64,000 nucleotides of DNA. It comes from Allacma fusca. Its lineage: Eukaryota; Arthropoda; Collembola; Symphypleona; Sminthuridae. The translations under genes and the position numbers were made by a program. The notes under the pieces are model-generated. The model saw only the letters and a program-made list of their open reading frames with translations. It was not told the DNA's origin and did not search any database. Where the stretch lies: positions 65,769,067-65,833,066 of the forward strand of contig OX359245.1 of the NCBI GenBank assembly GCA_947179485.1, read 5' to 3'. This document shows positions 1-64,000 of the stretch, in pieces (the stretch's first letter is position 1; every line of letters begins with the position of its first letter).

Positions 1-1137
1 AAGCAAAGTTGCAGCAACTCTGCTTCCAAAGCGAAACTTAACAATGAGAAGGGTACATCTTGAAGCTGTCATATTTTTACCAAGTATCCGTGAAATTTTT
101 TTTGAAAGCACAGAGATTGTTGAAACTTGTATGGGGTTTTATTTGCGTGTAAATAACGAAAATATAAAATAACGAGGGCACTCACCAGGGCGAGGGAGAG
201 GGGTGAATTTTAAAATTAGCACCTCACGAGGGTGAGGGTGAGAACAATCCGCAACATGTCGCTTTATTGATGACGAGGGAGAGTGCTTGCAGACTATAAT
301 CTATCTCTCGCAAAAAGGCAGAGGGAGACAAAAAGGCCCATCTATGCATTATAGGCTAATTACCCGGTTTATTTGTAGTATGTAATATACTTGTATTTAC
401 AACTGAAGTTCGTATTTTTCATTGGTGAAGCCGAAGTTTGTTTATGCATCTCATTATCCGCATCATTTTGTTATCTCCAAAACTACTGACTGTATTTCAA
501 TGAAATGTTTTGTGAATATTGTTTATGTAAATAGTAATAGTTATTGGTTATGTTGTTGAAATCGGCCTTATGGATTTTTCGAAAAAACATCTTGAAATTT
601 TGAACTTCAAGTCAAATGACAGCTAGCTCTAAAACTACTAAATCGATTTCAACGAAATTTTTTGTGAATATTGCATATGTAAATCGGAATGGTTATTCCT
701 AATGTGGTTGAATTCGGCCCGATAGTTTTTTGAAAAAAAAATCTGAAATTTTGAAAAAAAGCTTAAAATTCATCCTACTTTGGCGGCGGTGGCTGACGCC
801 ACCCTACGCAAAGCCTGAATTTATCGGGTAGCTATGATTTTTATTTCAGCGATAAACCAGCAGCACACGGCTTACTAAACGGCACAAGCAAAAATGTAAG
901 TAGCTCTAAAAATTACTCATTATTTAACTTCGAGTGGAATTGGCGAGTAAAATAGGCGACAATTTTCACCATGAAAAAAAGCAACAAGTTGAGAAAACTC
1001 GATTCTTGTAAAAATAGATAATTTTAAGTAATCATTATGAATACCCTGAGAAATACAATCTTGGTATCAACTATTGCTTTCGCGTATGATGTGCACGCAC
1101 CCCAATATTGTTGTGTGCTATTAGCTGTAAGTTCATC
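1..1137. other. Non-coding flank with short repeats
   Basis: I see no gene here. Bases about 176-345 hold a cluster of GAGGG-type motifs on one strand, resembling the motif-array elements found elsewhere in the window. Bases about 479-755 hold a two-copy tandem repeat, listed separately. The rest is AT-rich unique-looking DNA. Confidence 0.5.
479..755. repeat. Two-copy tandem repeat, period about 153 bp
   Basis: The stretch starting AAACTACTGACTGTATTTCA at 479 recurs in diverged form at 632 (AAACTACTAAATCGATTTCA). Both copies continue through TTTTGTGAATATTG, TATGTAAAT and GAAATTTTGAA. No open frame spans them, so this is most likely a decayed local duplication. Confidence 0.6.
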
Positions 1138-3780
1138 TACTAGTCAGCATTTCCGTTTTGTGTTTTCCTTACTTTAATTTAGATGTACAACATGATATTG
1201 CCACTGTAATGAGTTAAATGTTTCTTGAAATAAACTTATTGACCCTTTGCCTGCTCCGAGAACATTACAAGTCTAAAAATCATCATCTTTCAAAACCCAT
1301 AGTTCAGCTCATACTGCTTCAGTTATCTGCATGTTCCATTTCTTGCAATTTTTCAAAATCTTGGAAAATGTGAAAACCTGCTTCCAAGTTGCACATTTAT
1401 GACCTAAGAAAACGATGCCTGCTCTTGTTTCACACTTTTACCTTGCACCGTCCAAAAGTTTGGACCTGTAGAAAAAAATTTTGAACAGAGGATATTTTAT
1501 ATTACCGCTTTGATCATAAATATGTAGTTTTTACTGGCAGTGTGCTTACATTCACACATATTAGAACACATGACAGTTTTAATTTAGTCTAAATCAAATT
1601 ACCTGGCTGAATTAAAAACTTTAGTGAGATTTACTGAAATGTTACTACCAAAATGTGACTGTAGATTCAAAATTTTGTAGAATGCGATTAATACATTTGT
1701 AAGACTCATCAGGAGCATACAGGTTATGCCCGAATGTACGTACACACAAGCAGTATTCTGTAATAGCACTATATACTTAAACTGTAGATCATCAATTATG
1801 GTAAAATATTACACAACCGCCACTTAATTCCATGGAGTTATTGCTGTATTGACCAATCTGTTCTTTCAATATTCAGACTGACTACAGGTAATTTGTGACA
1901 AAATGAGTAGTGTATGCAGAGCTCTTTCTCCGAAAATAAAGCATAATTGCACTCCTTACAAATAAAAATTTCAAAGCGTGCTTCACTGCAGGATTCATTA
2001 ATTTCCTGGTCATCCGACGAGTCGAGTTGAGTATCTTGACAATAAGATTCTTTCTCACTTTCAAGTAAATCTTGCAAATGATATGGTACCCTATTGGGTT
2101 GTTTCCTTGACGAACCCAAATCAGTAATTTTCGCGTATTTCTCTGATGACACAGTCGCTGTTTCAGGAGGGATCTTGCACTTGAGTGACTTTCTTCCAGA
2201 CCGAAATCGTTTTTGAGGGGACAAGGAGCTTCGTAGTTTTGCAGGGTGTTCAAGTTGGCTCAGGTTTTCTTGGATATGAATTTTTTGATGGATTTTTAAA
2301 TGGGACCTGCGCGTGGATGAGTAATTGCAATGTGTACATTTGAACGATCCTTTTCCCGAGTGTAATTTTTCGTGGTTAATTAAAATTGAGCTTTGAGTAC
2401 AGACAAAAGGACAGTGTTGACACTTAAAAGGCTTGTCCCCAGTATGGACTCGTTCATGGCGTTTCAAATTTTCTTTATAAGCTGATTTGAAAGAGCACTG
2501 TCGACACTTAAACGGCTGGAATCCAGAATGCTTCATCCTTTCGTGAACTTCCAAACGATATTTTTGAGCTGCAGCGAAAGGGCAGAGTGGACACTTATGA
2601 GGCCTCTCACCTCTATGCCATTCTTCGTGTCTAGTCAAACTAGTCTTTTGAGCTGTTTTGAAATATCACTGCCGACACTTAAATGGCTTCTCCCCTGTGT
2701 GTTTGTACTCGTGATTTTTCAAACGATATTTATTAGCTGTTTTGAAAGAGCAATGCCGACAATTGAATGGTTTCTCGCCGGTATGAACTCTTTCATGGAT
2801 TTTCAAATCATAGTTTTTTTTACAAGCGTACGAGCAATGTTGGCATTTGTGAGGTTTCTCTCCTGTACGGATTTGGTCGGATATTTTTAAATTCTTGCGT
2901 TCTGCTGAAGCGTCTGGGGACTGTTGAGTTTGGTATTGTTTCCCCATCATGTGTATTGGTTAGTAAATTTTGATTGGATAACTGTAAGTAGAGTTGCTTA
3001 AAAATTTGAAATAATGATTACTGAAAAAGATTTTTTTTGAGTCAATTTTTTCAGATTTAAAAAATGAAAGCAGGTGCTCCAAAATTTGAGCCACTTAATC
3101 TGGTTACCTGATACTCATTCCAAAACCAAATACTGGAGTAAATTGTAAGCGTTTATAAAACATTTTCAGTCATACGCGAGAGTTGTAATAATTGGGACAA
3201 CAAAAATCGCTCTAAAATGACACACGCGGAACAGAAATTTTTAGTTCAGAGATAACCAGCTGCACGGCTTACAGCAAAAATAAAAATCTTTTCTATATTT
3301 ACGATCACTGAAACTTGATCCTACCTCGGCTATTTTAATATAAAACGATCATTCCAGCGCGGGTAGTAGTTAAGCCGAACAATCAGGAAGAACAACAAGT
3401 GATTGGACACAACCCCTGATTATGTTTGCATCAAACACGTTTAAGTGTGTGGCAATTCTGTAAATGGCGAAAAATCATGTCTACGTATAAAAAGCAACTA
3501 AACACGTACAACAGTTTAATCACAACAATGTTGTCTATTCCAGCAAAAATATTGAAATGAGGGAGAGTGGATGGGTGTCTAACGACTGTCTGTGAAGAAA
3601 AGCAATGGTTCAGAAACTTTCAACAAACTTTTGTGCATTTCAATGTACAAGGTAATTATAGAAAAAGGTAAGCCTTCTAGTAGCTAGAAATATATAGTAA
3701 GTGAACCTGTGAAAGGGTTTGTTCAAATTCGTTGTGCCCTTTAGCAGAAATATAATAAACAAGCAAGGACGACAAACAAT
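1138..3780. repeat. Segmental duplication copy A (zinc-finger locus)
   Basis: This block matches 33784-38860 in the same orientation over the gene and both flanks. Shared landmarks include TAGTCAGCATTTCCG at the left edge, the zinc-finger frame, and AACAACAAGTGATTGGACAC near 3394 and 38313. Copy A lacks the 2.3-kb hAT insertion present in copy B, so it serves as the empty site for that insertion. Confidence 0.85.
1838..2950 (-). pseudogene. C2H2 zinc-finger pseudogene A (nonsense codon in a finger)
   Basis: Read on the minus strand, this single frame starts at 2950 and ends at 1838. It would encode a DNA-binding protein of TGEKPF-linked C2H2 fingers, about eight in all, with a distal C-terminal finger (CKEC...HYSFCH). 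The frame is broken once: an in-frame TGA at 2666-2668 replaces the second zinc-binding cysteine of one finger. The intact paralogue at 36841-37869 reads Cys-Pro there. Reading resumes in the same frame directly after the stop, so this is a point mutation rather than a frameshift. Copy A also has one finger more than the intact copy. A shorter protein starting downstream of the stop is possible but would lack the first fingers. Seen: frame, stop and fingers. Inferred: loss of function. Confidence 0.85.
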
Positions 3781-3894
3781 CATTGTTTCCAATTTGCTCC
3801 ACTAAATTTAGTGTAGATTTTATTTGGTGTAGATTTTGACAACTAGTCCGAAAAAAAAGTTTAAAGAATTGACTATATGCGTGAACCATATATG

Positions 3895-5110
3895 CTAGCC
3901 TACCTATATTCCGTCTAGGCAATATAGTTTCCGTTAGGCCTAGCCTACTCTAGGCCCATAATGTTCCATTATTTGGCAACTTCCCTATATCTTCCCTGTA
4001 CGCCCATCACTCTGTGGAGCCCATCATAGACGCTGGCCCAAAGGTGGGCCCCTTTCCCAGATCTAGGATAGAATATAGGCCCAGATCTGGCGTGCAAAAT
4101 AAAAATGAGAAATAAAGGCACGGATGTAGGCTAGGGCTCAAAATAAATATAGGCTAGGATGAAAATCTAGGTAGGGTCTCCAGATTGCTTCTCGGGGTTA
4201 GGGAATATAGGCTAGGCTTCCTGAAACTACCCACACCCACACCTAGAGCGCATATAGGTAAGCCGGTGTGTAAATATGTTCCGTAATGGTTATGTATCAT
4301 GTGTACTTTGTTACTACACGGGTAGTAAATATACACATTGGAAAGTATTAATAATTTATATATAATTATCCAGGGGTTTAGGAGAAAGTACTGTGTCTTC
4401 TAGGCTAGAGAAATTTCTAGGCAGGCGGTCCCTTATGCTAATAGCCTATATAGGATTATAGGCAGGCACTTGTCGCCACCAGCCTTGAGGGATAAGGGCA
4501 TAAATCGTAAATTGAAATTCTGGGCCTATAAGGGGGCCGCAGAAGATTTGAATATTATAGGCAGGATATAGGCTAGAGTAATGAAAAGGCCCACCTTTGC
4601 GCTGGCCTATATTTTATCTCAATTGTAAGCCAGCCTAGCATTTGTGTCTAGATCCCATCCTAGATCTAGGTTGGGAGCCCATCTTTGTCCGTACCATTTA
4701 TAATGGTTCGTTATTGGACTCTTTCGTGACGTTCCAAATGACGCCTATATGTGGTAGCGTAGGAGAAAAGTGACCAATTGAATCGCCTATCGCTATAGTG
4801 TGTGTTGCAAAGATGCTAAACTGATTTTGCCTACCCTACATCCTACCTATAAACTTAGTTTCGCAGAGGCCTTCCTCTCACCTATCTGTGCAATTTCTAC
4901 GGCCCAAAGATGCTAGCCTATACTACATGTAGGCCTATTTGTAGGGTGCGAGTTATTTTCAGAAAAATTATAGGCAAAATAGGGTGCACTGGTTTTTGCA
5001 GAAAAAATGCCTATAAATAGGAAATGCACGCCTGCATACACGCGGTCATATAGGCAAATATGCAGGCAGCACGAGAACACGCTTGTATGAAGGCAAATAT
5101 GTAGGATGTA
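3895..5110. repeat. TAGGC(C)TATA motif-array repeat region
   Basis: The stretch is saturated with TAGGC, AGGCCTA and TATAGGC in both orientations, far above background. It holds no convincing gene. It resembles the other motif-array elements in the window, but I could not fix terminal inverted repeats or target duplications, so it may be several overlapping or decayed elements. Confidence 0.55.
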
Positions 5111-5252
5111 TATACATAACTATTGTCACATTATGGAAGTCTTATTTCAGTCTCAATGCAAACCATAACGATTTTTAAACGTTGGAATATCAGGCTACTG
5201 CAGGTACATGTGAGATTTCCCATTCAAAATAATATCCATACATAACTATATG

Positions 5253-5748
5253 TAGGGTTTGTCGATTTTTAAATGCCTTAGGTATTTTGCCTGCCCGGTA
5301 TTTTTTGCCAGCAGCAAGGCAAAAAAAACAGTTTATGCCTTCGCCTTGCCCTTAAAAATAAATGCCGGGCAAAAAGGCAATAAATGAAAGGCAAAAATTG
5401 TGGCAACAAAAAAATTCTCGAGAAAAATCTTTTGCGGGGCATGTTGAGGTTCAGTATTGTGCCATGAAGAAGTCAAATGACATGCAAACACGTACATGGA
5501 GAAACCGGTACTTTGAAAGTGTATCCTATTTTAAAGTTAGCCACGGTCGGAGCAAGCACTAATGATGGCGGAAATAGAGCGTTCCATGTGTATCGGTAAT
5601 TTATGCCAATTTTGCCAAGGCAAAAAATATTAAATGCCAATTCTGCCAGAATGGCATAAAAATCCTTTTTTGCCCATGTGAATAAATGCTCTAAAAGCCT
5701 GCCAAATTCGCCATTTATGCCATGGCATTTAAAAATCGACAAACCCTA
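5253..5748. mobile_element. Non-autonomous hAT-like element, 496 bp
   Basis: Terminal inverted repeats are near-perfect over 25 bp, beginning TAGGGTTTGTCGATTTTT at the left and its complement at the right. An 8-bp target duplication ACTATATG lies at 5245-5252 and 5749-5756, the length expected for hAT. The interior is full of AATGCC/GGCA motifs and carries no transposase. The short frame 5362-5562 looks incidental. Confidence 0.9.
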
Positions 5749-5772
5749 ACTATATGTACATGTACATATATT

Positions 5773-6534
5773 TTATCTGATTGCACGATTCACACAATCC
5801 GTTCTTTCAATATTCCGTCTGACTACAGGTAATCTGTGGCAAAATGAGTAGTGCATGCAGAGCTCTTTCTCCGACAATAAAGCGTAATTGCACTCCGTAC
5901 AAATAAACATTTCGAAGCGTGCTTGAATTGAGGTTTCATTAATTTCCTGGTCATCCCACGAGACGAGTTGAGTATCTTGACTATAAAATTTGTCCCCACT
6001 TTCAAGTAAATCTTGCAAATGATATTGTACTCTAATGGGTTGTTACCTTGATGAACCCAAATCAGTAATTTTCGCATATTTCTCTGATGACACAGGCGTT
6101 GTTTTAGAAGGGATCTTACACTTGAGCGACTTTCTTCCAGACTGCAAACGTTTTTGAGGGCCAAGGAGCTTCGTAGTTTTGTAGGGTGTTCGAGTTTGTT
6201 CAGGTTTCCTCGTATATGTATTTTTTGGTGGGTTTTTAAACTGGAACTATGCGCTGAAGCGTAATTGCAACGATGACATTTGAACGGTCTCTCTCCGGTA
6301 TGTGTTCTTTCGTGGGATATTACAGACGATCTTTGAGCAGCAACATAAGAGCAGTGTTGACACTTAAAAGGCTTCTCTCCAGTATGCATCCTTTCGTGAT
6401 TTTTCAAAAGGGATCTTTGACCAGCAGAGAATGGGCAGAGTGGACATTTATGAGGCCCCTCACCTGTATGCCATTGTTCGTGTGTTTTCAAACTAGACTT
6501 ATGAGCTGTTTTGAAAGGGCAATGCCTGCAATTA
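5773..6534 (-). pseudogene. C2H2 zinc-finger pseudogene C, 3' part
   Basis: The minus-strand frame holds four TGEKPF-type fingers (6548 down to about 6230). It then shifts frame near 6150-6180, where the equivalent of the linker after the last tandem finger is read out of phase. The original frame resumes for the C-terminal part at 6018-5773, including the terminal finger with CTEC and HYSFCH. At 6534 the gene is interrupted by a 2.5-kb insertion, and its 5' end lies at 9061-9225. It is the third member of the family with the copies at 1838-2950 and 36841-37869. Confidence 0.8.
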
Positions 6535-7639
6535 GGGATGTGCCACAAATGACGTCACCGGAAAATCTGACAAATTACGACTGACTGACTGGATGATCAT
6601 TCGTCGTCACATCGAAGGCTGACTGACTGTATATGACGTCATATGTCTAAGTATATATGGGTATAGTATAACGTCATAGACGGGTTTATTATTAAAAAAT
6701 TCCGCGCATTTGCAAAAAACTATTAATTATGAACAATTAATCGCTTTGTTTAGCTCGTTTTGATCGTCGAGATTTTGTTATTAGCCATCGGTAGTAACCA
6801 TAATAAAAGTAGAAGATCATGTAGGTCAAAGGAAATTTAAAGTGGGCGACTTATTCTGTCAATAATTTTATAATAATGTAGCAAACACATTGTACAGTAG
6901 AAAAACAATTTCACCCGTAAAATTTTGAAAATCAACTTACTCCTGTTTGCTCCTTACCACTTCGTATAAACAAAATCACAAAGAGCCAAAGTGAGGTATT
7001 GTGGTAAAATATGTGGGACAGAAAAAGTAACTTCACGGGCGAATAGGAGCATACGTAGGTTTTATTTAAAAGAATTTTAATTAGAAAATTCACTCAAATC
7101 GAATGAACTTGCTTTTCGCAATATCCGGTCAGTGGTGCGAATTACAGCTGTAAAAGATAGTTTAAAAAATTAGGAAGTCAAAATGTATGTATAGCGAGAT
7201 TATTACCTCACACTACTGTAAAAATGTATAACAAATGTTCGTTTATATGGGTCATATACTTTTCCAAGGCTAGATGGTTGACACTACCTCCTTTAAAATC
7301 AATACTTCTGACATTTTAGATAACGTGTCCACGTGGAAGTTTCACATTATCTAGTGACGCTGATTCGGTAATAATTATTATCCTGATTATATGTAGACAA
7401 GAAGGAATTAATGATATTTGAAACTATAGCGTGGATTAGTAGGCTAGTATTTGATAATATGGGCTTGCACTAAGAACCATTACAGTTATGAACAGTTTGG
7501 TAAATTTTGACTGCGCCACCTGTCGATGACGCAGGTATTAGCATGTGTTTATATGTAACCCTTTTGATTTCGTTAGGTAGAAATTCTATTCTATCTGTAC
7601 AAACGTTATTTGTTGGAAGATCGGTTCAGTCGTATGATG

Positions 7640-8573
7640 CAGAGCTGCGTTCAAGTCAAGTTTTTTAAGATAACTTGACTTGAACTTGACTTGAACTTGA
7701 CTTGAACTTGACTTGAACTTGACTTGAACTTGACTTGAACTTGACTTGAACTTGACTTGAACTTGAAAAATTGCTAGAAAAAAATATCCGCACTTGAACT
7801 TGATGAGTCAAGTTCTTTGAATTACTTGGGTATTCAAGTACATGATTTTCAAGTTAATTTTGTACAACTTGAACTTGATAACAACTTGACTTTCAAGTTC
7901 GACGCACAACGTGACTTGAACGTGAACTTGAACTTGATTTTTCAAGTAGCTCAGTTAGTTCTTGGTAGCTTCAGAATATGTGAAATGTGCATACTTGCAT
8001 ACACTTGCGAACGTATTTTACAGGAATTAGTGCTTGGAGTGTCTGTATTTTCTTTTCCAAACTAATTAAATTACGGGAATCCATGGTATACACGTTCACT
8101 TTAACTCACTTTATAGGACAACGAGCTATAAGTTTTTATTCAAACTATGGCAGCGTACGTGAATTATTACGAGAAGAATCCGACCAATTTGAAATAGCGA
8201 AAGAAATGTTGCTAAAAACGTTATGATGAAGCGTTGAAACGAATTACGCCGGATTTCATTCGGAGCGGAAATTCTAGGACTGTTACAAAATATGCAGTGA
8301 AATTTAACCGCCAAGAATATTCAAGTTATACCCAAGTTATATTCAAGTACATCGGTTGCATGTACTTGAACTTGACTTAATATTGTCATCAAGTAGTGAA
8401 TTGTTTACTTGAACTTGATGGTACTTGAACTTGAAAATTCAGGTTAAAATTCTGAATGTACTTGAACTTGATGTTCACGTTTCAAGTTAAAAAAATTGTC
8501 AGTACTTGACTTGACTTGAACTTGATACGCACTTGAACTATTCAAGTTGTACTTGAACTTGAACGCAGCTCTG
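7640..8573. mobile_element. hAT-like element nested in 6535-9060
   Basis: Ends are CAGAGCTGCGTTCAAGT and its complement. Flanks GTATGATG (7632-7639) and GTATGATA (8574-8581) fit an 8-bp duplication with one later change. The interior is dominated by AACTTGA and TTGAACTTGAC motifs in both orientations. Frames at 7817-8065 and 7987-8226 have no recognisable domain. Confidence 0.8.
7674..7766. repeat. 11-bp minisatellite (TTGACTTGAAC), about 8 copies
   Basis: A near-perfect head-to-tail array of an 11-bp unit lies just inside the left terminus of the nested hAT-like element. Degenerate copies of the same motif flank the right terminus. It is not a CRISPR: there are no spacers. Confidence 0.9.
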
Positions 8574-9060
8574 GTATGATATGAGGAAATTTAAACAGGA
8601 CATATGTATATAAATGCCTATACATACTTCTCTGACAGGTGACGCAGTCGATATGTTTTTTGTATAACTTTTAGTTGATGCGTCAATAAATCCGCACAAA
8701 TTTCAAATTAAAATTAGTATAATATAATAGCAATTCCCCGTTACGTAAATTGTGTTGAAATTGTGTGCTTTAAAAAACTAACAGCAGTTACTGTTCCGTG
8801 TATTACTTAATAATATAATAATTCTTTTTGGTGACTTTGTGAATTTTTATTAGTCCTAAGGATTTTGGACAATGAAGTCGTTATTTCAACTTACGAATTC
8901 GCACGAGATTCTTTGTAAGAGTAACAAAGGGTATGGGTTAAAAGGTACAGAAAATGACGTCACGTTAGGAAAAAGGGACTGACTGAGTACGTCATGTTAA
9001 ATCATGCAGAGACATTATGACCGACTGACTTATTGCATGACGTCATTTGTGGCATATCCC

Positions 9061-9225
9061 TTAAATGGTTTTTCGCCGGTATGAACTCTTCCATGAATTT
9101 TCAAATGATAAAAATATCTACTAGCAAAGGAGCAATGTTGACATTTGTGAGGTTTCTCTCCTGTACGGATTCCGGCGTTTCTTTTAAAATTATTGCGTAC
9201 TTTTGAAGCGCCAGGCACTGATCGG
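9061..9225 (-). pseudogene. C2H2 zinc-finger pseudogene C, 5' part
   Basis: The minus-strand frame carries the first finger of the family (HKCQHC...HLKIHGRVH) followed by TGEKPFK. It is then cut by the element at 6535-9060; the remainder continues at 6534. Upstream of about 9225 the normal N-terminus is lost in an ACTC-rich repeat, so the original start codon region is missing or displaced. Confidence 0.8.
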
Positions 9226-9234
9226 CAAAATTTT

Positions 9235-9660
9235 TGAACTCGATCTCGCACTCAAGAGTTCTAGGAGTCTTTAAACGGAACTCAGAACTCACTCAGGAAC
9301 TCAAATTCTTAATCAAACTAGAGCTCGCACTCGCACTCATGAGTGACTATGATGAAATCTTGCACTCAAACTCGCACTCAGGAACTCTCAGTAACAAATT
9401 AAAATTAGCGCCATTTCAAGGAATCCGCCAAAGAATAACACTGAAGCCGTCCCCTGTACTGACGATGGCTCACATTTTTAACGGAAACGAAATCATCAAA
9501 ACGCTAAATGCTGGCAAAATGTAGTGAATTTTTAAGTGTAGATGGGGGAAACATGCATTCCGTTATGGGATATATGAGTTCCAAATACTGCCCTCACACT
9601 CTCGCTCAATGACTGTAATCTATATTTATGGCACTCGGCCTCACAAAATGAGTTCTGCTC
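9235..9660. repeat. ACTC/CTCGCACTC motif-array repeat
   Basis: Dense ACTC, CTCGCACTC and GGAACTC motifs occupy 9235-9400 and recur in 9585-9660, flanking a more unique middle. This is the layout of the other motif-array elements, but I could not match the two ends as inverted repeats. It abuts both the truncated zinc-finger gene and the hAT exon array. Confidence 0.5.
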
Positions 9661-9666
9661 ATTTTT

Positions 9667-10976
9667 GAACGGGAAGTTGAGAGTTTCAATCGGCCTGATA
9701 AGACTCAACAGAGAACCTTTGTAGCACTATCGGCTTCGCAATCCACTCCGAGAAATTCTCGGGGACAAGAAATCTACGAAGGTACGTACATTTACCTCTC
9801 AGTGAAATAAAATATTTTATATTTTGAGATCAATTACTACCATGCATTCGCTTTGCGGAGAGATAGTGAGACTGTTCCTTGTCCACTGTACTACTCCAAA
9901 CTTTGATCGATTTTAATTACTTGTGTATTTAGATGGGATATTTTCTGAACGGGAAGTTGAGAGTTTCAATCGGCCTGATAAGACTCAACAGAGAACCGTT
10001 GTAGCACTATCGGCTTCGCAATCCACTCAGAGAAATTCTCGAGGACAAGAAATCTACGAAGGTACGTACATTTAACTCTCAGTGAATTGAAATATTTAAT
10101 ATTTTGAGATCAATTACTACCATGCATGCGCTTTGCGGAGAGATAGTGAGACTGTTCCTTTTCCACTGTACTACTCCAAACTTTAATCGATTTTAATTAC
10201 TTGTGTATTTAGATGGGATATTTTCTGAACGGGAAGTTGAGATTTTCAGTCAGCCTGATAAGACTCAACGTAGAACCCTTGCACTATCGGCTTTGCAAGC
10301 CAATCCGCGACATTCTCGAGGACACGAAATCTACGAAGGTACGTACATTTACCTCTCAGTGAATTGAAATATTTTATATTTTGAGATCAATTACTACCAT
10401 GCATGCGCTTTGCGGAGAGATAGTGAGACTGTTCCTTGTCCACTGTACTACTCCAAACTTTAATCGATTTTAATTACTCCTGTATCTAGATGGGATAATT
10501 TCTGAACGGGAAGTTGATATTTTCAGTCAGCCTGATAAGACTCAACAGAGAACCGTTGTAGCACTATCGGCTTCGCAATCCACTCCGCGACATTCTCGAG
10601 GACAACAAATCTACGAAGGTACGTACATTTACCTCTCAGTAAATTGAAATATTTTATATTTTGAGATCAGTTACTACCATGCATTCGCTTTGCGGAGAGA
10701 TCAGTGAGACTGTTTCTTGTCCACTCTACTACTCCAGACTTTGATCGATTTTAATTACTCGTGTATCTAGATGGGATAATTTCTGAACGGGAAGTCGAGA
10801 TTTTTAATCAGCGTGATAAGACTCGACACAGAACCGTTGCACTATCGTCTTCGCAATCCACCTCGCGGAATTCTCATCGACAAGACAGAAATTCGATGAG
10901 ATACTTTTTCGGCAAGAATTCAGGTTGGTACCACCAAGATTTCACAATGAATGTGATCGTAGAAGCTGAGTAGAAA
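9667..10976 (+). repeat. Tandem array of five exon+intron units, period about 278 bp
   Basis: Five units begin GAACGGGAAGT at 9667, 9947, 10227, 10504 and 10784. Each holds an open stretch of 126-129 bp (exons 9933-10061, 10213-10338, 10490-10618; first and last partial) ending TACGAAG before GTACGTAC. A 151-152 bp intron follows, ending in TAG. All full exons are multiples of three with phase 1 at both ends, so they splice in frame in any number. Each encodes a 42-43 residue module containing FNRPDKTQQRTV and LSASQST. The last unit (from 10771) diverges after its middle. A related peptide lies just upstream of the BED finger of the hAT transposase that follows, so this looks like its amplified N-terminal exon. 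Confidence 0.8.
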
Positions 10977-11119
10977 TACTCTGGTAACGATAAATCATAA
11001 TTTTCCGTGACTTGCAGATCCGGGACAAAACTCAAGTCTAAACGTAGTGGGATTGATCGAATCACATCGCAATAATCTTCAACAGACTGCAGATTCCCAA
11101 ATACTTGAACCATTTACTT

Positions 11120-13251
11120 AAACCGAATTTCATCCTGATGAGACTCGACAATGTATCGTCGTTGCACCATCGGTTGGAGCAAGTAAAAGGAAAGTGCATA
11201 CTTCTCATTTTTGGGAACATTTTGACAGAAACGTTGCTAAGGGTTCGATGAAGTGTAAGTATTGTATTCGGGTGTTAGAAACAACAAATTCCAGCAACGC
11301 AAAACGACATTTGAAAAGTTGTAAACCGTCTCTACTTGAACTTGTAGAGAAAAAAGATAAAGTGGTTAAGAATATCACTGATAATCCACCGAAACAACAG
11401 AAGCTCAGTTTTTCTCCATTATATCGGAACAATCATCCCAAACAACAGCAATTTAGACGAAACCTTGCACTTCTTTATGGATCCACATCGATATCTGCTA
11501 ACGTTATACATACCGACGAATTTCTAGACTGCTTGAGGGTACTGGACAGCCGTATCAAGGTTGCAGATTTTAAAACTATTTTTAAAGATGCAAACAATCT
11601 TGTTGAAGAGAGTGTCGTGAAGATAAAATCAATGCTTAAAACCGTGAAAAGACTCACTATTATGTCTGATATTTGGACTAAAAAGGGAATGAGAACCAGT
11701 TTCCTCGGTGTAACTGCTACATTCTTTTACCCACCTTTACAAGAAAAGGTTAACGTGATTCTTGGGGTACAAAGGTTTACCACAGTTACGCACAAGACCG
11801 AGGACATTATTAGAGAAATGAAAGTCGTCATGAGGAGATAGGAAATAAAAGGAAGTCAAGTCTGGAGAGCACTTACTGATGGGGGCTCCAATATGATATG
11901 CAGTCATCGTGCTGATCGAAGGATCTTCGAATTGCAACATGAGGAAATCGGGAACAGTGACGCTGAAGCTAGTACCTTTCATAATGAATCAGATACTGGG
12001 TCTGAATCGGAAGACCAGTATCTGAGTAATGGAGTTGGCTGCAGCACAGAGATTATTTTGGACCTTGAGGATGAACCAAGTCCAGCATATAGAAGACTCA
12101 CCAGTTTCATTCACACAACTTTGGTGTGCCTACAACAATTTGATGTTCAACCGCTTTTGAAACCAGTTGTGGACGATGTCAAGAAGCTCGTAAGTAAGTT
12201 CACAACCCCCCATAAGCTTACCGCTGCTTTGGTTGCTGATGCAGGTGTGGGATTGATCTCTTTCGCCGAAACACGGTGGAACTATATTTATTTAGTATTT
12301 GCAAGAATTGATAAAGTTAAAAGTTCCATTCAGAAGGTCATAATGACGTACGGGAAGGACAAGTACAATCTAAATGAAGAGCAATGGAACCACGTCACTC
12401 GAATTTCGGAATTCTTAAAGCCATTCCATGATTACACTTACATGGTTTCCAAAGAAAACGATCCCGTGTCATCTGAAGTGATCGTTGTTATTTTGTCAAT
12501 GTATGGTCATTTGGATAAGTATGATAACGATCCACTTTTTGGAGACGCAGCAAAGAAGATCAAACTAAAGTTAAAACAGAAGTTTTCAAACTGGTTCCAT
12601 GAGAGTGCTGAATTTGATCCCACATATTTAATTGCCACAATTCGGGACCCCAGATACCGATTGGTGTTACCCACCGCTCAACGGATTCTTGCCAAAAAAT
12701 ACCTCATTGAAGAATACAACTTACTGGTGCCAAGCAATAATTCGGAACCTTTACCAACACAAACCCCTAGCAATGCAGAAACTTTAGCAACGAGCAAGTA
12801 TTCATTAAGTAAGACTTAAGACCTTATGAAGCTGCGCATCGCTCATAGTGGCACATTATATTGTTAAAACATAACTATATTTTCGGATTTTTCAGTTCGC
12901 GATATGAAAGAAGCGCTGCTACGAGCTCACGGCCACTCCTCGACATCTCCAACATTTTCGCTGACGGAAAAGTTTGATAAATACTTGGAGGAACCAAGTT
13001 ACGACCTTCTAGATGACAAGTGCAACGTTTTCCAGTTTTGGATAGACCATGCTGACGACTATCCCGTGCTTTCTCCGTTAGCACTTGACTATTTATCCAT
13101 ACCAAATTCTACGAGTAATGTGGAGCGTGTTTTTGGGACCAGTACTTCGCTTACAAAAGGAATATCGAACAGGTTGGATGGAAAAAATCTTGAAAACAAA
13201 GTTTTGTTGAAAAAGAATAAGAAATTATTGGCGAAATTAAAAGCGTTATAG
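11120..13251 (+). pseudogene. hAT transposase with BED finger (one nonsense codon)
   Basis: The frame encodes a cut-and-paste transposase. It begins with a BED zinc finger (HFWEHFD, MKCKYC, HLKSC). Next come the first catalytic region (IMSDIWTKKG), the second (LTDGGSNM), the RRLTSFIHTT segment, the ETRWN tryptophan motif, and a C-terminal hAT dimerisation domain (LALDYLSIPNSTSNVERVF). A single in-frame TAG at 11839-11841 interrupts the core; the same frame continues on both sides. An 87-bp intron (12809-12895, GTAAGA...TTTCAG, phase 1) joins the last two parts. No in-frame ATG precedes the BED finger, which implies an upstream exon, probably from the tandem array. Seen: motifs, stop, intron. 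Inferred: non-functional copy. Confidence 0.88.
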
Positions 13252-16097
13252 GCTCATGAAAAATCAGTTCAGGAGCAATAATATTACGTGTGGGTATGGA
13301 CATGGCATCGTCTCATAAAGCCGTTAATATTCTTTGTGGTTGTTATTGTTTAGTCTCGTAGCTAATGGGCTGGTTTATGCAAATTCAATGTGAAATTAGC
13401 TTTACAGTGTGGATTTCGTCATTGTACATCATATGATGTGTTGCTTTGGACAATGTATCGTCTCATTAGGCTGTCACATTGCCTTCCAACTATTAACTAG
13501 ATACACGTAACTGTATACATACATGTATAACTAGTGTATTTGTAAAGGCAAATAAATCTTGGATTAAAATTATGTGTTTATAATTCATTGTTGTTTGTTA
13601 CAGGGTGTTATTATTCGGTTTTTAAGTAATTGCATATTTTATTTACACAACAAATATCTTCTAGCTAGCAATCAATGTTTAAGATTAAGAAAGCTCCTTA
13701 GTCATGCTGAGTCTGGTCCTTACTAACAATAAGTAATATACATAATTACTTGTAACATGCTTTGCTGGCTTATTTTCTTCCGTGGCTTTATATCCCTTAT
13801 GTCTCTCGAATCTTTTACCGCATACATTACTCCTTATTATTCAAACTATCGGAGCATATTTTGAGTTATTAGTTCGAGTTTTAAGTTCTATGAGGTTGAA
13901 GCGAACTTATGCCGGAATTAGACACCATATTCAGGGACACGCCAGATTTGTATTTGGACTTAAAATTCAGAATTCGATTACAGTTAGGGAAGCAAATCTC
14001 ACGGTACCCGACAAGCTAACAAACGTTTTCTGAAGCAACAAATGATATTGCATGTAGGATTACTTTAATTTATTTAACAATCCGAGCTACAGAAAAACTT
14101 CCAAGAATTGTTTAAAGCCAAATTTCAACTGGAAGATAAAATGACCACAGCCTTCGTTTCATTTCAATTGTTTCAATTAGTTATAATTATCTGGGCGTAC
14201 GTCACTCTCTTTTGCTACTTTCGAACAGCATTAACGTTTAAATACTTCCAGTCCCGGTTAAAATTACTTTCACCACATCATCCAGTATGATTGCGAATTT
14301 GGTCAGATTTGTGAATGCGTTCGCTTCGAAGGAATGTGATAAAGTCACGTACTACATACCAAGATACAGGAGTAAAATTTTCCCAGTAGATGTGACTATT
14401 TCGGAAGTTGCAGATTTACGGGAAACAAGAGAGACTAGACGAAAGTCCTACGAGGCATACAAAGCAAACGTAATAAGAAACTTTTTGTAATCATTGCATT
14501 ACTTCTGTTAAAAAGTTTATTGTCGTTAGTTCGTCAGACACAATATTTTGTAAAACAAATGGTGCATATATTGAATTTTTAAAATCTAGATAACTTCGGA
14601 TAATTGACGGGAATGGAAAGTAACGACAACGTCAGATCCATGTGATGCCGGAGTTGCTGAGTGTATCAAGGAAGCGCTGAAAGGTCAAAATCTGTATGAG
14701 GTCGAACTCAAATCACAAAAACACTGTTCAGCTACCTAGATTTTAGGGAAAATGTTAACAAGAAGAAAGTATTGATGGGTTCAATAAATTTAGAAAAAGT
14801 ACGCTAGTTTCCTTATAGAAACAATTCACCTTCGATTTTACCGTTTGTTAACTAGATATTAAAAGTAAAATACAGGCTAAGCCTTCATCAAGTCGTTCAC
14901 GTATAAGCATATTAATGGGGGAGTCCAGCTCTGACTAAGAAAAGGAGAAACTTAGTGACTATGAAGTTATCACAGATAATGATGAACAGACGGATGTACA
15001 CGATTCAGATGATGAAAATAAAACGGGAATCAGATTTTTTCATGAGATTCGCAATGACCAATAAATATTTGACAGTGTACTATTATTATATATTTTTATG
15101 TATTTTCCAATGTGCGGAAACAAGCCCTGTCTCCCATTCCTTACTCTACTAGTGTATGGATGCGACAGCACAAGAACTGAGCGACAAAGTCAAAACAGGT
15201 AATGTTTTTCGAGGAGAGTAGTTTTTATACAGGTTGTAAGTGGCTACAGATATTTAGAGCGATATAACAAAAACTTCAGACAACTAAAACAAAAAACCTT
15301 GTCTGATAAGGAAGAGATTGGCTAATACTTTAGGGCTTTACGTGTTTTAAATGTAAGGTATTTTGGAAAGTGATTAAACGGTACGCATGTACAGTACATT
15401 ATGTATGTACGTCGTATACCTGGAGGATTTAATTCAAGTAATGAGTGATTCTGAAAAAGAGATAGTAATTAAGTAAAATCATATTTACTATGAGGTCATA
15501 TAAGAACTAATTTGGAGGGGGTGACCCCGACGGAGGTTGGGGCTGGTAGTTTGTTGGTATTGTTGGTAGCGGTGGACACAATAAGTGTGCAGTGATGATG
15601 AGGCCCTCCAAAAGGTGGAAGAGATGCTATCCTGGATCTCGAATTTGGAGTTTGGGTTGGTTCACACAAATAATGAGCAACAGTGGTGCAACTTTTGTCA
15701 TACTAGCTTGCAATTAGTTAACAGAAACCAAATACATTATAATCTCCAAAGTGTTCATTAATTTCGTATGAACCGAGGTAAGCAGATCCGAACCTAAGTT
15801 AAAATTCGATTTAAACGTATTGTAGTAACAGCTACTAGGTCTTTGGCATAGCGATATTATACGGCATGTAGAACATCCAAAACCAGACTAAGCACTTCGG
15901 TGTGAGCGTCCATAAATATCCGACAAAACGTGTGACCTATCAAACAAACAGTAATATTTGATTATAAAATCTACCTGCAGAACTTACAGCAATAAATTAC
16001 AACAATGTTTTACATATTGGATTAAAATATTGCGGAGGAAGTTAGATTTCTGACCTCATGAAATAATTGACGGCCGCTATTCGGTGGAGACAACGTA
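13252..16097. other. Region without recognisable genes
   Basis: AT-rich DNA between the hAT transposase and the Tc1-like element. Short open frames (13782-14033, 14108-14490, 14955-15152) show no domain, no splice support and no start context. Two similar short segments containing ATCGTCTCAT occur near 13308 and 13456 and may be remnants of the hAT right terminus. Confidence 0.5.
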
Positions 16098-18079
16098 CTC
16101 TAAAATCAAAAAAAATTGGTGACAGCTTGTTAGTGATTGATTAATTACCCACGGCTCTCCCCGCAAAAAAATGAACTCTCACGTACCCGCGAAATTTGTA
16201 TCGCAATGTGTTTATAACAGTACATATGTACACACATATTTCGTACCTAACAATAGCAATTTGACTTAAGAATCATCATCCTCATCACTGTCATTATCGG
16301 ATTCATTTGGGTCTATATTAATAATTACAGGCGTTTGAAAAGAATCAAATAAGTGTTCCTCGACTAGTCTATCTCGTTCCCACATTGCATCCTCAACTTT
16401 GATGGCGTGAGTGCAGCAAGCTTTCCATAACGCAGGAGTTACTTTACTAAGTGCTGATTGTGACAGTGCTAGGACAGATTGAAGGCCTCCTTTTATATTA
16501 TTTTTACCAATGTCGTCTTTTACGAAACTCCATATTAGCTCAATAGGATTCAGCTCACAGTGAGCTACAGGAAGCCCCAAAACCTTAAGGTCTTTCCCGG
16601 AATTTTCAGCTATTCTTTCAATCTCAAACTTAGTTGGCACAGTGAACTTTTCAGAGTGAGAAACTAAAGCTGCTTTTGTCATGGATTGGAAATTTTTGAA
16701 AGTAGCCGGACATTGTACATTTCATAGCTGGAGATTATTTATAATATCGAGTTTCTTCCAATAATACTTGGGCATTATAGTGTCTGGAACTCGTTGCTTG
16801 TGGTAGGGGGCTTGATCCAACACTATCACAGTTTTACATGGAACATGTGCTACGAGTTTATTGAACCAACGAACATAGTGTTCACTGTTTATTGCATTGT
16901 GATAGTCTTTCGTGTCCTTTTTCGAAATAAAAACATCCTCAACGCCGGCAACAAACCCGTCAGAACCAGCATGATTAATTATAATTCTTCCGTTTCCTCC
17001 ATTTACTTTCCACCCACCTAAAAGTAATAAATGGGATTGTGCCCGGTAAGCAAAACGTTTGCAGTTTCTCGAGTTATCAAGTTATCTACAACGTGACTAA
17101 TTAAGTTTGAACGCAGGTAAGTAGGAAAGGTTTGATTACGGTACCTGTCCAGCCTTCCATGTCAATCAAAACCTTTCCGTTTGTACCGACGTCTCTGAAT
17201 TCCCTAAATTCATCCTTTTGAAGTTGAAAGAGCCAACACCTTTTGCGAGACTGGTCAGGATTAGCCCAAGTTCATCCACGTATACTATTTTGTAGCCCTC
17301 TTTTCTGAAATTCCGGACCTTCCGTAAATAGAATTCCCTTTGCAGTACAATATCCTGGCGTTCTAAGTAAACCGGCTTTCTGTTTACACATTTGTATTTA
17401 AACTTCGCCTGTATCAACCACATCCTGAAAGTAGTGACGCCTATATTGGGAAACGTGGAATCTTCTTTGCACCTTTTCAGCATGTCTACAGCAGTGGGGT
17501 ACATTTTGTTTGCGTAGAAAGAAAGTGCTACCCGGCGAATTTCTGAAATGCAGAAACTGTCACATTTTGATGATTGTTTTCGCTGTTTTGTATGTGACAG
17601 TGGCTGATTTTCTTTCTCATCATTTTCCAGCTTTGACCTGCAATTACGTAGTGTCTGCGAGCTTACATTAAATAATTTAGCAGCTGATTCAACGGGTTTG
17701 CCGTTTTTTTCCGTAGTGGATGTGAGAATTCAAGCACCAGTAAGTTGTCAATATCAAGCTTCAGCTGTTGCAAGTAGTCACTGCTGCCAAAGCTTTATCA
17801 AACTTGTCTCCCATTGCATGCAATATGCTAAATACTAGAATTACTAATCAAGCACTACTAATTGTAAGATACAGTTACACTACTCATAGTAGTTTCAAAG
17901 GTTACATTTCGTACAAAGTAACTACAGCAAGTAGCTTTGACAGTTATACGCTAAGCCGAGGTTTCCCACCAAATAAATGATTTTCGCGCGTACGTGAGAG
18001 TTCATTTTTTTGCGGGGAGAGCCGTGGGTAATCAATCAATCACTAACAAGCTGTCACCAATTTTGTTTTGATTTTAGAG
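16098..18079. mobile_element. Tc1/mariner-like element with TIRs of about 95 bp
   Basis: Left end CTCTAAAATCAAAAAAAATT and right end ...GATTTTAGAG are inverted repeats. They stay alignable for about 95 bp (16098-16192 against 17985-18079) through GGTGACAGCTTGTTAG and GGGGAGAGCCGTGGGTAAT. The duplicated TA target lies at 16096-16097 and 18080-18081. The enclosed minus-strand transposase is broken (see 16266-17765). Confidence 0.9.
16266..17765 (-). pseudogene. Tc1/IS630-like DDE transposase, decayed
   Basis: The minus strand reads as a transposase in pieces. A helix-turn-helix-like N-terminus runs about 17750-17510. The first catalytic Asp lies in YKIVYVDELG near 17280. A block reading GRIIINHAGSDGFV and DYHNAI follows. 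The second Asp is in VIVLDQAPYH near 16820. The motif LPVAHCELNPIELIWSFVKD (about 16570-16520) holds the final Glu of DDE_3-type transposases, and an acidic tail ends at 16266. A TGA near 16730 and a frame change near 17165 interrupt it. A TTTTAG just before the middle block could be an intron acceptor, so part of the break may be splicing. Confidence 0.85.
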
Positions 18080-18597
18080 TAGCATACATGACCTATGCGA
18101 TGTCATCGAGTCTTCACTGTCATTGTGGTTTCACGGACCAAAATCCATTTCTGACATTCCACGGGTAACAGCATCAGATTGAATAATGTTAGAGTGGAAT
18201 TCGCAGCAAGTGGTGTGGACGTCTTAGAAGAGCCGGCTAAATAACAAACATTTGCCTTTATTTTTTGAAGTCACCGTTTTGACTTATCAATTATTCACAA
18301 TAGTAACAACTCCAGCTTGATTATCTAGCTTCTACCCAGGAGGAATTTGCAAAGCCGTCATTAAAGTTACAACTATCAGCATAACCATGAGCCTTAATGG
18401 CACTTTTTATTCAATAACTACAGCATATTCGATGAAAGCAACATATACACTTTCTAAATTAAGAAATAAAAATACACAAAGCATTGTAATTGTTATTGCG
18501 GTGGATGCAAAATTCATGGAAAAATACATGAGAAACGTTAATGTTTGACAACAGGAAGGAAGGAAGGCTAAGAACAATTCAGTTTAATAATATTTAC
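18080..18597. other. Gap without recognisable features
   Basis: AT-rich sequence between the Tc1-like element and the cyclin-like pseudogene. I see no coding frame or repeat in it. Confidence 0.5.
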
Positions 18598-19450
18598 CTA
18601 TTGTGGGTGTGCTGTTTGGATTAATAGGCGGTGAAACTTGATTCTGAAGATGGTTTCGTATATTCGAAGAATATGCATTAAGTTTAGGTGGCGGTGACTC
18701 ACTAGGAGCTGGATTTTGTGTTTGGGAGTATAGATCCAAAACCTTATGACAAATGTCTGCAAGTAATTCAATGGACATGTCTTCCACGAGCATATCCCAC
18801 CATCTCAGATGATCCGGAGTCCGCGCATTTCAGTCTACCACTTCAAATTTGCTCAGTTCGCCAGCCAAGTACATCAACGCGATGGAAATTATTTCCGGTT
18901 CCCATTGAAGCCACAACGTGGTACACAAGCTAAGTATAATAAATATTTATAAATTCGTACAAGCTGAAAAGGTTACGTAGTCTCAGAAATAAGAAAAGAG
19001 AAACATCAAAACTCAAGTCTATACCTGTCATTAACAAATGTCCAAGCCATCTGAACCATTTTCTGAAGCCTGCTTTTATCCCCTTTCAGACATTTGGCGT
19101 ACTTGAGTAAGAATGTGAACGGATGTTCTACTTGTAAATCGAATTTTATTGTCTGAAGGAGAATCCTCTCCAATGTCATCACTTCCGCCATCAAAATGTT
19201 TTTAAATTTGGAGAATTAAATACAAGCCCAGATTACAAGATACCACCCTTTTCAGTCAATGAAACACACACACAACACGTTACTGCCAAAATGATTTCTC
19301 CGAACTGTTCAGAGAACTTGTCCTTTTCTAACCGATCCAGTACAACTTGAGCTGACTTAATTACGTCCTTCAATTCTTCGACATCTCTTCCACTTTCACA
19401 GCCAGGATTAATCAAGCACACGATGTGGGCTGGAATTAGAACATTATTAT
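18598..19450 (-). pseudogene. Cyclin K/T-like pseudogene fragment with introns
   Basis: Three minus-strand blocks match the cyclin box of cyclin K, a partner of transcriptional CDKs. The first (about 19432-19290) reads ELKDVIKSAQVVLDRLEK. Near 19400 the match to the preceding cyclin segment is only kept by switching frame twice (LILAVKVEEMSK lies in another frame). The second (about 19175-19025) contains [19 protein letters not shown] and [11 protein letters not shown]. The third (18929-18598) contains [17 protein letters not shown], then an in-frame TGA where Trp is expected, then TPDHLRWWDM and a Pro/Ser-rich tail. The junction AG|C between blocks two and three is a good spliced codon, so the source kept introns and is not a processed retrocopy. 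The N-terminal cyclin box is absent. Confidence 0.8.
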
Positions 19451-19814
19451 ACCATACCTATCTCCACACACATATATACCGAAACATAAAATATTTGTCA
19501 CGCTTCATTTATACCCCACAGATACACTCAACATACACCCTGGATCATCAATAAAATAATAAATTCATAATGTCTACACAGAACTTACTTGCTCGCTTTA
19601 AATCCAAAACGGGACGGAAAGAAGACTATTCGAAGTCTCAGTGACTACTAAATAACCTCACTAGGGCGATTTTAGACGAATAAACTAAATTGTATCAGCG
19701 TTTCAATGTCCTTATAGATCAATGGTTCACAAACTACTACAGTCATAGTCTCATAATAACTAATGTGATGTGTGAGTAATTATAATGAAATAGTAAAAAA
19801 ATAAGATGTATACA

Positions 19815-22407
19815 CTATAAATGACCACTACTCGCACTCTCAAATATTTTAGTCGAAACCTCGCCAGTCAGGCTTGCCGGCAGGTCTCTTCCTATATTTT
19901 TTGGTGGTTTTGGAGCATGACACTTGTCACCTACATCCAACCTAGCCGGTTTGGATGACCTCTGAATATTTCCATACGTTGCACAGTCCGGATTTTTCCT
20001 TTTGAGTGCCAGCATTCTTTTCGCCACTTTCACGGTCATTCTTGAATCCGCTATAGCGGAATGTAACGAACATTGAAAATCTGTCTTCTGAGGGAAAAAA
20101 TGTTGAGCTAGGTCCGACAATCGAAATGGCCCCTTCGAATCCCGGAAATAGTCTTGAATTTCCATTATAGTTGTTTTGTTCGACTTTATATCGTAGCCAA
20201 TACTATCCAGATCCCCTTGAACTGCTGCTCCTACAACCGTATTACCGGACAGAACCTTTTTTATTAGAGCTTTTGCCTGTAAAAAATTGAGTGTATTATT
20301 TTTCACTGCAGATCACAAGAACCTGAAGCACATAAATTTTTAAAGCACATGTTCATTTCAATATACCTGAGGAACTGTAATCCCGTCGTTGATTTTTCTC
20401 GCATCTAATCCTGTTAGTTTGGGGAAATACTGGCAGATGTTTTCTTGTTTTATTATGCACCATAGAATGAGCTCTCGACGGGCATCAACGATTGCAACTG
20501 TACCAGCCACCATTTTATGGGAATCTTTAACATTTACCTTCTCAATATCCATAAAAAGCAAGCCATTTTTGGGGATTAGGTCTCCGCGATAAATCAGATC
20601 AATCTATAATGTTAAAAATAATCAGGCACAAACAATTCATTATGACCTGAAAATAAAAATTATTTGAATTTCACTCACTTTCCACGCTGGAAGGTGAGCG
20701 AAGCGAGCGGCATACGCGTGGGGAGCTAGTGAGACCGGTACCTTGGTCCACTGTGTCACCTAACATTAGCCTCTTATTGGCGATGAAATTTTTTATTTTA
20801 GCTAATTTCGGTTTGCTCAAATCAATCAAGGTCTTACATACTACATCCACATAGTTGTCTTCTTCCAGTTCATAAAACTCATCCAGTATTCTTTTTTTCT
20901 GAAATAATTACAACCAAGAAAAATTACTTTATAGTTGTTATTACTTAAAAATAACTAACCTATCAGGGGTGCTGATTTAAAAAGAAGAACCACGCAAATA
21001 ATTAATTTTAGTTATCTTATTAATATATTAATAACTTTTTATTGCTAAGATACAATTATATATATTTCCGGTGTTTTTCGGGACGAGACTAAGGTAAAGT
21101 ATATGTCGAGTAGAGCATCTCGGGCGGTTAAAATTTACGGGTAAGCCCACAAAAAGCCCGGCCCGCACGGGCTTCGAGCGAGTACGGGTTAAAATTATTA
21201 GGTTTGACGGGTTACGGGCGGGTACGGTCTTTTCATCGCGGTTAAAAAAGACCGTGAAAGCCCGTAAAAACCCGTGCGAAATTCCATTAGTTGTGAATGC
21301 AGGAGCAGTGGTTGTGAATATACATAGGCTTGAATGACTTGAACGAATTTCAGACGCTTGCAATTTTAGCTTTCAAACAAACTAAGGCTTGGTGTACGAT
21401 AGAGCATCACCCCGTGGGATATTTTAGGCCCGTGCCCGTCTGTACGACTGTTACACTTCGCTCTTCATTACTGCGGAAAATTCCATTTAGTCTAGAAGAT
21501 GAATCCTGCTAGTAGTTCAAGTATTTGTAATAAGAATCCAGAAGTTGACACTGTAATAAATTCAAGAACGCCACCAGAAGTGCTTACCAAAGCCGAAATA
21601 GCAGCATAAGCTTTTGTATTGCCTTCTTAGTAAACAAGGTAGTTTAACGACTGTATGTAACAGTCAAGAACACCAATATTTTAAAATACAGTTTTTCAGT
21701 ATTTAAGATGTATGGTATTTGCGGGCGGGCGACGGGCTTATTTTAATATTGCGGGCCGGGCCGGGCTTTTTCGATAAACATTAATTTCGGGCCGGGCGGG
21801 TACGGGTAAAACGTTACGAGCCACGGGCGGGCACCGGCCTAAAATATCCCACGGGGTGATGCTCTAATGTCGAGTAGGCATGTTCATATCGTTCCATTTT
21901 ACAATATAGTTCTGTGAAAAATTACCGATAACGATATCGAGGTACGATATAATGATGTCACGTTGTGGCTTCTGGCATTATTTAACGAAAATCAACGGAA
22001 CTTTAATTTCGTGTACAAGATAATTATTATTACTAAGACTCCTTAAGAACAAAAGTTTCAACCCGGATCACATTTTATTCCAAATGTATGAGTCAAAAAG
22101 GCATTTGGGTTGAAAATATGAAAAACTTGAAGCACTTCAAGGATAATAATTTCCAAGATTAATAAATAAGAGGCATCGGCGTCAGTAAGAAAACATTGAA
22201 ACTACACATAATAATTACACCATAGAATTTCTGTTCATCATTACATTGACAACTGACCCGAATTGGGATCACCGTATTAGGGAAATGAAGTCATTAAAGT
22301 TTCTAAATTCTTCGAAGTTTCCAAACTAAAGTCAACAAAATAGCGAAAATCCAAAATTATTTTAAAAAATTACTTACCTTCGCATCTTTACTCTCGAATT
22401 TGGCCAT
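19815..22407 (-). CDS. DEDDh 3'-5' exonuclease, REXO4/ISG20-like (303 aa model)
   Basis: Predicted 3'-5' exonuclease of the DEDDh superfamily, which trims RNA or DNA ends using two metal ions. Model on the minus strand: exons 22407-22378, 20898-20716, 20603-20367 and 20276-19815, all joined in phase 0. Catalytic residues are all present: D90 and E92 (LLFMDIEKV), D172 (QGDLDSIGYD), H222 and D227 (LHSAIADSRM). The spacing matches RNA exonuclease 4/ISG20 proteins. A basic tail follows (about residues 235-303). The exon 1 donor (AAG|GTAAGT) is strong. The end of exon 2 (donor GTATGC) is the weak point: that stretch resembles a repeat and could be read differently. Intron 1 carries a hAT-like element (21111-21866). 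No stops or shifts appear in the core, so the gene may be functional. It could be host-derived or transposon cargo. Confidence 0.78.
21111..21866. mobile_element. hAT-like element in intron 1 of the exonuclease, GC-rich motif array
   Basis: Ends share TAGAGCATC as inverted repeats, and an 8-bp duplication ATGTCGAG lies at 21103-21110 and 21867-21874. The interior is made of GGGCGGGTACGGG and CCCGCCCG motifs, much more GC-rich than the surroundings. A further terminus, TAGAGCATCACCCCGTGGG, occurs internally at 21400 in inverted orientation to the right end, so the element contains three ends. Confidence 0.85.
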
Positions 22408-23351
22408 CCTGACGCTTAAATTAGAGTAGGTAGGAACGGGTCCAAATTTTCAACCGCGGTGTATACACGTGGGACTGAGTGGAGTGAGTGGGATTGAGTA
22501 TACAGAGTATATTTGAGATTGGGAGGGATTGGGAGTTTCTGCTGTGATGCATGGAGTGATTGGGACGGAGTGGGTGAAGAGGTGCCGAGAGTAAATGGGG
22601 ATCCCTTCGTTCTGACTGGTTTACCACTATATACAGGTACTTTAAGCTGTATTTTAAACTGAAGGGGCACGCTCATTAGACCACTATGAACACGTTACCA
22701 CTGTATAGAAAACCATTATATAGAGGGAATTCCCTATGATAAAGGATAGGAGATGGGACCGGGAAGCCAAATTTGACCACTATTGACAGGAAACCACTCC
22801 CGTGCCTTTGAAATGGAAAAGAATTTGCCACACTTTTTGAACGGTCACTGATTATGGTTGGTTATACTGCATTACTGTGCACCACTCATTTATCATACTA
22901 CATGTTTAGTGGCTCTACGTTGTGTTGTGACAACTAATGGAACTACATTCACACGTGGAATTGCTTTAAGTCATGTAGGCCAGCCATTACTTACACAACG
23001 AACAGCCACCACTAACGTTCAACATTTGGTTGCTTAAAACGTATATTGCAGTGACCATGTGTTGCGAACTAATAATCATTGTCTAATTTACCTGCCCCAA
23101 ATAATAAGTGCGACTTATTCAGCTTAACTGTGATCATTTATTGTGTCACATTTCGTTTGTGGAGTGCAAGTATTACTGTGCTTTCTCATTAAAGGAAATT
23201 CATAAATCCTGGATGCTGTGTTACAAGTTATAATTAAAAAACTGGTAAGTATTTTAGTTTATTGTAGTAAAACTTATTTTGTAGAAACAATTTCACCGCA
23301 TGGGACAGTTAGTCGCAGTTTTAAATCATAAAATATAATCTTATTTAGGCG

Positions 23352-23365
23352 GCACTCCGGAGTGC
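23352..23365. repeat. CCGG palindrome upstream of the exonuclease gene
   Basis: GCACTCCGGAGTGC, perfect over 14 bp, 230 bp before the exonuclease ATG. A second, imperfect palindrome (GGAGGCCGGCTTCC, one mismatched pair) lies at 23554-23567, just 28 bp before the ATG. Confidence 0.85.
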
Positions 23366-23594
23366 AGTAGTTGAGTTATAGGAGAAAATATAAGAAATAT
23401 TTGTATTCAGTACGTTTAAATTCATTAATTATAGAGAATATGCTAGCTTGAATCGTTATCCATGCGATAAGAATTTACGAAATATTGTTTACATTTGTGC
23501 TATCTTTGCTATTCTATTCACAGAGGAATTCCAGGAAATTTATTTCTAACTTTGGAGGCCGGCTTCCACTATTTGGTAAAAGCCTGGGGTTGTA

Positions 23595-25881
23595 ATGGCT
23601 TCCACACCTGGAACAAGTAAGCAACGTAAGGCGAAAGAGTTTAGGGAAAATAAGGACAGAGCAAAGCAACTTTATGGAACATCTGTATGCAGGCCTCAAG
23701 AGCAATATCCAGATTTTCTCCGTGCAAGGAGAGCTTACTTGTATGCACTGGAATCTTACCAACTTCCTAAAGTTTCGGAAATTGATTCATACGTCCTAGT
23801 TGTTGACCATCCCGAAAATGGTTTCCCAGAAAGACAAGCCCCGGTAACAATAGATACGTCTACTGATTTTGATGACATGATGACTGTTCTGGAAACTCAA
23901 CATGAGTTTATCATAGATACAGAAAGCCACCAGGACAAAAGTATTATCCGTAAGTTCAGTTGTACACATTATATTTCATAATATTTCATAATGTTTATCT
24001 TAAAGTCTTTTTAACTTTTCCTACCTTGCACTCCTGAGTGCACATTTCATGGCAATAATTTAGATCGTAATTGTTTTAAAATATTTGCAGCTTTTATCAC
24101 GACTCTACAAATCACTACACCAACGTCTCCAGAATATATTGTGTATGTGCCATCAGTATATGGAAAAATTGTGAGCGACCTCGCACCACTTTTACAAAAG
24201 GAAGGAAACCTAATAATTGGCTTTGCAATTAAAGGCGATTTACTGGAGATTAAGACAGATTTCCAATGCTTTCCTACTGCTGCTTTTTGCATACAGGAGT
24301 TTCAGGTCCGGTTAAATAGTCTTCAACAGCTACCTGGTTTGTATGAAGTTGCCCAATCATACATCCCCGAAATAATTCCGAAGACTGTTGGGGCTGTTTC
24401 CAAAAAGGTTTTTCAGCTTGCTGATTGGACCAACTGGCCTTATCACCGTGATCTACTACAGTATGCTCAAAATGATGTGTTCTACCCCAAACTCATTTGG
24501 CAGAAATTGAAACAGACAGTGAGTTACATTTTAAGACAACAAATTCATTTTCATTTAAACCTAATTTTCCCCTTCGGGGACTGTTAGTTTACATAATTGC
24601 TCTTGTTGACAGTTGCTTCTGGAACTATTTAGGGCAGGTTTAGTTTGATGTAATGTTTATTTATTTTAAACTCTAAAATCAGATTCCCTTGGAAACACTA
24701 CAGAAGTATGGCGTCACGCCAATGAAAACTGTATTGAAGCTACAAGTTGAATCATTCAGGCTCTCAGATAGTTTTGCAAATAGCTTTGCAAACTTTTTTG
24801 GAAGCCGGCTTCCATTCAAGGTGGGCATTAACCGGTCCTTATTCACCGACAATGTCAGCAATAAAGAACTGTTGGAATGCCTTTGGTGCATGAGAAGACT
24901 GCTTTCCGTTGGCAATGACATGCCACCAGAGGAACTGTTGTCTTTTGGTTCGCTGTGTTCAGTAACAATAAGGAGACCATCCACAAAGGGGGAATTGCTA
25001 AAGGCTTTATTAGGGACCAAATTTGACGCAGTATTACTCGAAACGTTTTCCCAAGTACTTCTCAATGTTGTAGCTGAAGGTAGAGATTACGTCCAGCGTG
25101 CAGAAAATCTTCGCTGTCACAAGTGTGCAAGAGTCGGTCACCCAGCTATTCGTTGTTTCAAGGGGAAGAACAACTGGAACCGTCGAGATTTTTTCCAACT
25201 GGAGGGAGAGCTTAAGGTTAAGGATTCCAAAACTAGGCTTGCAAAATACAATGCAAAATTAGTGAATCGAGGTCTGCAACCAGTTATGTCAGTAACCGCA
25301 ATGACTACCTTGATCCAGGCCCGTCAAAAAGAAATAGCGGATAAAAAAGCTGCTCGTGAGGATGCAAAGTTACAACGCATAAATTCAGCTATGCAGTCTA
25401 CAGCGAAAGAAAGACGTAAATCTAAATAATTATAATAATTGCTTTCTGTTTTGGTGGAGTTTTGTTTGTATTAAACCTTTGATATAATGAGGGAATAATT
25501 TTACAGAAATCAAATCACGGTTCTACGAGCAGTTCAATCAGAATCCAGTGCCTTTGCTACATCCGTACAAGAAGCAAGAGTCACCTCACCGTATTTTAAC
25601 GGTATCGGACAATATAACTACAGTTATTGATAAAATGGAAATACAATCATCCAGTGTCTTATCTCAGGATCCAGAAATGCATTTGGAGCCGGCTCCCAAA
25701 AAAGAAATAAGACGGGGTAAATGCCTTTTACTTTTGAAATATTTCTGCAATTTATTAAGAATTAAACGTGGCTAATGTTGTTTTATATGGGATTGTTTTT
25801 GTAGCTTGCCGTGGACGGGCCAATCCGGGAAGAATTTTTGCAACTTTGAACCAAACCTCTGGAGGCCGGCTTCCATTTTGA
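23595..25881 (+). CDS. RNase-D-like DEDDy exonuclease with CCHC zinc knuckle (600 aa model)
   Basis: Exons 23595-23949, 24091-24518, 24683-25415, 25507-25716 and 25805-25881 join with matching phases. Reading through at 25415 instead would end at 25429 (509 aa). The N-terminal half is a 3'-5' exonuclease fold of the RNase D/WRN type: D108 and E110 (FIIDTES), D168 (LIIGFAIKGDLLEI), then Y243 and D247 (LLQYAQNDVFY), a complete DEDDy set. A zinc knuckle follows at C406, C409, H414 and C419 (CHKCARVGHPAIRC), usual for single-stranded nucleic-acid binding, then a basic, Gln/Lys-rich stretch. The gene is convergent with the transposase and lies between palindromes at 23352/23554 and 25861. Its exon sequence contains further palindromes at 24799 and 25685. 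An exonuclease as transposon cargo is unusual. I infer a role in processing element ends or silencing RNAs, unproven. Confidence 0.8.
24028..24043. repeat. CCGG-type palindrome (one central change) in exonuclease intron 1
   Basis: TGCACTCCTGAGTGCA: arms identical to those at 29895, with the CCGG centre changed to CCTG. Lies within the intron 23950-24090. Confidence 0.8.
24799..24814. repeat. CCGG palindrome in exonuclease exon 3
   Basis: TGGAAGCCGGCTTCCA, perfect over 16 bp, inside coding sequence for GSRLPF. The arms differ from those of the other sites but are fully self-complementary. Confidence 0.9.
25685..25696. repeat. CCGG palindrome in exonuclease exon 4
   Basis: GGAGCCGGCTCC, perfect over 12 bp, inside coding sequence for EPAPK. 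Confidence 0.75.
25861..25874. repeat. CCGG palindrome (imperfect) at the exonuclease stop codon
   Basis: GGAGGCCGGCTTCC, one mismatched pair, identical to the site at 23554-23567 that precedes the same gene's ATG. It encodes the last residues GGRLP, a few bases before the stop at 25879-25881. Confidence 0.8.
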
Positions 25882-27610
25882 ATAATCGATTTTTTACGTT
25901 CAATTACCATTTCTTAAGTTTAGCAACTGTTCCCATGATCATCAATAAGTATATTGTTACATTTATTGTTTATTTTCCAGCTTCAGTAGTTTATACAAAT
26001 AACGATGATTAGATGGAAGATTAAATTTTTGCAAGTTACAAGAATGTACTTTACATTCATTTAGAAGTCTTGTGTATGCTTATGAAAAGTGCAACATGAA
26101 TTTATTGCAGCTGTATTTAATATGATAAAAACCCTGTAGTTACAATAAATTATAACGCCGCAGTTAACGTTGTAAGACATGAAGTGATTACATTTTTATA
26201 CTATTCCATAAAACACCCTTCTTACTAAAAGCTTCATCGTAGTAGTAGTAGTAGTGATGGTTGTCGTCGTTATGTACATGCCATGTTGAAGCATAGCGTT
26301 TCATTTTTTTTCTTTCATTTATCGAAACAAAATGCTTTAAAATAAAAATCCACGCATTTTTTTATTTTTAACATTTCTTTTTAGTTGACTTGGGCAGGCT
26401 TTAGGTAAAGTAACCAAGTTTTCAGCTTATTTCTGTCCAAGTCAACAAAAAAAGGATGTCATTTCAGAATACAAAAATGTAAAAAGAGAGAATAGAAATA
26501 CCGCAATGCTAAAAAAGCTACCAACATACTTATATCTTGAATGTTGGAATTTGTATGGTTATTTAAAATAAACTACCACTTACTTATTATGTACACGTTT
26601 TAATATTTTGTACAGTGTGGCTTATGTGATCAGTAGTCATTCATCATCTTTTAATCAGCACTATTAAATTCTAACTTTGGATAAATCGTCCATCAATACA
26701 TATTAGACATTAAATAAATTAAACTGATGTAGCTGTCATGCACTGATAGCGTTCTGGAAGTGACCTAATAGCCAACAACCTATGTTCACATTTATTGTAA
26801 ATAATCAGTTTTTGTAAGCCTGTAACATTTAATTATTGTAAAAAAATTTATACCCCGCAAAGTCAGATTAATTTAAAACCAATTACGATTTTTTTTGTCA
26901 ACCGTGCTACAGGCATCCTAACCTAATTTAAAAAACAGTTGATCCGATATTGACCAACAATTTTCATAACGATGCTAACATAAAATAGATGAGCTTATTT
27001 TTGCTGATGGGATATAAAACTCCATGTCGGTTTCCATACTATTTTTGTTTATTGTCACAACAGATAAAGCCACTCTAGCAATGAAGTCACTACATATAGA
27101 TATTTGCGAAACGTTGTGACAGTAATTATTTCATATTACAAAATATCTGAAACAGGCTACAGAAGGAGCACATTATATAGCTGAACCCATTTCGTGTTAG
27201 GATTATTTAGCTGTTTTGATATTTACATTATAATTCTGTGTAATTACTGCCTAAAATAAAACTTCTAGGGTCCCTTCCCTTTGAGATTTTCCCTGCCAGA
27301 AATATTTTTTCCGTAGAAAGAATCTTTCCGTCTTCCCACAAAAATCCGACCCCAGCCTTTATGTTAAGGTTAACTAATTGTTTTCTTTTTTTATATAATA
27401 TTTCTGTGTAATTACGGCAAAATTGAACTTCTAGGTTATTTTTATAAAATATTATTATATATTAGATAGTACTACACACTATCTACTGTCACACTTTCAT
27501 GTAATAACTATACGTTTTAATTTGAGGTTTTTCTATTTAGTGGTATATACCTTTGTCATTTTACTGCTTGAAATTATCATCAAGATTAAACATTAATTGC
27601 AATCTGCTAA
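25882..27610. other. Non-coding interior of the EnSpm-like element
   Basis: AT-rich sequence between the convergent exonuclease and transposase genes, presumably holding their 3' ends. A short TAG microsatellite lies near 26239-26255. I see no gene. Confidence 0.6.
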
Positions 27611-27626
27611 TGATATCCGGATATCA
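27611..27626. repeat. CCGG palindrome just after the transposase stop
   Basis: TGATATCCGGATATCA, perfect over 16 bp, 12 bp beyond the transposase stop codon (27639-27641, minus strand). Confidence 0.9.
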
Positions 27627-27638
27627 ATGTGTTTGCTT

Positions 27639-30285
27639 TCATTCCCGTATGTGCTCCCAATTATTTAGGAACTTGCAGGCATATCTGTGAGTCTTAAACT
27701 CAACTTTAATAATTTCGGTATCCAGCTCCTGAAGTTTCACAACGTCAACCATAGATACTCCAATAATTTTTACTATATGAGTCAGCCCAGCAAACGGAGA
27801 TGTTGTAAATATTCGAACTATAGCCCATACACCGGTGTCAGATTCCCCAAACACATCTACTTCGGCGTATCGTCCATCTTTAAGATTTACCCAAGACGAA
27901 TCCCTTAATTTGTTACGACTGTATCTCACAGAGTACCAACTTTTACCGTCACATGATTTTACGTGACTGTAATATCTTACATTATCATTTAAACTGGGAA
28001 TCAAGACCCCGTCTTGAGGGTGGTAGTCAGACAATAAACCAAACTGTCTTTGTACGGATTCGTTTCCGGTGCTTTTAACCGCTCCATGAGTTTGTAAATA
28101 TGTCCAATATCTTCTTGCCACTTGGTATCCCATGTACTGGGAATTATTAATAAAACTCTGTAAAACAGCATTAAAGGATTCAAAAGGTGCCATGGTGAGA
28201 CTAAGTATGTCCCCACCCCAGTACTTCGCTAATGCCGGAAGATGACGGAGTAGATGTACATTGAATCTGCATGCCCTAGGTCCATAAAGTTGGAGCACAT
28301 CTGCTGAAAATTTTTCTAAGCTTTCACTTGCATACTTCAGTCTTTCATCAATCACAATCTGGTCACAAAGGTGGCTTGATGTAAGAAGAATACTGCAGCC
28401 AAAAACTAGATGGATCCAATGACACCAATATGCTCTAGGAGCAGTGTGGTAAAGTAGTACCGGTGAGTAGTACATGAGCCACATTCCCCACTCGTGTGCT
28501 TTCCAATGAGTCATTTCACCTAAGGACCTTGGAGTACGAGATACTCTGTGGGGAGGTTTAATTAGAAGCAGATTATCAGTCAATTCCTGGAGCTGCTCCT
28601 TATTTAGTCGCCCGGCACAACTGGTGTCAGTCAGCAAAAACTGGGTAAAAGTGCGTGTAATTCCCAGATAAAGAGTGTGCATATAGCATGGTGGAGCATC
28701 TGAAAAATAAATGTGATGTAATTGTAAGTCGCGGGAAACAACTACAAATGTATTGCACTCCGGAGTGCAAAATTACTGTAGAAATGGTTAGTATGAACAT
28801 ACCGTTAATAATGTTCACATAATCCAGGTCCAACAGAACGGATCTTCCGAGAATACCTCGAGTTTTTTCTACATCTATTGTTCCTGTAAATTCAAAAGTA
28901 TTACAAAGGCTTCTGTGATTTGCGTTACTTCGCAAATCCAGCATAGGGGTGTGCTGAAAGTAATGTTTTGTTTCTCGATGAAAGCAGAATCCACAACCAA
29001 ACTTTCCATTAAGCTGTTGCATGTTTTGTACAGAAGGTCGAGCCATACTATCACAGAGAATCTTTGAAACAAATACTTTAGACGTAACTTCTGTGGTGGA
29101 ATCCGGATTCCAAGTAACACCCGCAGTAAGTAAACTATTCATAGTTGCCACAAAAGGGGTTAAAAATTTATTCATGTCAGGTTTGCTGCATAAGGAATCA
29201 TGACTCACGTATACCCCCACAAGTAAAATATTATTCATTGTTACATGTTTTGGCAGACCGTCAATATAACTCAATATAGGCCAAATACTGCAGTTGGAAC
29301 TTTTTGATGCTGGAGCACCATCAACATTTGCCGTGATGGAAATATCACGTCTTTCATCAAGTCCTAACGATTTCATTTTGTTTAAAATGCTTTTTGGTAA
29401 TCTACTCAAATCCCGCAATGGCCAGATCCTAGGCAAAACAATTCGCAGTAGTTCACGCATTTGTAAATACACTGAGTGATTGTCATTTGTTGTGTAACTG
29501 ATTCCACAACAAATTTGTGCTTGTGGGGAAGGGTTCTGTGGTGATGTGGACACTAATAATGTCTTTCCACACTTATCGGCTCGACAAGTCCAGCTCACAA
29601 GAAATTTAGCCCATTCCGGAAGAACTGACGATTCTAGTTCACAAAGCGTTAAAGGCAATTTGGTGACTTCGTGTGGATTACTTGTTTTGAGTAACCGTAA
29701 AAGTTCATTTATTCCATAATTAGGAATTTTGTACTTGGATGCAAACGTCAGTACTTTCAGTCGTAGTGATTCTAGGGAAGGAAGTTTTTGATCTGATTTT
29801 TCAGCAGCCCAAGCTGCCATTCCGTAAATTTCGTTTGTGGTATCCTCATCTGCAGTATGTTCAGCACTGCTTACCATGTTGTCACCAGGTCCACTGCACT
29901 CCGGAGTGCACTCAATGAGGACGTTTATTTCCGGGGATGAATTCTGCGATGTAAGACCAAACTCATTTGCCACATTCGGTTCATCATTGACAAAGTTGGC
30001 TACGACAAGCGATACATCAGGTTGTTGCAAGGGAGTTGTAGTTTCTAGAACAGTCGGATGTGGATTTTGGAACGCTCGGGGCACAAATCTTCGAGTGGAA
30101 TTGGAATCTAAAGTAGTTACACAAATTATACCCATAATGTCTTTACAATTATAATAAGAATTTCATTCAACATTTACAGCTATTTAAAAAACATAGTGCT
30201 TACAAGGTTGGGCAAGTTTTTTCAGTCTAGCTGCACGCTTCCATTTCCCCGCTTTCGAAATACAAGGCTTAATATCCCTTTCCAT
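27639..30285 (-). CDS. EnSpm/CACTA-type transposase, intact (826 aa)
   Basis: Predicted DDE transposase that excises and inserts the surrounding element. Exons 30285-30204, 30140-28803 and 28699-27639 join in phase (T|AC and G|AT codons) with no stops. The N-terminus is short and strongly basic (KAGKWKRAARLKKL). Around residue 300, NVDGAPASKSSNCSIWPIL matches the first-Asp block of animal EnSpm-type transposases. LCDSMARPSVQ and GKFGCGFCFHRE follow, matching the family's DxxAR and GxxGCxxC region. The exon junction at residue 474 gives DAPPCYMHTLYLGI, equivalent to the D-x-MH-x-LG block. TMAPFESFNAVLQSF near residue 645 supplies the Glu. These assignments rest on family knowledge and visible motifs. 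Palindromes lie upstream (30411), downstream (27611), in an intron (28753) and in coding sequence (29097, 29895). It is divergent from the gene at 30984. Confidence 0.85.
28753..28770. repeat. CCGG palindrome in transposase intron 2
   Basis: TTGCACTCCGGAGTGCAA, perfect over 18 bp, within the 103-bp intron 28700-28802. Confidence 0.92.
29097..29112. repeat. CCGG palindrome in transposase exon 2
   Basis: TGGAATCCGGATTCCA, perfect over 16 bp, in the coding sequence for TWNPDST. Identical to the intronic site at 31435. Confidence 0.92.
29895..29910. repeat. CCGG palindrome in the transposase N-terminal coding region
   Basis: TGCACTCCGGAGTGCA, perfect over 16 bp, encoding part of ECTPECSG in the low-complexity N-terminal region. 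Confidence 0.92.
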
Positions 30286-30410
30286 GACTATCACACTTTT
30301 CTATTAATTTAAAGTTTCATTAGCAGTTGCCGTATGGTTGAGAAATATAATATAATTTAATGACAGATTTGACATTTTTGGCACGGTTGTTACTATACGC
30401 GTCCACTATA

Positions 30411-30428
30411 ATGGACTCCGGAGTCCAT
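30411..30428. repeat. CCGG palindrome in the divergent intergenic region (transposase side)
   Basis: ATGGACTCCGGAGTCCAT, perfect over 18 bp, about 125 bp upstream of the transposase start (30285, minus). Confidence 0.92.
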
Positions 30429-30897
30429 TTCCGTAACCGGTAGTTCACAATAGATGTATGCCTTATTACATGTATATAAATATAAATGCTCTTTATAACT
30501 GCGTATGTGTATTCTGTAAACATATGCATGTATACATTTCTCGACGGTGTATAGTGTAGACCATCGTAAGCAATAATTGTTCAGGTCAGTTTGTAGGGAC
30601 TGGATCGAACGCAAGCGCAGCTTCCCTGTGTACTCGTGGGTTTTTATTTAACAACTAATGAACACGCCTGTAATAAATACGGAAGAGTTCTTTCCGTTAT
30701 TAATGTTTGTCGGTTAACCATCCTCATCTCTAATACCTGACCGCAATACTACTTTTGCATAAAGTAGAGCTACAATTTCTAGATTCGTGTTTCCTTTGTA
30801 GATACCAGCATTAAATTCAAGGTAACTTCAAACTTTAATAATTCTTATTAAGTAATAGTTGTTTTCAGTTGCCCGTACTAATACCTGCAAATTAAGA
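30429..30897. other. Divergent intergenic region between transposase and 300-aa gene
   Basis: About 700 bp separates the two start codons, and palindromes at 30411 and 30898 sit toward either side. This is the likely shared promoter region. I see no clear TATA or initiator assignment and no gene; the short frames on the minus strand here lack domain content. Confidence 0.5.
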
Positions 30898-30915
30898 ATG
30901 CACTCCGGAGTGCAT
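30898..30915. repeat. CCGG palindrome upstream of the 300-aa gene
   Basis: ATGCACTCCGGAGTGCAT, perfect over 18 bp, 68 bp before the ATG at 30984. Confidence 0.92.
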
Positions 30916-30983
30916 GATTTTCTGATAATCTGTTTGGTGAATACATACTGCTGCATGGGGAATTATATATTTAGCAGGATAAC

Positions 30984-32190
30984 ATGACATCACAGGGTGG
31001 CAGAGGCTCTCGCTCTAAGGTTACCACGCCGAAAACATTACCAGGAGTAGAAGCTATTGCAGATGCAGTCGGAACACTTCTAGAAGGAAAATTTGCAGAA
31101 TTAAAGAATACGGTCGTCAATCTTTCCAATAAAGTAGAGGAGACCGCGGGTGCATTGGTTGTTCTTCAAAATCGCTTCGATGTGGCCACAGCAAACAATG
31201 TGAATGAGGTTCGGAACAATGTCGTTGATATGGACAAAATAAGGCAGGACATTTCGTTGACGTTGGGAAATGTTGCGGCAGAAGTCAAATCATCATTTGA
31301 GCAAACCTTACAGGGTAGGAGTAAGGCAACAATTGAGGCAGGGTCAGCTAGCTTTGGAACTACTTCACAAGTTGAGGATGTAAGATACGACCTAATTTTG
31401 CAAATGTAACTCATGAAATGTTGTTATTCCTTCCTGGAATCCGGATTCCAATCTGCTAATGATGATTATTGTGTAATATTTTATAGACTCCATATGTTAC
31501 TATTATCTGGGAAGACCGTGAGACTCCAATTTACTTTCCGTCATCTGTACGAGAGAGTTTGGCCGTTCAAACAATAGTCAGAGGGGTTGTTCGAGTAGTT
31601 CTTCGCCATTTTCATCAAATAACGGAGATACGCATGTTTACTTTAAAAGGGTAAGTGGAAGAGATTATCTGTTTCCATTTTGATTTAGAGCGGGTGGATG
31701 TATAATATGGACTGTGGAGTCCAATTGTACTATTTCTTCCAATGTTTTATATTTCAGATCCACGGAGGAGGAGAGCAACGTAGAGGACAGTGCCGATGAA
31801 TTGGAAGCTACTGATGAACCGCCGAAAATGTCTGTTCCGGCCAAAACTCTGCTCGTTGCAACAGGTAATGTACGACTTTCATTTAGTGTGTAATCAAACC
31901 GAATTTTCTTTGGATGTGTATTACTCTGACTTTATTACATGAAAATGAATTCAGGTGTGGCTCAGCAGAGATTTGCACCCTCTGCTGCAATCAAGGTCAA
32001 TGATCCCGTCGCGTATGCCAGAATGATGGAAAATTTACGCCGAGAAGTTCGAGGTTCTGCCAGCCGGGTATTTCAGTACTTTCGTACTCGTTATGATAAA
32101 AATGGAAATCGAAGAATTTTGCCTAGAAAACCCCCACAGACTGGTTTACGTGGTAAAAAGACTCAATGTACCTCATCCACGCCACAGTGA
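30984..32190 (+). CDS. Unrecognised transposon-encoded protein (300 aa)
   Basis: I do not recognise this family. Exons 30984-31379, 31487-31650, 31758-31864 and 31955-32190 have good GT/AG sites and matching phases (0, 2, 1) and give one uninterrupted frame. The N-terminus is polar (SQGGRGSRSK). Residues about 25-110 have heptad-like hydrophobic spacing (LLEGKFAELKNTVVNLSNKV), suggesting a coiled coil and oligomerisation. Residues about 133-187 form a compact hydrophobic block (PYVTIIWEDRETPIYFP) that could be a folded domain. An acidic linker (STEEESNVEDSADELE) and a very basic C-terminus (YDKNGNRRILPRKPP) follow. Basic plus coiled-coil character would suit a DNA-binding accessory factor, perhaps the palindrome reader; that is inference. 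It is flanked by palindromes at 30898 and 32198 and divergent from the transposase. Confidence 0.72.
31435..31450. repeat. CCGG palindrome in intron 1 of the 300-aa gene
   Basis: TGGAATCCGGATTCCA, perfect over 16 bp, in the intron 31380-31486. Same sequence as the exonic site at 29097. Confidence 0.92.
31708..31723. repeat. Degenerate palindrome in intron 2 of the 300-aa gene
   Basis: TGGACTGTGGAGTCCA: the six-base arms match those at 30411 and 32198, but the centre is GTGG instead of CCGG. Lies in the intron 31651-31757. Confidence 0.75.
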
Positions 32191-32197
32191 AGATATC

Positions 32198-32213
32198 TGG
32201 ACTCCGGAGTCCA
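32198..32213. repeat. CCGG palindrome just after the 300-aa gene stop
   Basis: TGGACTCCGGAGTCCA, perfect over 16 bp, beginning 8 bp after the stop codon at 32188-32190. Confidence 0.92.
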
Positions 32214-33079
32214 TTTATGCCAATAATTACTTCATTGTGAATTATTGTACTAGTTTTTCTACACTACTTGAATATTTTTGGATTTTTGTAGCATTTTAAT
32301 TGCTGCAAATTTATTGTTAGTTTAAGTTCTCTTCATATGCGTTTATTTTCACTCCAGAAACTGTATGTGCCCCGCAAGCCACCTTGTCTTACATTTTATT
32401 AACACATTTTTAATTTTATATCTTTTCCCTGTAAGGTGACAAATAATGCGAGTTAATGTTTTTGGTATAATAAAAACGATGTGAGTAATGATACCATTGT
32501 CAGTTATTTTAATTTAAATTGTGGATAAAATACATAATTATTATATTACATAGCCTCTTTTTTGAACACTGGGTATTTTGCAAGCAAAAGGTGATTAATA
32601 GCATCCAATTACCGGTTCAAATTGAGGCATTACTAGTTAGAGCTTCAAATATCATTAATTATTATACAACAAAAATACAACAAAAAGTGGGTAACCACTA
32701 AATGAGCAGGTCTGTGTATAGACGGGACAACTGACAGTGTGTGAGCAACTGTGAGAGCAGATTGGATGTGCAGTAACTATTGGCATGTGGTGAGCTATAC
32801 TGTATTCCACTGACAACGTCTACATACTTGTTCATGTATTAGTGGATTTCAAATGGGTGCTACGAATTGGCGCGCTATTGAACGGCTGACAAGGAAACTT
32901 CACACTACTTTTTGGTGCATGAATAGTTGGCAACATACTATCACCGATTCAAAGGCACGGGCTATATGAACGGCCATTATATACAGGTTTTACTGTACTC
33001 AAGTAATATAAATAATTGATACTAAAATTTTTATAGATAACTAAAAATGGGCCGCAAGAAACCAATTCAAAGATCCTGG

Positions 33080-33777
33080 AACTGTTCCTGCAGGAACAGG
33101 AATGTTCCTGTTCCTGTTCCCAAAAGTACTTAAAGACTAGCAGAAAAGTACACCCTACACATTTATGCCCCAGGTAACTCTATTTATGCATCGATTTAAA
33201 AAAACAAATATCAAATCGACTTTATTAAAAATGAAAAACAGCACACCATCTCCAATACCTGTAGCTACTCGAATTTAAATGAGAATTCAGTAACAGTCAT
33301 TAAATTAATCATCGCAGCGCAAAGTACAGTAGTAACTGAAATTAGCTAAGACAAATAGCACTTTCAATATACTTTTGCTGAACTAACAAGGAAAAGAGCA
33401 GGCTGGAGTTTTCTGAGCTACAATTTTGGGTTTAAGTTCCAGAGAGTTTCATTTTTTCCACGTGATAAATAATAATGATTTATTATTTTGTTAAATAATA
33501 ACGTGCGAAAGAGTGACTTATTTGACATGTTGCGACATACTTTTAAAACAATATTTTATTTGTGAGGTATTTTTATATTATAAACTTCATGTGAATACCA
33601 GGTAGGTACACGTTTTGTTCCTGTTCCCAAACCCGGTTTTGTTCCCATATTTTGGGAACAATTTCTATGTTCCCAAACGTTCCCAAAGTGTTTTGGGAAC
33701 AAAATTTGTGTTCCCGTACGCACCCATTCCTGTTCCTGTTCCCAAAAACCTGGGTGACTCCTGTTCCCATGGACAGC
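33080..33777. repeat. TTCCTGTTCCC motif-array element
   Basis: Arrays of TTCCTGTTCCC and TTCCCAAA occupy 33080-33125 and 33615-33772, flanking an AT-rich middle. The right end reads GTTCCCATGGACAGCCCTA, a hAT-like terminus in reverse. The left end appears truncated. It abuts the left edge of the duplicated zinc-finger block at about 33784. Confidence 0.6.
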
Positions 33778-34418
33778 CCTATGTACTAGTCAGCATTTCC
33801 GTTTTATGTTTGCCTTACTTTTATTTAGATGTACAACATTATATTGCCACTGTAATGAGTTAAACACGTTTCTTGAAATAAACTTATTATTTGACCCTTT
33901 ACCTGCTCCGAGAACAGTACTTAAGTCTAAAAAGCATCATCTATCAAAACCTATAGTTCAGCTTATACTGCTCAGTGTTGCGACCAAATCCAAATTATAT
34001 TTGAAAATTCAATTTCAAATTGAAATCAAACCAAATACAATTGTCCATTTTATAATAAATTGGTTGAGCGAATCAAATTCAGTTGTGTTTGAAATTTGAA
34101 ATTGGTTTTGAAATTTGGATGAACTTCAAATCAAATATGATTTTATAATTTGAAAACCAAATCAATTTCGAATCCAGATTGCCCTAATGCAAATTTGATT
34201 TTGAAATTGGTTTTGAACTTGGTTTTGAAGTGTATCGCTTAAAGTCTAAATTGCATTGAAACCGTCTGGACTATTGAAAGAAATGATTTTGTGCATTCTC
34301 ATCATTCATCTCAAGCATTGCTTTACTTGCGATTACTTGCCACGGGCTTTTCACGATTAACGTTGAGATCACGATTTCAGTTGACTTGTAATATCAATTT
34401 CGTAGTTAATGGTACCAG

Positions 34419-35444
34419 GGGCCTATTTCACCAAGCGCTCTTCACTCCTCAATTTTCACTTTTCATTTGGTTTTGAAAAGTTTTTGTTCCACCATTGCAC
34501 TTTGCATTTGTAAATTGCAAAATGCAAAGTAGTAACTTTTCACACCCGATTTTGCAATTTACGTTTCACAATACTCGCCGGGAAAATGCAAAAGTGCAGA
34601 GTTTTGCAAATTTCCATGAAATGAATGCAAAGGGTCTCCACCTTTTGCACTTGGTACATGTACCATTAAATATATGTAGTTTCTCAACCTACCCGTTTAA
34701 AAAATTGTTTTACTTATTTAAAATTCCAATCTAAACTCCAACTAAGTTGATTTTGTGCCCTGAAATTGCGTCATAACAATAAGGTACGTATCATATTACC
34801 ATTTGTTATTATTGTCTATAAGTGTAAATTTATTAAGACAAAATACGCATTTCCATAATTTTTTAAATGTTTTAGAAGAATCAAAATGAATCTGCTGTTT
34901 GATAGCAGTGACGAAGTAGATGATGACACTGCGTATACCCTCAGAGTTTACCGAACCCACATTAACTTTACCATCGAAAAGTTCCGAATGAGATCCTCCG
35001 AAATAGAACATATCCTAGAAAGAGTAGGACCGTTTTTAAGCCCAAAACAAATATGTCGCCGGAGGAGCAGTTACTAATAGCGTTCCACTGGCTGGGTAAT
35101 GGGGGACAGTATCATGGCGTTGCTGACATGCATGGTATCAGCAAATCAACTGTTTGTCGTGTTGTCTACTACTCACCAACCATGATCCAGGATAAAACGA
35201 ATGGTGATAACGAGATCTTCTGGGACTTTGTGAGACAATATGATATGAACTTAAATATTCCATTGGGTGCTCATCATTGTATGTTTGCACTTGATGCTTA
35301 CCGTTCGAAAATTTGCACTCCTCACTTTAAATGCAAAGTTGGTGAGTTTGCTTTGAGATTTGCTCCGCACTTTTCACTTTGCGTTTATTGCAAAGTGAAA
35401 AATGAAAATTGAAAAGTGAAGAGTTGAATTGGTGAAATAGGCCC
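34419..35444. mobile_element. PIF/Harbinger-like element nested in the hAT element
   Basis: Ends GGGCCTATTTCACCAA and its complement form inverted repeats. The 3-bp duplication CAG lies at 34416-34418 and 35445-35447. TTTGCA/TGCAAA motifs crowd both subterminal regions. The interior keeps only the N-terminal part of a transposase. Confidence 0.9.
34886..35412 (+). pseudogene. PIF/Harbinger transposase N-terminal fragment
   Basis: The first frame (34886-35077) has FTIEKFRMRSSEIEHILERV. After a small frame change near 35050, the second frame (35053-35412) gives SPEEQLLIAFHWLGNGGQYH and then GISKSTVCRVV. This is the helix-turn-helix region that precedes the DDE domain in PIF/Harbinger transposases. 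The catalytic DDE domain is missing; the frame runs straight into the right subterminal repeats. The element is therefore an internal-deletion derivative needing a helper. Confidence 0.8.
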
Positions 35445-36840
35445 CAGGTATCAAAATTATTATAAAAATTAGGCTTAATTTTGGTAATAAGATCCCATGT
35501 GCTCCACTAATAATTTGTTGGCACACTTAATTTAATTAACTCCTTTGTTTTTTCCTTTTTTAATTAATACTTTATACAGGGTAATTTAGGACTTAAAACA
35601 GTGAAAGTATTACATTCTACATGTCTACGAATGTGGAACCTCAACACGATGTTATGTCAAATAAACCGGCCTAATCTTTATTCAAAGGATGAATTTAAAA
35701 AGTATTTAGCTTCCTTCAGTCACTTCAGTGCCGGTTCCTCGTATCTGAAAACTGGCAGCTTGTAACTTTTGTTTTATGAAAATGAACACGCATTCGATAA
35801 TGTGTCAAAAATGGCTAGATTTGTTTAAGAGCTTCAAAAACTGGTGTGCATGTGGAGTGCATATTCGAAACAGGAACCGACTTGCTTACTGTGAAAGGAT
35901 GGTTATGCAAGCTGTTACTACTAAAACTTGTAAAAAGGATTGATACAATTGTTAGCAAATTTCAAGAGCTTAGTGAGTAGAATTGTTTGGCTGCCTTATA
36001 CTTCATATAACATTATAACCATATTCACCTGTTTGGGCTAGCTTAAACTTGAAAAAACCAAGTTCAAATCCAATTTCAAATCAAATGCAATTTCGGATAA
36101 TTTGTTGATTTGAAATGCAAATAAAATTCGGATTCAAATAAAACACTGAATTTGGTTTCGTCAAATCGGTTATTTACTCAGTTGATTTGGTTTTTTAAAT
36201 CCAAATCAATTTAGGAGGTGTGAATAAATTGTATTTGAAATACGGATTGAAATACAATTTCGGATCTGAAAATGTTTGATTTGGTCGCAACACTGATACT
36301 GCTTGAGTTATCTCCATTTTCCATTTCTTGCAATTTTTTAAAATCTTGGAAAATATGAAAATCTGATTTCAAGAAAAAGTTTCACATCGATGACCTAAGC
36401 AAACGCTGCCTGCGCTTGTTTCACACCTTTACCTTGCACCATCCAAAAGTTTGGGTCCGTAGAAAAAAATTTCGAACATACAGGATATTTTATATTACCG
36501 CTTTAATCATAAATACGTAGATTTTACTGGCAGTGTGCTTACATTCACACACATTAGAACACTTGACAGGTTTAACTAATCCAAATCAAATTGCCTGGCT
36601 AAATTAAAAACTTTAGTGAGATTTACTGAAATGTTACTACCAAAATGTGACTGTAGATTCATAATTTGGTAGAATGCGATTAATACATTTGTAAGACTCA
36701 TCAGGAGCATACAGGTAATTATATAAACGAATGTACTTACGTGCACGCAAGCACAGTATTCTGTAATAGCACTATATACTTAAACTGGAAATCATCAATT
36801 ACGGTAAAATATTACACAACCGCCACTTAATTCCATGGAG

Positions 36841-37869
36841 TTATTGCTGTATTGACCAATCTGTTCTTTCAATATTCAGACTGAATAAAGGTAATTTGTG
36901 GCAAAATGAGTAGTGCATGCAGAGCTCTTTCTCCGAAAATAAAGCGTAATTGCACTCCTTACAAATAAAAATTTCAAAGAGTGCTTGATTCGAGGATTCA
37001 TTAATTTCCTGATCATCCCACGAGTCGAGCTGAGTATCCCGACAAAAAGATTCTTCCTCACTTTCAAGTAAATCTTGCAATTGATATGGTACTGTGTTCT
37101 GTTGCTTCCTTAATGAACCCAAATCAGTAATTTTCGCATATTTCTCTGATGAGACAGCCGGTGTTTTAGGAGGGATCTTACACTTGAGTGACTTTCTTCC
37201 AGGCCGAAATCGTTTTTTAGGGGCCAAGGAACTTCGTGGTTTTGCAGGGTCTTCGAGTTTCCTCATGTTTCCTCGTATATGAATTGTTTTATGGATTTTT
37301 AAACTAAAACTTCGTGTGGATGAGTAATTACAATGTGTACATTTGAACGGCCCTTTTCCCGAGTGTAATTTTTCGTGGTTAATTAAAATCGAGCTTCGAG
37401 TACAAGCTAAAGGACAGTGTTGACACTTAAAAGGCTTATCCCCAGCATGGACTCGTTCATGGCGCTTCAAATTACCTTCATAAGCTGATTTGAAAGAGCA
37501 GTGTCGACACTTAAACGGCTGAACTCCAGAATGCTTCATCCTTTCGTGAAATTCCAAACTACTCTTTTGAGCTGTTTTGAAAGGGCACTGGTGACACTTA
37601 AATGGCTTCTCCCTTGTGTGTTTTTTGTACTCATGATTTTTCAAACGAGATTTATGAGCTGTTTTGAAAGGGCAGTGCCGACAATTGAATGGTTTCTCGC
37701 CGGTATGAACTCTTCCATGGATTTTCAAATCATAGTTTCTTCTACTAGCGTAGGAGCAATGTTCGCATTTGTGAAGTTTCTCTCCTGCACGGATTCGGTT
37801 GGGTCCTTTTAAATTATTGCGTTCTGCTGAAGCGTCTGGGGACTGTCGAATTTCGTACTGTTTCCCCAT
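36841..37869 (-). CDS. C2H2 zinc-finger protein, intact (342 aa)
   Basis: An uninterrupted single-exon frame starts at an ATG at 37869. It encodes six tandem C2H2 fingers (about residues 33-200), most joined by TGEKPF-like linkers. A charged, Ser/Lys-rich linker follows (about 200-300), then one isolated C-terminal finger (CKECNYALFSEKELCMHYSF). The architecture is that of a nuclear, sequence-specific DNA-binding protein, probably a transcriptional regulator; the target is unknown. It is the only undamaged member of the three copies here (others at 1838-2950 and 5773-9225). Relative to copy A it has one finger fewer. No recognisable N-terminal regulatory domain is present. Expression is not shown by the sequence. 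Confidence 0.85.
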   Translation of the reverse strand: MGKQYEIRQSPDASAERNNLKGPNRIRAGEKLHKCEHCSYASRRNYDLKIHGRVHTGEKPFNCRHCPFKTAHKSRLKNHEYKKHTREKPFKCHQCPFKTAQKSSLEFHERMKHSGVQPFKCRHCSFKSAYEGNLKRHERVHAGDKPFKCQHCPLACTRSSILINHEKLHSGKGPFKCTHCNYSSTRSFSLKIHKTIHIRGNMRKLEDPAKPRSSLAPKKRFRPGRKSLKCKIPPKTPAVSSEKYAKITDLGSLRKQQNTVPYQLQDLLESEEESFCRDTQLDSWDDQEINESSNQALFEIFICKECNYALFSEKELCMHYSFCHKLPLFSLNIERTDWSIQQ

Positions 37870-39494
37870 CGTGTAGATTGGTCAGCTAATTTTGATTGGA
37901 TAACTGTAAGGAGAGTGGCTTAAAAGTTTGAAACACTAATTACTGACAAAGATTTTTGCTTGAGTTAATTTGTTGAGAGTTAAAAAAATGAAAGCAGATG
38001 CTCCTAAATTTAAGCCACTTAATCTGGTGACGTGATACTCATTCCAAAACAAAGTACTGGAGTAAATTGGAAGCGTTTATAAAACATTTTCAGAGTCATA
38101 CGCGAGGGTTGTGATAATTATAATAACAAAAATCGCTCTAAAATGACACTTGGAACTGAAATTTTATTTCAGGAATTAACCAGCAGCACGGCTTACGGCA
38201 AAAATATAAATCTTTTGTATATTTACGATCTCTGAAACTTGATCCTACCTCGGCTGTTTTAATATAATACCATCATTTCAGCACTGGTAGTAGTTAAGTC
38301 GAATAATCAAGAAGAACAACAAGTGATTGGACACAACCCCTGAATATGTTCCCGTAAAAAACGTGTAAGTGTGTTAAAATTGTGTAAATGGCAAAACATT
38401 CAGTGGAATCATGTCCACGTATATAGAGTAACTTAACAGCACAAACTATACACAACAGTGTAGTCCATTCCAGTAGAACTCTTGAAGGGATGGAAAGTCC
38501 ATGAGGCATTCTGTGTAAATATTTGGTTTTTTCAGTTTTTGGAAGTGTATTCGATCTTTCAACCCGGGCGACAGTACTACGGGAGTTACAGCAAAAACAA
38601 CCCTTCCATGAGACACTACTTTAGAATTATGACAATCGTGATCAGAACGAAGGAAAGGCAAGGAGCTGTAGAGGGTTTATAATGACTATCTATAAATAAA
38701 AGCAATGGTTTAGAAATTTTCAACATGCGTTTCCATTTTTCTATGCACTTATATAAAAATAGAAGCAGCCAAGTAAGTCAATAGTAAGTCAACCTGCGAA
38801 AGGGTGTGTTTAAATTGGTTGTCTCCTTTAGGACAATTTTATTATAGCAAACAAATGAACGTATTCTTACACACAGGTAAGAATTCGATGTCTTACCTTC
38901 AGGTCCCCGTAGTTACAGAACACAGTCAATACACGAGTAATTGTTTGTAGTGTTGGATTTAGTAAGGCCGACTTCCACTTGAACGGTTTCCAATTTGCTT
39001 GGAATTTTGCCACCTGTCCCCTATTCAATCATAATATCAGTACGATGGTAAAAGTTTTCAGAGAACTAGCATAGAGTCATGGAAGCTATGAAGCTTCCAA
39101 TAACGCTACCGCTGTTGATACAAAAGTAATTATTATTAAAATATGAACAATTTTGAAACAGCAATATCACTACATGCACGAATTAATTTCACAGGGTATA
39201 TATTGTTTAATCGAATCACAAAGCTGGCTAAAATGCAACGATTTGATAACAATACTCTTGTCCTTGCACAAGTTGGTAGAATTGAACCACTCACAGGTCA
39301 CACTGTGAACATAAATATCCTACGTGTTATTACGTGTACAGTTACTTAGGGAACCCAAAAGATGCTTGAACTATAAAAACGAGCGAATTTGCTCAAAATT
39401 AATTGTATGATGAATCCAAGTTACAAATAAATACCAAACGTACAATTTATTTCCAAAAAAACAATGATGTTCAGTTTGCAATTTCCGTGCATGA

Positions 39495-41194
39495 CAGTGC
39501 TCGGACTGGGTACAGAAACCGTGTACCCGTACCCATACCCGTACCCGAATATCGGGTACTACAAAATGCTGTACCTATACCCGTACCCATACCCGAGTAC
39601 TCGGGTAAATTATTTCAGTACCCGTACCCGTACCTGAAAATACCATGTAGTACCTGTACCCACAATTTACCCGTACCCGTAATGTACCCAAAACCTGTAC
39701 CCGTACCCGAGTACCTATTGTGTGTACCCGGGTATTACTCGGGTACTGGAAGTTTGGCCGATTTAAAATCCCCGACGACATTTGCCTGCCCAGCTGAAAA
39801 ATTTTAATTTGTCAATTTTTTGACCTCCTTTAAAAGTGTCCGGGATTTTGGAAATTTTCCCTAGGCGTAAAAGACATCCTATTTGAATTTTTTGAAAAAA
39901 TTATTAAAGGCATTTTGTGATTTTTTAATAAACACTGACGAAATTCAAATCCTACTACCCCAAAATAATAACTTGCTGAATGAAATGTGTTTTCACTAAT
40001 TGGAATTGGGACGGATTATTTAATACTAAACTCTTCATAACTTGCTTTTCAACTTGGAGAACAAGAAACAATTTTTTCCGGCTAATCGAACACTGTGTAT
40101 AGAAAATGTTATACGGAAAAATTGAGTTGATCATAATTTTACCAAGTCAAATATTGTGGTTTCAGGAAATAAATGTGGGAGGCAATATTGAATATTCATT
40201 TTATATTACAGCTTTATAAAACAAACATTCGTAAACTGTCTCTCACATTTATGACGGAGATTTTCGAAAAATGCAGGCAAAATAGGACTAAAATGCAACC
40301 CCATGGAAGTTTTGAACGCCAAGTTTAGACGTCTGTCAAGTTCTTTTAACATCAAAATTATGAAGATTAATCAAAGGGACTGAAATATAAATATTGCGTG
40401 CAAGGAACGATATTTTTCATTCTAAAATGCTATAAATATTTACCTCAATAAATACTCAGTGTCATAAATACCCAGAATTGACAATGCTCAAATTGCCTGC
40501 ATAAAATGCCTTGTCGTTTTCAAATGGGCAGCCCTGGGTACTTGTAACGTTAAGAAATGGATCTGCTAATAAATGTATATTTATTCCGATCTTATCTCGT
40601 AATACGTCTTCAAATAATTGTAATGTTACGCTCCCAATGAAGCTAATTAAATTGAATCCCAAGAACCTCCCCCTTGAAATTCTTCGTTGACGAGCTTCAC
40701 TATTTAAGTCGATAAACACATGATTTCACTGACTCTACACTCTATTTCTTTATTAGATTCCTTGGATGAATTATTAGAAGCGTTAGATTGCAACTACCAC
40801 GTAATCATAAATGAGACGAAGCCACTTGGCTGTCACTAACGCAAGTATCTGTAAGTATACTAAGAAATAAGCAACTCCACGGTTGGTAGGTCTTATTGTT
40901 AGCCATAGTAATCCATCCCCCAATCCTTGAAGTACCCAAAAATACTCGGGTACAGCACCCACGAGTACAGGTATTTTACATAGTGATACCCGTACCCATT
41001 GGGTACTACCCGAATGCCACTGAGTGAGTACCCATACCCGTACCCATACCTGTACCCACTTTATTGCCTAAAATCAAGAGTACCCGGGTAGTACCCGCGT
41101 ACTTGCGAGTACGCAACTTCTGTACCCGGGTAGTACCCATACCTGTACCCGTACCCATTTACCCGAGTATTACCCGTACCCAGTCCGAGCACTG
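39495..41194. mobile_element. hAT-like element with GTACCC arrays (copy 1)
   Basis: Ends CAGTGCTCGGACTGGGTAC and its complement. The exact 8-bp duplication GTGCATGA lies at 39487-39494 and 41195-41202. Long GTACCC/GGGTAC arrays sit inside both ends (39525-39745, 40930-41180). The middle holds a conserved, unrecognised open frame on the minus strand (40462-40719). Confidence 0.93.
40462..40719 (-). CDS. Open frame conserved between two hAT-like copies, function unknown
   Basis: An 85-residue frame beginning MFIDLNSEARQRRISRGRF. The sequence is shared, on the plus strand, with copy 2 at about 44500-44730: RRISRGRF is kept there and GTACCCAGGG recurs at the same relative place. I recognise no domain. 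It may be a remnant of the element's transposase, or a small accessory protein. Copy 2 has changes that stop the frame early (near 44589), so protein-level conservation is not proven. Confidence 0.4.
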   Translation of the reverse strand: MFIDLNSEARQRRISRGRFLGFNLISFIGSVTLQLFEDVLRDKIGINIHLLADPFLNVTSTQGCPFENDKAFYAGNLSIVNSGYL

Positions 41195-41799
41195 GTGCAT
41201 GAGGATTGGCTGAATCATGATTTTATTTGTACTACACGGAAGTACATTACAATCAAAGTGCAAAAACTAGAGAACATAAATACTGAATACGAGCTTGACA
41301 TTGCAAATCCTGTTTTAAGGGAATATTTTTGGTCTGGTGGAATCTAAATCTTAAATTTAATTTAGTTTGAATTTGGCCGTGTCTCACATTCGTTGTTCCA
41401 ATTGTGCATGGTATCAGGCATAACAATTTCATTACTCTGACCCCCAATTAACCCTAAAATTGAGGATGTGCCTATAAAATTCGAATGTTACGATAATTAT
41501 TTTATTCAAAATTTTATTGATGGTTTTCAGGGGCTGCTTGTACCTTTGACATGGTCCCGTACTGACCAGGACCTTGTAAGTTAACAACTCCATGGTGTAA
41601 TGATGCTACTTAGGAATTTTCATATTTGATGGCAACAAATTCAGATGAAGTAGGATCAACAATGATAAGAAAAATAATGAAGGAACACCAAAGGAATACA
41701 CTTATTTATTAAAGCTGGTTAGTTTCTGAGACCCCGAAGTGGAGACTATAATTAGTTGTGTTGAGGAACATCAGTTAGCTGTTTTCCAGGACTTTGAAA

Positions 41800-42680
41800 C
41801 GCCTTGAATTACCTGTACCTGTACCCAAATATGGGTACTTCAGAATGTTGTACCTTTACCTGTACCTTCTTTAGAGTACCTAATACTTGAATGAGTGTAC
41901 CTGTACCCAAACCTTTTTTTTAAACTTTTACCTGTTCCTGAAAATTACCTGTACCCAAAAAGTACCCGAATTTTTACCTACCCGGGTACTTTTTATGATG
42001 GTGCGAATTCAGTTAAAAAAATTATTCTAATAATGTGTTCCAATTTATTTCCTTATAATCTATTACATCATGTTTTTCAAAAAATTGTATACGGATAAAA
42101 TTAATAACTACTTGAACTTCCAGCCATCAATCTTTCAATCGCGGTCATTTTAGTACTTCCGAACTCTGATTCTCGCACATTTGATCTTCATCTATGCTTT
42201 TAGAGAGAAACATTTTCTAATGGTATCTCCTATGGAATTGTCAGTCGGTGGAATGCTAGAACACGTTTATAATAAGAAATCTCATTTCATGACGCGGAAA
42301 CGAGCATGCAATGGAAGACTGTTAAATGGAGTGGCACGAGAATGTCATGGAAAGAACCAATTTAATTCAGTTTTGTGCAATAGAGGAAGCAAGCAGATAC
42401 ATAATAAAAAAGTACCTTGTATGAATCAGGTATTTTCGGAACGGGTATAGGTACTTTTGTAGCTGTACCTGTTCCTGTCAGGTAAAACCCGTTTCATGTT
42501 TTCTTTGTACCTGAACCTTTACCCGTAAATGTGCCCAATATTTAGGTAGAATTGGCTTGTACCCAGAATTTACCCATTCTGTTTGGGTACAAAAAATATT
42601 ACCCAGTATTTACCTTTACCTGTACCTGTACCCAAATACCCGGGTAGTACCTGTACCCATGAGGGGTACTAGTCCAGAGC
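41800..42680. repeat. GTACCTGTACCC motif-array element, ends unclear
   Basis: TACCTGTACCC-type arrays lie at 41810-41990 and 42440-42675, flanking an AT-rich middle. The right end AGTCCAG and a left CAGGACT could be degenerate inverted repeats. No convincing target duplication was found. It is related in motif but not in termini to the elements at 39495 and 44229. Confidence 0.6.
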
Positions 42681-42689
42681 CTATTTCAA

Positions 42690-43785
42690 CTTCCAAACTT
42701 CATTCAGAAGTGAAAATGAATTGCGTGACAGTCTCATATAGTTTAATAATACATTTGACAATGATGATTTTACATGATCAAATACCGGGTCATCATTAAA
42801 TATCTTCGCAATTACATCAGGCATAAAAAATTGACAAACAAAATTTGAGATTCTAGTAATTCGTGATGGTTGACTTCTTGGGAAATCAAATGGAATTCAT
42901 ACTTGAGTCAAACGGTGATATTACATGACCCAGGTATAAGGAATCATGGTGTCCAATCGATTCGGACTTTAAAAGCTCCATTTCAAGTCGGTTCAAGTTA
43001 CACATTATACTTGCGAAGCTCAATTGATTCCATGAATTGTCAAAAAGTTTGGAATATTTGAACTGCTGTCCGACTTTCAAAACTTTTTATTTCAGATATA
43101 CAGTCATTAAGGTTCTGTTCACATTTTGTAGTTCCAAACCAAAGATGAAAATAAATACAAATGCTCATGGGAAATAATATTTAAAAATTCAATTCACACA
43201 GAACCCCTTTTTGTGGATATTATTTGATAGAAGCACCTCTGCCCGCTCAAGTGCAGCTCTAACCAAAAAGTGTATCTAACGTCATGTGTCATTGAAGTCA
43301 AATATCTGTCGATCGTACAGGAAAAATATCTCTGGAAAACAAATAGGAATGAAACTTTGATAAGTACTAGTTGAAGGTACACTAGTGCTAGACCAACAAT
43401 TCACATTTGACACTTAAATGTATCGACAGATTATCCGAAACTCGAGATTTAATTATCCGAACCCTAGAGAATAATCCCTGACTGTGTATCGTATGCTGTA
43501 TGCAATTTTGAAATGTATAAACTATGCTTATCCCAACCGAGGGGATAAATGCAGGCACCATGCACCATACATTCGTATAACCCATCAGAAATGCATTCTA
43601 TCCGCGGATCCATCCTAAACGTTGAGGCACCTAATCCCTGCTGCATGTGTACTGAGGTCATGGGAACTTATTGCAGTAGTTATTAAAATTCCTCAACTAA
43701 TTTTCCATAAGAGATACCTTCCAAAAATAGAGCTTTCAAAAGTGTCTCTATAAAGGCGGCGCGACCTGCAGTGTGGTAGACAATT
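42690..43785. other. Region without recognisable features
   Basis: AT-rich sequence between motif-array elements. Short frames on both strands lack domains and splice context. Confidence 0.5.
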
Positions 43786-44142
43786 TAGGGATGCCAAGGA
43801 TCTGGTCCGGACCATTTATAATGGTCCGTTATTGGTCTGGTCCGGTCTGGTCCAACACGTGAACCAGACCAGATGCAATTGGTCCATAATCAGGACCAGA
43901 CCAAAGTACCACGGTCCTAAATTTTGCAAAATGAAAAATGTGGATACGTATTCGCAAAATCCCATGTAACGTTTAAAATTGTCATTTATAGGGATAACAA
44001 CAAAATGTCTCCTAATAAAATTTGATTATTTCATTGCTCTTAATGGATTTATGGACCATAGCCTTTGGTCTGGTCTGGTCCGAAAAACTGGACCAGACCA
44101 GTTTCATAAATTGTGAATCAGACCAGACCTTTGGCATCACTA
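43786..44142. mobile_element. Small TIR element with GGTCTGGTCC arrays, about 357 bp
   Basis: Left end TAGGGATGCCAAGGATCTGG and right-end complement TAGTGATGCCAAAGGTCTGG match at most positions. GGTCTGGTCC and GGACCAGACC motifs fill both subterminal regions. The flanking target duplication is not clear. Confidence 0.75.
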
Positions 44143-44228
44143 GTAGACACACTACGATGTGAAGTTTGAATGAAGCTTCTGTATGTTTTTCAAAATTGTT
44201 CAATCGTATAATTACTTTTGGCTCTCAA

Positions 44229-45847
44229 CAGTGCTCGGACCGGGTATGTTAAAACAATAAAGTGGGAACTTTGGGTATACTTTAAGGATTCCTACTGGGA
44301 TGGATTGCTATGGCTAAGACCTGCCAATTTTGGAGTTCGGGATAAATCTGCTTTGCTGCTTTGCTTACGAATGCTCGTGTCAGTGAAAGCACTCGGCCTT
44401 GTTTCATTTCTGATTAGCGGTCGTTGCCTTCTAACGCTTTTAATGATTCCTTTGAGGAAACTAGTAAAGAAAAAGAGCATAAATTATCAGTCAGGTCGAC
44501 TATTTATTAACTTATACAGTGGAACTAATCAAAGAAGAATTTCAAGGGGCAGGTTCTTGAGATTAAATTTAGTTTCATTGGTAGCCTAACATTAAAATTA
44601 TCTCAAGATGTATTATAAGATAAGTTCAGAATAAATATACGTTTGTTAACTACGAGCAAGATCCGTTTCTTATAGCCACGAGTACCCAGGGTTGGTCATT
44701 TGAAAATGCTAAGGCATTTTGTGCAAGCACTTTGGACATATATTGCAATGAATATTTCAGAAATTTTATAAATCTATGAAAGTTTGGACAGTATTGTTCC
44801 TTGCAGACTACATTTGGATTTCAGTCCCTTTGATTATTGTTGATAATTTTGATGTTAACAGCGGATGCATCTGTGCTTGGCTTTCAAAGCTCTCATGGGG
44901 CTACAGTTGAATCTAATTTCGAATGCATTGGTCAAAACTTGCCATCTCATCAGGCACCATAAATGTGAGACAAAGTTTAGGAATTTTTGTTTTATAAAGC
45001 TGTCATACAAAACAAATATTCAATCTTGTATCCTATATTTGCGGTCCGATACCGCAATATTTGACTTGGAAAAATGATGCTCAAATCACATTAATCCGTA
45101 TAATATTTTCTAAACACTGCTCAGATATATATATTGTTTTGTAAATACGACAGGTCGTTGACGAAAAAACTGGGAAGATCAGAAAATCCTACTTTTCTCC
45201 TACTTTACCAACCTTACGTCCTGTTTTTAAGGTAATGCCCGCAATTCGTAACGTCGGGACCTACCAAGAAACTCCCTGAAAAGTCTCTTAACATTTTCGA
45301 CGGACTTCCGCTAATATATATGTATAATATATTTATATATAAATATTTTTGAGAAAAATGTGTAGATAGGAACAAACAATTTTGTAGTTCCCGAAGTTGA
45401 AAAGTAAGTTTCGTTTAAAAAGAAGTTGATATTAAAAAAACGATCCAAAAACAATTTTTTTCAGTAATTATTGGAACTAAACCATAAATAACCTTAAATT
45501 ATTTTTTAAATAAATTGAAATAGGATAGTTATAACGCTTATGGGAAATGCCTGACCATTTTCAATGGTAGACAAAAACTGGACAAATTGAGCATTTCATG
45601 GCATTTTCGACTGGCCAAGCAAATATCTTCTATATTTTCAATCGGACAACCCTGCAGTACCCGAGTAATACCCGGGTATAAACAATAGGTACTCGTGTAG
45701 CCGTAAGCTCGGGTACTACATTTTAGTTTCAAGTATGGGTACGGGTACGGAAAAAATTTAACTGGGGAATCGGGTATAGGTACAGCATTTCATCGTACCC
45801 AATATTCGGGTACGGGTACACGGTTTCTGCACCCAGTCCGAGCACTG
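44229..45847. mobile_element. hAT-like element with GTACCC motifs (copy 2)
   Basis: Ends CAGTGCTCGGACCGGGTA and its complement, the same family as 39495-41194. Flanks GCTCTCAA (44221-44228) and GCACTCAA (45848-45855) fit an 8-bp duplication with one change. The GTACCC array is kept only near the right end. The shared internal sequence lies in the opposite orientation to copy 1 within the window. Confidence 0.88.
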
Positions 45848-45855
45848 GCACTCAA

Positions 45856-48513
45856 GGGTAAAAATGCTATTAAGAATGACTGGGGGTAACTGCCCTATAT
45901 AAGCACTCGGCTGTTCCAACATGTGATCCCTCTAATTGTGCACAACAGCAACTTCGCTTATATAAAAGGTACTGGAATGTGAAGTTAATCCCAGACGGTG
46001 GTAACTATGCCTTGTTTCCAGCTAATTGGCCTAGTTACTTTTTCTGTAATTATGTGAATTCACAATACAAATATTTTCCTGCGGGACGATTACATGATTG
46101 TGCATTGTTGTGAAAACTATTTTTAACCATTCCGGAAAATCTGACTTTATTGCAAAAACCTATGCTATAAATGTTATGTATGTTTTAAATGTTACATATT
46201 TCCTTACAGTAGCTTAGTTCTCTAAAGTTGTATAAAGCAAGTATTATTTCCAGTGCATTAAAATTAATTGCAATTAACTTCAGCCTTGAATATATTTTCC
46301 CTATCCATGAACAACAGTTTCCAGCACAAACAAGCTACTGCGGAATTACACAAATATTATCCATGTCTTGTTAGCGAATGATTTATTATCTAAAGCTCAT
46401 CCCGTCGAAAAATGACTCACCCCTAAGCACGAAATTTGTATCGCAATGGTTTTCCATTGCGATAAAATTTTCACGTAATTATTCCATAACCACTGTAATA
46501 TCCATTTTTCAGCGTGAAATTTAATTCAGTCTTTTTATTGTTTTAAGTTTCAATCCTTTGGTGATGCACTAATGACGTTCAAGTAACGCGTGGACATTTT
46601 AATTATAAAACTAAGTTCATTTGTTTTGCAGACAACAAAATTGGGAGGCCATTTGCAACATTTGGTATTTACTCATGTTTTTTCAAGCCCTTATGTTACT
46701 GCCTTATACTCAAAGTGGCACTTGCTTGACGTTCTATAAAACGTCATAATTTATTTCTTCCAAAATCTAATCGTATTTGTGCATTCAATCTATTTAAAAT
46801 ATCCGACCGTTGTACATTGCCATGGTAAATATTTGCAGCATTTTGACATGCATGCATGTACATATGAACAACAAACTACACAAGTTTGGGCATATACTTT
46901 CAAAGTGATTCGTCGAGCTTATTGCGATTACTTTGATTGGACACAAACCAGAAGGCGGGAAAACAAAACAATATATTGAATTAAGACTTGAGTGAGTCGC
47001 TTTTACAAATTACGATTATGGTTTTCCACATTAAGATGAAAATGCTGGGTTTTTATGTATATCTTAATAATTGCAGAAAATCGGAATGATTGTGGGCTCC
47101 TGATTTGACAGAGAAACTATCTTATCGTTTTTCATGGCGCCGTAATGGTGCATTTATGGCATTATTTCTTCGAAGACACGAGAAATACAGGATAAAATTC
47201 GGAAACCACAGTTTTTAAAAGTGTCCAGATATGCCAGCTATACTTCCTGCTGGTCGCGGGAAAGTCGGAAGATAACGTGTATTAGAGGTTATAGTTTCAC
47301 ATGGCAGTGAATATCTGCTATCATGGCAGAAGGATGCTTTCAGTAGTTTCGAGTTTCACAATTCAGGATAAATAAACATAATAAACTGACAGCTGAATAC
47401 TGTTTTGTAAAATCAATTTTTAGAACAGACAATTATTGTGTTTGCAACAAAAAAAGTTGTTTCACTGACTGGAAAGCAATGTTCACAGTTAGAGGATGAC
47501 GTAACGTAAAAACATGTTAGTAACTTTAATTTTGCCTATTTATTCCACGAATCAGCGCAACACTTCCCCGGGCTCCAAAATCTTCTATTATTACCCTTTC
47601 CCTAAAAAATACACAATATTCCACATTTTTAAATCAATATTAAGCATGTCATTCGTTTGATCTCATCAAATTATTTTCGCCATATACGAATACGGGAATT
47701 TTGGATGCGAGCTCAATTATTATTAGGAAGACGATTTTTTGAACACATCTGCTTAAATCCACATTTTCCCAAATGAACTGGCCCTCATTCAGATCCTCAA
47801 TAAGGACATTTAAAAAAAAATATCTTCCTCATTCCTATACCAATTAATTCAGTCCGCCAATCATAATAAAAAATGAAACGATGATAATGATAAATGAACG
47901 TTCATCCTAATATTTAATAATGGCTGCACTAAAACCTTATATGTAACGCATCAGAAAAATAAAAGTCTTAAATGCATCCGAAGGCTACTTCGAATTTCTT
48001 TCCACAGGCTGGACTCATCTGATGATCGGATAAAAGATACGGGACATTCAAGTAAGAGTCACTTCGCCCCTACAATTCAATGATCACATTTAAATCCATG
48101 CTAGGAATACAAAGAACGCTGCGTAAAGCGAACCGACAGCCCCACCTGTAATTTCCAAACTGAAACAGAACTTAAGTCCACGTCGTGTCTTTAACAGCGT
48201 GCTGTGTCGTATTGGAATAGAAACCGTCCTTCTTGTTCTAACTACTTCTGTACGAGCAGCAGCCAATCAACGTGTAGTTCAAGCGTCACGTTCCGCAAGC
48301 ACAACGTTTCTATTCACTCATTTGAATATCAGTCGGAATTCCAGTTGAGTCAAGTGAGCCGTGGGAGTTGTTGTGTGATATTTAAGAGTAAGAATATTTT
48401 GAATTAATTACTGCTTTTTTTCTACAAAATTAATCAAATTTTTACTTGTAGTTTATTCCATTTAGGGGCCTTGAAAATTACATTCGGTAATTATTCAAAA
48501 ACTTGAAGATAAG
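45856..48513. other. Intergenic region upstream of the TP-repeat gene
   Basis: AT-rich, no gene recognised. Near 46410-46450 a short segment containing CGAAATTTGTATCGCAATGG resembles sequence beside the left terminus of the Tc1-like element (16190-16210), possibly a solo remnant. The last 300 bp probably hold the 5' untranslated exon and promoter of the gene starting at 48514. Confidence 0.45.
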
Positions 48514-49934
48514 ATGTCGGGACAAGATATGGTAATATTTTTTCCCCATTTTTTAAAAATGTGATAATAATACCAATATTTTTTCCTGTGTTCTATTCTA
48601 GTGTGGGAAGTGTAATCAATTTTTCCAAAGTATTTGATGAGTGTTTTATGAAGTTCTATCTATGTTTTTTTTTTGTAGGGAAACATTCTGGAAGTGGATG
48701 AAAACAACGTGGAAGGAAATCCGGAGAACGTGGAAATGGCCGACATGACTGAAAATGTTCCTGCGTCGGTGGTTGATATTGAAAAGCGTGGGAATGATGG
48801 GAATGAGGATGTTGATGTAAGATTTTAATTTTAATCAAATTTGAAAATTATACAGGTTGAAATTATGTGCTTGTACAGATTACGACTCAAGTCACGTTTT
48901 TGAGCTGTAGTATCATTTGAACTGTAGGAATGTTTATTAATGTGTAATCTGGCTACAATCGACAGTAAGTTATTAGTTTGAATTCTGGTGGAATTATTTG
49001 ATAGTCAGTTTTAAAGGGATTTCCGGTATTTGGGTTTGTATTGAATGTTTTAATAATTAATATGTTGAACTCGTGAGTTTTTGTATGTATAGGAATCCGA
49101 GAAGAAGAAGTTGAAGACGGACGGTGCTGAGGTTGTGGTTCAAGTTGAGGGACAGGGAGACGCGGGCAATGATGTTGTTCAAGGAAAGTTGGAGGTGTTG
49201 GACACTACAGGTGACCAATTGGACGAATTCTTGAAGAAACCTGACGACAACGTAAATTCGGGAGTGGTTGAAGATGCTACTGAATGTCTTCGTCAATTGG
49301 ATGCTGCGATTGGTAATGAATTGAAGCTTTTAGGTATTTGAATCTATATTTTTGTATTTTTTTTTGGAGGGTTTGTTTTGTGCTAGTAGTATTCCATGGG
49401 AATTAAGATATAGATTGGAATGAAATTGGTGTACATATTGGTTGTGGTAATTTTACTTTTGGAATTAATTTTTGAATAATGGGGATGTTATTGTTTCCGG
49501 GTGATGGGGTAACAATAATCAGTGTTACCATCAGCATGAATGAGATATATGATATCAGTAGAAACTTTACAAGGAGCATGTAATCCCGGAAATTGTAGTT
49601 TGATAGTTGATCGTAGTATGAAAATTGGAAAAAATACATTTTAGGCAGCCCTATTAAGACTGTGGGAACTCCGAACAAGTTTCGAACTCCGGTACGTGGA
49701 GATGCAACTCCGAAGAAAGGAGATACAACTCCGGTACGTGGAGATGCAACTCCGAAGAAAGGAGATACAACTCCGGAGAATGGAGATGCAATTCCAAAGC
49801 GTGGAGATTCAACTCCGAAGAAAAGAACTGCAACTCCGGATCTGCATACTCCAAGTAAGGAAGGCGAACGGGAATCTCCTTTAAAGGAAGCCACACCTGC
49901 TAGGAAAGCTTCCAGGCAGTCCAGCTTGCAGTAA
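48514..49934 (+). CDS. Low-complexity TP-repeat protein, probably nuclear (228 aa)
   Basis: Family not recognised. Exons 48514-48531, 48679-48816, 49093-49333 and 49645-49934 have consensus splice sites and consistent phases, giving one frame from ATG to TAA. Exons 2-3 are acidic and Val/Asn-rich, with a short basic patch EKKKLK that could be a nuclear signal. The last exon contains a tandem 14-residue repeat (TPVRGDATPKKGDT, twice near-exactly, then diverging), coded by a 42-bp direct repeat. The TPxK and SPxK spacing suits proline-directed kinase sites or a linker-histone-like, DNA-associated tail. The C-terminus is Ser/Lys/Arg-rich. Compositional similarity to chromatin proteins is the only functional hint. 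Confidence 0.75.
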
Positions 49935-51675
49935 TGTTTGTTGCTCACCTTTCATCAGTATACTTACAGTATCTTGTTATATCTTTTTTCTTGTTTTATT
50001 GTCAAAGAATGAACTTCTTTCTTCCCTACACAGTCACCTCATTTTTTAAAATAATTTTTAATAATCTATGATATACAGTCCTGTGCACTATGAATGGTTT
50101 CCGCATTACGTAAGTTTGTAGATTCTGGAAAATGTCTGAATTTACGTGACATTAAATTATTGATTTGTCTTGAGAGTCAACAACAATGCTGTTATATAAA
50201 CTGAGGTCATAAGTGTTGTTACGTAAGACGTATTATTTTTGTTGCATAAGACTGCAAATCATAGCTTGTTTAGGTATTTTTAACCGTATTTTCATATATT
50301 TTCTGTCAAATGTTTGTACATGATGAAAGGATCCGTTATAAAATAAAAGATTGTAAAACACGTTTGTTGACATTTTCACTCTTAAGTAAGTGTTCTTATT
50401 TTTATGTAATTCGAAAGTGTGTGATAACCCCTGTATGTTCCCATGTTAATACAATAACTGTCAGTGAGTGTTCCAGGCCTAACTCGGTAGCTATAACATA
50501 TGCCCAAGCTCTCAGATTGTTACGTAAGTGTAAGTATTCCAAGGGCAAAAAACATATGTGCTTTTTATTACTCCTGCTGATAAAATGAATTTATGCGGTA
50601 ATCAATACTCTCGCTCTCTCTATGTACTGAGTGTTAAATACCAAATAAATACTTAATTTTTTACCTTTACAGACTTCTAATTAAGTATCAATCTCTGGAT
50701 AACACAAACCGTGTGCTCATCCTACCTAACTGAATATAAGGAGACTGGGATTGGAATATGTATAATCATCCTAGTGGATTCAAGTAATGCTGTGTACTTG
50801 GAATTGTTTCAGAAGGGAAGATTCGATGACGTCTGTAAAGTTGACTGTCCCGGATTGTCTCGTCTACTCTTACCATGAAACATGTATTATTATTGCTTTT
50901 CTATAGGGCTATAATTTTAAGCGTAATTTCCTGTTCTTTCCTCAATTTCGCCATTGTTGTAACTATGTATTACTGCTTGTGTATCAAGTTTGTAACTAAG
51001 CCTGATTTTATTCATTCCTGTATAAATACTGAGTGTTTCCTTAGGCTTCATCATTCCATTGTTGTGCATTGAGCTGTGAGCCGTGAACTTAGTAACATAT
51101 TTAGTTAACAGCAAGTTAACTAGTGCAAACCGGTTTGAACTATTTATTTGGAGCTAATTGAATCTTGTATAACCAGAGAAAGTAGAGACGGTATATTTAC
51201 AAGGGCATGGGAAGTGCAAAACCGGACAAATTTCAGTTAGGGCATCGTATCTGTAATTTATGTGAATATCAAAACTGTGCGCAAAAATTTCTGCAAGTTT
51301 CAAAGAACTGAATAATCTAAACGCTATGAAATTAAATTGATAAAAGATATTTTTAAGCTCTCAAAATAAGCAGAGCGGCTGTGATATTGTGTAAATAAAA
51401 GACAAAAGCCACACTCCTCTTAATATTTGAATATCTTGTGTGTGGTCTTTTTAATACAAATTACATACAACAATTACGTCAGCTTTAATATTTTCAACAA
51501 ATATTTCCACATTTGTGTTGAACACATTTACTCCAAGTATTAGGCAAAATGCTTATGTGCGGGATAAAATTACGTAGTTAATTTCAGATTGAATTAAGAT
51601 TTTGTCGTGACAATATAGTTTAAAAAATTTGTCATCTATTAGCATATTTTTATTTTCACCGGATCGACCGCAGCA
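49935..51675. other. Intergenic region
   Basis: AT-rich sequence holding the 3' end of the TP-repeat gene and the upstream region of the transporter. Short frames (50310-50588, 50875-51072) lack domains. I see no other gene. Confidence 0.5.
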
Positions 51676-54133
51676 ATGATCAAATCTGATAAGAAACCCA
51701 CCGAAGCCGAGGGTACCCTTTGTCCAATTAATTTTGATGAGGTTCTAGAAAGTCTAGGTAAGTTTTTATTGTAATTATTCAAAGATGTACTACTAGTTTT
51801 TGTTTGTCAATGCATGTTTTTGCGTGTACATTTATTTGGTGGCAAAAAGTACATTTTATCCCCATCAAAAAATCCACGAGGCACGACACAGACATTCAGG
51901 ATTGAGGGAATCCCTGTGAGTATTTATTCATGCGAAGGCGTCAGATTCAATACTGAGAAAAAATGAATGAGTGAGTAATAGTTCTGACAGCAAAATAATG
52001 AATGTATATGTATGTTTCAGGTGGATTTGGACGGTTTCAGTTTGTCACGCTATTTCTACTTCTTGTACTGGAAATCCCTGTTGCCTTTATCTCCTTTGTG
52101 CCCATCTTCACAGGTACATGTTTATTGTAACTAGTTTCTATTTGGGTTTCTTAATCCATCTGAACAAGTTTTGTAGCCATAATAAATGATGATATTTTTT
52201 GTAGGAGCCTCACCTAAATTTTGGCTCTGCAATGGGGAAATAATACCGGCTAAAGATGCCTGCAGTTGTAATGGGACTTTGGATTCTGAGGGCACCTCTA
52301 TTGTGTCTGAGGTAATTCATATAATTACTTATTCAATTAGAGCATACAAAACACTGCAAAATACGTATAATTTGACGGGAATTTCATAACAGCGTATGGG
52401 AAATGTTCTACGAAGTTTCAAACCATATATTTTTTACAGTGGAATTTAGTCTGCGAATCGGCATGGGTCTCAGACTTTATTACAAGTCTGCAAATGCTTG
52501 GAATGGTATTCGGCTGCATAGCTACGGGCAAATTCAGTGATTGGTATGAGCTAAAATATTAAAACTGTAATTTCAAAGCTAATGTGCAATAATGTTATGT
52601 AATGAATGGGATTGAGCTATGAAAGTAATGTAAGCATCTGATCATTATAATTTGTTTTGTAAAGGTATGGCCGCCGAAATTCCTTTTTAGCCACAGTCCT
52701 TATAATGGGCATGGGAAGTGCAGTCTCAGCGGTAGCAACTGATCCTTATTTGTACGGATTCTGCCGATTTTTATGTGGTGCTGGACTGTCGGGATATCTG
52801 GGATTAACATCAGTTTACACAATGGAGTTTCAAACCCCACGGTGGAGACCACTTTGCGGGGCTGTAGGGCCTTGGGGCGAAGGGATAATGATACTGGCGG
52901 CTTTAGCTTATTTTATTCCTTCGTGGAGGCTCCTAACGATGGCAACTTCGTTACCTTTTATTTTGATCATTGGAATTTACCCGTAAGTTTCAATCAAAAT
53001 TAAATCCCGATATTGTATGCGTAGCAGTTATGAAATTCCGTGTTTCTGTAACTCACCTGTAAGTTCCTGTATAGATTACTTCCAGAAAGTCCCAGGTGGC
53101 TCCTTCGGAATCAGAAAATAAAAGAAGCTCATAAAGTTATAAATAGAATGGCAAAAATGAATGGAAAAGAGCCACTTTCTATGGAATTCGTTCAAAAGTT
53201 GGCAGCAATTGATGCAGGCCCTTCCAATGAGAACGTTCAACGTTTTAGCTACTGGGATTTTTTCAGCCGGAAACAGCTTAGGCTACCTACATTGTACCTG
53301 ATGGGCATCTGGGCGGCTTGGTCCATTACTAATTTCGGAATTGCTTTTAACATTAAAAATTTCCCTGGGAATATCTATTGGAATGTGGTACTCTTGGGTG
53401 CGACGGACGCTATTGGTTACCCAGCGTCCTTGCTGTTTTCAAATAAGTAAGTACTTCAGCTCAAATAAAATTTATGAAAGTATGAAAAATTTGCTCGTAA
53501 ATGTTGTTTCGCAAATAATCTAATTTAATTGTTTGTTATTTCTAGAATTGGCCGACGTCAATCCTTAGCATTTTTTATGACAGCTGCTGCTGTCTTTTTG
53601 GTGGCGCTAGCAATTGTAGACTTAACGGTAATTTCGGAGAGCCACTCTACCATTGTAGTTGTGTTATGCTTGCTGGGGAAGATGGGTATTTCAGGGGCCA
53701 GAGGATGTGTCCGGACATTGACTGGAGAAACTTATCCTACTGCAATTAGATCTATGGGGGCTTGTCTCTGTGGAGTTTCCACTGGTTTGGCATCCATTGT
53801 CGCACCGCAATTGGCATTCTTGGGAGCTAGTAATAAATTTTAAAAATATTGAAATGCATCTGTGCATATTCAACTTAAAATAAGTTGATTTTATTTTGAT
53901 TGAAGATTATTTTCATTCTAGCCTGGCCATCAATACCATTCTTCACATTTGCTGCAATAAGTGTTTGTGGGGCTTTGATGTGTTTCCTTCTAAACGAAAC
54001 ACAGGGACAAGCACTCCAGGATGAAGTGATGGCTAATCCAGAACCAAAGGATTGCGAAAAGGCTAGTTCAAACCTTCCCAAAGAAATTACTTGGGATGTG
54101 GATGGTGTCATGAAATGTAACGTCAGGTATTGA
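51676..54133 (+). CDS. SLC22-type organic cation/carnitine transporter (523 aa)
   Basis: Plasma-membrane transporter of the major facilitator superfamily, SLC22 branch, expected to move organic cations, carnitine or anions; the substrate is not readable from sequence. Exons 51676-51757, 52021-52113, 52205-52311, 52440-52543, 52665-52982, 53075-53446, 53546-53829 and 53922-54133 join in phase without stops. Visible marks: a first membrane helix (FVTLFLLLVLEIPVAFISFV), a Cys-containing extracellular loop, and WNLVCESAWVSDFITSLQML followed by the loop GRR near residue 130. The SLC22 signature LLPESPRWLL is near 235-245, a second GRR near 361, GETYPTAIRSMG, and the C-terminal NETQGQALQDE. Length is normal for the family. 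The gene is convergent with the mannanase, 227 bp away. Likely functional. Confidence 0.9.
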
Positions 54134-54360
54134 TACTTACTTCAGTGTTAACTTTTGTACTTACAGTTAATTGTTGCTACATTTATAGTGTCTTATATAC
54201 ATATATAATTACTCAAACAGTATTAAATCTGTTATTAACTCGATTTATTTTGAAGTTACATTTTACGTGTCTCCATAACACACAATCACAGTAAATACAA
54301 ACTGGAAGGTCAGTCAGGACAAGAACGCATTTAGTGGAGGTGAATTTTTTCCGGGAAAAA

Positions 54361-56029
54361 TTAACGAACATCAATTGCCACCAGACCGTTGTGATTGTAG
54401 TTCCTAATGTGATTGAAGCCCCTATCCTGTGTCTCCCTGTTGTCACTGCATTCCCCACCAGCATTGAATTGCCATGATAAGGCTCCACGGTAGCCCCTGT
54501 TGTAAGCATGATCAAAAAGTGCCTCAATAGATTCACCTTGGGAGCATACACTTGCAAATTCACCAATGATCAGTGGTTTGTCAAGTCCATATTGAGAAGC
54601 ATCCACCTGTCAAAACAAACAATCAGTTGAGTTCTTGATTAAGATCGATTACTCCATCCAGTTGTAGTAATCCGTAAACATCTAATTATAACAAATTGAT
54701 TACTTTAAATGGACTGTGGTCACTCCAGCGTCCGTTGAATGAGTAAGAGTGGATCTGGTAAAAGTCTATTCTTCCATCTGGAGAGCCAGCGGCTTGGGTG
54801 AGACAGCTGTCCTTGTAGTAGTTATCTAAAATGTTAGCACAATTGTTAACGATTATGTCAAGGGGTTGACAGTGCGGTCATGCGACATGCTCAAAAAAAA
54901 ACTTCATATACAATATTAAATCCACAGATTATGCGTAAAGGATTACATGTCTCCCCGAATGCATCAGTCTGAGGCCGTTCTGACCAAGATCCAATAGTGA
55001 CCAGAGTTGACCGGTCAGCTTGACGAATAGCAGCGACTTGTTTTCCCAAGAACGTTAACATTCGGTCCATAGGAATAGCTCGTCCAGTCCAACCTGCCCC
55101 AGAGCCATCCAGTCTGTTTGTATCGTAGCATGGATTGCCATTTCCTTCTATTCTGATTGATCCCTCAGGCTCATTCATGATCTCCCAAGCTGCAAGAGCT
55201 GGTTTCCCACTCAAGGCTTGAACCATGGGCTATAAAATATTATCATCATTAAATCTTACATTTTAATTACTCAGACTGTTTCCAATTATGAAGCATAAAA
55301 AACATTCTGATAGTTTTCTCTCAATTCAAATCCAACAAATGACATTCTCGTAAAATGTGAAACGTTTTTTTATCTATACATTTCAGCTTATATAAGAAGA
55401 AAATATTAGAAAAATAAGGTACTAACGATCAAGGCATTGCTAATGTATGAGTTCAACTTAGAATCATCCCAAATCAAGTTGACGAGGGTTTGTTGTCTCA
55501 TCAAAGCTCCATTCCATAAAACAGGGATGACTAAGACGTTATGGTCATAGCAGAAGTCCAAAAACCGGCTTAAGTCTGAGATCAAAGTTCTGGCTTCATC
55601 CGTTCCAAGAACGAACCCATCCCCATTAAATTGCGGGGTAGTTTCTCCTTCGACATGAACCCAAATACCTAAAAAAGCCGACAAAATTTATTATCAAATC
55701 AGTTGTATATTAAAAATTTTAATTAAGTAAAGGGATTTATTCCAATAATTTAGGGTCATTCGGGACTATTTTTATGTGTGTGAGGACTTACGGATAGTGT
55801 TGCCCCCATAGGCAGAAATCTCTCTCACGTAATTCTCAAGTTCTTGGCCACTTCCCCAGTCGTAGCGATTATTCCCAAAATCACAACCATAACAAGACCA
55901 AGCAATATTTGGACCTGACAGGAAGACATTGTCATTTCCGTACACTAGATTTGACCCGCTCACTCGCAAGAACTCTGCATTGGAAATTGCCAACGTGGCA
56001 AGGACTAGGACCAAAGCTTGCCGGAACAT
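54361..56029 (-). CDS. Secreted GH5 endo-beta-1,4-mannanase (383 aa)
   Basis: Glycoside hydrolase family 5 enzyme, best matching animal mannan endo-1,4-beta-mannosidases that cut plant or algal mannans. Exons 56029-55792, 55668-55427, 55229-54926, 54825-54704 and 54606-54361 join in phase. The exon 3 donor (T|GTGGAT) is non-ideal but is the only one that keeps frame. A signal peptide covers residues 1-18 (MFRQALVLVLATLAISNA), followed by a mature N-terminus containing GPNIAWSCYGCDFG. The acid/base is E180 (AAWEIMNEPEG) and the nucleophile E318 (KPLIIGEFA), with the substrate-cleft Trp in GALSWQFNAGG. Length suits the family. Secretion and mannan digestion are inferred; subfamily GH5_10 is my best guess. 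Introns and the neighbouring transporter argue against contamination. Confidence 0.9.
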
Positions 56030-59000
56030 ATTGTATTGTTTTATTTATTATAATTGATTATTTTGTAAAAAAAATATGCAAACTTTCAGTAACTCCCCTC
56101 AGTCTCTTTCCTCAAGACTGACGGTAGTTATTGGAGTGTTGAAATTATATACGGTTTTTGTTGGAACGTTTTCATGTGACAACATATGTTCAAACTGAAG
56201 TTTTGATTGTCTATGGATTTTGTGATATATTGCAGGCTAAAATTATTGTATCCATCAATGTCTGTAGGTATGTAACCTGAAACTCATCATTTGTCTCACT
56301 TATGATCAAGTGATAATAATAGATCACACTCATCTGTTTTGTCGACATTTTTGACAAATTGATGATTCGATCAAGTGTTTACAGCTCTTATCAATTAGTT
56401 TACTTTTTACGTAACAGACAGGCAGATATATGTATCTACCTTTGGATGGATGGTATAAGTGTACACAAATTGTATGAATTGTGGGGCACTATATGTACAT
56501 TTGATAATACCATACACTTTCGTTAGAACGTACTATCTTTCCTGGGACTCTCGTTAGAACGGACGGATTTACTCGATTTCCCCCATTGATTTACACAGTG
56601 CTTAATCAGCTGATTCCATAGGATTATTTTAAAAGGGACAAAAAGGACCAGCTCAGTTTAATTCTTTTACGAGATTTAACTGTATGTAGCTGTTTGGGAA
56701 GTCTATTTTTAGTTTAATATTATCTACTTTTTCAATGCCTCATATTTTTTAGCCTGGTATAAGAGTAAGTCACTCAACTGCGGCTATAGTTAATAATTGT
56801 CATGACATCTACAGCTTAAAAAAAATCACAGACGTTTACGAAATAGTGGTTATGTCCAATACGGATCCTAATTTCGAAGTCAGACTTTTAAATACCTTGT
56901 AATTAATTTCACTACTCATATTACAACAACCACTCATGTTGATAATAAAATATACATACATACCTATATTCAATTAATTTTTTAGTAATCATTCCTAGCT
57001 CAATCCTCTAAAACTGAGTAGATAAAATGTCGCTTAAAAAGGAATCAAAATAATTATTATTGCATAAATACTTACGCGAATACAAGTTTAAGTATGCACA
57101 AACGTAATTGAAAGAAAAAAAATTATGAATAGTCTCTGGAACATAAAATTGACGCTGATTGTGAGTCAGCATCACGCTAAAAATTTTGCCATTAAACATT
57201 TGCTTCTTACCATGTGCACTTTTATCTTCCACTTAAACCTGTTCAGAGCTGCGCTGGAATAAAATTAAATACAGGAAATACTTGATATTACAAAAATTGG
57301 CAATTTCCCCAACTCTCACAAGGAAAAGAGTTAACATTGTAGGAAATACAGATAGGATTAATTCTGTCAGTTCTAAAGGGAATACTCCTCAGGAAATAAT
57401 GCTATTAATCATTAGGTTTCGTGTTTGTATATCACGAGCCGATAATATCTCCACTATATTAGACTTTTTATCCATCGCTCAAATTAATTAAGCCAGAAAT
57501 ATGTAACTATATAATTACAACAAAGTAGATATTATTATTACTTCGGAGCTCCAAAGATTCGGGAATACCATTTTATTTTCAGCGATATTTCAACACTTTG
57601 GCATTGTAACATGAAACAATAATAATATAATTATTGCTTGAAAAAGGCTGCTGATGAATTTTAATATTTTACACGTTGCTGGAATATAATTTTTACATAT
57701 GTATTTGTAATAATTATATATTCTTGTAATTCGCTATACTTCTTACAATTTATTATTATTGGAATGAAACCATGTTAACTTTTCCCCTCCCTGTTACAAT
57801 TAATCTGTGTACATATATGTCCCTTTTTTGTGACTATATACATGCTAATGGTTGAAAACAGTATGGAATTGTGTATTATATTCGTTGAAGTTATAATTTT
57901 GTATAGTAACTGATGCTTCCCTTTTTTCTTGTAAAGAGTCATCAGAAAACATGAAGGAATGGTGAGAATAGTTTTAAGGCAAAAATTATTGGTTTTGGTA
58001 TATATTTATATGACATAATTCTGACCTTTAAACTGTGCTCTGTGCCTTTAAATAGGATCCGATTCAAGACTATATCGTATATATGTAATGTTTAAATTCG
58101 TTTAAAGACTTTCGGACTGTTGATATTTACATTTTTATAATAATGTTATAAGTGGTATTTGTAACTCTCCATATGTCCGTCCTCAGAGACGTAATGAATG
58201 TAAAGAGGACCTCTACAACATATAATTAGGATAACAATATTTGAGTCATATGGTTCCCTAAATGCTCTCACATCCTCTCCTAATTACCGGTACATTATTC
58301 GCGTAATTGCACTTGATAAGTTATAAATGTGTGATGATGACAATAATTTGACATGTGTTTTTTTCCCCTGACAATAGAAGCCCGTCTTGTCTACTATAAT
58401 GCCTAAGCAGCCTATAATATTTAGAACATCCCCAGAGCATTGGAACTACATGTACATAAGTATATTTAGAGGAAGTGATTATATTTAATTTATAATTCGT
58501 ATAATTCCTATACCCCAATATTTTTTTTATACAGTAAAATGTCAATTTCCATAGCATTGAGCTTCTTGTCGTATATGTTTATAATATAATGTACATTGTT
58601 GCGTGTATAATTAAATCTATCCTAGATTTTTTTTTAAAACGTAGAAGGAAAGGTCTATAACTCATACATCTGACGAAATCTCAAAAGCTGGAGAGATACA
58701 CATTCCAGGGAGGAAATCAAATTGCAAAATATGTCAAAACTGGGATGGTTTTGAGGGAATGGACCTCAAAAACAAAGCTAGGATTACAATAAAGAACAAT
58801 AATAATTACAAAGTACACTCGATGGAAACAGATACAAGGTACAAAATGTGAGCGGAGGTCTCAACAAGGTAACTATTTATAATTAATTATTATATATTTT
58901 TTTGTATAGGAAAGTACATAATTTTCTAGGTTATAATAAGTAATAATTATTATTTTTTATATATCAAGTTTGAGAAAGAGAGACTCAAGTTGTCTGAAGT

Positions 59001-59138
59001 TGGATTTTATATAGCTTTGTGTGTGTGTCTGTGTCTGTGTTTTGTGTGTGTCTGTGTGTATGTGACGAGTGTGAAGGTACAATTTTAATAAAATTAAGTA
59101 TTGTATGATTTAAGTAATATAAATGAGCCAATTAAGGA
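56030..59138. other. AT-rich intergenic region
   Basis: No supported gene in about 3.1 kb. The first few hundred bases upstream of 56029 should hold the mannanase promoter. A degenerate GT microsatellite lies near 59015-59066. Confidence 0.55.
59015..59066. repeat. Degenerate (GT)n microsatellite
   Basis: Runs of TGTG broken by CT and TT steps, e.g. TTTGTGTGTGTCTGTGTGTA. A simple-sequence repeat with no coding role. Confidence 0.85.
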
Positions 59139-59968
59139 TTAAAGCGTAAGATTTTCATGGAGATCTTGAACATTTGAAGGGTCCTCGAGTTCCGCTTCTT
59201 CATCCTGCGAGTTGATGCGATTCGTTTTCTTGAGGACTGCTAAGAACATGAGGACAATGATGGCGGCAACGGTGTGGAACAACATTTCCGGAAGAGTCAT
59301 GACAATCGTGAAGAGCTTCCCGAAATCCAAATAGAATAATAGTAGATGAAATTTTACAAATAGGATTACGTTCAGGATAAACGAGAGAGCTATATAGTAT
59401 TCCGATGTGGCTATCACGTCTTCACGGTCTTTTACTCCCTGTTAACAAATAATTATTACAGGTACTTCAGACTTCAAAGATAGTACGGATCTACTCCAAT
59501 GTCAACTCCAGTCGAGTCTCCATATAACAGCCCCCAATGGTTTGCCTTTCACAAATCCCCGAAACTTTTCCGAAACTGGAATGAAAAATGGGGCACAGTG
59601 ACACACATTCTCGATGCGACTCATCTATACAGACAAATTTGCCTTTATATGGAGATCCGACAGGGATGAAGTCATTTCTTAAATAATATAAGTACAATAG
59701 CGAAATATGAAGTAAACTCCGAGCATTGAGAACGTACCAGTTGAACACTACCAAAGAGAAGAAAACTCGTGAAGAATTGGAAACTGTTGATGAGCAAGGC
59801 AACAATGTAGACGAAGAAACAGAATATTCTGTCTGGAAATGGAAAACAAAAGGAAATTGTCAGTATCATTGTCATTCCCTCACGTGCATACAATGTATTT
59901 TGGGAAGAGCATAATGCGTCAGATTTGATACACATCATCTTTAAACCACCCTGGCAATCACGTATCAA
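59139..59968 (-). CDS. Possible multi-pass membrane protein, exon structure uncertain
   Basis: Not recognised. The 3' exon (about 59440 down to a stop at 59139) follows a plausible acceptor and encodes two strongly hydrophobic segments (YYIALSFILNVILFVKFHLL and MLFHTVAAIIVLMFLAVLKK) and an acidic tail. Upstream, one frame over 59828-59491 gives a hydrophobic segment, then a Cys-rich loop (KGKFVCIDESHRECVSLCPI). A different frame over 59968-59672 also gives hydrophobic helices. I could not join them with agreeing phases, and the loop frame ends at TAG. Overall it resembles a four-span membrane protein with an extracellular Cys loop; it may be decayed. Confidence 0.35.
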
Positions 59969-61513
59969 ATACGGGCTGACTATCCTAAATTTTATTTATG
60001 CATACGCTGCCCTGGGATCTGTACTATCAATCTTGGGAGTATAGAGCTCAACACTCAAAAGGGCTTGTTCTTATGCGTGGGGATATTCCCTTTAGTGCAG
60101 TCCTTGCAGGAAGTAACGTTGCAATCATATCACCCTGGTGGTATAGCCTTATAAATACAAAATTGCAAACGCAGGACTATGCGGTGCTCAAAATGAGTCA
60201 GTCCCCTTTCTGTTCGGGTTTCCTGTGGTAATTGCAGGAACTACTCATAATGGTTTTAGTCCCCTATGTATAAAAAATTTCCTGGCGAATTTGCACATTC
60301 ACTTCCCCAAAATAATTACATTTTTTAAGAGCTTCGAATTAGTGCATGTCATGAGTTCGGGTTCCACTCGGGTGTGTTTGGGTTCGGGGTCGGGATCGAG
60401 TGCGATGGGGGTTCAACTCAACATTTTTTGAACCCGACATTTTGGGATCGGGTTCGGGTACAGAAAGTTTTCAACCCGCACTAAAATGTAGCAATATTTG
60501 AACGACTTCTACCAGTAACACATCCATAAATTTGGTATACGCGGTCCTTTGTATTTCGGACAGCGCCTAGTTCAGGTGAGCAACGAATCATTCAATCATT
60601 CGTTCATCAAACGAATGGACGGATCTTTTCCAAAACCAAAAGGGTTTAGGGAAAATTTAAATTATGTGGTGACATTTATTCGACTGTCATTCAGAGCCCA
60701 AATGCCAGCTCTAGCGTCATTGGTGCTAATTTTTGTAACACTAGAACCAGCGTCTTCAGACCATTTAACACATCAACCAGCGTTGTGCGATTTTTATAAT
60801 AAACGCGAAATATGTAATTATATTAACTGGCTTTATGGTCGTAACTGTACTGATGAATGGGGCAAAAAAATGCAAAACGTTACCTAGGAAAATTCCTACA
60901 AAATCGGCTAAAAAGTAATTATTCGTGTGCGCACTTTACCGACACATCTTTCACACATTGGAGTTGGAACATTGTGTAACATCACATTTACTGAAGAAAA
61001 ATTCTGTAGCGTTCACTATTGGTAAACTTTGAACTTGGACATTAATTTTTACTTATTTTTCATGTGATTCAAAAAAAATTGCTTGCTTATGGAGCAGCTT
61101 TTAAAGACGTAACTTGAAAGTCACGCAAGTATTCACATTTAGCAAATGTAGTACTTGATATCTCAGAATTACTAAAATAATGACTACTTACAATTAGCTG
61201 ACGTGGTTATGTGAAATAATTAAAAAAAATAATGTAGAAATTATACAACAAAATCCATTCGTTAACTTTCACTGAATTTATTGACATGAGTCCTGGAGAG
61301 GGGGGCCATGGGTTTATTAGCACATCTCCGTCTCTGTGTCAGTGTGCTCCTTTCCGTGATGATATGCTTCAAACTTGGAAAACGCACTGCGAGATGAAGG
61401 GCGCATCCACAGAATTTATTAGAGTCACTGCGATTGGAGTTGAGCCGGCGGTCCAAGGTAGGAGTAATTAGCAGTAACAATTCCTCATAATAAATACTAA
61501 CGGATTAATTAAC
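59969..61513. other. Region without supported genes
   Basis: Short frames at 59998-60231, 60225-60431, 60549-60887 and 61262-61480 have no recognised domain. A GGGTTCGGG motif cluster lies within it and is listed separately. Confidence 0.45.
60350..60480. repeat. GGGTTCGGG motif cluster
   Basis: Repeats of GGGTTC, GGTTCGGG and their complements are concentrated in 130 bp, GC-rich against an AT-rich background. It looks like a small or decayed motif-array element similar to those at 21111 and 39495. Ends were not resolved. Confidence 0.5.
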
Positions 61514-61713
61514 TCATGCGTCAGCCGAGCCTCCCCCTGCATTTTTCATCCGCTCTCTATTTGCAACAGCACGCTTTATCACCTTTTCCAGAAAGTTCCG
61601 GAGATCGGAGTCCACGGTGCATTTTATATAGACAACATTTTCCTCTGCATGATCTTCCTCATCCCGTGTCCCTTCCAATTCCCATCCACATTTGGAGCCA
61701 TTCACTCAAATAA

Positions 61714-63474
61714 TCATGTTTTATTCCGCTCCGACGTATACACACGTATAGAACTTTGAATTCACAATTTTATGTAGGCTAATAAATATAAATACTATGT
61801 TCCTAAATTTTCATGTGTACAATTACAATTACCAGGTCTAAGTCTGAGAGGAACTCGGCCCCAAAACCTTTTACTCTAATTTCAATTCATTCTTGACAAG
61901 AGCCGCTGTTTTCAGAATACCCAATCATTAATCCCTAGTCACAAATTTTATTGAAGACTTCGATGAGAGACAGTAATTTTATTTGAAAAACTATTTACGG
62001 GAAAGTCTATAGATACTCTCAGTCAGTGATTTTAATCCAATAGATTTTTTACCTTTTAATTAAAATAACAGAATCAATTCCAACCAAATCCCACAATGGT
62101 ATTTACTAAAACTTAATTGAGAAATATGAAATAAAATTGTTTTTTCCATAATACATGGGAATGCATTTAAAAGTGGACACGGAGCAATGATATAATTGGC
62201 TATAGTGTATTCCCATATGTAAGTAATTTTTGATCCGGGATATTTTTGATGTCTCAACGTCGTCCATAAGGAATCAACGTGTACCGTGCAACATGTAACG
62301 ATAGTTTCGTCCGTAAATAGAATATGGGTAAATTGGCAGGACCTACTCTGAAGACTCCAAAAGTCCATACGAGCCCAAAGTACTTTTGGACCGACTATGT
62401 TTACCAATATAATTTCCATATTAATTGGAAAATCCTCCGCCATATTTCGCATAAGTCAAGCAAATATTCCGAAAAAGTACAAAATTAAACGCTAGACCTT
62501 TGAAGTAACAACTCTGTGGCTACAGAACATTCCATGGAAGCTAGTCCTATTGCTTTTAAAAGGGAATTCTAATAATTCCATTATACTTTAAAGTCAAGAG
62601 CGTTCATAAAATTTAACAATTATGACTCTCATAGTTGAATGTTTTGCAAGAGGGAATTTGACATTGGCGTAAACTGGCCTAAATCTAAATATCCTTGGCC
62701 CCAGACAGAGACAATAATCTTCAAATGGAAATGACATACAACCAAGGTCCACTCTAATAGTCCATGCTATACAAACTAGGATATTTTCCAACATGAATAA
62801 CATTAAATTCTAACGGAGGTTGCGGCTGTGAAAGAAACACTTTCCGAAAATTTCCTACAACCGAATTTCTTTAGGAAAATTTCTCGCTGTCATGTACAAA
62901 TATGAAACACATGTCGAATTTATCCCTTGGAAAATAATTAGTGACTTCCTTCAAAGGACCCGACCAGCCGTCTATTATAAAGAACTATCCTTTATATTTT
63001 AAATTTATATTGGTTTCAGTGGAATCCATTCTTTATTATAAATAGGAAGCTTTCCTAACAACAACTGTGCTCATCCTCGGGCTATCTACAACTACCTGCT
63101 AAACTATCAAAACTAACTTTCTTACATATCGTTATAACGTTTTTCCAAAAAACGGAATCATTAAAATACGTTAATGCTTGTACAAAAAAATTAAAACTGG
63201 ATTATTGTTAAAGAATTAGATTCATTTTTGGAATAATTGGTTCCCAAGCTTCACTTACAATTTGTATGTAACTCTTTTTGACGTTCATTAAGGGGTGTTT
63301 ACTTTGCTGAATTATTAATCCTTCTTTCACTTAAAAAAAAGGGCATTGGTTCTTTTAAGATAAACTTAGAATCTGTCCATTTAATCCGATGGTTCAATTT
63401 CGTCTTAAGTACACATTTGGTTAGCTATAGCGGATTTCTTGTAATTGATCTTTTCTACATGCGTTTTGTGTTCA
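61714..63474. other. Region without supported genes
   Basis: AT-rich. The longest frame (62060-62452, minus, 130 codons) has no recognised domain and odd composition. I do not call it as a gene. Confidence 0.4.
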
Positions 63475-63580
63475 TTAATTCTGACTGCTAGAAGTATCCT
63501 CTAAATAGACATCCGGCATAGCCGGATTTGCCTGCAACATGTGCCTAATCTCTTGAGGTTGTAATAACTGACTTCCATTA
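63475..63580 (-). CDS. Possible terminal exon of a gene running off the right edge
   Basis: After an acceptor CTTAG at 63585-63581 the minus strand reads one base plus 34 codons and a TAA. It contains LLQPQEIRHMLQANPAMPDV and ends EDTSSSQN. The composition is protein-like and the acceptor is reasonable, but no partner exon is identifiable in the remaining 400 bp. A chance frame of this length is possible. Confidence 0.22.
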
Positions 63581-64000
63581 CTAAGACCTCGACTTTTGAA
63601 ATTCCCAAACATAAATATCATTAGGAAATTTGTCGAATTGTACGTAGCAGAATCAATTCAAGGATACAAGTTTTCCCGCCACATTAGAAATTCCGCAAGG
63701 ATTTCTTTACAGGGGGTCAGTACTCATACCACCTCGAAATGGTCTTAAATTGTTGACAGGTCCGGATATAATCCATGTGCATAAGGAAAAATCTCACGTT
63801 CTCAGTTTATTTCCAATTCTCTTTCCTTAGAGCCCTAATTGTAATGCAGGTTGGCGTCTTCCCTCAACGCCCCTCCGCTATCATAACATACTGATAAAAG
63901 ATTCAGGGAGGTTACGGCTTCCAAAAATAGCTCAGCCATCCAAAAGATGGCCCCGAATCCTTCTACTGCAAAAGCACAGCATAATTTCAGATTTCAACTC

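What the first reader, a model, noticed from the sequence alone, without database searches (positions are those of the whole stretch)
23352..32213. Covarying CCGG-centred palindromes dispersed through one transposon
At least nine perfect palindromes of 16-18 bp (24799, 27611, 28753, 29097, 29895, 30411, 30898, 31435, 32198), shorter perfect ones (23352, 25685) and near-perfect ones (23554, 24028, 25861, 31708) all fit TGnnnnCCGGn'n'n'n'CA or a trimmed form. The four-base arm takes at least five versions (CACT, GACT, GAAT, GAAG, ATAT), always matched by its complement across the centre. Symmetry is conserved while sequence is not, like covariation in an RNA stem. Under equal base use about 0.15 perfect 16-bp palindromes would be expected in 10 kb. 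I found none of this type elsewhere in the window. Possible roles: hairpin or cruciform sites, half-sites for a homodimer, or CpG-methylation-sensitive marks (each centre holds a CpG).
Basis: seen in the sequence. Interest (0 to 1): 0.92.

Follow-up and report, generated by a model that had tools for sequence, protein, structure and literature searches.

The report
Family-specific palindromes in springtail transposons
Several transposons in one springtail genome carry, every few hundred bases, their own family-specific mirror-image DNA word beside a transposon gene resembling an RNA-degrading exosome enzyme, and an unrelated retrotransposon carries one family's word, which hints at an unknown self-recognition system.

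Summary
The window matches Allacma fusca (springtail) chromosome 1. The sites lie in a 10,163-bp CACTA-related transposon, "A" (22799-32961). They are 16 bp, TG-n4-CCGG-n4-CA, with arms that vary but match across the centre (64 of 72 arm pairs in 18 sites picked without using symmetry; shuffled mean 38.3; 0 of 20,000 shuffles reach it). In the genome patterns searched, clusters turned up only in A copies and in one unrelated BEL/Pao retrotransposon. A 70%-identical relative of A has none, and lacks A's extra gene, an Rrp6/EXOSC10-like exonuclease. Of three distant exonuclease relatives, two lie in transposons with their own palindrome core (CTAG). The prediction then held in 2 of 2 further loci read (CATG, CTAG). 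In one family the mirrored arms reach about 30 bp with unrelated outer sequence, so pairing itself seems selected. My reading: family-specific stem-loop or dyad sites that work with the Rrp6-like protein, probably shielding or marking the element's own transcripts, and borrowed by the retrotransposon. Function, and whether RNA or DNA is read, are not shown.

The parts
22799..32961 (.). Element A: CACTA-related (TRC/EnSpm-type) DNA transposon, 10,163 bp
   Evidence: Ends defined by comparison with copies at C10 (99.9%), C1 (96-97%), C8 (mostly 94-96%) and a C8 fragment; flanks differ outside
22799..22812 (+). 5' terminal inverted repeat CCCGTGCCTTTGAA
   Evidence: matches the reverse complement of 32948-32961
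32948..32961 (-). 3' terminal inverted repeat; 2-bp target duplications read by eye (CT here; AT, TA, TA at the C10, C1 and C8 copies)
23595..25429 (+). Rrp6/EXOSC10-like exonuclease gene, about three exons (about 23595-23949, 24091-24520, 24677-25429); DEDDy residues present; CCHC knuckle in the third, seen by eye
   Evidence: PF01612 E 2e-10; profile of five families hits EXOSC10/Rrp6 in the PDB at E 2.8e-25; exon 1 ends ...FIIDTES. Exon limits by eye
27639..28682 (-). Transposase, C-terminal part
   Evidence: 347-aa open frame; 66% identical to the corresponding frame of the palindrome-free relative
28627..30135 (-). Transposase, N-terminal and catalytic part
   Evidence: Transposase_21 E 8e-4, below the family cut-off; conserved in the relative and in families B, C
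30975..32190 (+). Third gene (coiled-coil-like, several exons); also present in the palindrome-free relative
23351..23366 (.). Palindrome GGCACTCCGGAGTGCA (5' leader)
23553..23568 (.). Near-palindrome TGGAGGCCGGCTTCCA (5' leader of the exonuclease gene), one G.T pair
24027..24042 (.). Near-palindrome TGCACTCCTGAGTGCA (exonuclease intron 1); perfect in the C8 copy
24799..24814 (.). Palindrome TGGAAGCCGGCTTCCA (exonuclease exon 3)
25683..25698 (.). Near-palindrome TTGGAGCCGGCTCCCA
25860..25875 (.). Near-palindrome TGGAGGCCGGCTTCCA, one G.T pair
27611..27626 (.). Palindrome TGATATCCGGATATCA (3' of the transposase)
28753..28770 (.). Palindrome TTGCACTCCGGAGTGCAA (where the two transposase frames meet, probably an intron)
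29097..29112 (.). Palindrome TGGAATCCGGATTCCA (transposase frame); relatives have (C/T)GGAATCAAGATGCCA there, ungapped
29895..29910 (.). Palindrome TGCACTCCGGAGTGCA (transposase frame)
30410..30429 (.). Palindrome AATGGACTCCGGAGTCCATT (intergenic)
30898..30915 (.). Palindrome ATGCACTCCGGAGTGCAT (leader of the third gene)
31435..31450 (.). Palindrome TGGAATCCGGATTCCA (probably between exons of the third gene)
31708..31723 (.). Near-palindrome TGGACTGTGGAGTCCA (probably between exons of the third gene)
32198..32213 (.). Palindrome TGGACTCCGGAGTCCA (just after the last frame of the third gene)

Best explanation
The palindromes are self-recognition sites of a transposon-borne system. A subgroup of CACTA-related transposons in this springtail has taken up a gene for an Rrp6/EXOSC10-like 3'-5' exonuclease, and each family carries, often every 500-700 bases, its own short palindrome: CCGG core in A, CTAG in B, C and E, CATG in D. 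SHOWN: the palindromes, their symmetry with varying arms, the family-specific cores, the exonuclease gene beside them, and their absence from the closest relative found without that gene. INFERRED: the sites act as stem-loops in the elements' nascent transcripts (a 4-base core as loop, mirrored arms as stem), recognised by the family's own Rrp6-like protein or its partner; binding blocks or redirects nuclear-exosome decay and the silencing fed by it, over some hundred bases around each site, which is why sites are spread fairly evenly. The BEL/Pao element that has the same CCGG sites would be exploiting A's diffusible factor.
For: Symmetry without sequence: 64 of 72 arm pairs in 18 consensus-only sites, 38.3 expected, 0 of 20,000 shuffles. 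Sharp 8+8 unit in A, Pao and C; mirrored but mutually unrelated outer arms in B (positions 9-12: 38 of 40 against 22.8; 13-16: 30 of 40 against 11.8; 0 of 5,000 shuffles each). Sets of one core exceed shuffles in A (13 CCGG), Pao (8 CCGG), B (9 CTAG), C (7 CTAG), D (4 CATG), E (3 CTAG), 0 of 100 shuffles each, but not in the exonuclease-less relative (44 of 100). Exonuclease link: 2 of 3 distant exonuclease relatives had a set, then 2 of 2 loci read as a test. Rrp6 affinity; HRDC-like match just under cut-off in B and E; catalytic D-x-E in A, B, D, E. Isolated half-sites are not enriched in A, so the whole palindrome is the unit. Spacing more even than random: P 0.025 (A), 0.010 (Pao). Drosophila RRP6 is needed to silence heterochromatic repeats and degrades transposon transcripts (PMC4577213, abstract).
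Against: No expression, binding or small-RNA data. The 16-18-base sites alone fold weakly as RNA (-2.1 to -7.0 kcal/mol, 6 sites). Single-pair departures are not clearly biased to G.U on the sense strand (hand tally: about 9 G.T against 6 A.C). Pao has the sites but no recognisable exonuclease (best match to its protein E 0.014, in a one-protein comparison). Sites lie in introns as well as exons, so they would have to act before splicing. One exonuclease remnant (L059, no transposase found) has no single-core set. No transposase match was seen in the 2.8 kb of E that was read. Outer mirroring beyond 8 bases is clear only in B; marginal in D, undecided in E (3 sites), absent in A, Pao, C. No compensated change at one site was seen between copies.
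Confidence: 0.4

Rival explanations
1. DNA-level anti-silencing or enhancer sites: each palindrome is a dyad bound by a homodimeric nuclear protein encoded by the transposon, keeping the whole element open, as VANC proteins do for VANDAL transposons. Pao borrows A's protein.
For: Exons, introns and intergenic DNA are used, and Pao sites inside its frame lie in all three reading frames. Preferred arm letters ([GC]A[CA]T) point to sequence reading. The unit ends sharply at 8+8 in A, Pao and C. Family-specific motifs and whole-element action are the VANC pattern (PMC5735166 abstract; PMC10398659 passages).
Against: A degenerate half-site should vary independently in the two halves; it does not. 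A dimer has no need of B's unrelated mirrored outer arms. Apart from a CCHC knuckle seen by eye no DNA-binding domain was recognised in the exonuclease gene; the third gene is shared with the palindrome-free relative.
Confidence: 0.3
2. Intron or RNA-processing hairpins: one stem-loop per intron and leader controls splicing or 3' processing of the elements' own genes, with the exonuclease as feedback regulator.
For: In B the CTAG sites within the transposase and exonuclease genes lie between the open frames; in D they fall, by eye, in the 5' leader, intron 1, intron 2 and just after the stop; A has sites in exonuclease intron 1 and probably between exons of the third gene.
Against: Pao carries eight sites inside one uninterrupted 2,173-aa frame; A has sites in coding frames (24799, 29097, 29895).
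Confidence: 0.12
3. Mutational by-product: template switching at short near-palindromes perfects and lengthens them, without function.
For: Explains mirrored arms of arbitrary sequence in B; at 29097 the relatives hold a near-match of equal length (12-13 of 16 bases).
Against: Cannot give one core and, in A, C and Pao, one TG...CA frame, nor even spacing, nor restriction to exonuclease-bearing families plus one retrotransposon; other centres in A and Pao are not enriched.
Confidence: 0.06
4. Host factor: the sites bind a host protein that licenses germline transcription, and different transposons evolved different host factors' sites.
For: Two unrelated transposon classes share CCGG sites.
Against: No clustered CCGG sites outside these two transposons turned up in the patterns searched (the one-mismatch list was cut after 16 of 65), related families use different cores, and the exonuclease link is unexplained.
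Confidence: 0.12

Closest known systems
VANC / VANDAL anti-silencing system (Arabidopsis Mutator-like transposons)
   Same: Transposon families with their own short repeated motif and an accessory gene; related families have different motifs; effects spread over the element (PMC5735166 abstract, PMC10398659 passages).
   Different: VANC motifs form tandem repeats in noncoding regions; here single palindromes lie across introns, exons and intergenic DNA. The accessory gene here is an Rrp6-like exonuclease in a CACTA-related element.
TRC elements (animal transposons related to CACTA; SmTRC1)
   Same: TIR starting CCC, 2-bp target duplication, Transposase_21, spliced transcripts (PMC1636069, passages).
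   Different: The SmTRC1 paper's main text has no occurrence of exonuclease or palindrom-.
Rrp6/EXOSC10 nuclear exosome nuclease; Egalitarian as more distant relative
   Same: Exonuclease domain with DEDDy residues; HRDC-like match in B and E.
   Different: Carried by a transposon; additional CCHC knuckle in A; 19-41% identity between the other families' domains and A's.
REP/BIME palindromes with RAYT transposases in bacteria (recalled, no call)
   Same: Dispersed stem-loop sites paired with a dedicated nucleic-acid enzyme.
   Different: REPs lie between host genes genome-wide; here the clustered sites found are in transposon bodies.
Subterminal TnpA sites of En/Spm (recalled, no call)
   Same: CACTA-superfamily element with repeated short motifs.
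   Different: TnpA sites cluster near the ends; these run through the whole element and are palindromic.

Membership tests
CACTA/EnSpm superfamily, animal TRC type | Transposase_21 (tnp2) transposase | tested here: inconclusive
   E 8.4e-4, 19 bits, below the 28.6-bit cut-off
CACTA/EnSpm superfamily, animal TRC type | TIR beginning CCC and 2-bp target duplication | tested here: met
   CCCGTGCCTTTGAA with CT/AT/TA/TA at four copies; family B CCCACAGCTTGG with TT; TRC features from PMC1636069 passages
VANC/VANDAL anti-silencing | Motifs as tandem repeats in noncoding regions | tested here: not met
   In A single sites 175-1751 bp apart, several in coding frames; only E has a tandem array, of three sites
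VANC/VANDAL anti-silencing | Related families carry different motifs | tested here: met
   CCGG, CTAG, CATG cores
VANC/VANDAL anti-silencing | Encoded protein binds the motif and reverses silencing | not testable with these tools
   needs binding and chromatin assays
Rrp6/EXOSC10-like exonuclease (accessory gene) | DEDDy exonuclease domain nearest to Rrp6 | tested here: met
   profile E 2.8e-25 to EXOSC10; Egalitarian 1.7e-12; WRN 3.1e-5. A's own exon alone had no PDB match
Rrp6/EXOSC10-like exonuclease (accessory gene) | HRDC domain after the exonuclease domain | tested here: inconclusive
   PF00570 23.5 and 22.5 bits in E and B (cut-off 23.8); none listed in D or A
Stem-loop element | Compensated pairs at variable arm positions | tested here: met
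   between sites: 64 of 72; between copies at one site: none seen
Stem-loop element acting as RNA | Strand bias (G.U rather than A.C on the sense strand) | tested here: inconclusive
   about 9 to 6 by hand; E's asymmetric core 6 of 6 in the exonuclease-sense orientation, 3 of the 6 in a tandem array

The most novel reading that the evidence does not exclude
DNA transposons that carry a captured RNA-exosome nuclease use a family-specific stem-loop, repeated along the element, as a password that protects or marks their own nascent RNA; families diverge by changing the core, and an unrelated retrotransposon has evolved one family's password to share the protection.
Probability: 0.3. Interest if true: 0.92.

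Novelty: categorically new. Interest (0 to 1): 0.82.

Why it matters
If true it is an RNA-level (or DNA-level) self-recognition system of transposons in an animal, with a swappable family code and a parasite of the code. It would make testable how transposons escape nuclear RNA surveillance and silencing, and would give a set of matched protein and site pairs for studying specificity. Even if the mechanism is different, family-specific covarying palindromes spread through elements and tied to one accessory gene are not described in the papers my searches listed (listings with titles and abstract openings, except the papers named).

Tried and rejected
Insertion of a tiny palindromic element: rejected; homologous sites in relatives are ungapped and of equal length (29097; Pao 4542 and 5288). 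At 29895 the 77% remnant has a 6-base insertion within the site. Protein-motif cause: rejected; coding sites in Pao use all three frames. CpG-methylation marks as the general cause: other families' cores lack CpG. Singleton matches as further families: 7 of 8 regions outside the two transposons were read, none with a cluster; C12:5402494 was not read. Viral source: one exact-match scan of viral contigs gave one contig with one site and no cluster in the 12.9 kb held. Transposase homologues in the protein collection: none. PDB matches for A's exonuclease exon alone or for the coiled-coil exon: none. Strand bias of wobble pairs: no clear result. Slower change of cores between copies: no clear result (differences in cores 4 of 240 against 216 of 9,826 elsewhere in c1; 3 of 128 against 233 of 5,115 in c8; 2 of 96 against 55 of 3,269 in c8b; 0 of 240 against 7 of 9,922 in c10; no test was run).

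The segment limits used for families C and E were chosen after seeing the sites. In one search site 24028 was shown one base out of register; one search uses 24027.
Full report
WHERE IT IS. The window is position 65,769,067-65,833,066 of contig C1 of a 392.7-Mb genome. The lengths of C1, C8 and C10 (81.89, 75.61, 66.08 Mb) match chromosomes 1, 2 and 3 of Allacma fusca, a globular springtail (392.8 Mb; 81.9, 75.61, 66.08 Mb; PMC10427803, passages). The species is therefore inferred from sizes.

THE OBSERVATION. The listed palindromes exist, with coordinates correct to 0-1 bases (and observation check). CCGG-centred 16-mers with at least 7 of 8 pairs number 13 in the element against 0.05 in shuffles. 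Other palindromic 4-base centres with at least 5 of 6 arm pairs: TATA 2 and TGCA 1, the rest 0. Genome-wide, TGSAMTCCGGAKTSCA occurs at 34 places, none in the reversed control, and all 34 are perfect palindromes although only a quarter of the letter combinations that the pattern allows are. The sister pattern with A or T in the outer arm has 11 places (control 2), 0 of them perfect. With one mismatch allowed there are 99 places (control 10); of the 65 one-mismatch places only 16 were listed.

THE ELEMENT. Comparing copies fixes the ends at 22799 and 32961. The TIR is CCCGTGCCTTTGAA and the target duplications, read by eye, are 2 bp (CT, AT, TA, TA at the four copies with both ends). There are a 99.9% copy (C10), a 96-97% copy (C1), a mostly 94-96% copy with an internal gap (C8) and a fragment (C8). 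The transposase has a weak Transposase_21 match. CCC-starting TIRs and 2-bp duplications are features of animal TRC elements (PMC1636069, passages). From left to right the element carries a + strand exonuclease gene, a - strand transposase and a + strand third gene.

COVARIATION. To avoid circularity I collected sites by TG, CCGG and CA alone, without asking for symmetry: 11 in A and 7 in Pao. Their arms pair at 64 of 72 positions; when right arms are dealt out among sites the mean is 38.3 and 0 of 20,000 shuffles reach 64. The rest of the window has 0 such sites. With one mismatch allowed in the fixed bases A has 16 (14 with 3-4 of 4 arm pairs), Pao 9 (7 with 3-4), and the rest of the window 12 (11 with 0-2). 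Pairing stops sharply at 8 bases from the centre in A and Pao. Isolated half-sites in A are near background. Spacing is more even than random (P 0.025 in A, 0.010 in Pao). Between copies of A no compensated change was seen at any single site, so the covariation is between sites, not between copies.

NOT CONFINED TO ONE TRANSPOSON. Of the 34 genome matches 26 lie in A copies and 8 in four 99-100% identical copies of an unrelated BEL/Pao retrotransposon (Peptidase_A17 E 5e-49). It has sites at 334, 1039, 1273, 2252, 3039, 4542, 5288, 6193 and 6918 of the stretch read, eight inside one 2,173-aa frame and in all three reading frames; the one at 334 has only 6 of 8 pairs. Its 66-68% relatives (4 loci checked at 4542, 1 of them also at 5288) have no palindrome there, and the alignments have no gaps at these sites. 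So sites arose in this lineage, or were lost in the others, by point substitution. Broader patterns gave 38 and 31 places (controls 4 and 4). Four places of each list lie outside the two transposons; 7 of these 8 regions were read and none held a second good TG...CA site.

THE LINK TO AN EXONUCLEASE GENE. The closest relative found without palindromes (C1:42844001-42855600, about 70% DNA identity in the transposase) has the same kind of left end, transposase and third gene; its right end was not reached. It lacks the exonuclease gene (best match E 0.13; no PF01612 match there) and has no CCGG palindrome (8 CCGG, none with 6 or more pairs); its best core count is reached in 44 of 100 shuffles. 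Partial stretches of three other copies also have no CCGG-centred palindrome of 12 bp or more. A closer, deleted remnant (77%, C10:36.07 Mb) still has part of the exonuclease gene and degraded forms of the three A sites that could be aligned (24027, 29895, 30410). A protein search with the third exon of the exonuclease gene found, besides A copies, three distant relatives. Two lie in transposons with their own sets: B (C8:11552058-11561381, TIR CCCACAGCTTGG, duplication TT) with nine CTAG-centred sites around AACAAACTAGTTTGTT, and C (C1:54.78-54.79 Mb, decayed) with seven TGnnnnCTAGnnnnCA-like sites. The third (L059) is a remnant without a transposase hit and without a single-core set. I then predicted that further exonuclease loci from the PF01612 list (57 matches) would have a set and read two. 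D (C10:35827601-35831100, with a transposase fragment at its right end) has four sites around AACACACATGTGTGTT, by eye in leader, intron 1, intron 2 and just after the stop, about 600 bp apart. E (C8:25823501-25826300) has three around AAAACTCTAGTGTTTT plus three in a tandem array. In B the mirrored arms run to about 15-17 bases from the centre, with outer sequences unrelated between sites. In D the same tendency is marginal (positions 9-12: 238 of 5,000 shuffles), in E three sites cannot decide (820 of 5,000), and in A, Pao and C it is absent.

WHAT THE GENE IS. The exonuclease domains of the five families (C's a fragment) form a profile whose best PDB matches are EXOSC10 and Rrp6 (E 2.8e-25), then Egalitarian (1.7e-12), with WRN far behind (3.1e-5). 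A's exon alone had no PDB match; D's alone matched Rrp6 at 5.9e-17. The D-x-E motif is present in A, B, D and E, and the later D and Y..D motifs are seen in their alignment. B and E have HRDC-like matches just below the curated cut-off. So this is an Rrp6-like nuclease carried by CACTA-related transposons. In Drosophila RRP6 degrades heterochromatic transcripts from transposons and helps keep heterochromatin packed (PMC4577213, abstract).

MECHANISM. Selection on pairing with a family-specific core points to a stem-loop or dyad read by a matching protein. Co-occurrence with an Rrp6-like gene points to RNA decay or surveillance. The Pao element points to a factor acting in trans. I judge RNA-level recognition somewhat likelier than DNA-level. 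Against it, single 16-18-base sites are weak RNA hairpins (-2.1 to -7.0 kcal/mol; B sites with flanks reach -9 to -21) and there is no clear sense-strand wobble bias. The DNA-level VANC-like reading stays a serious rival.

MEMBERSHIP AND NOVELTY. A is best described as a TRC-type CACTA-related transposon, although its transposase is below the Pfam cut-off. It is not filed as VANC/VANDAL: tandem noncoding motifs are not met. Literature searches listed no description of family-specific palindromes through transposons or of an Rrp6-like gene in a DNA transposon, judged from titles and abstract openings of the papers listed; subscription papers and Repbase entries were not searched.

Noticed in passing
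36841-37869 (-): Open frame of 342 aa with several C2H2 zinc fingers, about 4 kb from the element.
   Followed up: no
21400-21866: MITE-like structure with 44-bp inverted arms, 93% complementary.
   Followed up: no
34410-35453: Inverted repeats of 25-31 bp about 1 kb apart, probably another non-autonomous element.
   Followed up: no
9661-10875: Tandem array of a 280-bp unit, 4.4 copies, 92% matches.
   Followed up: no
49685-49838: Tandem repeats of 21/42/63 bp inside a 181-aa open frame.
   Followed up: no
33082-33099 and L057:7351-7366: The same word TGTTCCTGCAGGAACA occurs in the window and near family B.
   Followed up: no
genome G000: Very many BEL/Pao elements: 150 scored Peptidase_A17 matches of 802 candidates, many with open frames of 1,700 aa or more.
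   Followed up: no
C5:27441779 and C5:31564908: One-mismatch sites (TGCACGCCGGAGTCCA) about 760 bp beyond Peptidase_A17 matches in two like elements with 1,814-aa frames: possibly another BEL/Pao family with such sites.
   Followed up: no
C8:66,064,000-66,076,000 (L036, L008): A copy of A lacking most of the transposase and third gene (nothing aligned between 26801 and 31592), possibly non-autonomous.
   Followed up: partly
L063:2483-2700: The family E palindrome has been amplified into a tandem array of roughly 92-96 bp units after the exonuclease gene, all in the same orientation.
   Followed up: partly
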